From Saccoglossus kowalevskii (lineage: Eukaryota; Hemichordata; Enteropneusta; Harrimaniidae): a stretch of 49,038 nt of DNA. Of the stretch, positions 1-49,038 are shown piece after piece. The first letter of the stretch is position 1. Every line of letters begins with the position of its first letter. Where the stretch lies: assembly GCF_000003605.2 (NCBI RefSeq), contig NW_003140835.1, positions 98,645-147,682 of the forward strand, given 5' to 3'. The position numbers were made by a program, and so were the translations under genes. The notes under the pieces are model-generated. The model was not told the origin of the DNA. It worked only from the letters and a program-made list of their open reading frames with translations, and did not search any database.

Positions 1-484
1 TACATTTTACAAAACTAAAACAGGTGAAATGACTATCATCTGGTACCTTTGGGTTGTGCAGCACACATGGGAATGCAATACAGTTCTGTTTCATAGAGGG
101 TTCAGACGCATCCAAACTTGGTTTGCCTTTCCTTTTTCTTTTAACCATGGTTAATAAAACTTGACTACCCACCACCACTCGTTCTAAACTACTATTAGTC
201 TCTATTTACTAGTGCTAAACTAGTATTAGTCTCTATTTGCTAGATATGAATAGATATTAGTCTCTGGTCAAACTGGTATTAGTCTAGCTGAACTGGTTAT
301 TAGTCTCGAGTACTATAATATAACCTCTGCATATCACTACTGCCAGAATGAAAGATTCAAAGGTTCACTTTGGAAACTAGACAACTACATCTAGAGAAAG
401 AGAAGGAGATGCATACATATCAATACACATACATATATTCAAATACTATGAGAATAATAATAGTTTTGGAGACAATAAATCAGC

Positions 485-880
485 TTGTATTCCCATACAT
501 ATGGAAGCAGGGTCAACAATGCAAATGGAAAAATTAATAAAAATGAAGCATTTTCAAAAAAAAGCCTTGACCTTCACCTAAATGATGTGACCTTGACCTC
601 CAATTGCTTTGAGGACCCCGTCATTCTATTCAGCACCCCAGAAAACCATAATATCGATACCAATATCCTCAAAATCAGCCTTGTAGTAACTTGTAGTGTT
701 TTAATGAGTGCGGGTGGCAGCCATCTTGGAAATATGCTAATTAGGACCCCATTGGACATTTTGTTTCACTGGTAACATCAAAATTCCTTAAGTATATATC
801 CTTGGGGTGCTTTCAGTAATATTAGAATTTAGTTTTAGGGGGGTGCATGGGAATCCATTTTTCCTGCTAGACTAAAAAGT
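485..880. other. Non-coding, transposon-like tract
   Basis: This stretch is richer in G+C than its flanks, with repeated TGACCTTGACCT-type words near 575-600 and a G-run near 836-842. The 96-codon frame here has no recognisable domain. It resembles an old interspersed repeat, but no terminal repeats were found. Confidence 0.2.
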
Positions 881-894
881 TTTGACCGACAATT

Positions 895-1101
895 GTTAAT
901 ATTGTACGTGTAAGACCCTTGTTTCGCTGATTACAGATTTTTGAGTATCTGTAATTAGCGAAGCGAGCCATATATGTATTATGTATTATTATTTTCGACA
1001 TATATTTTGTAAATATTGTGCGTATAAAACCCATTTTCACTGATTACAGTTTAATTTTCATTATGTGTGTTATCCCGTTTTGTTTTGTTTCGTCGATTAC
1101 A
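895..1101. repeat. Degenerate repeats with a 'GCTGATTACAG' core
   Basis: Three diverged units: AATATTGTACGTG...TTTCGCTGATTACAG (898-936), AATATTGTGCGTA...TTTCACTGATTACAG (1012-1049) and a weaker one ending TTTCGTCGATTACA (to about 1099). The first carries the hairpin listed separately. No coding meaning seen. Confidence 0.5.
923..962. repeat. 16-bp inverted repeat (hairpin)
   Basis: TTCGCTGATTACAGAT is followed after 8 bases by ATCTGTAATTAGCGAA, a 16-bp stem with one mismatch. It could be a foldback transposon relic or the compact end structure of a non-autonomous element. Confidence 0.6.
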
Positions 1102-1435
1102 ATAAGCCACATGCAGAAAGTCAACCCTGGAATCATCCACACTTCCGAAACTTCTTTCGCATTCAGCTCCTGCCTTTTTCTGGCTTTTCTGTCCTGTATT
1201 CATGCCAAAGTCACCCTGAGCTGAACATTGCGAAATGGTATCTGATGGAATATGAATCCTGGGAAAATTTTGTGCATTGTGTATTAAACTATAAAATAAA
1301 TGATCATATCAATCAATCACAATCAATATTTCTCATCTTTCTTCATCAAACAACGAATGACACCAACAGGAGTTGCATACACAGTAACTTGTTTGAGATT
1401 ATCACACTCCACCTGAGTGCAAAAAAAGGCAGAGA

Positions 1436-1590
1436 ATGCTCGCAATAGGGGTAAGATGTTCTCAATATATGTCTGAAATAGGGGGTGTTTTTTTTCTTCA
1501 ATATGTCTGCTTTAGGGGGTACTAAATTTACACTGTGCCCGCAATAGGGGGTATGGTTTTGCAATGTTCTGCCAGCCCTAGGGGCCTATT
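1436..1590. repeat. Minisatellite-like 'AATAGGGGGT' repeats
   Basis: Five cores (GCAATAGGGGTAAG, GAAATAGGGGGTG, CTTTAGGGGGTAC, GCAATAGGGGGTATGG, CCTAGGGGCC) are spaced about 30-38 bases apart. On the minus strand they read as a repeated PYxxH peptide pattern (TPYCGHS, TPYFRHI, YPYCEHS). A degenerate minisatellite is the simplest reading. Confidence 0.55.
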
Positions 1591-1683
1591 ATTATTTAGC
1601 AAGAACGCACATGGTGTAACGTTTTAATATAGAGTGGCATCAACTTCTTGCGTTTCGCCCATCCCAGCCATTGTGATTTTGTC

Positions 1684-1752
1684 CGAACCAAATATGTGGT
1701 GATTTATCGCGTTGTGAGCCGTTGACTCATTCTATAGGAACTCACCTCTCAG
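1684..1752. repeat. 69-bp direct repeat, copy 1
   Basis: Matches 2394-2462 at all but about two positions, starting CGAACCAAATATGTGGTGAT. The copies lie 710 bases apart in the same orientation and bracket a G+C-richer non-coding stretch. The near identity implies a recent duplication or the two ends of one element. Confidence 0.8.
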
Positions 1753-2393
1753 ATTGTAGTAAGCCAAGCTGATTGAAAGAGAGCCGATTAAGTGGAATGG
1801 AATAAATCACAAGTTATTCCTCGGTGTATGTAAATAACGCCGACGTTCCATTCCAATGACCTCTCCTTGCAGAATGAACCACGCAAACACACCGTGATGG
1901 CTGCCGAATTTGGATATCGAAATGCAAAATGTTGAAAGTCCAAGTACAGACAGATTCAGTAAATACTACGACAATTGAACAATATTTTCAATGCAGATGC
2001 GGAAAACCACGAAGAAACATTCCTTGTGCGGCGCGAGCACCTGACGAGATTGCGTCCACGCTAATTGCGGATGATACACAAATTTGAATACGCGCAACCA
2101 GGTTGGCAGATGACTATATGACATGCAAAATAGTCTTGTCAATAAATACGTTGAAAATAGTTATATATCTCCTTGTACAGTATTGTTGTTCCGCAACTGC
2201 TGTGCCAGGTTAATGAACGCCGCGCTGTAGTCATTGAGACCTGGACATTCAAATCACCCCGAAATTCGAAATGACAAAACAATTATTAATATAAACTCAG
2301 AGAGTATATGAATATTTATCTACGTTGTCTGACAGTTATTGACATCGGAAAAATAGCGTTTTTTTTCCCATAATAAAGTCGATATTTTAAGTT

Positions 2394-2462
2394 CGAACCA
2401 AATATGTGGTGATTTATCGCGTTGTGAGCCGTTGACTCACTCTACAGGAACTCACCTCTCAG
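2394..2462. repeat. 69-bp direct repeat, copy 2
   Basis: Second copy of the sequence at 1684-1752, ending GGAACTCACCTCTCAG in both. The sequences flanking the two copies differ. Confidence 0.8.
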
Positions 2463-4500
2463 TATATACGGAATACTCTTTACCAAAGCCTCTTTGAACG
2501 TCACCAAGGACCGTGAACGCAAGGTCGGATTTTTGGGAGATATAAATAAAAATTACATTACATAAGTTAAATTACATGAATATTCTGAATTTTGTGAATG
2601 AAGTTCTGTCGATAAAACACGACGTTTTAAAAACACGAGTGACTTTTAAGTTTAGACGCGATTACAAAGTCTTGATTTTAGATGTTTTGCAGCAAGTCCA
2701 AAAGTATTGAGGCAAACGATTTGCAAACTCGCAAACGAATTGGCTAACTGCTTGGGTTTTGGCTTTTGAATTCTACTTGCGCCGACTTCTTGCCGCGTTC
2801 CTCTTCTGATTTTTGACAAATGGTATGCTTGATGCGCATCTTTGCAATCCATAGAGCAAGTTTTTAATTTCGCTGTCCATCCTGTTCACCTTGAGTTTTG
2901 GCACTTATCTGCCAAATATGTCACTAAATACATCTTTTCTATTTTTTTAATCAACTCCAACCTTCTGCGCCGAACACCGACGTATTTGATTTCTGCTGAA
3001 AGTCCGGAAAACAATTCCAATTGAAACTGCTTAAGTAAGTACCGCGTTTCATCCTAATCAATAAACAAATTAGTCAGCTGTACACCACGACCCGACAATT
3101 TGCCATATATGTGGGCGAAAAGGCGCTGATAAGTGTCATATCGAAAATCTGCTCATAACGTAATTGTTTATGCAGAATATATGTGAACTAACCACCCACT
3201 ACTGCATGTTTTCAAAGCGGTGTTGGTTTGCTAATTAAGTTTCTTTGGGTGGGGATTGTGTCAAGCATGGATCTTCAAGTGTGTGAATGATGTGTTGTTT
3301 GTTCATGGTATTATAATACTGGACATTACGATGTAACAAATTATCAAAAGAAATTATTCAAGTAACAGTTGTTTTCAAATAATGACATACAAACAAGTTC
3401 AAAATAAAAATGCTTTGTCATGCGTTGTATGTAATATAAAGAAGACGGCGGTGTATTGAAATGACGCAATCATCTTATCGTGGTTGGTTCCTTGCAACGT
3501 ATACAACGAAATTTTACTCGAAATTCGATCGCGCTGCTTGACGATTGAAGAGCTCAAACAGTTTCGGCTGTTCTCATGAAAGAATACAACATGTGTGATA
3601 ATAAGAGATACCTAAGTACACTGTACTGGAGTTAATATAGCGACTGAGGGGAATGGCAATATAAACTGACATGCATTGTTGCAAATATACACCATATCAT
3701 TACCTATCATCGTAGCCAGTAGGTATAACTTATTTTAAAACACAATAGCATTGTACAGGTTATGTAGAGTTGAAACAAATTTATTATTTTACGAGACTTG
3801 CTAGATTTTATTAAAGCTTAACAACACATAACTACGTTACTAACCCGACAACATTGACATGGTTCCAGCCGAACTGTGTGTCCACAGATTACCGAGCCAA
3901 ATTAATATGATGAAATGTTGCACATATAGAAATCTCAAATTCAGTTAACAAAATCAAAGAATCGGGTCAACTGACAGTCCTGACTGCGCACTTATTTGGT
4001 AAACTGTAACATTACGCTGTGGGATTCGTATTCTTTGTATGGTTTCTGTGAATAGATCAAGCTTATCATGATTTTTTTTCTAAAGACCTGTGAAACACGT
4101 GATCACCCAGCATAGGGATTCTATTTTCAGTGTTTGAAAAAAAAGTTTGAAGTTGGGCAGGCACGTAACACAAATGTAGTGTGCCACTTTCAGACTCCCG
4201 ATATAACAGTAAAAACGGCGCCTGTGCAAGTACAGGAATAATCAACATATCACGGTACTTACTGTGAGACGTGATATATATAATATAAATTTAACTCCCC
4301 CTGAAGTTAGTCCAATCTTACATATGAATTGCGACAGCGTAAATCAAAGTCCTGAACTGTTGATCTGGTAAACTGAACGGAACTGGTATTCACATTGATT
4401 AAAGGGCTGATTAATTTTAGTTTAACTGGATTAGTATGCCATCAAGCGAATGACACGAGTAGTCACGCCAACGAAAAATGAAAACATATAACTGTTTTGA
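2463..4500. other. Intergenic stretch with no supported gene
   Basis: AT-rich sequence upstream of the DED-NACHT locus. A short minus-strand frame near 2770-2870 (MDSEIKNLLYGLQRCASS, ending in arginine-rich residues) was the most protein-like item but has no splice support. No repeat ends, RNA gene or known domain seen. Confidence 0.3.
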
Positions 4501-4526
4501 TTGGTTTGGATTAAATTATTTTGAAA

Positions 4527-4535
4527 TATATAAAG
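4527..4535 (+). promoter_or_regulatory. TATA box upstream of the DED-NACHT locus
   Basis: The motif TATATAAAG lies about 170 bases before the ATG at 4702. A start about 25-30 bases downstream would leave a 5' UTR of roughly 140 bases. Position and match to the animal TATA consensus are the only support; no initiator or other element was identified. Confidence 0.4.
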
Positions 4536-4701
4536 CTGTATGTAAATAAATTTAGTATTTAAACTAAAATGCAACACTGCAGCCTAGTAGTAAAAATATA
4601 TTCTATTCCTACGCTTTATTGCAGTGAGAAAATAGTGCTTCTTGTCAGTCTGGATTCCGGCGACACAATAATTTCATATAGAGGCCTTTATTTTGAGAGT
4701 G

Positions 4702-4740
4702 ATGGGGAATACTATATCGCGTGAAGGCCAAGCTCAGGAC
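4702..4740 (+). CDS. Exon 1: N-myristoylation-type start
   Basis: Thirteen codons reading MGNTISREGQAQD and running straight into a consensus donor, GTAAGT at 4741. Gly2 followed by a small residue at position 6 (Ser) fits the N-myristoyltransferase pattern, so the product may be attached to a membrane. The exon ends in phase 0 and fits the next exon exactly. It is too short to identify by similarity; the support is the combination of Kozak-like ATGG, donor, phase and upstream TATA box. Confidence 0.5.
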
Positions 4741-4905
4741 GTAAGTAGGGAAACTATACATTGTATGAACGTTGCAGTACGTGATATATATTAAATACAT
4801 ATACAGTGACTCATGATATGACATGTTACATATTATATTCTTAAAAGAATACCATTACATAGCCAAAAACATTGCTCATTTCAAATTATGCTTCAATTAT
4901 TACAG

Positions 4906-4957
4906 AATGTTACATCAGACGGTGAAGACCTGGTCTCAATGAGAACTAATTATGTTG
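4906..4957 (+). CDS. Exon 2: short linker exon
   Basis: The acceptor is a pyrimidine/AT-rich tract ending TTACAG at 4905, and the donor is GTAGGT at 4958. The exon enters in phase 0 and leaves in phase 1, encoding NVTSDGEDLVSMRTNYV plus one base. The 165-base intron before it and the 271-base intron after it are typical of compact invertebrate introns. No domain is recognisable; the exon is polar and probably a flexible linker after the myristoylated start. Confidence 0.45.
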
Positions 4958-5228
4958 GTAGGTTTTCTATTATGTACAGTTTGTACACGTGGCGTCATTT
5001 CGTCAGCCTTTCAGTGAGCATCTTTGTCATCAAATGCGTATTTTTGTACTACACAGTGGCTATCGAGTGTGACTCCAGGCACAATCACAAACAGTTACTG
5101 CGCAAAATGTTTGAAAATTTCGGTAATATTATTTCTGATATGCAAGATATTACACATTGAATTATGTTCATTGCAGTGACTAACATCATTTTTTAACGAA
5201 TAAATCTATCACGTATTTAAACAAACAG

Positions 5229-5452
5229 ATTCGTATGGTTTACTGCACAATATTGTGGATGTGCAAGGCAGTGAATGGGAACGGATGACTCGGTTGAAAT
5301 GTGATGATGCTCAACTGAGAAGTTTGTCTCTACCGCAAATTGTTCGACTATCAGGGGCATATATATGGCTCGATTGCATAGAAAAGATGAAATCACTAGA
5401 TTCTGAAAGAGACGAAAAGAGGGATACAGTGAACATGCTAAATGAACAGCAG
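5229..5452 (+). CDS. Exon 3: alpha-helical domain of unknown family
   Basis: The acceptor is AAACAG at 5228 and the donor GTATGT at 5453. It enters in phase 1 (completing Asp) and ends in phase 0. The 75 or so residues are helix-rich, with tryptophans in SEWERM and YIWLDC and a highly charged end (DSERDEKRD) that may be coiled coil. It lies where NLR-type proteins carry an effector or linker domain. I could not place it in the DED, Death, CARD or TIR families. The phase-0 end does not match the phase-1 start of the DED exon at 6635, so something is missing between them or they are not co-spliced. Confidence 0.5.
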
Positions 5453-6634
5453 GTATGTAAATATGTAATAAATTATCTTCGTGTGACTGGCTGACTTTAA
5501 TTTGCAGTAAGTAGATTACGTTGTATTATAAAAGCATTGTTAAACGCACCAACAAGAATACAAAAATATTTGAATTCTTATCTAATACAATAGCTGATAT
5601 CAAGTTAGGCACGTGTAAAAATGATTTCATTGTTTTATATGTATTTCATATGTATTATTGTAGTTTTAAAATTAGTTACATGTTTCTAGCTTTTGATGTT
5701 TGATCAAAGTCACGTGGGCAACAGAATATATTGATCAATGACCAGGGTCTGAACCGAACATAATATGAAAATGTCGCGTTGTCTGGCTTTCCGTTCACAG
5801 ATTAAAAATTAGCCGGGTTTGTGGTGGAATGATACGTTATATTAGTGGCAGTTGTTTTCTTAAGGCCTCTTCATAAAAACGAGTTTAGTCAAAACACAAA
5901 TTTGATTGTATCACCGCCTATGCTGTGCGGATCGAAACACAATGTGTACCACAAATTTAAGATTTGGGCCTATTTCATTTTTGCCCTATTTTGCGCCACC
6001 ATGACCCCCCACAATCTCCGCAGTATTGGCTTCATTCTATAACATAATGTCATAAGCGTACTGCGGAACCATAATGTCCGATTTATCTAAACTTTCTGAG
6101 AATATATATTTAAATAACATGAAAAAAGGGAGAAAAAAGTTTGAAACATTGACAAATTGAAGACTAGTTACGCATTAGATGTGTATGGTCACCTTCGCTT
6201 AGTGGCTTGTCTTAATAATTAATAGCTCATTAAATATCATTTTCATATAATCCGTGTTGAACTAGTTACATTATATTGTCACTATTACTGTTATTTTAGT
6301 GTTGTATTCAGTATTGTTATTGTCGCCCTTTCCAACATTTCAGCTTCATTGGTTAAAGTGCCAACATAATCTTTATTTGCTTTAGCAGGATAAAATGACT
6401 TGTTTTTCGGTTGTGTTAAAAGCAAAATGTTCTCATGTATTCATGTGTTTTACCAAGCAAAAAAAAAAAAAAACACACCAAACACTGGAGAAAAATGTTC
6501 ATGCACAAATTCCGAAACGAATTAGAAGAGCATTTCTTTTTTAAGCCGATGATACATAATGCTTACGGCACATACATATATTCCTTTTAAAAAATGTAAT
6601 TTAATATGAACCACGTTTACATAGTCACCTACAG

Positions 6635-6898
6635 AAATACCACCATTAAGAGTACTATTCAAAACAATCGCTGACGGTTTGAGTCCAGAGGAACTGAAGA
6701 CCATAAAGAATCTTTTAATCGATAGTATTCTACTACGAAAAGACGAGAAGAAATACGAGGATGCACTTAGTTTATTTATTTATTTAGAGACGAATGGAAG
6801 CATCGATGCTGGCAACTTAGGTTTACTTGAAGTGCTGCTAACTAATATTAAACGCCCCCTGCTAATTGATGAAATAAATAAGTTTAAGAATGACTATG
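6635..6898 (+). CDS. Death-effector domain (DED) exon
   Basis: A symmetrical phase 1-1 exon of 264 bases, acceptor CTACAG at 6634 and donor GTAAGT at 6899. Translation has the DED pattern: a first helix around LRVLFKTIADGLSPEELKTI, then LFIYLETNG with the conserved Leu and Gly, SIDAGNLGLLEVLL, and a last helix ending INKFKND. DEDs pair with other DEDs, as in FADD and caspase-8, to build death or inflammatory complexes in the cytoplasm. The usual RxDLL charge motif reads KRPLL here, so the Asp is replaced by Pro. Its closest match in this window is the minus-strand DED at 17887-18178. The symmetric phase makes it a shuffle-ready module. Confidence 0.75.
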
Positions 6899-7277
6899 GT
6901 AAGTTTAATTTTCTCAAATGTCATACAACGATTATCGGATTGTTTCCAAAATACAGGTTTCATTATAATTATTTGTACTTCTTTTTCTTTTACAATTATG
7001 ACCAAAAGTCGCAAACTTACAAGCGATTGCAAATATTAACTGCCTCAGTTGAAGACCAGATATTTCTAAACAATAAAACTCAGTATATTGACTTTGGTAT
7101 TTCTACCACAGTCAGCTTGCGTACAAGTGATAATAAAATGCGAATATTTTCCGATATTTACTATTTCGGAGCAGTCATCTTTAATAAGACTTGAAACCAA
7201 AACTCAGTAGTCAATCTGAGAATGAATAAATTTAGGCCATGTCCATGCACATTTGCATAATAACTATTTCATTTCAG

Positions 7278-7331
7278 CCTGTGTAAGCAAAAACCACTGC
7301 AAACGAGCTCTCATAGCACAATTTCATGTAG
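7278..7331 (+). CDS. Candidate small exon between DED and pre-NACHT exons
   Basis: A 54-base phase 1-1 segment with a good acceptor (CATTTCAG at 7277) and a weaker donor (GTATAT at 7332). It would insert CVSKNHCKRALIAQFHV without breaking the frame between the DED exon and the exon at 10571. Because that flanking join is also legal without it, this is optional and may be a chance match. A partial look-alike of the acceptor region recurs near 9840-9895 but there runs into a stop after a few codons. Confidence 0.25.
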
Positions 7332-7600
7332 GTATATTTTCATTTACAATTGAAACCGGCAGATTTTGGGGATAGAGAAGTTTATTAAAGAAAATTGGCA
7401 AAATGAAGTCGCAGTTGAATCTCATTTTTATTTTACCGCTCTGAATATACGGAAAGGGCGCTTAATTTTGTTTCAAGCATGTTTTAAGTAAATATAATGT
7501 TTTGAATCTTTACATTGTTCAGAAACTATTTGTATATTAAAAACAACATTAGCTAAATGTCAGTTATAATCGTTGTAAAAATGCGTAGCAAATCGCTCAG

Positions 7601-7800
7601 ACTGTCGACATTTCTCGTGCCTAATGTAATTGCGTTTCCTAGACATTCGAACGCCGATGGCGTATGATTGAAAATGCGAAACTATTTCACACGAGGGCCT
7701 TTAGTCCCGAGAGACTGTCCCTGTCTGCAGGTTTCTAGTTGATATGAATAATTAATTCATAGTTGATGCAGAAGTCATGTTATATTAACATAATGCATGC
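7601..7800. repeat. Dispersed 200-bp repeat, copy A
   Basis: Aligns over about 200 bases with 39287-39486 in the same orientation, including GCCTAATGTAATTG, CCGAGAGA, TGTCTGCAGGTTTCTAGT and ACATAATG. Divergence is moderate with small indels. It lies inside the large intron of the DED-NACHT gene. Probably a non-autonomous transposon; ends not defined. Confidence 0.65.
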
Positions 7801-7801
7801 A

Positions 7802-10510
7802 ATTTTTTTCTAAATGACCCATTGAATGCGTTTGTTGTTCATGTCAAGATTTGTTTGTTACAAGATAACAAAATCTGCCGTGGAAAGTGTCGCGATCGCA
7901 TATAGTAAGTAGGCGTGGCGATCCTAGTAGCCGGCGACCCCTGACCCTTTTCACGATTGGCCACGATACAATTTGTAAATGGCCACTATGACACTTCTAC
8001 GGCACTGATATTACTAGTGTATGTGCTGTTGCTAGACCCATGTCAAACTTGTTCGTTTTGTGACGATATCAATTCTCTATTTTTGGTGAATATGAATGTG
8101 TTATTTTTGATAAGAAACATTGTTATTTTCGACTTTTCTGAAAACTTCACTGTAGCTCTGTCATATCGTATATTTGAACATATCGTGATAATTTCTTTAA
8201 TTCTTTATTTTTGACGAATATTTTCTGTCATTTGTAGAAACAAATGTTATTTACGACTTCTTCTTTGAAACTACCAGCTCGATTGCTTTGATACTTGGTA
8301 TGTAGGTACATTGTGTAGCCCTCTGTCAGATTTGTTTATTTAAAGACAATAACCATTGGCTACGACAATGTTCTTGTAGGACACTGGAGCTATTTCGACC
8401 ATTAGGTCGCTTGTTTGATATTCTGACGCACACATATGGACAGTACAAACCTTCAGACACTATTCAACAATTCAACAATATTGACATTCTACATTTTTTT
8501 CCTGAGTTACTAAGACATGAGTACTGTATCATGTCAAATTGGCAATATATTCATTATTGTTGAGAAGAGATGCGGTCGATGACCTGATGTATGATATATA
8601 TGTTGTTTAAACTTGATTGGTTCAGGCTCTCTATGACTCTTCTAGAGCTGCATTTGTTTGAACAAGATGATCACCAGTCAGCCATTTTGATTTTGATAGT
8701 GGAAAAAATGCATGCGTGTTTGTACGATATGCCTGATATACGTGTGAGTTTTAAAATTGATCAGTCTGTCGAATATATAGTTCGGGAATTGTATTTCTTG
8801 AAACAAAATGCCACAACTACGGCAATCGTAAAAAAAGAAAAAATGACTTTAGACTATTGTTTTTTAAAATGAAAACAATCCTTGGAAATTTTGTTTTAGA
8901 AATCAATTTCAGAAACAAAAATTGTGATTAAAATAAGATTATAAATTCAAAATTTAAATGGATTGTAAAAATGGTTATATAAGATGTTTACTAAAATGTG
9001 TTGCCGTACCCAAGTCGGCCATTTGGAATTCGACCCAGAAACAAAAAGAAGTGCATCAAGAACCCATCCTGTTCCGTTGGTGATAATATGATACCTTGAT
9101 GTATTCTTTTGCCTTAAAATGGCTGTCATTCAACCATTGTGAATCGAGTCAGTAAATAAATGCATGGACTTACGTCCGATATTGTGTCTGGGCTGAATAA
9201 GGATTGACCGAAGCACGCGCGCATAAGTTTGATAAGTTCTGTTATGTATGTACCACGAACGGGTGGCCAACGTCATACAACACAATTTTATTAGAACATT
9301 AATGTGTTTTTTATTTGTTTTACACCTCCCCGAAAAACAAGATTGCCTGAGAAAGAAGCAAAGATTACCCAAAAAATCGGGTAAGTGAACAATCATTCTA
9401 GTTAATCAATGTATGCTACTCAGTGTAATGTTCAGTTCTTCAAATTCCCGTTATAAAAGACTTAACATGTTCTTGTAAATTACATTGTTAACATTTTGTT
9501 GCATATTTATTTATTATGTTTTCCTTCTGCGTATGCAAAGCACGCACATTGATTGCGTCTGTGTGTCTGTGTGAACAAGTAAGCCAAACTGCAGCGCTGA
9601 TTTTGATACAGTAGGTACCTTAGCGTATATGCATTCATGATTAGTGTTTGGTCCACATCAATGCATATTAAGTAGTAATTTGCATATAATTTTTTCTCAT
9701 TTCTCGTTTTTGTAATAAGTAGCTAATTTGCTTCACAATTTTCTTATTTCACTTTGAGTAGACAATTGCTCAAACATTTCTGATCGAATCCTGATCAAAT
9801 ATACATACATGCTTAGGTTTTAGCGTCATATCCATGGATATTGGGCAGCTAATTTGCATATTATTTTTCTCTTTTTAGCCTGTGTAAACAAAAACTAAAA
9901 CAAAAAATGGAGCAAATATTGGTTAAATTGGTACCTAGTCGTGAGGTTATGTAATAACAAGACTATTCTTCGTAACATGCTTGTGTTTTCTTCACTGACT
10001 ATTTGAATTTCCAGATATAAAACATCACTAATTGCTTATATTCTGTATTCACGCGGGAGCATTACCGTATATAATTTGGAGTTCAGTAATTTACACGGTG
10101 GCCAGAAAACTTGGTCATTATTGTATGAGGGAAATGCTCAGTGTCTATAACATAGTAGAATTTTTGTTATTATCCGTTAGCATAATATTGATTCTTACTC
10201 GCAATGAGTCACATAAAATGAAGTTCAAAAGTGTTTGTATACCTTCTTCTTGTAAAAATTATTTCCATATAGTTCCTATGCTAGACGTTGTTTAGGTTTC
10301 ATGATATAAAAACGTTGTAGGAGATGCATGCCAGTAATGTAAACATTACATATGCATAAATATATTACATTAAAGAAATACCGACCATGAACATGTCCCA
10401 AATTAGTAATGCACTATATGAAAATTACTATTGTTGAAACGACTGGAACAACCGAAAATTCAATGGTGAATGCATAATATTTTTAGGATTTACACTGACC
10501 TGCGTTGATC
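7802..10510. other. Large intron with old repeats
   Basis: Lies between the DED side (7331 or 6898) and the pre-NACHT exon. No credible exon found. At 9672, 9721 and 9848 there are three look-alike blocks, each beginning TAATTTGC and followed by a T-rich tract. The last ends in an acceptor-like TTTTTAGCCTGTG that mimics the acceptor at 7277. Confidence 0.35.
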
Positions 10511-10513
10511 TCG

Positions 10514-10535
10514 TATATATATATATATATATATT
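10514..10535. repeat. (AT)n microsatellite
   Basis: About eleven AT units, a little upstream of the pre-NACHT exon acceptor. Confidence 0.9.
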
Positions 10536-10570
10536 TATGTATAAGAGCTCTATGAACTTGTTAGTTTCAG

Positions 10571-10712
10571 ATGTCACCATTCAAATAGCAAAGGGGGAAG
10601 CGAAGACACATTATCAACATAAAACCGGAAGGTTGAAGCTTGTTCCTTGGGCGACATATAGTGTTAAGCAAATGGATTTTTATATACAACCTAACCTTAC
10701 TACCACTAACCA
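10571..10712 (+). CDS. Pre-NACHT exon
   Basis: The acceptor is TAGTTTCAG at 10570 and the donor GTGAGT at 10713; it enters in phase 1 and leaves in phase 2. The translation begins DVTIQIAKGEAKTHYQ and continues to MDFYIQPNLTTTN. A stretch with basic residues, a Tyr/Trp-containing middle and a hydrophobic-acidic end just before NACHT is the common form of the region preceding invertebrate NACHT domains. It joins the NACHT exon in perfect phase across an 87-base intron, giving NQPLRLWHIFGSLEERK at the junction. That junction strongly supports both exons being one gene. Confidence 0.7.
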
Positions 10713-10799
10713 GTGAGTTTATAATGAAATACTACACAAGTTCAAGGCAATTCTTGTACAATATCAACATAACTACATATTCAAAATGTTTAATTGCAG

Positions 10800-11781
10800 G
10801 CCCTTGAGATTATGGCATATTTTTGGATCATTAGAAGAAAGAAAACAGAACAAACGAATACACGTTGAGGGCGATGTTGGAGTCGGAAAAAGTATGCTGT
10901 GTTTAAAATTGGTTTCTGATTGGTCAACTGATCCTTGTCCTGATTACATTCAGCATTTTATTATCGTAATACTAATTGAGGCCAAAAATGTATCACGGGG
11001 TGTAACAACACTGAAAGATATGGTAAAACAATCGGCAATATTTTCAAAAGATTCAAAACTACGGAAAGACGAATATTACAATGAATTTTGGCAATGGATC
11101 GTTGACAATCAGGACCAGGTTTTGTTAATAATTGATGGATGGGATGAATTTCGCCCTGAAGTAATAAATGAAAGTAGTGATTTAAATGATTTGACGAATG
11201 ATAGCATGTTACGTGACTTGTGTGTCATAGTAACAAGCAAAAATATAATCAAAAAGCCTGGAAATTTTGACTTAGAATTAACTATCACAGGGTTCACTCC
11301 GGAAAATTCTTGTAAATTTGTCACGAAATATTTCAACAAGTTTCCAGACAAGAAAAAAGAAAATATGGTGTTGGAATCACTAAATAATGAGCAAGCGTAT
11401 CAAGACATTGCAAAAGATCCATTTGAAGTGGTGGTGCTTTGCATATGGTTTCATGATGATGAACTTATAAAAAAAACGAAATTTTATGAATATTATATAA
11501 ATTGCATTGTTAGAAGATTTAGTGAAAAAAAATTAGTAAGTGAAGAAAAGTGCAAGAAGTTTGTAGAAATATTAGGGAACATCGCCAGGAAAGGAACTGA
11601 GGACAATGTCACACATTTTAAAAAAGGAGATATACTTAAATTGTGCAACGACGAGAAGATATTTTTAATGGGAATTTTAATCAGTAAAACATTGTACCGT
11701 GATGAATCTGATTATAATGTTAGATATAAATTCGTTCATGAAACTCAGAAGTATTTTGCAGATAAATACAAATACACTTAA
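10800..11781 (+). CDS. NACHT NTPase terminal exon
   Basis: A single 327-codon exon, acceptor TAATTGCAG at 10799, stop TAA at 11779. The P-loop GDVGVGKS (10870-10893) and Walker B LLIIDGWDEF (to about 11151) are intact. A sensor-like strand LCVIVTSK follows, with Ser-Lys in place of the usual Thr-Arg or Ser-Arg. After that come the winged-helix region and the closing HETQKYFADKY, which resembles the HxxxQEYFAA motif of NLRs. NACHT domains bind ATP or dATP and drive oligomerisation. The protein ends here with no LRR, unlike classical NLRs, so ligand sensing must reside elsewhere. The catalytic motifs look functional and the frame is clean, so this appears to be a live gene rather than a fossil. 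Confidence 0.88.
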
Positions 11782-11793
11782 TGTTAAAAGCTT

Positions 11794-11937
11794 ATGACAA
11801 CATCAACATATTCTGAAATTTACAAATATTTTGAAAAAGGATACCGGAGGAGACAGCCTAATCCCCGAATCCCTGACGTCAACGGGAAGCTGTTCAACAT
11901 CCCCGCAGAATGTCTCAATATGAAATATAGAAATTGA
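11794..11937 (+). CDS. Small open frame just after the NACHT stop
   Basis: A 47-codon frame starting MTTSTYSEIYKYFEKG and ending LNMKYRN, in the same frame as the NACHT exon but separated from it by two stops within 12 bases. Its base composition is clearly richer in G+C than its surroundings, and the peptide is basic and proline-containing, so it could be a former C-terminal extension or part of an alternative last exon. It may equally be 3' UTR. No family recognised. Confidence 0.25.
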   Translation: MTTSTYSEIYKYFEKGYRRRQPNPRIPDVNGKLFNIPAECLNMKYRN

Positions 11938-12143
11938 ATATTACACAGTAAAATGACAGACTAGGAGATATTGCTGCAATGTTTTTTATAGACTGTAATT
12001 TACGGATGTTTCTTGATAATTATTAAGTATTTGTTTAAGCTACTGAGCGTTTTTGATTGGATTTTTGTTTTGGATTCGATATCTGAAAATGATTGGAGTA
12101 TTTAGGCCAACCAAAGAGCCAATCTAAAAATATATACCGTTTG

Positions 12144-12149
12144 AATAAA
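12144..12149 (+). terminator. Polyadenylation signal of the DED-NACHT gene
   Basis: AATAAA about 360 bases after the NACHT stop codon, a usual distance for an animal 3' UTR. Earlier copies of the hexamer were not noticed between the stop and this site. The call rests on position and motif only. Confidence 0.35.
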
Positions 12150-12688
12150 AGAATAGCCGAATTAGTCCTAGATTTCTCATGTTCTGCTCGTGTATATTGA
12201 ATACTACGTAAAATCCTTCGAAAATTATCTTATTCAAACTGTGCTTATGCATTTATATTGGTTATTTGGTTGGCCAATAAACACAACAAATTGGAAATAC
12301 AATGTGGTACTTGCAGCTAATTCATTCAGTGTAAGTAGTCATGTATACAAAGTTAGCTTCATTTTGAGATTTTAACCTTTTAAGGTAATGTTAAATACCG
12401 TTTGATAATCAAAGAAAAGACTCGCTCATTTTATATTTTTGTTTTCACTACAGTTTGAAATATTTGTTTTCAAAAGAACGAGTTCATTTATCCTGTGCTG
12501 TCATTTCTTTTCTTATTCATACGGCATGTAAACACATTCTCAGCGTTGTAATCAATCCTTATCTGTCTAACTATGTTATGCAACCTGGAAGCAGTTTTTT
12601 AATGATCATTGTAATTGTTCTGTTTTACGCAGAAAATCGCATTTTCATTTGTAATATTGTATCTGAATTTCGAATGTAGTAGTTAATA

Positions 12689-12855
12689 TTTAAAGCGGGA
12701 AGGTCGTCACCTGTGCACGCAAGGGAACGGAGTCCCAAGCGATGATTACAACACACGCTAAAAACGCAAAGGCTTATTGATGGACGATTGTTTGTAAATA
12801 ATGTCACGCTATGACCATCTGACGCATTCGCAGGTGACGACTCCCCCGCTTTAAA
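12689..12855. mobile_element. MITE with 27-bp inverted ends, TTAA-type flanks
   Basis: A 167-base element whose ends are inverted copies: the left reads TTTAAAGCGGGAAGGTCGTC and the right, reversed, TTTAAAGCGGGGGAGTCGTC, matching on to CACCTG. TTAA sits at both outer edges and may be the target-site duplication, as for piggyBac-type elements; the palindromic TTTAAA makes the exact border ambiguous. The interior has no coding capacity, so it is non-autonomous. The good match between the ends suggests a relatively young insertion. It lies about 900 bases downstream of the NACHT gene stop. Confidence 0.75.
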
Positions 12856-15800
12856 GTGTACATAGCATGGGAGGGGCTGGGTGTGTGTTGCGTCAGTGTC
12901 AGCGAAATGGATTAATTGAATAATTGTATTTGTAAAAATAATAATGTAAAAACTCTTAATGCATCATAGTTTATATAGTACAGCTTTTAAAAAATGAATA
13001 AACCAATTCGTTCACAACAAATATTTTAACTACAACCAATTAGTCTGTTTATTTAGAACATTTTCAGTAGTAGTACATGTTACTCTAATCGTCATAGGAA
13101 AAGAATAAAAGATAAACAATGGTCACTTTTAAGTATTTAGACGATATCTGGAAAGTCAACCGTAAGTGGTGTAGACAATTAATTGTAATACCACCAAATG
13201 TTACTAGTGAAGCAGTGGTTTTGTGAGTGTACTACGGATAACAAATGATCTCTGTATGAGTACATGTGATCGATATATGTAGTGGAGTGCTGCATGATAG
13301 ACATCAAAATGTAACGTTATTGGAGCGCTGTATTTGTCGTGGCTTTATTTATTCTGATTCTAAATACGCACCATTCCTCTTCATTCACCAGTAATTCTTA
13401 GTGGTAAGAAATCATTTTTACATGAGCATTGCCGCGTTTCGGAGATGTCGTAATGATGATTTGTTAATCAAATTTTTATGTTTGAGAAATGACCGAGCAA
13501 TGGCGAGCACGCCGTTGTCGTACAGGTGACCTATATTCATTATGAATGACCTTCTTTTACGAGTGAGTTGGCGGTTATATTCGTAATAGTAGTCAAGCAG
13601 TCAACTAACCGCGTCACACCTGAAGCTGTATGATAAGTTGCATTAATAACTAAACATGCAACTGAAGTAATATATACGTGTATATCTGAATGAAATATGA
13701 TTGTTGAACTTGATGTTCTTAAAATCACACGATATATTAATATGCATTGACAGGACATGGTATTGCAAATAAGGATTCGCCAGCTAGCTTCGAATAAACG
13801 TTCATGAATGGTCAATGTTATGGTTTTCTGTGAAATTTTAGCTAACTCCTCAGTAAACTTATGAATCAAGATATGTATATAACATGAAAATTTTAGGTAA
13901 AATCGCATTTTCGCACTAATAGATCTAATAGGTCTTCTCAATGGCAGTGTGGCAATCTAGTTTCGTCTTTTACCCGCAAGTGTAAAATGTATTCTGGTGT
14001 GTTTATACACCCACAGCATTGTCCATCTTCCTTGTAAATAACAAATGAACCGTTAATTTCTATTCAATACATAAATATTTCTCATCGTCAGTAAAACTGT
14101 AACCTCAACTTTTTTTTTAATTTGAAACATTTGTTTACGTTTTCAAATACCACACATTTTCAAAAACGTCGTGTTTGAAACATATTGCCGATGGCGGACG
14201 CCAATATTAATTGTTATGTGCTTAGCTCAGTGACATAATATTCATTTTGTTTTCAACGCTTTACCTCGTAAAGTCATGGTGTGCAACGTGTTTATTACCG
14301 ACCATTGGAACAACCTGATAACAATTAAGGCTATTCAATTGATTCCCTCTCGTGAGACTGTGCCCCGATCTTGACCTTTGACACTTAGTGCTGTACCTAG
14401 GATTGTTTGCCAATGGTTGATATGTTAATATAGTTGAATACGGTGGGATAACTTGACTGAATTTCAAACTGTGATCCGTGTGTAATCTGTGTAATGTAAA
14501 TTACCAAATTATACTATTTTGTCAACCTCCCAATTAGTCTTTACTATTCATGACGTATGGTCTACGACTTCCCAAAGGCGATTAGAATGTGGAACTAGTC
14601 ACGACGACGACGCAGTTCCATGCAACTGATATATGTGGATATATTTGTATAAATATGGTTTGCTTATGTTATATAGTCGACAGTTATGTTATCAACATTT
14701 CTGTCACACACCTATTTAGTTTCCGCTTTTCTGGTAAATATTACCCCCATTTTCGCTTCCACAAATATATCAGCTAATTAACACTTAATACTTCAAGTTG
14801 CTTATTTAGAAAAAAAAAATCCTTCCTAGAATTTTTTTTATGGTAACTGTACGACAAAAGTCAACCAAACATGTACGAGATATTGGCGAGGATACCTAAT
14901 GTGAAAACATTACGCGTGCATATGAGAAATAGGCCATAATTACAACATGCTGCGTTTGATGCCCAGTTTTTTATATTAATATAATTTAGTAATATATGTC
15001 CAATTTTATTCGATCAAAAAGTATGTTTCCAACTTGAGCTAATATAATAGGGGCAATAAAATCTGTTTGAAATGCTGTAAAAATTCCGAATGTAGTGAAT
15101 TAAGGTAGAGATAAAGGTTCGTGAGCACCACGGAGTGAATTTGTTTTTTGCTTTTTATTATCCAAACAGTCTTGGCTATAGACTGTTAAAATTGTGAATA
15201 GTGGAACATACTTAAAAAACGATTTTAAAATATAGATAACAGGTGCAAACATTCTCTCTTTTGAATGCTTAGCAAGAATTAGCAAGGCTGTACATAAATA
15301 ATAAAAAGGAAACATAGTGACAAAAAGAAATGACGGGAACTCCATATTATGCACTATATTTAACTTTTAACAAAACGATGACACCACTTAAATTTGGAAC
15401 TGTTACAGCCATTTTAATTATGAGCATTAGCAAACTTCTTACTGAGTGAATTGTTATGCAAATTAACAATTATCTCAGCTTCTTTTTAGTGTACATCCCA
15501 GAACTTATGCAAAAAATAGCTCACAGACGCTTCGACCTTTTGTTTTGAAATTTTCACAAATGATTGACAATGTGTTTATCTTCAAAATGTCGTCGGGGTA
15601 TTGTTTTTGGTTGAACAGTGTTACAACAATCGTACAGACAACTAGCCTGGGTGTTAATTTATGTATAAACTTGAAGTGGTGAAATTTGGGCTGCTGTCCT
15701 GCAAAATTGACAACTGATAGACAGTTTTCAAGACAGCACTTTCTTTATAGTAAACACATGTACCCATAAACCAATTTTGACAGGAAACAGAAGCATGGTT

Positions 15801-16060
15801 TAGGAGCTAATTTTTTTAAAATCACTTTTGACCAAAAAAGCACATTTTTGTTTTCAAACTACAGTGTCTTTTAAAAAAATACTAACAAAATGTTAAAATC
15901 CATACAATAAGCTTTCCGAAAATATATAGTTTTGTGGACAAGGGAGGTCATCTTGGTTTCCTAATTAACTAATTAAAATACCTGCCAGGTAAACTACATG
16001 TCTATCTTAAGGCCGGTATTGTTCGCATTTGTGTGGTGTCATTGCTAGCACCGTTGACGC
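12856..16060. other. Intergenic, no supported gene
   Basis: AT-rich sequence between the MITE and the repeat block at 16.08 kb. A 133-codon minus-strand frame (13941-13540) has no domain, splice support or protein-like composition. No inverted ends or RNA gene seen. Confidence 0.3.
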
Positions 16061-16079
16061 AATATACGCTATATAATAT

Positions 16080-16173
16080 AATTAAACCAATTTTATCGCC
16101 AGTCTATTCAACCTCACAAACGACACTGCGTAGTTTTGACCTACCACCCCGGAGTTAAATCTAGGACAGACCA
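16080..16173. repeat. Dispersed repeat, copy A
   Basis: Aligns with 21511-21607, sharing AATTAAACCAAT, TTATCGCC, TTGACCTA and GACAGACCA, with about one base in five changed. It is followed at 16330-16780 by sequence matching the 24-30 kb array, so both repeats were probably parts of one larger element. Confidence 0.6.
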
Positions 16174-16329
16174 TAGTTTACAATCAACAATTGTCAACAA
16201 TTGTCAATCAACAATTGTCAACAATCATCCTACTCTACATATGGCACACGCCTTATCTCATTTTGAGTCATTCAGCTGCCCTCAGTATACCCAAATTTGC
16301 GCCACTGACAATTTAACTTACGTGACCTT

Positions 16330-16780
16330 AGTAAAGTAGGAGCGCTATCAGCTGACCTTGCCCTAATATCAATACGTTGCGCTGTACTTATGCTATCAGT
16401 TGGCATGTAATCAATAAATTAGACCTTTACAGACATATTGTGTTGAACAGTTTCCATGACAACTTAATAAATGATCAACATTAGATGATCTACAACGGTG
16501 TTTGTGACAATCCAGCGGGTTGAACCACCTGCAAGTCTTACCTCAAAAGATATTTTCGGACTTTTTCTGAAAATTTACAACCAATTTGCCAAACAAATTA
16601 GTAAAATCACACAACCCTTTGACAGACGTTGGCACAGCGTACATTGGAATGAAGCAAAATATACCATGGCGAGATCATACAGAGGTGCAGTAGCTATGCT
16701 TGTATAAAAACATTTGTACTTTGAACGGATTGTATTGAAAATTATAGACGGTACAGACAGCTTGTACTCCGATGTCGACA
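16330..16780. repeat. Isolated copy of the 24-30 kb array unit
   Basis: Shares with the array CCCTAATATCAATACGTTGC, TGTGTTGAACAGTTTCCATG, AATAAATGATCAACA, TTGTACTTTGAACGGATTG and ATAGACGGTACAG, in the same order and strand. The copy stands alone about 7 kb before the array. Confidence 0.7.
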
Positions 16781-17433
16781 TCTTGAAAATATCTAGAATG
16801 TTTTGTTATATAAATACTTACTCGCATACTTTGCGTACACACAAGTCCTGTTTCTTATTTTAGTTTTATTCCAGATATTTAACATGTTGTTTCATGGATT
16901 ATTACCACACAGAAAACTATAGAAAACATGATGTGACTGCTTAACAATTACTAAATGCGATGCTAGTATGAATATGTTTGTTTATTGGAGACTGGGGTAA
17001 ATGGCGGGCAAAAATTCGACTTATTTAGTGAGATGTTAAAGGCAATGAATTATCGACGAAAATATATAAACTATTATTAAATATTTGATTATCTTGTATC
17101 AATGTGCAAAATATATTTTAAACTTTGAGTAGGGACGTTATATGAATTCAATATAATTATATTTGCGTTCATAAACTAGTGGAGCTATAACACAATAAAC
17201 GAGACCTGAAATTTACAGGGTTAGATCACTGTGTTTTCAAACAATCGAAAACTATGATTGTAATGTTACTGCCACTGTACACAGCGAGAATCTGATTTTA
17301 AATTACAATGATCGCACTCGTGTTGCAAATATTTTGAATTATTAAGTTTGCTTGTTATTTTTTCCATTTCTGTAATTCAACTGCCAGGTTTCCTTTCCCA
17401 ATATCGAATAACAGTTGATACAGATATGATGTA

Positions 17434-17552
17434 TTATTGATGGTTATAACTTTCCCACAAATCGTTAAATACATCGTATGCTGATTGATGGAGTTCTATT
17501 TTTGCCTCTGGGATCTTATCAGCACAGCGCTGCTTTAATGATCTCAGGTTTT
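17434..17552 (-). CDS. Last exon of the small DED protein
   Basis: Acceptor with a T-rich tract ending TTATTACAG before 17552, phase 1 entry, stop TAA at 17436-17434. It encodes ENLRSLKQRCADKIPEAK followed by a helical end closing WESYNHQ. Together the three exons give a protein of about 180 residues: one DED, a linker and a short helical tail, without NACHT, caspase or LRR parts. DED-only proteins such as PEA-15 and FADD-type adaptors act by pairing with other DEDs. An adaptor or decoy role toward the neighbouring DED-NACHT protein is therefore plausible, but inferred. Confidence 0.6.
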
Positions 17553-17695
17553 CTGTAATAAAATAAAATTGTTATTTTTACTAGCATATTATTTAAAATT
17601 GTAACACATTTGCAATATTATACACTATTCTATAAATAGAATATGTTCTTATTTCACCTCAATAATTTGCCAAACATGCTATAATCAGAACTCAC

Positions 17696-17824
17696 CCTTG
17701 CCAATTTTGTCACTAAAATCACAAAGCAGTTTATTAAACTGTCCTACGAGGTCCGTGCAACTCCCTGATACAGCAGAAGAGCCGCTTGTTTCACCACGTT
17801 CTAATTCCGGCTTTCCATAGGAAC
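17696..17824 (-). CDS. Middle exon of the small DED protein
   Basis: Acceptor TTTTACAG just before 17824 and donor GTGAGT at 17695. Only phase 1-1 is free of stops, reading GSYGKPELERGETSGSS and on to FNKLLCDFSDKIGKG. The first half is polar and Ser/Gly-rich (a linker); the second is amphipathic and probably helical. Phase and frame join the last exon exactly. No known domain recognised. Confidence 0.6.
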
Positions 17825-17886
17825 CTGTAAAATAGTATTGTTATACATTGTGACAAATACGTAGTTATGAATGCATTTTGCTGAAC

Positions 17887-18178
17887 TATATGCATTCTGA
17901 ATAAATAAAATATCTTGCTTGAAGGCTTGTACCTTCTCCAATAATGGCCCCCGGTTCAATAATTCTAAAATATCTTCTAGTAATTCTAGCTTTGTTTCGG
18001 AAATATGACCTGCTGTTTTGAGACTGATGAATATGGCAAATCCAGTATCATGATTCTTTTCGTCCGCTCTATTCAAGTACTCGTCGTATAGGTACATTCT
18101 CACATTGTACACTTCCCCTGGTCCAAAGCAGTCGCCAATGCTTTTCAAAAATTTCCCAAATTGCAGTTTGGCGGTCAT
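17887..18178 (-). CDS. DED exon of a small DED protein
   Basis: The frame opens at ATG 18178 with MTAKLQFGKFLKSIGDCFG and reads a full DED: first helix FLKSIGDCF, FAIFISLKTAG with the conserved Leu and Gly, HISETKLELLEDILELL, and a last helix ending VQAFKQD. The charge motif RxDLL reads RGPLL, the same Asp-to-Pro change as in the plus-strand DED. The start could instead be internal, since an acceptor-like TTCCAG lies 12 bases before the ATG and could join an upstream exon. The donor is uncertain: phase requires an end after one base of a codon, and the only GT that fits is a weak GTTCAG after 17887. The frame also reads on through to about 17801, so intron retention is possible. Confidence 0.7.
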
Positions 18179-18189
18179 TATAACTCCAC

Positions 18190-21100
18190 TGGAATGTAAT
18201 CATGTTATAAAGAAATAAGCCGACGAAAAAACAGATAAATTAATGGATGGATGGATTGGCGGTTAGCATTTTGGCTATTAGTGTGATGTTTGATGGAAGA
18301 ATATTGAATATTTTGTGGGAAAACAAGGATTCTGTTATTGAGATGACTGTTTGTGTACCTTGTGATATGGACATAGATAGAATGTAGTATGAGTGCGATG
18401 CGTCGGTTCCTTCAATATATATCTTATGATAAATCAATGTAATTTCATACCTAAATGCTTTGTGAAAAGCGACAGTTAGAACCTGTTCTCTTTAAATCTA
18501 TGCATAATATTATAGCAACGTAATATTTATAATACTTTTATAATACTACAATTATATGTGATTTTTCTGTTAATTATGTATGATTTTGGATAATCTGCAG
18601 CCGCAAGTCCTCATAATTTATTTCCATTCAAATCTTTGCAATTAGATTTATAAAGTCTTCGTCACCTCAATCGTGGTTCCCTGATCCGTTCTACTGCTCA
18701 CTGTACAAAACAAATCAAATATGCTACACGCGTTGATTAGTGTGCAAAACGAAATAGAATGTCTTACTTGACACGACGTATAAATAAGGGCATTTCCAAA
18801 ACCCAAATATTTCAGCGATCGTTAGCACTCATACAAACAATTGCAATATATTTACGTAGTAACTAACATATAGATTGCTGACCTGGACACACACAGACCA
18901 ATATATGGCGACGCGTACTTTAACCTGCTGTTACTGTGTACGTGTGTTTGTTTGTTTGTTTGTTTTCGCTTTCGGTATGGTCTATTTTTAGAAGAAGGCT
19001 TATGGCGATGTTGTACCATTTGTATGGCGGACAAAGGGCCGTTTATTATAGTTATATGAAATTACGATATAAGCAGTATCCGATTATGCAAGGATATTAA
19101 ACATGTATCTACGATATCGGTATCTGTATTACTTGGTCGCAGTAGTTTGCATATGAAGCGTTACCCCTGACTAACTGGAAAACCGACCAGCCTCTATGAA
19201 ACGCGAGAACTCTTGATAATGACTGTCGAAATAAACTGAATAGTCGAACAGTGCACGATTGAATATATATAACAAAATGTATTTAACAAAATTATATGCG
19301 CTTTTTACGTCGTGTAAAACAAGACCTGTTAATGAGGTACATAGACGGGCACCCAGTTTTTCTTCACGTCGATGCTGGTTCAGATAAGGCGATAATAAGA
19401 ATATGATCTTCATGACAGACCCAGTACGCCGAAATTGTATCATATGTGACCTCTAGGAAAATTCCGCACAGTGCTGCATTGATTGATGGTGATTTTCATT
19501 TCAAGCGAATTCCAAAATTATGATGAAATTAAAGCCATGCAATACTTACAAAATAATATAAACGCAACAGGAAAAACGGTATTTTTGAAGAAGGAACTTG
19601 CCGGGATGAAACGGTGTACATGAAGGTGTAAAACTAACTCTTTCGTGATCACGAGTATCAGACTTTATACTCTGTTTTTATGGCATATTGCCAATTCTGT
19701 GATTCATAAATTCATAAACCAACCAACCAACAACTATGCGAGCATTAGAATTTTGAGCGAACGATTGACAGGGTTAGTGGCGGCGTTTTGTAATTAACCA
19801 CGGGCCAAGAAGGAACAACGACCAGCATGAGCATGTGAACTTTGAGCACTTTGATAACATGCACTATATTGTTATAAAATGGAGGTTACGTGCATGTAAA
19901 ACAAATCTAACGATGATTACGATGAACCGTTTGTTCTCAGGCGGATTCTAAACCAGTCATTCATATTCAGAGTGTTATTACTATAGTTATTAACATGCTA
20001 AGGATAATTGGCACAGACTGTTGCATATTTTGTAAACCGCTAATGTAAATCAGACATTTCATATGGGTGACAAAGAGACGGAGTTCATTTTCAAATACTG
20101 AAATAGTTGGTCAAGCTTTGTATTCAAATTGAAAACTAATTAACTAATGGACCCTCCCAGTAAAAACACGCCTATAAATAATTATTTTGATTGACAAGTA
20201 GTTTGATGGCAACACCAATCAGCAAGTGACAACAGTGCTCCGTTGCCAACATCAGTAAAAGTGGTCAAGCCATCACAGCGAATACGTCATTGGTCACATT
20301 TATTTCTTGCTGATTGTATCTTTTAGTTAGATACCCATAGCTTGGCTCAGTAGTTTGAACGTTCACACAACTGAAAACAAACAATTGCTTGTTAAAGTCA
20401 ACTGTATTAGGCCTTGCTTCCAGAAAGACATTTAGTTTGTCTATGTGCGTATCACGAACGAGGGTTCACAGATGAATTTTACCGTTAGCCTTGTTTTAGT
20501 GATTGGAACGCGAAACAAAAACTAATATAATCCTTATGAATCGACTAATTAAATCACACTAGTTATACGGTCTTCTTGGTAAACATTCGTATGTTCAATT
20601 TGGCTGTAAATAATTCGCATCGAAATTGTGATTTCGTCATCATAAGAGCAGAACTTCTTCCACAATAGCTTTAAATAAATGTTATTTGCAAAAAATTTTC
20701 AGTTGTCGGTGTCGTCAAATTAAAAAAAAAAAATGTTTCAGTTTTCCCTATCGATTTGAAAGTGTAGCCTTTCTTATATTTTACGCGACTGATAGGCGAT
20801 GTATTATCTGTCAATTATACGACTTTTCATTGGCAGGTTCACAGTATGACGTATGACGAATATAATTTGCATCGTGTTTGTTATCACATCCAAACAATCG
20901 CATATGATGACCACATAAATACAAGACAGTTTAGTTGTTAACTCAATGCAACCAGTCTCATAAATTTTCTTGGAAAATTGATTGTTTAGAATAAAATCTT
21001 GAGTGTTCCTAAAATGTGTATTTTGTGGTACACATTTTACGCAAACACGCGTTGTATTGTAAAACGTATGCAAATGCAGTGGAAACTTTTCTTTCTGATT

Positions 21101-21500
21101 TTGAAACACCATGCCTCTTTTCTTAGTAGTTTTTTCAGGTAAGATATTTGACAATTAAAAAACACTGTCATTGACACAAGAAGTGCAACAACCTTAATGT
21201 AACTGGGTCATTAAAGTTTTCAAGAGTTAGGCTGTTTCGAGCGCGAATACTGACCATTTATTGTGTGCAATTTACTCGCAACCCAAAATAAAAATGCTCA
21301 GCGCCAAATTACCATGACACAAGTCGTTTCGGTATCAATGGTGTATCTTGACCCCTTAGGTAACTAGTATTTAATTACAAGCTCCCAGTTTGCACACGGA
21401 ACTGACAGCATTTGACGCCATCCATTCAAACATACATCCAAGTTGGCAGTATGCAGACAATCACGGATTTCAAACACGCAGTCTCTCGTATGCCGGACAG
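18190..21500. other. Upstream of the small DED gene; no further gene supported
   Basis: No upstream exon in phase with the DED exon was found. A plus-strand TATAAATAAGG lies at 18779 and a short (TTTG)n run near 18945-18965. Minus-strand frames of 90 codons (19443-19171) and 116 codons (21154-20804) show no recognisable domain. Confidence 0.3.
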
Positions 21501-21510
21501 TCACACTAAT

Positions 21511-21607
21511 AATTAAACCAATATTATCGCCGGTGCATTCAATCTCATAAACGACAATATGAGTTGATTTGACCTATCACCCTAAGTGCTAAATGTATGA
21601 CAGACCA
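21511..21607. repeat. Dispersed repeat, copy B
   Basis: Second copy of 16080-16173. Unlike copy A it is not followed by the array unit. Confidence 0.6.
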
Positions 21608-22885
21608 ATGTTTATTTACAATTGTTGATATAATAATATAATTCCTACACTGATCAGTACTCATTCTGTTCTACATATAGTACCCGCTTTATTTTAACAA
21701 TTTTACGTTTTTAAATTAATTAGATTTTGGGACTCAATAAATGTGTTAATTATTGTATGTTTTCAATGTGCCACGTATTTATTTTGTGTTAACTGTCATT
21801 TTTGTCTAGTTATCAAACCATTTTATCAAATTTTGCAATAAATGTGTTTGACAATTTGTCCTAATAGAAAAATATAATGTGATCTATCTATAAAGATGTG
21901 TTGGTTACAAACATAGATGTGTTTCTCTAATCCATCGAATGCTATATAAATGCTATATAAATATTTGTCGGGTATATACAAATATTTTGTTATTAGACGA
22001 AGCACACTCTAAGTTATTCAAGCAATCCAAATAATCTTGGCAATGTAATTCAGTGGAATGAGACGTAGTTACTACTATGTGTTTAACCATTAACGACTGG
22101 CGGGCATCTGTTTTTCTTTGATTTTTTTTCTTTGAGTCACGGTAAAACTTGATCTCGAATGTACTTGGCCCATTAATATCACTGATGATTGGTTAAAATT
22201 AACGATCCCGATTGGTTTATTAGACAGCCTGTCAGATCTCAACTTGACAGATCTGTTAGAAAACGCGATTTTAGTTTTCGGTACAAAGATGGCTAGTAGT
22301 AGCTCATAATACACACACATGATACTTATAGAAATGTATTTTTTTTTATAATTTGATGAAAAATGGCCGACTTGTAGTCAGTTGTGTGTATGTGGGAAAT
22401 GTGGTTGCCTCAATCTAGTTAGATAAATGTCCATTATGATTCATTTTGCACGACCCATTGTGGTTATTTATTAACATTCCGTTTATTAATAATGGCCTGA
22501 CCCATTGTTTAAATGATCACTTTTGACCACATAATTGTGATCACGCGTTGTCTTGTAATCGTTTATATGAAGTAGTTTATATAACAAATCAATTGGCAAA
22601 CCTTGACCGGTCCTGCCGCAAGTTACATGGCGCACCAGGCCTCAAGGGACCGGTAACTAGTAATGGGTCCATTTGTTGCTTTAATTATGAATTTGCACAG
22701 AAACAGCGATTAATGCCAGAACCATCTCAAATATGAATCTGGGCAGACAGACTGCATGGGTATGGCGTAATGAGGACTTGTTTACGGAAAACGAATATTA
22801 GAATGTTTTGAAATTATGTCACTCAGTCACGTGCCTTTTGGCCGGTATCCCGACCCAGTTGAACAAAATGGCGATTACTACTTAC

Positions 22886-22973
22886 CTGCGTCCTCATTTT
22901 CGTTCGCAAGGGACGCCGGGAACCAGCGAATAGTCAAATCCCTTACCGAATTTCTGAATCCGCCAGTTGGCAT
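22886..22973 (-). CDS. Candidate first exon, unknown gene
   Basis: Opens MPTGGFRNSVRDLTIRW and reads to ASLANENEDA, then a perfect CAG/GTAAGT donor at 22886. It ends in phase 1 with a G left over, the same phase used repeatedly in the DED genes. Base composition is richer in CpG than the surroundings. No partner exon downstream was found: it does not join the small DED gene directly without a stop. It may belong to an unseen gene or be a transposon fragment. Confidence 0.3.
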
Positions 22974-23910
22974 ATATTTTGACAAGAGGAGAAAGAATCA
23001 CTATAATGATTTATTGTTGTTGTTATTATTGTTTATTATTGTTGGCACATGATGGGTAAGATTAGTCGATACAAAGCTATGATTTTTCAGTAATAAATAA
23101 TGACTTGACAGTTTCGATGACTGGTCGCCCCCATTTTCAGCAGAAGGATGCACATGTTTGGCCACGTATGATGATCACGCGCGATCATTATATACAATGA
23201 TTACAGTGTTTATTTCTGGCCACTAACTTTGCCTTGCCTTCTCGAGATTGGTAGTCGTGTCAAGCTGTGCTATATCGTGTAAGTCTGTTTCTTTTATGTC
23301 GGAGAGAGAGAGTGGAGGGGGATTTTGGCAACAGTGAGTCATGAATACAGGCAGTCCCAACTGGCTTTACACCACGGAACATAATTATAACAAAATACCA
23401 GGCAGTGCGTGTCCCCTATTTCAATTAACTACGAATGTCGAACACTAAGTACATCGTGAAAACAAGATAATAAAACAAAATCAACCAAAATGTAGTCTTT
23501 CAGCGTCGAAAAGTTTTGGTTGTGTCAAATAGCACGTATATAATTAACAGTTGGAATTTCGTCTCAACAGGGGTTTATGTGTTAACTTTTGGACTTTGCA
23601 TTGTATTAATGATGCAATATGGGTAACACGCAATGTATGTTGGCATGTGATGTCAGTACGAGTTAAGCAAATGTCAATTAAAGGACAACACAGGTGTTTT
23701 ACCTTTCAATGTGACCTATTTCGTGTGTGGATAGAAGAAATAAAAGTCATCTAGTAATTTACGTTTCTATTACGTGTTCTCGAGCGATTGAACCCAAGAT
23801 TTAGATTCTTGCAGCCACGTCACTGTTTTAACCTGATAATTTCTCATATCTCTCACTTATGGTTTCGATATAGACTGAACAGCACTTCTAACAAACATAC
23901 GATTGCTATT

Positions 23911-24020
23911 GTACATTGGCGAACGTTAATATATCTGCGAAATCATCATTACAGGTGAGAAACCTTAAATAATATTACGTTTGAAGTTACGATGAGGTGA
24001 ATTATGGGCGATTAAAATAG
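23911..24020. repeat. Left bracket of the 24-30 kb array
   Basis: About 110 bases including TGGCGAACGTTAATATATCT, GCGAAATCATCA, GTGAGAAACCTTAA and ACGTTTGAAGTTA, repeated in the same orientation at 30048-30160 with roughly one change in ten bases. Confidence 0.75.
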
Positions 24021-25583
24021 GCCCTGAATGTTGATATTTTAATAACCATTTAATTTGGTTTCTTTCCAAAACTGTACTATTTTTTCTAAATATTTCATGT
24101 GAGTCTGTTTAGTGTTTTGGTCACTGCATTACTAAGATGGCGGATGATACTTGATGACCCATGCAACAGGAATACAAATTCAGCTGGCCTCAATCTAAAG
24201 TAAACTACAGTATCTTCAACTTTGCGCGACTGACAATAAAATTTGCATGGCCTTGGTAAAGTTCACACCTCCAAATAGTGTACTATTTTTTATATTGATT
24301 ACCAACCACGTGATTTGGATAGCAACGCTTGGAATACAACTAACTATCATGCTATCAGCACTGTGAGCTGACTTTCCCCAATATCAATACGTTGCGTTAC
24401 TGTTTTCAGACAAAGTACACACATTATCAGTTAGCAAGTCTATACATCCGAACTTTGTACGCATATTGTGTTGAACAGTTTCCATGAGATTTGGACAAAC
24501 GATCAATACACGATTCACAATGCTGTTTGTGAGTATCCGGAGAGTTGAATAACCAGGACTTTTTTCTTCAAAAGATAGCTGACAAACGTGTATTTAGTGT
24601 ATATAGGTATAGGCGATGATAATTAAAAAAAAATCCGTAAACTTTAAAATAATTCCATGGCATTGAATAGAATATTCAAGGATATTTTCTGAAATTGACA
24701 ACCAATTTACCAAACAAACAATTACATTCATCCTGAATACCAACCCCGAGATTTGGAGGCAACACAAGTTACCTGATATCTTGAAATATAAAACACCACG
24801 CCACTGAACCAATTTCTCACATTGAATTTGAGGCAGCGTACATTGGAATTAAGTAAAACTTACCATGACGTGATACAGGTGCACTTGCTATACCGATCTG
24901 ATTAAAATAAGATCCTAGTTTTCGCTTTTTATTTGTATATTTATCCTTATTATATATTTTATTTTATTTTGATCTAGCATATATTTTATGACGTTTTGGT
25001 AACTGCGAAATCCAACAAGGATCTGACCCAATGCCTATGTAAATCCCGTTCAAATATCACGTTAGTTACAGCCAATCTCAGCGCCCCTTTTTTACAGGCT
25101 GTCGGTTGCTTAATTTTCAGTGTAGGGATACTCTACGGGCAATCTTTTTGTATATTAATATATTTTGCCCACTTGAATAAACCATTGATTAACAACAGAA
25201 ACTGCTTAATTGTTCCCTAACTATCAGATCGTATTAACTGTTAGTGACGCCAAGACAAAGCACGTCTACAAGCCATAATATCGCAAGAATATGTTTCCCT
25301 ACAACTTACAAGGACGTTGGTGCTGTATAAAATATATAAATACCTAATGAATTTATTTGAAAATGAAGAAGAGAAAATTATACCAAGTGACGTGTTGGCT
25401 ATACTACAATTGCGCCCTCTTTGGCGTATGATGTTATATATTTTACTACTTTATATACTGAATATCAACCCTGCGATTGGAAGGCAACAAAAGTTGGAAT
25501 ACAGCCATAAATAGTATTACCTGCTATGCCAAAATATAAGTCACCACGCCGCTTAACACCTTTGAGGCAGTGTACATTGAAAT

Positions 25584-25633
25584 NNNNNNNNNNNNNNNNN
25601 NNNNNNNNNNNNNNNNNNNNNNNNNNNNNNNNN
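25584..25633. other. Assembly gap (50 N)
   Basis: Fifty undetermined bases. Both edges carry the same ~40-base sequence ending TTTGAGGCAGTGTACATTGA AAT, which suggests a false duplication at the gap or a collapsed tandem repeat. Confidence 0.95.
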
Positions 25634-28600
25634 TCATCACGCCGCTTACACCTTTGAGGCAGTGTACATTGAAATGAAGCATACCAAACATAACATGACG
25701 CGATAGAGGTGCAGACGCTATGCCTGTATAAGGGCATTTGTACTTTGAACGGATTATATTGACAATAACGGTCTAGACGGTACAGTCAATGACCCAATAA
25801 TCACAGATAATCACACATATAAAATGTTATCAATTATTAATAACTCAACCAATACTGCTATGATATCAGTGAACAAAATTGCATGTTTTGGTTTTTATGC
25901 AGAAACATTCCAGAAACCTGTGCTAAACAAATGATATGTAGTGGTATGAGGGTCACATATGACTTTCACAAAAATGTTAAATGTTGAATATTAAAATTAG
26001 TTATTCATAGAATAATGATTTTATATGGAGTCCTGTCCAAAATTTTCTTGAAAATACATCATTTTTTTCTCCGTGAAAACGTTAAATATGAATGACTTGC
26101 ATGTATATGAATCACCATACATTTTTTTTTATTTAATGTGATCATTATTTTCTATGATTTAATGGTAGCGAACTATTCCAAGCAACAACCGGGAGATTTT
26201 AACTCGGGCCATAATCTAACAAAACGTAATTTCCACTCCGAGACATGATGCAATTGAAAATAACAATTTTGCTGAATATTTCATGTGAGCCTAGTGTTAT
26301 GGTCACCGTAATTGAGATGCAGTAAACATTGAAATTAATCCAAAACATGTCACTGCATTACGTCTTAAATACTAAAATGGCGGGTGATACTTGATGAACC
26401 AATGACCATGCAACAAGAACGCAAATTCAGCTGGCCTCAATCTAAAGTGACCTACATTGTCTTCAATTTTGTGCGACTGACACATAGAGTTACAAAACAA
26501 AAGTTACCTGTCATGTAAAAATATAAAACATCACGCCACAGAACCAAGGTCTTACATGTTGAGGCAGTGTACATTTGAATTGGGCCAAACATACCATGAC
26601 ATGATACTGGTTTAGTCGCTATGCTTGTATAATGGCATCTGCACTTTGAACGGAGTGTATTGACAACAACTCTATAGCCTAAGTATAGCAACTCTGCAAT
26701 TAGCGTTGCCGATTTCCATGCCGATTGAGCATATGATAAACAAAACATAATTTACAACGAGTTTAATCACCTGGAAGTCTCACCTCACAAGATTTGAGAC
26801 AAACCTGTGTATAGCGTGTAAACGTTTTCTTTTGTGCTAGCCGCGGGCTAATTGAAAATATATTTCAAATAATAATCGTACATATAGTGAGTGTATTTTG
26901 TCGAGTAAAGAAGTTCAAAAGTTGGGAATATTTGAGCGGTATTTTATTGAGCCACCAGAGAAAATAAAACAGATTTGTTTATCATACTTTAAATCAGTTG
27001 TTAACGCCATTGAACCAAAAAAAGTCCCAACAAATTAAAGTGGTATAATTTTAAATGTGTAATAAACAACAGGGATATAAGTGATCCTCAATTCCATCAA
27101 AAGCTATTGTTATTATAGATTGACCTAAAAAAAATTGAATTTATGTGCTTATTGTGATTATAGATGCCTAGACACAAGGCTTATCATGATGATCGTCTGT
27201 ATTTCACTTGACCATCTATAAAACAACCAAATGTTTAAGTCAGTTGGTTAAGAAGAGTGAATGCTGCAAATGAACTGTTATGTGGCTACTATTTAACCAA
27301 TCCTTTACCACCAATTTCAATCACAATTGTTTTGAGGAAACAAATTTGCTGAATATTTCATGAGAGCCCATTTAGTGTTTCGGTCAAACTATGTTAAACT
27401 TTGCATATGTGACATTGTTGGATATTGTTGATTGAATGTGACACGCATTGTGAATTCAAAAGTATATATTTGATAACACCATGATACAGATGCAGTGAAC
27501 ATTGAAATTAAAAAATACAATATCACTGCATTACAACTGGATTACTAAGATGGCGGCTGATACTTGATGAACCATGCAACAGGAATACAAATTCAGCTGG
27601 CCTCAATCTAAAGTGAACTACATTATGCTTAACTCCGTGCGACTGATAATTAAATTTGCGTTGCCTTGGTAAAGTACACACTTCACAATAGTGTACTATA
27701 TTTTATATTTAATACAATTGGGATAGCAACGCTTGGAATACAGCCAACTGTCAACTGTCAGCGCTGTGAGATGACTTTGCCCTAAAATCAATTTTAAATG
27801 ATTCACAATGCTGTTTGTGATAATCCGGAGAGTTGAATCACCAGGACTTCTATCCGCATAAGATTTTTGACATATAGGGCAAGGCGAGATTAATTCAAGA
27901 AATAACCTTAAATTTGTAAATATTTCCATGGCATTGAATAAAAATATATTCAAGGGTTTATTTCTGAAATTGACAACAAATTTGCCAAACAATAAAATTC
28001 ATACTGAATACCAACACCGTGATTGGGAGGCAACAAAAGTTACCTGAAATGTTAAAATATAAAACATCACGCCACTGAGCCAATTACCCATTGCAATTGG
28101 GCCAAACATACCATGACGTGATACAGGTACACTCGTTATGCCTGTATGAAGGCATTTGCACTATGAACAGATTGTATTGACAACAACTCTACAGACGGTG
28201 CCAACAGTTGGAGTGTAGCCTAAATATGGCAATTTTGCGTTCAACAGTCACGATTGATCATATGATCAGCACAACATCATTTACAACGCTGATGTGAAAA
28301 TCCAACGAGTTGAATGACCTGGAAGTCTTTTCTCACAAAATATAAGACAGCCCTTTGCATAGCGCGTAAACGTTTTCTTTTGTGGCTAGTCGAAAGATAA
28401 TTGAATAGATATTTCAAGAAATATTCGAGTTCAGTTCAAAAGTTGGGAATTCGTACGGTATTTTATTGAGGCGCCAAAAAAAGAAAATTGTTTATTATAC
28501 TTAAATCAGTTGTTAACGCCATTGAGCCAACTTGAACAAATTTAAGAGGTATATTTTAATGTGTAATAAACAATAGAGATATAAGGGATCATCAATTCCA

Positions 28601-29429
28601 TCAAACGCCATTGTTATAGATTTGCTTAAAGAAAAACTTAAATGATTTGCTTATTGATGCCTGAACATGAAGCCTATCATGACGAGCGACTGTATTTCAC
28701 TTTACCATCTATAAAACACTAAGTTGGTTAAACAGAATGAATGCTGCAAATGAACTGGTGTGTGGCTACTATTTAACCAATCCTTTACCACCAAAGTCAG
28801 TCATAATTGTTATGAAGACACAAAAAACAACCTCAATCACGTGATCAGCTCTTTGACCTGATTTTGCCCCAATATAAATACGTTGCCCTGTTGTTTTCAA
28901 ACAAAGTACACACTCTTCAAGTCGGCACGTAGTCAATAAATTAGAACGCATGTTGTTTTGAACGTTGTCAATATACAATTAAATAAACTATGAACGTTAC
29001 ATGATTCACAAAGCTGTTTGTGAGGATCCGGAGAGTTATATCACCTTTTTGAGTTGAATCAGTCTTTCCTCATGAGATTGTGGAAACATCTGTATATAGC
29101 GCGTATAGGACTAGGCAAGAATAGTTCAATAAATGACCGTATCTATAGTATGTCGAGTAAAGTAGTTCTAAAGTATATAATCGTACAGTATTTTATTAAG
29201 CCACAAGATGTTAAAACTGAACCAGTTGTTAACATGATTGAGCCATGCAAGACCCAATGTCGAATGAATGACCATAGGAATAAAAGGCATCATCAATAAA
29301 TTAAATTTATTAAATAGTGTAATATATATGAATAAATTTAAAATTATTGGTTGACATTGAACAAAAACATATATTCGAGTATTTTCTGAAATTGACATCC
29401 AATTTGCTAAACAAACAATTACATACATA

Positions 29430-29467
29430 CTAAATACCAACCCCGTGACTGGAGGGTTGGTATTTAG
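29430..29467. repeat. Perfect 14-bp stem hairpin inside an array unit
   Basis: CTAAATACCAACCC, a 10-base loop, then GGGTTGGTATTTAG. Sister units continue instead with GAGGCAACAAAAGTTACCTG, so the right arm is a new reverse-complement insertion in this copy only. Confidence 0.85.
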
Positions 29468-30047
29468 TCACCCGACATGTTAAAATATAACACATCACGC
29501 CACTGAACCCATTTCATACATGTTGCGGCAGTGTACATTGGAATGAAGCCAAACGTATAATAACGTGATATAGGATATGCATAACGCTATGCCTGTATAA
29601 AGACATTTGTACTTTAAACAGACAGTTGGCATGTAGCCTATAAATAGCAACTGTGCACGCATATTGTGTTCATCAGTTTCCATGACGATTGAATATTAGA
29701 TCAACAACACATGATTTACAACTCCGTTTGTGAGAACTAACGAGTTGAATCACTTGGAATTCTCTCTTTATAAGATTTAAGACAGACCTGTATATAGCAC
29801 GTAAACGTTTTCTCTTGTGGCTAGTCGAGAATAAATAATAAAAATAATAATCGTACATATAGTGATCGGATCAAGTGAAGGAATTAATAAGTTGGGAATA
29901 TTCGTACAGTATTTTATTGGGTCACAAGGAAACGAAAACAGATTTTTATATTATTCGTAAATCAGGTATTAACGTCATTAAACCAGAAAACAAAACAAAA
30001 ACAAATAAAACAAATTTTTAAAGTATAATAAACAATAGAGATACATT

Positions 30048-30160
30048 GTGCTTTGGCGAACGTTAATATATCTGCGAAATCATCAATACATGTGAGAAAC
30101 CTTAATTAATTTCACGTTTGAAGTTAGGATTAGGTGAATTACGGGGGTTTAAAATAGACG
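30048..30160. repeat. Right bracket of the 24-30 kb array
   Basis: Second copy of 23911-24020, lying just past the last array unit. The two copies sit about 6.1 kb apart. Confidence 0.75.
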
Positions 30161-31000
30161 GTCGATTTCAGGATTTCACATAATTTTATAATAATCAAAA
30201 TAGACTATCTGCTGTCTTAGGGAGATCAGTAGAGGGTTGTAATGTAACAAGTTTCAAGTCAATGAGGCAAATGTGTCATCAGTATAAAGCTGTTCCTTGT
30301 TTGGACTAAATCCTCGATTGCAGCCAAACCACGTGACCAATCATATAAAGCTTATTATACTTCTATGTACTTATACATAGATTAAAATATCCAAAATTGA
30401 GAAAAGTAGGGTTCTGAAGATATGGTTTTTCAAACGGTTTTTGTCGGTTTAAGGAGAGAAATTATGGTTGCTAATTCACGTGGCCGCTAAAATAAATTAT
30501 TGCGAATTATATTAGCCTATGAGATGTAGGCTATATCAAAAAAATCGACCTTCCCTTAGAAAAGGTTAAAATCGTCACTTCCTGTTTTGCCTAAATTCAT
30601 GATGGCGACCAAAGTTTTAGACCAATCAAAACTGTAACTACAATTCTTAAGAAAAATACCCACAATGAACCACAATTAGATCCTTTAATCGACTTCTTCT
30701 TAAGAACGGCTGAATGAAATTAGCCAAAATTTCGCATGTGCATAGTATATTATGCTCCACAATTTCCAAATAATATGGCTGCTAAACCATGTGACCGATT
30801 GACACATTGAAAGATATTTCCAACAGTTCTCATTGGTCTGCATAAGTGTACAAAGTTTCAGGTTTCTAGCTTAAGCCATTCTCTCAAACGACTTGATGAA
30901 AAATGTTATGAAAAAAAGAAATGTTAGGTACATCATTTGCTTGATGCTCCATTATGGCACTGGTTGCATGTCTCGTTTTTGTGACTAGTTTTTGTCTCCT
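30161..31000. repeat. Degenerate repeat block with 'GCTGCTAAACCACGTGACC' cores
   Basis: Related cores at about 30321 (CAGCCAAACCACGTGACCAA), 30466 (GGTTGCTAATTCACGTGGCC) and 30773 (TGGCTGCTAAACCATGTGAC), plus matching ACAAGTTTCAAG and ACAAAGTTTCAGG words near 30250 and 30850. No gene. Probably a diverged tandem or an old element with internal repeats. Confidence 0.45.
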
Positions 31001-31580
31001 TTTTGGCAACTGCTTGCCGGCAAGACAAGGAAGTACAACCTCATTGATAGACGCATGTTATACATCGTATAAGTCGTGTCCGATTTTTAAAAAAACTCAC
31101 ATAGAAGTCTGTCAATTCCAGGCGTATTTCTATTCAGAATAAGTCTAACAGCCAGTACGTAGGAAATTGGGATGTGCTCGACACAAATAATCCTCAATAT
31201 GGCCAATGTCGTTCTGTTTCTATTTGGGGGGGGGGGGTTATTGTGGTCTCGCAAATGTGAACTTGTGCGTTTAGAACCTTTGTTTTTCTTATGATCTAAG
31301 AAGAAAGCACAGCATTCGTCAGTTTCATTGAGTAGCCGATGAAGTGACTGAACGTGTTTCGATTATTTTGAATTTTAATTACATTCATACTAGATGTATG
31401 AAGAGAGAGGTCATCTGCATGACAAGATTCAATAACCATATTTAGCGGCGTCCGAGATCTCGTGCGACTGATAAATTTGCCTAGCAACCAGTTGCTAGTC
31501 ACGTGGTACATGTCAGGCTTTGATTCAAAATAACGCTAAATTCCCGAATGATTTCTTGCATCTGTTTTACGTTGTCGACC

Positions 31581-31796
31581 ATGGCTGACTTCAATGGAAT
31601 TGTCGTGCCGCAGCTCAAAAACGTTCTCAGAAAATTCGGCTTTTCATAGTCCAACTATAAAATGATTTTGCTTCTTGCATTCGCTAAAGCTGTGCATGAT
31701 TTGGAACTCGAGAAAGACATTATCGGCTTATCCAATGTTTTCAATTATATCATGGAGTTACTAGTATATAGCATCATACACATATTAACTGAAATT
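31581..31796 (+). pseudogene. Decayed SAP-like helical fragment
   Basis: Starts MADFNGIVVPQLKNVLRKFG and is then interrupted by TAG, after which the same frame continues SNYKMILLLAFAKAVHDLEL. The pattern VPQLKNVLRKFGF followed by SNYK resembles the two-helix SAP DNA-binding motif (LKxxLxxxG...GxKxxL). SAP motifs occur in host chromatin proteins and in several transposon-encoded proteins. It lies next to THAP and LINE remnants, so an origin in an old mobile element is likely. The stop after 22 codons makes it non-functional unless spliced. Confidence 0.3.
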
Positions 31797-32108
31797 TGAA
31801 ATGGCTAATGCGATAGGCAAAATAACTACTAAATTTCTGAAATTACAATATCATGCAATTCTATAGCACGATGTGAGTAAATAATGCATGATGTAAGTAA
31901 ATAATAGGCACTATAAATCATTGTTCATAATGAATTCAATTATTATAATTTATATGTGACTAATGATAAGTTAATGTGGCAAATAACATAACATGCTAGT
32001 CGCCACAGTGGCTAATGATTGTCATGGCCTAGTGATAACAGTGTTATATGTGCCATCGATCCGAATGTGACCGGAATAAACTCAGGGCCTGCAAAGCGTT
32101 CAAAGATG

Positions 32109-32294
32109 TCAAATGATGTTGCGATGGACATGTGGTTGACCTGCAGTACACGGCGATTTCCGAAACAAGTTTACTTGGTTCAGTGGCGACCTCATCTTCC
32201 GCAGTCGCCCGTATTGCTTGTGCTGAAAGCGAGAATCACTATTACATTTGCCGTAAGCGCACCGTTTAACTCCCATTGTAGCTTCAAGGAACAC
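32109..32294 (-). pseudogene. Decayed THAP zinc-finger fragment
   Basis: Reading from 32276 it gives MGVKRCAYGKCNSDSR, a typical start of a THAP domain with the CxxxxC pair and the following NSDSR. Further on GQPHVHRN recalls the GRPHxQLN signature. The central region is degraded and the frame stops before the closing Cys-x2-His. THAP domains are C2CH zinc fingers shared by P-element-type transposases and host regulators. With a broken finger and no other domain this is best read as a relic. Confidence 0.5.
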
Positions 32295-32544
32295 ATATGT
32301 TGTTTCATAATAAGGTTTACAACACGTAGGGCAATGCGGTTGCCAACATATTGAACTGATAGATTGACCTAGGTCATGTAACTCAACTGGTTGCTAAGAT
32401 GCGTGCATCGTGATCACGCGTGAACTCGTAGCTTGCGGAAAATGCCTTATTATGCTAACTTCGTGTTGCATCTTTCGTTTTTCACATTTCTTTGCCTGTG
32501 TTTTATTGGTGCAATATTGTTTAGTTAATTTCTTAATCTCATGT

Positions 32545-33024
32545 TCAGATGCAAGCGTGTTGGTAATGTAAAATCCGTCCAACCTGGCGTGGCCAAGTGT
32601 TTGGTGTCACCATGGAAACGACGCCAAGCGTCAACGAGCCCAAAACGATTGGCGACACTCTGGAACACTTGTGCATATGAGACATGTTATCCAAAATGTG
32701 AGTACGATCAAGTGCGTGGTTCGGTGTGCAGTTAAAATCGACGGCTATTATGATAGGGTCATTCTTGTTAAGTTCATTAATTGTATCCCTTAAAGTATCT
32801 GAAAATACAACACGTTCTACATTACGCACCATTTGTTGTGCATAAACATTGAGCAAAAGATACGACAGGCTTTGTAAATGTTCAATAAGTCTTTTAAATG
32901 AAAAAAAATCTTGATTTTGGAATGTCCAGGGTATCATCGGCCATTTCATAAGTGAATGATTCGGCGTCAGACAAATCAAAGTCCTCATTGCTTGTGAGTG
33001 ACTTTGATTGAGATAGAACATCAC
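32545..33024 (-). mobile_element. LINE endonuclease fragment (5'- and 3'-truncated)
   Basis: The frame contains LLLNVYAQQ, then SDTLRDTINELNKNDPIII and VDFNCTPNHALDR: the endonuclease/exonuclease/phosphatase fold of L1-like non-LTR retrotransposons, whose canonical motifs are NVYAP and GDFN (Gly is Val here). Beyond it in another frame comes FGLVDAWRRFHGDTK, the next conserved block of the same domain, so a frameshift separates the two. Neither ORF1 nor reverse transcriptase is present. This is an old, dead copy. Confidence 0.7.
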
Positions 33025-33589
33025 CTATGGGCACATGGCCGGGGATTTGGGGTGGGGAAAGCTAGACAATGCTCGACCTTTGCTTCTATGCTGCATTTCA
33101 ACAGGCGGATAGAACTATTTACAAGGGTTTAACATAGATTTTGAATTTCATCTAGTTACAAGATTCCCGGGGATCTGTGGTGCCTTTGGTTGTCGACAGT
33201 TCTGGAATTTGGTGTTGCACAGCGTGAGTAATAAACCAGAGCTTTACTGGTACAGCGTCATCGCATTATCGTGTACGTCATCTTATGCCGATACGGTTGG
33301 CTCCAGTATTTCTTGTTTGAAGTACATATGCTATCAGATCTGTGCAGGCGTAATGGTTATCTATCATACTTTCAGGCTCAGAAATTCCAACTACATAAAC
33401 AAGTTCTCCATGAGTAATTATCTCTTTGTTTGTATCAGGTTTCCTGATGGTGTCAGGATCTTGAATTGTTTACACCCTCCCTGTATAAATCAAGGCTATC
33501 GCATTTGCACGACCCATGCCTAAAACAAAGCAGACAAAAATGAACAGGGGTTGGGGAGGCCCTCTTTTTATATGGCGTGCCCAAGTCGG

Positions 33590-33730
33590 CAGGACACCGT
33601 CAGAAGTACGCAAACTCGTCGTGCCAATGCGGGAAGTGCTTAAACTATGCTTAAACTATGCGTGAACTCGTCGTGCCAGTTCGTGTCAATATTCGTGAAC
33701 TCGTGGTGAAATATGCGTGAACTAGTCGTG
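33590..33730. repeat. Short degenerate tandem repeat 'GTGAACTCGTCGTGCCA'
   Basis: Four to five variants of GTGAACTCGTCGTGCCAGT-type sequence, about 30-50 bases apart, leading straight into the 434-bp tandem duplication. Confidence 0.6.
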
Positions 33731-34551
33731 ACCAGTGCAGGAGCCGCCCGGTTTGTGTCTCAAAATGGCACGACTTGCCACAACAAAATCGTGGCCAAAA
33801 GTCGTGCAAGTGTCAGCCTTGCTCAAGAATAGAGAGCAAAGCATACTCCTGTCAGTCGGGTTAGTCTAGCTCAGAATTCTATATCAATTCTATATCAATT
33901 GCTCCCTCAAAATTGTATATTGCTACATTACGTTAAAATTGCTATATCAGTCCCACTGATAATCTGTATCTCATCGTCTCATATCAGTACCACTGATAAT
34001 AAAACAAGCCGGTAGGCTGATTGGCGATCCACTCCGCTCAAAAAACAAAAAAATGATTTCGGCTGTTATCATGGTATGACATGAAGGTGAAGCTAACGTC
34101 GGTGTATAACTAAAACCGGGCCCCATTTACGTTCGCCAAGACGATTCAATCTTCCGAAGTCGTGACCAGTGCAGGAGCCCCCCCCCCGGTTTGTGTCTCA
34201 AAATGGCACGACTTGCCACGACAAAATCGTGGCCAAAAGTCGTGCAAGTGTCAGCCTTGCTCAAGAATAGAGAGCAAAGCATACTCCTGTCAGTCGGGTT
34301 AGTCTAGCTCAGAATTCTATATCAATTGCTCCCTCAAAATTGCATATTGCTACATTACGTTAAAATTGCTATATCAGTCCCACTGATAATCTGTATCTCA
34401 TCGTCTCATATCAGTACCACTGATAATAAAACAAGCCGGTAGGCTGATTTCGGCTGTTATCGTGGTAGGACATGAAGGTGAAGCTAACGTCGGTGTATAA
34501 CTAAAACCGGGCCCCATTTACGTTCGCCAAGACGATTCAATCTTCCGAAGT
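33724..34551. repeat. Recent 434-bp tandem duplication
   Basis: Copy one spans 33724-34157 and copy two 34158-34551, both starting AGTCGTGACCAGTGCAGGAG. They are nearly identical apart from a few substitutions, an 11-base difference near 33880 and loss in copy two of about 35 bases that hold the inverted end TTGGCGATCCACTCC. It looks very young, or possibly an assembly artefact. Confidence 0.85.
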
Positions 34552-35026
34552 CTCTTCTATTCGCGCGTATTTTTCTTTTATCGTTACCATAATCACGCAA
34601 GTTGACGTTTTACCATAGATTTTGATAAGATGACAATCTTTTTATTTCCGAAGTGTTGCGATTGTATTTTCTAGATTTTTTGATTGAACAAAGCATTTAC
34701 AATTCATTCAAAGGTCAAAGTTGCGTTGATACTCGGGCCTCTCGTCGGTGCACAACTTACAAGACTGGTAGGGGCGGGGTACATTTGACACAAAAGTTGT
34801 CAAAAAAGTAGTTTTTTCGGCTGTTGCTAAGGAATCAGTTGGCCATTTTTTTTTCAGATTTACCACCTAACCAGAGTGCCTGTCAAGTTTGAGCAAAATC
34901 GGCCCAGCCCCCCAAAAATATAAAAAAAAAAAGTATTAAAACGTGAAGACACTGGACATCACACACACAGACAGACGCATAAACAGAAGTCATTTTAAGG
35001 GCAATCCAAGCAAAGCGGATCGCCAA
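34021..35026. mobile_element. Inverted-end element, long form with inner duplication
   Basis: The left end TTGGCGATCCACTCCGCT is mirrored by the right end AGCAAAGCGGATCGCCAA, about 15 of 18 positions. The interior has no coding capacity. Its left part is caught in the 434-bp duplication. It belongs with the better-matched element at 35093-35430. Confidence 0.5.
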
Positions 35027-35092
35027 AAAATTGTCCCATGTTATGGTACGTCGCATATCAGTCCCACAGATAATCACATGCCAGTAGGCAGG

Positions 35093-35430
35093 TTGGCGAT
35101 TCGCTCCACTAAAAACACACACAACATGTTTTCAGCTGTTGTCATGGTAGGACATAAACGGGAAGCAAACGTTGGTTTATAACTAAAACCAGGGCCCTGT
35201 ATACAAAGTTCGTAAGTCACTATTTAAAATTTAGTTTTTGGCTGTTGCCATGGCAACAAATGGCCAAGATTTTTTCTTCGATATCACCACCTAACTAGAG
35301 TGATGGTTTGACTTGCCTGCCAAGTTTGAACGAAATCAGCCCAACCAAAAAGTCACAAAAGAGTTAATACGTGAAGACACAGACACACACAAATGATTTT
35401 AAAGGCAATCCTAGCGGAGCAAATCGCCAA
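35093..35430. mobile_element. 338-bp MITE-like element with 18-bp inverted ends
   Basis: Left end TTGGCGATTCGCTCCACT, right end AGCGGAGCAAATCGCCAA; reversed, they match at 16 of 18 positions. The inside includes CCATGGCAACAAATGG and GTTTGAACGAAATCAGCCCA, also present in neighbouring units. No coding capacity. A flanking TATATCAGTCCCACTGATAA-type linker recurs before each unit, so the elements stand in a tandem series. Confidence 0.65.
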
Positions 35431-35439
35431 CAAAATCGT

Positions 35440-36010
35440 CGCAATATATCAGTCCCACTGATAATAAAACAAGCCAGTAGGTTGGTGGGCTATTCGCTCC
35501 TCTTAAAAGACAGACAACATGAATTCGAACGTTGCTATGGTAGTACATGAACGTAAAGCCAGCGTTAAAACTAAAACTGGAGCCCGTATATGAAGTTCGC
35601 AAAGACCGTTCAGTCTTCAGAAGTCGCTTCACTTTATTACTAGCACGTATTTTGTTGTCAAAATTATTATTTTCGACTGCGATTGTATTATGCAGCAATT
35701 GCGGTTCATTCAAAGTTGCATCGGGACTTAAGTTGATACAATGTCGGCGTATGTTGTCAAATTTCTCGCCAGTGAATAAAATATATATAAATATACGCAA
35801 ATTTGGGCCCATTTGCAAACTGAATAGAATGAGCTATTTCCGAGATTTTGAATACAATATTTGTAACAGGAGATACATTCAAAGGTATTCAAAATTCAGT
35901 TTTTCGCGGGCCGTGAATTTTTCCAGATTTTATCACCTAGGTAGTGTGAAGGTTAGAACTGCCTGCCGAATTTGAACGAATTCGACCCAACCAAAAGTTG
36001 AAAGCTGTTC
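35440..36010. repeat. Third, decayed unit of the inverted-end array
   Basis: Starts with the same linker ATCAGTCCCACTGATAATAA, then a damaged left end (GCTATTCGCTCCTCT), then the conserved inside TTTGAACGAATTCGACCCAA near 35970. The right end was not found. Frames of 135-142 codons here are repeat translations, not genes. Confidence 0.5.
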
Positions 36011-37029
36011 ATGGTGAAAAGTTAACCCTACTTTGAGGTTTATTTTCTCGCCAGTAAGAACAATTCCATAAGTATTGTTCATTTTGTTCATATTGCCTTA
36101 AAAAATATACTTTTTCATCAAACAGGTAGAACTTGGGAATGGTGTCTCAGCTACTGGGTCGTAACTGAAATGTTTCATGCAAACTATGCTGATTAATACA
36201 AGACTGGTGCCAATAAATCTTGTAACAACTACAGTGAATATCCAACCACAGTTTTGACAGTCACATATATTTGCATGTCGAAACCCATCTTGGTAGTTGA
36301 ACTTAATACAATTAATCTGACCAATTTGGTCACTATTATTCTTGTGGAGGCACCGTAGAAGATCACTGTACCTTAGTAGGTGTCTTTGTTTTTGAATTGA
36401 AATTTATTTGGAATTTTCCTCTAGAAATAGTTTTTCTGACATGTTTTGCCCTTCTAAAGGTCAATGGAATCAAATATCAAAACAATGAGCCCAATTTCAG
36501 ATTCGTGCGGTTAGCAGTAATGTGTGTTGTTGGAACAAAATGTGCTTAGTGGTCGAATTTGAATGTTTTGAGCAAGTAAGTGTTACATACGTAATTAAAA
36601 CCCGTACCTCGCAAAAAATCATAATGTTCAATCAAAGCTCTTTATACAGACTAAATGTTCTACTTTAGAGTAGGTCCTGTTCCTAAGATGACCAACTTCA
36701 AAAACGTCGGTCTCAACACTGTTTTATCGCTATTTTATCTGGTATTTTACTAATTTTCGCTTTGTTGACGTTGCTATGTATAGTATCCAATTTCGGAATT
36801 ACTTCTCATAATAACAACCAATGTTTCTCAAAGGTTGGAAACAACGGAAATGGCTGTGACGCACTCACACAACAAATATCGGTACTTTGACTCTTAATCA
36901 CCAAGGTATGATTTATGTTTTTTTCTCTCTCACACAATCCTACTTGTGTTCGGAATACCATCCACGATGTTAATATACTTTGGCCTGGCATTTTTTTTCT
37001 GTTTCATCCGGCGCCGATGCCTCCGTGTA
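36011..37029. other. Intergenic, nothing recognised
   Basis: AT-rich stretch between the inverted-end array and the candidate minus-strand exon. No conserved domain, repeat end or RNA gene visible. It may include the 3' UTR of the candidate exon. Confidence 0.25.
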
Positions 37030-37181
37030 TCAGATGTAGTTATATCCACTCATCATGCTATCAGCCATAATGTCGAAATTTAAACTGTGATACACAGTTA
37101 ATATCTTAACAAGGTCAATGTCAATATCCTCACCCTCCCCGTTCTCGTTTGCCAGTGTGCTAGAAAATTCGGAAAAGTGAT
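37030..37181 (-). CDS. Candidate terminal exon, unknown gene
   Basis: Good acceptor (ATTCATTTCAG before 37181), phase 1 entry and stop TGA at 37032. It reads HFSEFSSTLANENGEG, then an acidic EDIDIDLVKILTVYHS, and ends MADSMMSGYNYI. Composition and hydrophobic spacing look protein-like. The peptide contains LANEN followed by acidic residues, as does the candidate exon at 22886-22973, and a GTGAGG inside it could serve as a donor at the same relative place. Family not recognised. Confidence 0.35.
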
Positions 37182-37916
37182 CTGAAATGAATTGAAATCA
37201 CGGGGTAGCTACAAGATATGTTTAAAAGTGCATGCTAGATAAACATAATACATGCAGGCTTTTCCAGGCAAATATGTTTGAATTCAAAATAAGGAAATGG
37301 TCAGAAAAAATACGTTGATTGAAAATGAGCAAATAGCCGAAAAGTCCCCCTCGCGATTCAATAAAAAGAAACGTTCCAAATTGAAAAAACGCCATGAAGG
37401 AAAAAAACAGAAATAAAATCCCGAACAATGACGGAACTAAACATTTCTGTACCCGCCAAATGCTTGAATGTACCTGGGGGAGGGTGACAAGTTTCACTCC
37501 TCGTTATGCATGTGGTGGATTTGCACAACTAGGAGTATGATTACTGCAATAAACAAATAATTCTGTTATTTTAACTCCGAAAATACTTTATTTCGGAAAT
37601 AAAACTGAATGAAATAAGCCAAAAAAAAAATGGTACGTGGCAACACGTGGACTGACGAAACTCTGTCAGAGTGATTACATACAAGCCACCGCACACTATA
37701 GTGACCGGGTAAACATCCATTCCCTGCGTGCGCTACTGCGTACCGAAGGAATTGTCATGTTTACACACCTTAAGCCTATGTACACACTGGTAAATATAGT
37801 GTAATACCGTTGCCACGAGCACACATAGACGCTAAATAGAAGGAGAAATAATGATAAAACAAAATGGAACAACTGATAATTAATGTTTGTCGTGATCATG
37901 CTAAATAGCTCTAATG

Positions 37917-37917
<1 letters not shown>

Positions 37918-37958
<41 letters not shown>
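37918..37958. repeat. (TAA)n microsatellite
   Basis: About 13 uninterrupted ATA/TAA units, preceded by one variant unit. Confidence 0.95.
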
Positions 37959-37959
<1 letters not shown>

Positions 37960-38143
37960 GAATGTGCGATTCAGAGAAAACAATCGTATATCTTAAACGT
38001 TACAAGATCACTGTATCGAAAGAAATAAGCAAATGTGGGTAAACATACACAAATCTCTGATATCAAGCTAAGAAACATAATGAATGCTTAAAGAATTTGA
38101 CAAGGCTGTGAAACAATGAAGCCGACACAGGCAACTTCTTAGT

Positions 38144-38280
38144 TTACTGCGCATACGTGTAACTTGGCAGTGGAGTCCACCCTGGGGGCCAGTATCCTAA
38201 TGTGGACACTTGGCGTACAGCCTCTGGATGGTCCAATTTCCTTAACTCCACCCAAACTTCGGACTTAAATATGTTTGTAC
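38144..38280 (-). CDS. Candidate terminal exon, unknown gene
   Basis: A strong acceptor with a long T-run (GTTTTTTTCTCAG) before 38280, phase 1 entry and stop TAA at 38146. It encodes TNIFKSEVWVELRKLDHPEA, then VRQVSTLGYWPPG and the tail WTPLPSYTYAQ. The tryptophan/proline-rich end is unlike random AT-rich translation, and the local base composition is raised. No upstream exon of matching phase was found, in part because a repeat array begins at 38400. It is possibly an alternative last exon to 37030-37181, which uses the same entry phase. Function unknown. Confidence 0.42.
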
Positions 38281-38399
38281 CTGAGAAAAAAACGACAAAT
38301 TATAAATAACTGAACAAACTGGCATATAATGTCAGCCAAAAGGCACAATGCGTTGAACACGACTAAACAGAGGAGTAACAGTATAACGAAATTAACGTA

Positions 38400-38842
38400 C
38401 TTGCCGCCCTGTAAAGCGGGATTAAGCACTATTGGCTGATTCGAGAATTTTACTAATGGAGGCTGCCCATGGAATCCAGTCCAATTCGACTGAAATTGTA
38501 AAACGGGTGCAAAGGCTAAAAAGTGGTCAGCACAATATCTTGCAAATCACGTTCCATACTCCCTTTGTGTACGTTAAACACAAGATTCTGAGCGGTGTGA
38601 CCTTAACAGGTGTGTGCCAAACCCTTGTCGAATACTCCCTATCACTACATAACGCCTTGGAAACTGATCCAACTAGAAATCACAAAACGGTAGTTATCTT
38701 TGATAGGTCGGTGCCAATTATAGTCAATTATTCGTACCACCGCAGTGTGATGACCGACCTATCACAGATGTCAGAACTCGACTTTCTGCCCTTGCCGCCT
38801 GTAAAGCGGGACAAAGCACTATTGGCGGATTCGATATCGTGA
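38400..38842 (+). repeat. 390-bp tandem unit with an open frame
   Basis: Direct copies of a 45-base sequence (CTTGCCGCC, TGTAAAGCGGGA, AAGCACTATTGGC) sit at 38400-38444 and 38791-38835. The open frame from 38432 to 38842 (136 codons, start TTG) lies between and into them. The ALLADS-encoding words of the two copies are exactly 390 bases, 130 codons, apart and in the same frame. The translation starts MEAAHGIQSNSTEI from its first ATG and ends SQMSELDFLPLPPVKRDKAL; no family recognised. More decayed pieces of the unit occur at 39070-39230 and 40540-40690. The TTG start and lack of splice context argue for a repeat rather than a known gene. Confidence 0.5.
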
Positions 38843-38882
38843 ATCGTTTAGAAGCTACACTGGACTCAACTGGCCACACGAG

Positions 38883-39005
38883 NNNNNNNNNNNNNNNNNN
38901 NNNNNNNNNNNNNNNNNNNNNNNNNNNNNNNNNNNNNNNNNNNNNNNNNNNNNNNNNNNNNNNNNNNNNNNNNNNNNNNNNNNNNNNNNNNNNNNNNNNN
39001 NNNNN
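38883..39005. other. Assembly gap (123 N)
   Basis: Undetermined bases within the 390-bp repeat series. The repeat probably caused the break. Confidence 0.95.
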
Positions 39006-39067
39006 TTTGGCGTTTAAAGCGTTAAAATAAATCTACATTAATTGACCAATCATTCGAGTGTATGTAT

Positions 39068-39230
39068 TATTCGGCTGGAATAGTAAAATAGGTGCTAATG
39101 CTAAAAAATAGCCAGCGCAATGTCTTGCAAATCGGGTTTCATACTCATAACAAACGTGACATTCTGAACCACTTAACGATGTGACCTTACAAAAGGTGTG
39201 TCGCTCAGAACCCTGAATGCGGCTTGCAAC
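39068..39230. repeat. Decayed copy of the 390-bp unit
   Basis: Aligns with 38484-38640: GTAAAATAGGTGC, AATGTCTTGCAAATC, CATACTC and ATGTGACCTTA correspond in order. The frame is closed here. Confidence 0.55.
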
Positions 39231-39286
39231 GATCTGTAAGCTGAACTGCGACCTTTCTCACCTGCGTCCTACATACTGTGGATAAA

Positions 39287-39486
39287 CTGTCGACAGTCCT
39301 TGGGCCTAATGTAATTGTGTTTCCTAGACATTCGAGCGCCGAAGCCGTTTGATGGAAAATGCAAACCATTTCACGCGAAGGACCTTATTCCCGAGAGAAT
39401 GTCCCCGTCTGCAGGTTTCTAGTCGATATGAATAATTCATAGGTGATGCTGACGCCACGAAATAAATTATATTAACATAATGTATG
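39287..39486. repeat. Dispersed 200-bp repeat, copy B
   Basis: Second copy of the repeat at 7601-7800, located directly after the 390-bp repeat array. Shared sequence begins ACTGTCGACA and ends at ACATAATGTATGC. Confidence 0.65.
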
Positions 39487-39518
39487 CTACTCCATACTTC
39501 CTGTCCCGGTGTTCACAA

Positions 39519-39602
39519 TTTAATCACGTCTATACAGAATATTTATTAATTAATAACAGATTTAATCACGTTTATACACAATATTTATTAATTAATAACA
39601 GA
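39519..39602. repeat. 42-bp tandem duplication
   Basis: Two head-to-tail copies of a 42-base unit beginning TTTAATCACG and ending TTAATTAATAACAGA, with two or three differences. The length is a multiple of three, but no gene is supported here. Confidence 0.8.
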
Positions 39603-39699
39603 TTAATATTAGATACGACCGACTGTCGACAGTCTAACCGTGAATGGCAGAATCACTATATTCGACAACACCCCCTCCACGACTGCGACGTTTGAGGCA

Positions 39700-40380
39700 T
39701 CAGTGACGGATATGCCAAAAGACCATGCAAGCTCCGTACATTTGCTTTCCAAAACCGATGTTCGCCATAATGGCGGATTTCAACAGGCTCAGGGTAGTAA
39801 ATACTGACTGGTACAATAGTACCTACACTTGCCCGCCTGTCATATGTTTAGCTGAAACCTTGTTGTGTCAAAACTCTGCATCTGACCCGCTGTCGGCGCC
39901 CGCTACGGCAAATATTTTGCAAAATAGCTGTGTGCAATCTAGGCCTTACCTCGCTACTCATCGAGCATGGTAACCAGCAAAGTAATCTTGCAAACGGGAT
40001 ACAAATGGCGTTTCTGCTAATTTCTAAAAACCCAAATGACTTAAAATTTTAACATCGGCAGCGCACATAGCTGCGGAATGAAGGTTATCTCTTGCCCCAG
40101 ACCGTCGTCGAAATTAAGATCAAACAAGAACAGGAATTGTTCTGGCTCTCTAGAGAAGATTTGTTGAAAACGTCGAGGTTAACATGTTTAAGATTAAAGA
40201 TGAAGACATCGTACCTTCTATGCTCGTTGCTATTGCGGGTTACACACACACAGGGAAACAATGCTCTCCTCGATATCAGTAGTAGCGAGAAAATTTGTAA
40301 TAAACTACTAAACAAAACCGACAGATTATTTCGAGAATCAAAGGATCGGGGTTAGTTAAATAGAGAAAATTGTACCCGAA
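39700..40380 (+). other. Possible coding relics, unassigned
   Basis: Two stretches look more protein-like than background. At 40090-40180 one frame reads VVEIKIKQEQELFWLSREDL; at about 40180-40275 a neighbouring frame reads MFKIKDEDIVPSMLVAIAG. Their adjacency in different frames suggests a frameshifted old gene or transposon. On the minus strand a good GTAAGG donor occurs at about 39949. No family identified. Confidence 0.25.
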
Positions 40381-40539
40381 TTGAATAATACCGTAATTGT
40401 GTTTGGGGCACTAATCCGAGATCAGATAGGAAAAAAGTTACAGAAATCCCCCCCCCCCAACCGATGAAAGCTACATCCAGATATAACCGGAAATGCAAAT
40501 AGAAGAAAGTATACTTCGCCCATCAACTGCCGAAGACTC

Positions 40540-40690
40540 GCAAACACTACATAACGCCACGGAAAAGGATCCAACTAGAAAACACAAATCGGTGCCTTGA
40601 CCTAGTCAATTATTGCCGACAGTACTCGTACCGCCGATATGTTGTCTGACCCAACACAGATGTCAGAGCTCGACATTCGAACCTGTAATG
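40540..40690. repeat. Third copy of part of the 390-bp unit
   Basis: Aligns with 38640-38785: ACTACATAACGCC, GATCCAACTAGAAA, GTCAATTATT and ACAGATGTCAGAGCTCGACA correspond. Confidence 0.6.
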
Positions 40691-40899
40691 GCCAGTACGG
40701 CCACAACCAAAGCAAACGCACAGTTTCTTGTTAGTGATGAAGTGTTGGGCTGCCAGCTGGACGTGCTTGGAAAAGAGCCAAAATGATGGATTGCAGCAGT
40801 TTAGCGCTGTTGGTTTGAAGGAGCTGGAGTATCCATGGTATCTGAATTCTATAGAGTGGAAAATGATGATGCGAGAGAGTAAAACTGAATGAAAGAAGC

Positions 40900-42600
40900 C
40901 AACAACACAATGCTGCTAAATGCTACATGCCTCACGAAATTTGTAAACATTTATTTCCCGCTAAACTGTGTAGGGAAAGGTAATTTTCCGTAGCAAGGAA
41001 TTCCCTTTTCCGTGAAGTTCCCACATTTAAAATACCATTGCTTGTCCGCATTGTTCACTGGCGTCTATAGTGACGAAATGTGTTAACTCCTTATTTGATT
41101 TTGCAAAGAATTGTGGGATAGAAACACGAACTATAGAAAGCGTTTTTTTCATTAGGGTATATATTTTCCATATAGTGATGTGCTAACATCACCTGTAAAC
41201 CTCTCCTATTGTCACAACACGTAATTTGTTTTGTTCATAAATTGTATGGTTATATTATATAAGGACATGGGAATATTTGTGTTCGTATAGCTGGCAGCCT
41301 CCGTTTGTAGTTGGGCCCATCACCGCTGTGAAAAACTGCAATTTAACTCATTGACGCTGGATACACGACCTAATTATTGCATTTCGTAGTTGACAAATAA
41401 ATAATTTCATTATTTGTCTAAGTTTCATTGTTACAATTATTCGAATACAATTCTTTGGTGTAAAACACAGGACCTTCAGGATTGCTCTACATGCAGTATT
41501 TATTATATATACCTTACCAGAATTTTGACGTAGTGACTTTGTTGGCGAACAAGGTTTATATTAAACGTATTCTACTGAGCCTTGATTGTATTTACCTTTC
41601 TGGTGATAATGGCATGTTAGGTTATAAGTCAGGGTAATTATTATCTATCCATCGTGTTACGGACTAGTTTTTTCATCAACCAACTTCAAAGTACAAACTG
41701 CTATACATAGTGGAACCATTGATGCTGTAGGGGGTATTGGGAGGGTTAAAGAATTTCATGTTTGTTAGGACTAGTAGTTGTAATGTGCCATCTAGTTGTT
41801 TTCAGGATGCAGCCTGATATGTGTTCCTTTATTGGTTGTTCAATTATGGCTACAATTTTTGTGGTGGGTGAACGATGTGTTTATTGGTTGTTGAGTCATT
41901 GTTTAGCCACCCTGCAGCTTGAAATGGTATGGTCCAAATCAAAATTTGATATGGCGGTGTCTTCTAAAAACATGGCATCAAAATGATTTCTGTTTATTTA
42001 TTACTGTTGTGGAGCCTGAGAACTATCCACTGATTATGATGTCAGGAATAAACAGTATTCTGAACAAGCTTTACTAATTATTGCTGGTAATATCCGAGTA
42101 TGAATTGGGAGCAAACTTTGAGACCAAATCTAGTCGATGTATTGTTATGCTTCTAAAATATTTTTTTTTCAAATGTCTTGAAACGGATTCAAATATAAGG
42201 GTATGGATAGTAAAATAATAAGATGAAATGGTGACCATCAAATGAATTTTTATATGGTATAATTATTTTAAAGAAATCAGAGAAAATATTATAAAATAAA
42301 ATAAATTAAATAGACATATTATATGTATTTCTGTATGTGGAAATTGGCTGACCCACTCAAAAATATAAAGATGTGAGGTCTGCATTTTTTTTTATTTGTG
42401 AAACAATTGGTATTTTACAGACTGCAAACAATAAAACACTCACAGTGCAAGGTTAATTCACCAACATGTCTCTTCTCTTGCTTGAGTGTAAAAGTACATG
42501 ATTTAGTGACTACCTCTTATTTTTTTTTAAATATTAGAATTTCGTTTGTTTGGGAAGGTTCTACAATAAACATAGAACAGATGTAATGAATTAAGCTGCT
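40900..42600. other. Intergenic, no supported gene
   Basis: AT-rich. A 74-codon plus frame (41762-41986) overlaps repeat-like sequence and has no recognised domain. A word beginning GAACAAGCTTTA at about 42065 recurs at 43114 with the following 60 bases partly alike, so 42.0-43.2 kb contains internal duplications. Confidence 0.3.
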
Positions 42601-42604
42601 GCAA

Positions 42605-42960
42605 GACTGCAAGCCCTATGGCACAAGGTATAAGTCCTATTCCAATATGTTTTCAGGTAAGTGAACTGTATGCCTTCATTAATTAAAGCATCACTTGATG
42701 TTCTCTGCTTGTAATATTGTAGAGAATTAATTTTAATATTTTATTTTAATTTCAATACTAGATGTGATTCACTGCCTGTGGAATCATAGATGGCAGAAAT
42801 TCAGCTGAGGATAGACTACAAGCCTATGGGTACAAAGTATAAGTCCTGTTCCAATATGTTTTCAGGTAAGTTAACTGTATGCCTTCATCAATTAAAGCAT
42901 TGCCTGATCTTCACTGCTTGTAATGTAATATTACAAGCAGTGAACATCAAGTGGTGGCTC
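42605..42960. repeat. Diverged direct duplication ending in a hairpin
   Basis: Blocks at about 42605-42722 and 42818-42929 align, sharing TCCAATATGTTTTCAGGTAA (a donor-like site) and TGTATGCCTTCAT. The second block ends in a perfect 15-bp stem, TTCACTGCTTGTAAT / ATTACAAGCAGTGAA, with a 5-base loop (42910-42944). The right arm continues as a reverse complement of the first block's CACTTGATGTT sequence. Confidence 0.65.
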
Positions 42961-43264
42961 AGGTTAATGGTGCAATACAGTGCAATGTTCAAGCCAGCGA
43001 CGATTTTGACTCCTCTATTCAGGAAATTAGTGGTATGTTATTCGGAGAATTGACATTCAAGAGTGAAAGATTGGCAGAAGCATGACGAGTGACTTTTTCG
43101 ACCAGCAATGCCCTGAACAAGCTTTATTAATTATTCCTGTTTTTTTTTGATATGATTTGGACAAGTCATAAATTGGGAGAGTTAACTTCTTGATGAAAAA
43201 AAATGTTAAATTACAGGGCAATATTATTTGTTCGAGCTGCAATTAATTGGATTTTAGAAATAAT

Positions 43265-43405
43265 TCAGAACTTCATCACAACAGCAATTAAATCAGGTTG
43301 TTTCATTATAAATACACCATCCCTTTCAGATTTGAGGTTCAAGTCCCATCCGAGCGGAAGATCCCCAAAACTATGATTTCCCATACATGCTATAGTCAAT
43401 CGTCC
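43265..43405 (-). CDS. Candidate terminal exon with nearby poly(A) signal
   Basis: Acceptor TTTATTTCACAG before 43405. Only phase 0 is free of stops, reading GRLTIACMGNHSFGDLPLGW, then DLNLKSERDGVF and IMKQPDLIAVVMKF before TGA at 43267. A minus-strand AATAAA at 43128-43123 follows the stop by about 137 bases, as expected of a true 3' end. The LPLGWDLN stretch faintly recalls a WW-domain start, but the second tryptophan and the rest do not fit. No family assigned; no upstream exon of phase 0 was identified. Confidence 0.4.
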   Translation of the reverse strand, partial: GRLTIACMGNHSFGDLPLGWDLNLKSERDGVFIMKQPDLIAVVMKF

Positions 43406-43811
43406 CTGTGAAATAAATAAACATCAGGTTAGCTACATAGTAATAAGTATATACTATGTTGTGACATCCTAATATGAATAGAAACATTATCAATGAATAA
43501 ATATGAATTAATTGGTATCAGTTACTTTGTTATTACACGGAAGTGTAAATATTGGTCTTACGATATCAATACAAAAAGTTATTAACATAAACATATTTCT
43601 AGAATACGAGAAAAAGAACATAATAGATCATCGAATATTGCACGCATTTACATACGGCCGCACTTACCAACAAAAATCATGTGAAAATGGCCACAGTGAC
43701 AATGACACGACAGTAACCCTTGTTTATTTTATTGCAATACTGCAATATTGAAAATTGGACGTACATTTGAAATTGAGACACGTCAATTAAATTGTTTGAA
43801 CAATAACAATA

Positions 43812-44542
43812 ATGTTATGCAATAAACATTGGCGTCTATAGCTCTGAATTGTCATCTTTGCGTTTCTTGTGCAACTCAGTATAATGTCATGAATTTATTT
43901 ACGCGTATCTGTTGACCGACTTAATTAGCTGATTATTAGCGAATTGCTGTGTTATGTCTGTCATCGTTTAGGCCTATTTGAAGTTTTGGACGGAACTTGG
44001 CTCAGTGATTTGGAACTAATTACGAGATAACCGTAGCTATTCGGACTATTAATTATGACAGTTGGTATTCGTAGTTATTAATGTAGTGAACGATTAATCA
44101 AAAGATATGACGTATTCAGTACTTAGTGTGATTGGCTTTATGATTGAAGGTTACGCCCTAGAGTCTTTTTACTGTTTTGTAATTGGTTAATGTTTTGAAA
44201 ATGAATAAAGAGAGTTTTAGTTGGTCTTGGCGAGTACACCAGAACAGACGCAGTCCTGGAGAGACTTGGGGCGAGCCTTGACGCAGTCTTGGGCGAGTCT
44301 TGGTTCAGCCATGCGATAGTCTTGGGGACTTTTCCCCAGGGAGCTGTGTCTTATAGAGTGCTCGACTGATCGACTAAGACGAGAGTTGAAACGTATTTCG
44401 CTGCGTGTGTCTTATTTGACTGTAAAGCTTAAGTGACTTCCCAGATCCCGTACCTCAAGGAGATGCGATAGAGAGACGAGACGAGATACCCCCCTGACAC
44501 GTGTGGAGAACCCCGAGGAGAAGAATTACCCCGTGATAATAA
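43812..44542 (+). mobile_element. Possible solo LTR (fossil retroelement)
   Basis: The stretch opens TGTTAT and closes ATAACA, has an AATAAA near 44203 and then a G+C-richer part with recurring CTTGGGCGAG words, the general plan of an LTR. No internal coding region or second LTR was found in the window and no clear target duplication is visible. Family undetermined; treated as an old remnant. Confidence 0.25.
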
Positions 44543-44639
44543 CATTAGTGTGGCGGTAACTAATCAGTAAATTAATACACATATTGACAATTCTTTTCTC
44601 ATGAGAGTTAAGAATGGATAGTTAAATACCACAACCACG

Positions 44640-44813
44640 TATAAATACTGGTTGATAAAAAATATAATATTAAAAGATGAGTAAACAGTATTGTACATCA
44701 CTGTTTTTTTAATGCATTTGTTTATTCCGATACCAGAGGGCGCTATCACCAAGACCGCTATCACCCGGTCGAATTATTTGCATCAGGATAACAAGAATCG
44801 TCAAATTGTGCGG
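44640..44813 (+). promoter_or_regulatory. Possible promoter and non-coding first exon
   Basis: A TATAAATAC at about 44640 is followed 173 bases later by a consensus donor (GTAAGT at 44814). Between them lies CCAGAGGGCGCTAT (about 44734), which resembles the CTCF consensus. No downstream coding exon was identified, so this is a weak call. Confidence 0.25.
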
Positions 44814-44819
44814 TAAGTA

Positions 44820-47800
44820 TTTTATTATTTCTTTTGCGTGTTATTGTGTTTATGATCTTTGTGTGGTAGAAAATATTTTTGCTTAAAAATGTTTGAAAAA
44901 ATGCACTGAAATTTCAGATAGTTATGAATATTTCAAATCGGTTCTCAATCGTTTTCTAAACTTAACATCCCCACCTTCACTTCACTATTTTGGCGATATT
45001 TTACTCCCGATTCTTCTCTAGATCAATCAGTGCTCCATTCGATACGTTGATCACAGTATAAATTAACTTTATTCAATGTGCGCACGACAAGCAAGACGAT
45101 TTTGGCGAATCAATCGTTATCTAGAGGCCTGATTACGAAATGAGGCCGTTTTGTTTCTGTATCTTGTTATAGGTTCGTTTTCAGTAAGTCCGAATGTTTC
45201 TCTGGTTCTGTCTAATTGGTAACTTTCGCTATACGATAGAACTATTAATGATTTTTATGGGACAAAATTGTGCCTGGACTATTTTCGTGAACTCCGCAAA
45301 ACAGTAGTTTTTAGTTGTTACTATTTTATTTATATTAGCACATCATCATAAAAGGCGTTCTATTGTGACTGAGGCCCTCTATAGTTGAAATAAGTTTCTT
45401 TACGAAATCGCTCTGACGTAGAGGACGTTATTACGAAAGTCATGGTTACTTATTAGCTTGTTCGGTATGTATTCATGTTACGTCTATTTGTAGCTGTATG
45501 ATAAATTATGCAGCATAAGTCTTATGGCTTGCTTTTGAAAGCCACTTACACTTTGATATTTTACTGGGCCACTGTGAAAGCACTTGTGGTTTCATTGTTT
45601 CTGGGTTTGAATATACGAATTAATTTCTGATCTCTGTTCACTGATGTATGGTCAAATGGCAAGACGCAAAATACCAATGTCATTAAGAGCTGTCACATAT
45701 GTTACTTTATTGTTAATTTTCTGCGTTATTAAAATTATTTTGGATTTGATTTTAGGCGTTTATTAGATTTTATTCGACTTTTGTACAAAGAGCCACTGTC
45801 ATACTGACCGATGGTTAATTAGAATGACCTGCATTTCAGTCGCAATGGAGAGAGAAATGTTTTTAAATCAGACAGCCCTATGCAAAATACATTGTTGACT
45901 GCATTGGACGTCATTTTTCTTGTCTCCCATAACTGATGTGCTCCCATTAGGGCTGGGATGTTCCTGGTTACGAATAATTGCTGCATTATGGGTGGGTGAG
46001 TAGGTATTATAATACAATTGTCCTTATATATTTTTCATACTACAGGAAAAGAGATTACGTCATAACCAGCCAAAATATGATAGATAATTGAAAATCATTA
46101 AAACATGAACAGTTGGTATATTGAAAACACTCGCATAGCTTAATACAGTCACATTCAGTTTATTCTATTTTATTTTTAGGTTCAACAATACGGTTTTAAG
46201 TCAGAACTAGCTAAAACACATCTAAATCAGTGTTGTACGCGTCATGCTAAAATTTAATACGAGCTGTTTTTACGCAATGAATACATCATTGCGAAAAAAG
46301 CATAATTAATATCTTTTGAAGTATTGAATTCATTGCTTTAATAGAATAGGTCGAGAGGATAATACTTAACTATGCACTACTCATGTGGAACTATCGAACT
46401 TTTAATCCATTATTTTGAATTTGTAAAAATAATACAATTATGACTAACCCCATCGAATACAAACAAGATATATTACGAAATAATGAATGTAACTCAACCT
46501 AATGGATTTACAAAACTCGAGACAAGCATGACAAATATTGACCAAGCCCAGGGAGATTTGTGTATGCGATAATTTTTCGAAATACATAATAGCACAGTTT
46601 GACATTATATCAGCGAACCGATACGCAAGCAAAACTTCAAGTGTACCATTATTTCTGCCTTCTGCCATCTCCCTAAACAATATCCGTCCGCATCTCTTGT
46701 TTTAGTAAATACTTTTTTTTATTTTTAAAAGTTTATTTTGTAATATCTAATGCTTTACCTAGCTATCGTATATCATTGTGTGACTGTGTGGGCATACAGA
46801 ATGCGAAAGTATAGTATTTTAAACCATATTGACTGGTCTTATTCAGGTTATAGCATATGTTTTTTTTGTCCTCAAGATAGTTTGAGTCATCCATAAAACG
46901 CAAATTTTAATTAAGTAAAAATCTATTCATTAATGAAAAAACAAATTGTACTCCTAGTCATTTTGAGGATAATGACAAACACATTTTTGATCACTGGCTC
47001 TAAGTTTTCGAAGAAATTGTGATTATATATTAGTATTATACAATCACTTTTACACTGTTATGAAAATCTTGACAAATTGCTTCCACATTGTGTTCTATGG
47101 AATTATGGAATTGTTCTAAAGAATATATTTTTTTTAAATGATTAGAACATTACGATACTGTAATAAACTCACAAATGAAGTGTCATGTTACCATGGAGCT
47201 ATAGCTGTATGTTTGTGTATAATAATTGAATACCATGTGATTGATACCTGTTTGTTTCAACAATTATTGTTAGGCTTTTTAGTGCACATTCAGGCGCAGC
47301 GCGTGATTCATAAATGACCGTGTGTTTTCATCTGAAATTAATCTGTGTCCTATGAATACTCTACAATATAACACTGTTATCAGCGCAGAGAAACTTGATA
47401 CAATACAGGATATATCACTGAAAATATATATGCAAGAAGAGAAGTCAATCTTTATATTTATCATGGAAATACTACCAATAAAAACTTAAACTCAAAATAT
47501 TATCTTGTATCTAATTATTCTTTAACTAATTCCCAAATAGTTATGTCCTGTAATATCTTTACATTATGCATTACATTGCTTATTATTATGCACTTTTAAT
47601 ACATGGTCATTGCATTTTATAAAACCATGTACTTTCCGTGTAAAATTGAAAGACACTGACAAATTCAGAGTATTAATGAGCACCAAATGTTTATGAATTT
47701 CAGTCACTGAATTTTAATAAAACATACTGCCCGTTCTCGTTAAAGATAAATTAAATATGGAAGGCGAACTTAGCTGTGCAGATTGCTACCATGCTCATTG

Positions 47801-48380
47801 GCTTACTTACTTACTCTCGCCACATTGGCATTAAAACTGAGAAACCTGTTCCTATTGCATTCAATCAACGAACACAATTTCTAAAGTACCCCTTATTTAT
47901 CTAAATATTTTTTTGTAGATTTGGGAGTTTAAGTAAATCCCTAGTTACGCCAGTCATTCATGAATGTTTCAAAAATTGTCATGTTCATTAGCAAATACAT
48001 GCCATGTTGTAATAGCCAGTTGGTAATTGACACGTTCGGAAATTAGTTTGCGGTTTAGGTGTTTAGCTCCGTTTTTCAACTTAATAAATACATTTACAGA
48101 TGTAATGAAGTGCTGTTCGAAAATACTCGCAATAATGTATTGTATCTGCATCATTTATTCTATGTTTTTGTCATATTACCCCAAACCCAGCAAATAGAAG
48201 TGTGCATAGAAACATAGGAAGAAACGGAGTGCATTGCCATGAGATAACTGTCATGAAGGTGATTAACAGGTCATACTTGTTTACAACTCTGGAAGGACAA
48301 TTAGAATATACCAGGTGTGCTGTTATTTGAATAACACGAGATTGTCATGATCTACTGAGTTGCCTAGGTGACACAGCTGC
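44820..48380. other. Intergenic or intronic, no supported gene
   Basis: Strongly AT-rich with no conserved domain or repeat end found. Acceptor-like sites near 46043 and 46180 are not followed by convincing coding sequence. Confidence 0.3.
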
Positions 48381-48390
48381 TAGCAAAATT

Positions 48391-48700
48391 ACATTCTGAT
48401 TGGTTCATGTGGGAACCCAGGTGATGTTCCCGAATCTGGGCCATTTATTCCTATAAATTGGACAGACTGGGGACAGTGGGGGTCTATCATTTCTCCCGTT
48501 GTGAGACAAGTGATACAGGCTTCAATCATCATTCTGTGAAACTTGTATGAACTGCTCTGCAATCTCCTGCTTTCAGCGGTGCTCTCCAGAATAATATAGA
48601 TCCTCTGCAAGCAAGACTACTGTATTTCTACGTTGTTGGATTGCAGAAGCCATTGACTGTCATCCAATTATACATCCTTGAACTGTGAGTTATCACCAAT
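48391..48700 (+). promoter_or_regulatory. CCAAT/TATA promoter-like stretch with a donor downstream
   Basis: An inverted CCAAT box (GATTGGTT near 48399) and CCTATAAATT (near 48450) lie about 50 bases apart, the usual order and spacing. A donor-like TGTGAGTTA follows near 48684, so a first exon of roughly 200 bases is possible. The coding part would lie beyond the window; a retroelement promoter is an alternative. Confidence 0.35.
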
Positions 48701-49038
48701 GCACACCTCCCTGGGCAATCCTTTATTTTAGTGACTTTATTCATTGTATTTTGCTGTGCTTTATTTCTTAATTATTTTGAGAGGTATTGAAACCAGGAGC
48801 TTTAACTTTATATTTGGGTGTATGTGTATTGCATTTCAAGTACTATTGTATGGTCTACCCCTATCTAACAGTGAAAGAACCCCATGTTCAGTGTGTGTTC
48901 TGTGGGTGCCCCTCTCGATAACAATAAGCAGGCCTTACACTTAAACTGCGTGAATATTATAACTGGTTGCCGCCCTCGTTGACTCAGACGCTCGTGGGAA
49001 TAATTGCTTTGAGGTAAAGTATTAAACAAGATGTTATC

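Follow-up and report, generated by a model that had tools for sequence, protein, structure and literature searches.

A predicted DED-NACHT gene without recognisable LRRs beside a probably broken tandem-DED gene in Saccoglossus kowalevskii

Does a gene in which a DED is joined to a NACHT domain possess, on the opposite strand a few kilobases away, an adaptor or decoy of its own? This question is raised by a stretch of 49,038 nucleotides of the Saccoglossus kowalevskii genome (the window; bases 98645-147682 of contig C3184), which was analysed together with a search of the genome (572 Mb, 4830 contigs). An earlier note on this DNA had described a gene with a DED and an intact NACHT (gene A) and a convergent DED gene (gene B), and had proposed that they work together. 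The explanation that is considered reasonably probable is more modest: gene A is an LRR-less DED-NACHT gene, gene B is a decayed or truncated tandem-DED gene, and their proximity reflects the local clustering of DED genes, with no dedicated pair.

Gene A is located on the + strand at 6635-11781 and comprises three exons with canonical AG acceptors and GT donors and compatible phases (1 and 2), the spliced frame (6635-6898, 10571-10712 and 10800-11781) giving 461 codons free of stops. The first exon (6635..6898) contains a complete DED, which matches Pfam PF01335 with 52 bits (8.4e-14), above the curated cut-off of 35.9, and was recovered in the genome profile search as C3184:105293-105535. It is a symmetrical exon, phase 1 at both ends, with the donor ATG/GTAAGT. 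Modelling of this DED from a two-row alignment gave a six-helix structure (pLDDT 76.8, pTM 0.60), and the 50 best Foldseek rows are all titled FADD, caspase-8, cFLIP or PEA-15 DED (TMq up to 0.86, best E 6.1e-4), the best structural matches among them being the DEDs of FADD and caspase-8/cFLIP, so the structure-based check suggested in the earlier note agrees with the assignment for gene A. The second exon (10571..10712, donor CCA/GTGAGT) is a pre-NACHT linker, additional to the exons in which DED and NACHT had been noticed, and connects them in frame; it shows a weak match (E 0.72) to the open frame preceding the NACHT of another locus, L002. The last exon (10800..11781) encodes the NACHT (PF05729, 5.8e-16), with the P-loop GDVGVGKS and the Walker B motif LLIIDGWDEF both intact, then a helical part and the winged-helix end FVHETQKYFADKYKYT, and a stop follows. 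It was aligned to NLRC4 (2e-8) over chain residues 172-457, reaching the end of the winged helix and including the FxH histidine, which presumably contacts ADP in NLRC4; the single-sequence model of this exon was unusable (pLDDT 33). Judged from its sequence, the predicted gene A is real, with a DED, a linker, a NACHT with intact motifs and a stop at the winged-helix end, and the earlier observation that DED and NACHT lie in exons of compatible phase is confirmed. Among the features of an NLR, the N-terminal death-fold effector domain (predicted, its exon being in phase) and the NACHT with P-loop and Walker B are present, and C-terminal LRRs or other repeats are absent.

That gene A ends without LRRs had been noticed before and holds on wider inspection, as no LRR family was found in 87 + strand open frames (at least 30 codons) of 6899-19500, intronic and downstream, and a tblastn search with eight NLR pieces brought up no clear LRR. 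LRR exons downstream of gene A were rejected on these results; the tblastn alignment of one C359 NLR with gene A continues past the stop only weakly, into 11788-11934. The latter is a 49-codon + strand open frame, in the NACHT frame and past two stops, and a PAZ-like reading of it, made by eye, was discarded after family and PDB searches returned no match. In paralogous NACHT genes at C290, C359 (two), C3634, C598 and C3059 the open frame measures 618-1191 aa; five relatives allowed the winged-helix motif to be located, and in all five the frame continues beyond it. Gene A therefore stops at a point past which several paralogues extend by hundreds of residues. LRRs are scarce in the scanned paralogues: only that of C290 exceeds the Pfam cut-off, those of C3634 and C3059 fall just below it, and the scanned parts of the two C359 paralogues and of the C598 one contain no LRR at E 0.1. 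Because so few paralogues have an LRR match above the cut-off, the missing recognisable LRR in gene A is less unusual than it sounds.

Gene B, on the - strand at 18178-17434, is convergent with gene A at a distance of 5.65 kb, much as had been stated (about 5.6 kb), and its first DED is recognised by Pfam (9.2e-10, 39.1 bits against the cut-off of 35.9). The description of it as a simple single-DED protein of about 180 residues did not survive. Exon 1 (17887..18178) carries an ATG and the complete first DED, and its 3' end is uncertain, as the donor at 17887 is weak and the open frame continues to 17804. Exon 2 (17696..17824, donor AGG/GTGAGT) contains a linker and the start of a second DED; exon 3 (17434..17552) adds the next helices and an early stop. 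Jointly, the tail made of exons 2 and 3 matches the DED profile at 8.8e-8 over positions 1-46 of 82 (32.7 bits when taken alone, below the 35.9 cut-off). The remainder of this second DED (17358..17453, profile 45-69) lies immediately downstream on the same strand in another frame, 17495-17358, with E 0.0012, which made it fourth best of the 2438 open frames (at least 14 codons) of the window profile search; Pfam found no match in this frameshifted end alone. Searching by tblastn with the second DED of a relative on contig C3396 recovers both pieces, at 55% and 40% identity and with a joint E of 9e-9 in a 401-base search and of 5e-7 over the whole window. Since the remainder lies in another frame and the C3396 domain finds both pieces, gene B is, by its sequence, a predicted tandem-DED gene interrupted by a frameshift in its second DED and not a simple DED-only gene; it does not encode two intact DEDs in one product. 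The frameshift could be an assembly error.

In the C3396 relative the first DED is contained in one open exon, the exon of the second DED starts after helix 1, and a stop stands right past the second DED; no exon for helix 1 of that second DED was found, and 1108 of the 3979 bases of downstream DNA are masked. Both DED exons are open there and, with predicted splicing, follow the same order as in gene B, for which reason gene B looks decayed or truncated and is probably broken. The 179-aa model of gene B also depends on the donor ATA/GTTCAG, which is equalled or beaten by 84% of the GTs on the - strand in an approximate scoring of donors. A phase-1 GT donor could be read by eye within 75 nt past the DED in seven of ten genes of the same DED group; the gene B site homologous to the C3396 donor, likewise located by eye, has no GT, and a weak one occurs a few bases further. 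Other introns for gene B were considered in 36 in-frame models, four of them GT-AG, and none was judged to have two good sites. A further DED elsewhere in the window, including the gene A intron, was rejected, as only the four pieces of genes A and B score below E 0.7 among the 2438 open frames. Pfam scans of 122 frames (at least 28 codons; - strand 11800-17433 and + strand 1-6634) and of the 87 frames of at least 30 codons yielded no other DED; the former overlooked the frameshifted end of gene B because its frame crosses 17433. Rfam and tRNA searches gave no matches, and neither DED nor NACHT was found in the 20 kb preceding the window.

If gene B is damaged, the same may be asked of gene A. 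The DED exon of gene A has no in-frame ATG, so that an upstream start exon is needed or the start has been lost, and with no visible start codon gene A may be a relic too. An explanation in which both genes are relics, gene A having lost its start codon and C-terminal part and decaying as a pseudogene as well, is supported by the presence of a methionine upstream in the same open frame in all ten same-group DED exons examined, by the stop directly past the winged helix where the frames of the longer paralogues run on, and by the further open stretch beyond two stops. This explanation is nevertheless regarded as unlikely. The three exons keep 461 codons open with the P-loop and Walker B intact, and the two donors of gene A rank, among all GTs, within the best 0.2% and 2.3% by the donor scoring used for gene B. 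The DED exon opens at an acceptor, which makes a start exon further upstream possible, and short NACHT frames occur elsewhere in the genome (432 aa at C1276, 451 aa at C2396).

The relation between the two DEDs was examined by phmmer and by a tree. With the gene A DED as a query, the first DED of C3396 is the best match (48.4 bits), followed by those of C2347, C232, C3434 and C2269, and gene B is sixth (40.3 bits); with the first DED of gene B, C3396 is again best (42.1 bits) and gene A is second (41.1 bits). The stretches for the tree came from the window, from the 30 genome loci with the best scores and from 10 more places, picked for the most part from full-length matches; of these 45 the tree holds 43, the gene B second-DED fragment and one 26-residue piece having been dropped, and about half of the 87 genome matches are absent from it. 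A group of 12 rows of single-exon DEDs (92/81), termed DED1-type, includes both window DEDs, and a group of 18 rows (84/86), termed NLR/DED2-type, unites the sampled NACHT-linked DEDs (C359, C1938, C2396) with the second DED of C3396. Gene B is placed with the first DED of C3396 (89/85) and gene A with C232 (87/52), and among 200 bootstrap trees only 3% have a branch that sets the two apart from all other rows. The forks are moderately supported, the gene B branch is long, neither group branch is starred, and no starred branch puts either window DED in a small set. By raw identity, as given in the tree report, the DED most like that of gene A is on C129 (40% over 83 columns). The aspartate of the E/D-RxDL charge motif of DEDs (PMC4558505, in the passages cited) is absent from both window DEDs and is present in 2 of 12 DED1-type and 11 of 18 NLR/DED2-type rows, a difference (Fisher p 0.026) that is post hoc and drawn from related rows; as the motif varies among the DEDs of this genome, it does not decide DED membership. 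Genes A and B being each other's closest DEDs was thus rejected on the phmmer rankings and the tree, by small margins, and, so far as their sequences tell, they seem to be more distant relatives within one subfamily and not a pair of their own. The paralogy claimed earlier stands in the broad sense of a common 12-row group and fails in the sense of nearest kinship; that each DED might lie closer to others had been named in advance as a refutation, and this is what was found.

The genome as a whole puts the neighbourhood into proportion. PF01335 has at least 87 matches, 52 of them above the cut-off, and PF05729 at least 17, with 14 above it. A few of the low-scoring DED matches belong to other death folds: that at C3162:216 kb is a PYRIN according to Pfam and the C689 row groups with it, and the DED place on C1736 also matches Death. 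Merging of same-strand matches separated by less than 3 kb leaves 77 DED genes; 21 of these have a second DED gene within 12 kb, whereas uniform placement would give 0.25. A DED just upstream of a NACHT on the same strand is found also at three places on C359 (the DED match being weak at two), at C1938 and at C2396, Pfam confirming the DED at C359:270 kb, C1938 and C2396. Among the 17 NACHT matches, a separate DED within 12 kb occurs at C3184 (gene B), at C598, where the NACHT and an opposite-strand DED are convergent at 8.5 kb and no DED was found over roughly 11 kb ahead of the NACHT, and at C359:147 kb, where three further DEDs lie on the same strand at 3.8-7.0 kb; at C359:262 and 270 kb the DED neighbours are each other's DEDs. 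Separate DEDs near NACHT genes are above uniform placement and consistent with local clustering; functional linkage would predict likewise. No relatives in viral contigs were confirmed.

An actual dedicated pair, in which gene B would be a FLIP-like tandem-DED regulator (adaptor or decoy) pairing with the DED of gene A, and the frameshift an assembly error or the truncated product functional, is in this light rather improbable. It draws on the common DED group, the convergent position and the second place of gene A for gene B, one bit behind the best, and it retains a small probability because the tandem-DED layout is intact and evidently viable at C3396, where both exons are open, and because NACHT/DED convergence recurs at C598. 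The special pairing proposed in the earlier note is left unsupported, however, as the two DEDs are not nearest relatives, gene B has both a frameshift and a donor weaker than most GTs, and DED clustering is so widespread that the linkage needs no functional pairing. The likeness to FLIP fared better in layout than in logic: two DEDs and no visible enzyme domain bring gene B closer to FLIP than had been recognised, yet the 14 contigs that carry the 30 caspase matches do not overlap with the 55 DED contigs, so that no target is visible for a FLIP that works on caspase-8, and no caspase-like domain or DED caspase to act on was found. On C4134 a Death domain lies 2.8 kb downstream of a DED on the same strand; the predicted pair resembles FADD and is named by domain order only.

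One further explanation starts from the DED of gene A, which is DED1-type; the nine other contigs of the 12-row group have no NACHT match, one of them holding a tandem-DED gene, and 6 of the 18 rows of the other group, to which the other sampled NACHT-linked DEDs belong, lie on NACHT contigs. Gene A might thus be an NLR with an exchanged N-terminal DED (DED1-type, on a phase 1-1 exon, the RxDL aspartate lost) that docks on tandem-DED filaments, the convergent DED/NACHT arrangements at C3184 and C598 being a cis-linked module of NLR plus DED regulator; this is a doubtful proposal. That the lesions of gene B created a short decoy is improbable as well. Such a decoy would be either the first DED with a brief tail (125 aa counted from the ATG, with exon 1 read through) or the first DED with part of the second (179 aa). 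The first DED is indeed intact, starts with an ATG and stays open as far as 17804, but decay is the simpler account of the two lesions seen in comparison with C3396.

Gene A is of a kind already known, with a mild twist if the effector swap suggested by its sequence took place. Published excerpts report DED-NACHT proteins in amphioxus (with cDNA), sea urchin and Nematostella, where, as in gene A, a DED is joined directly to NACHT, within an expanded innate immune family; compared by description only, gene A differs in ending past the winged helix and in its DED1-type DED (PMC2575513). In coral, according to the passages cited, 379 loci with a NACHT/NB-ARC nucleotide-binding domain lack repeats and 117 have them, DED is among the N-terminal domains, these domains were possibly shuffled, and loci occur in pairs or triplets; gene A is likened to these, again by description only, as a NACHT without repeats (PMC4083563). 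The LRR-less NLRP10 is described as binding the tandem DED of caspase-8 and limiting its recruitment; both it and gene A are NLRs without LRRs, but NLRP10 is a PYD-containing NLRP, and in the present genome no contig is common to caspase and DED matches (PMC11492288, in the part cited). An exon-borne DED was, from the cited portion of another account, added by exon gain to lophotrochozoan RIG-I-like receptors, immune sensors with a helicase and not a NACHT (PMC8998645). The short form of c-FLIP and tandem-DED proteins, in the cited part of their description (PMC4558505), resemble gene B and its C3396 relative in having two DEDs and no enzyme domain seen; gene B differs by its frameshift, both window DEDs by the lost RxDL aspartate, and the sequence match of gene B to FLIP is weak (E 0.14). 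The best PDB match of the 179-aa model is PEA-15 (E about 0.01), also a small DED protein, with one DED as against two in gene B. The titles and abstract openings of the literature searched name no DED-NACHT gene linked to a tandem-DED gene.

Under the preferred explanation, gene A would be an LRR-less member of the animal NLR/STAND proteins, built of a DED and a NACHT core (nucleotide-binding, helical and winged-helix parts) and a stop. Exchange of ADP for ATP would open a NACHT oligomer and bring DEDs together, by which DED assemblies may be seeded or capped. Because it has no sensor, its role would not be that of a pattern receptor; it would help, amplify or restrain DED assemblies, in the way reported for NLRP10 and the tandem DED of caspase-8. 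Gene B would be a gene of tandem DEDs only, with a layout like that of short FLIP and a DED of the same group, decayed or truncated, and the proximity of the two would follow from the local multiplication and clustering of DED genes here. The tempting story of a receptor with its decoy is in this manner corrected, the small gene being a probably damaged tandem-DED gene in a neighbourhood such as a genome rich in DEDs commonly shows. Were the DED of gene A truly exchanged, gene A would dock on tandem-DED filaments and not on whatever the other NLRs pair with. In that case the genome, with its 52 DED matches above the cut-off, 17 NACHT matches, FADD-like pair of DED and Death and caspase-free DED contigs, would lend itself naturally to testing how NLRs of invertebrates are rewired to DED adaptors when no DED caspase is visible.

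Besides genes A and B in the window, the same genome has a second convergent arrangement of this kind on contig C598, where a NACHT gene at 31565 on the plus strand faces a separate DED gene at 40483 on the minus strand and the spacing between them is 8.5 kb.

At C5:361120-361371 (+) the Pfam scan placed a DED and then an AAA_16/NB-ARC-like NTPase start in one shared open frame (locus L053), an order resembling a DED counterpart of Apaf-1. At locus L034 (C2396:42.7-44.0 kb, minus strand) a single open frame of 451 aa holds a DED and a partial NACHT, the match of which spans profile positions 19-92; the NACHT stretch is apparently repeated within this frame, and the Pfam scan found no LRR match in it. 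In the genome profile search, six DED matches over the cut-off (PF01335, 35.9 bits) form a cluster at C129:186-206 kb, five of them on the same strand. At C4134:38262-41551 (-) a Death domain follows 2.8 kb downstream of a DED, which is FADD-like by domain order only.

Two open frames lie 3' of a DED1-type exon at C655:156-161 kb (-) (L031 and L065): a Gln/Ser-rich one, possibly forming a coiled coil and without a family match in the Pfam scan, and one of 544 aa with a weak GDSL-hydrolase match (Pfam, 7.8e-4).

In the window itself, diverged direct repeats occur at 23889-30157, there in many copies spaced 1.2-3.4 kb, and at 33744-35517, with a spacing of about 0.4-0.7 kb. A weak PF14529 endonuclease-reverse transcriptase match (0.0049) at 32545-33024 (-) is probably a retroelement remnant.

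PYD is commonly regarded as vertebrate-specific. Two PYRIN-like domains are present within a single open frame at C3162:216008-216469 (+) (locus L058), matched by PF02758 in two stretches (Pfam scan, 1.4e-16), and loci L057 (C3162) and L059 (C689) cluster with it in the tree of 43 DED stretches.
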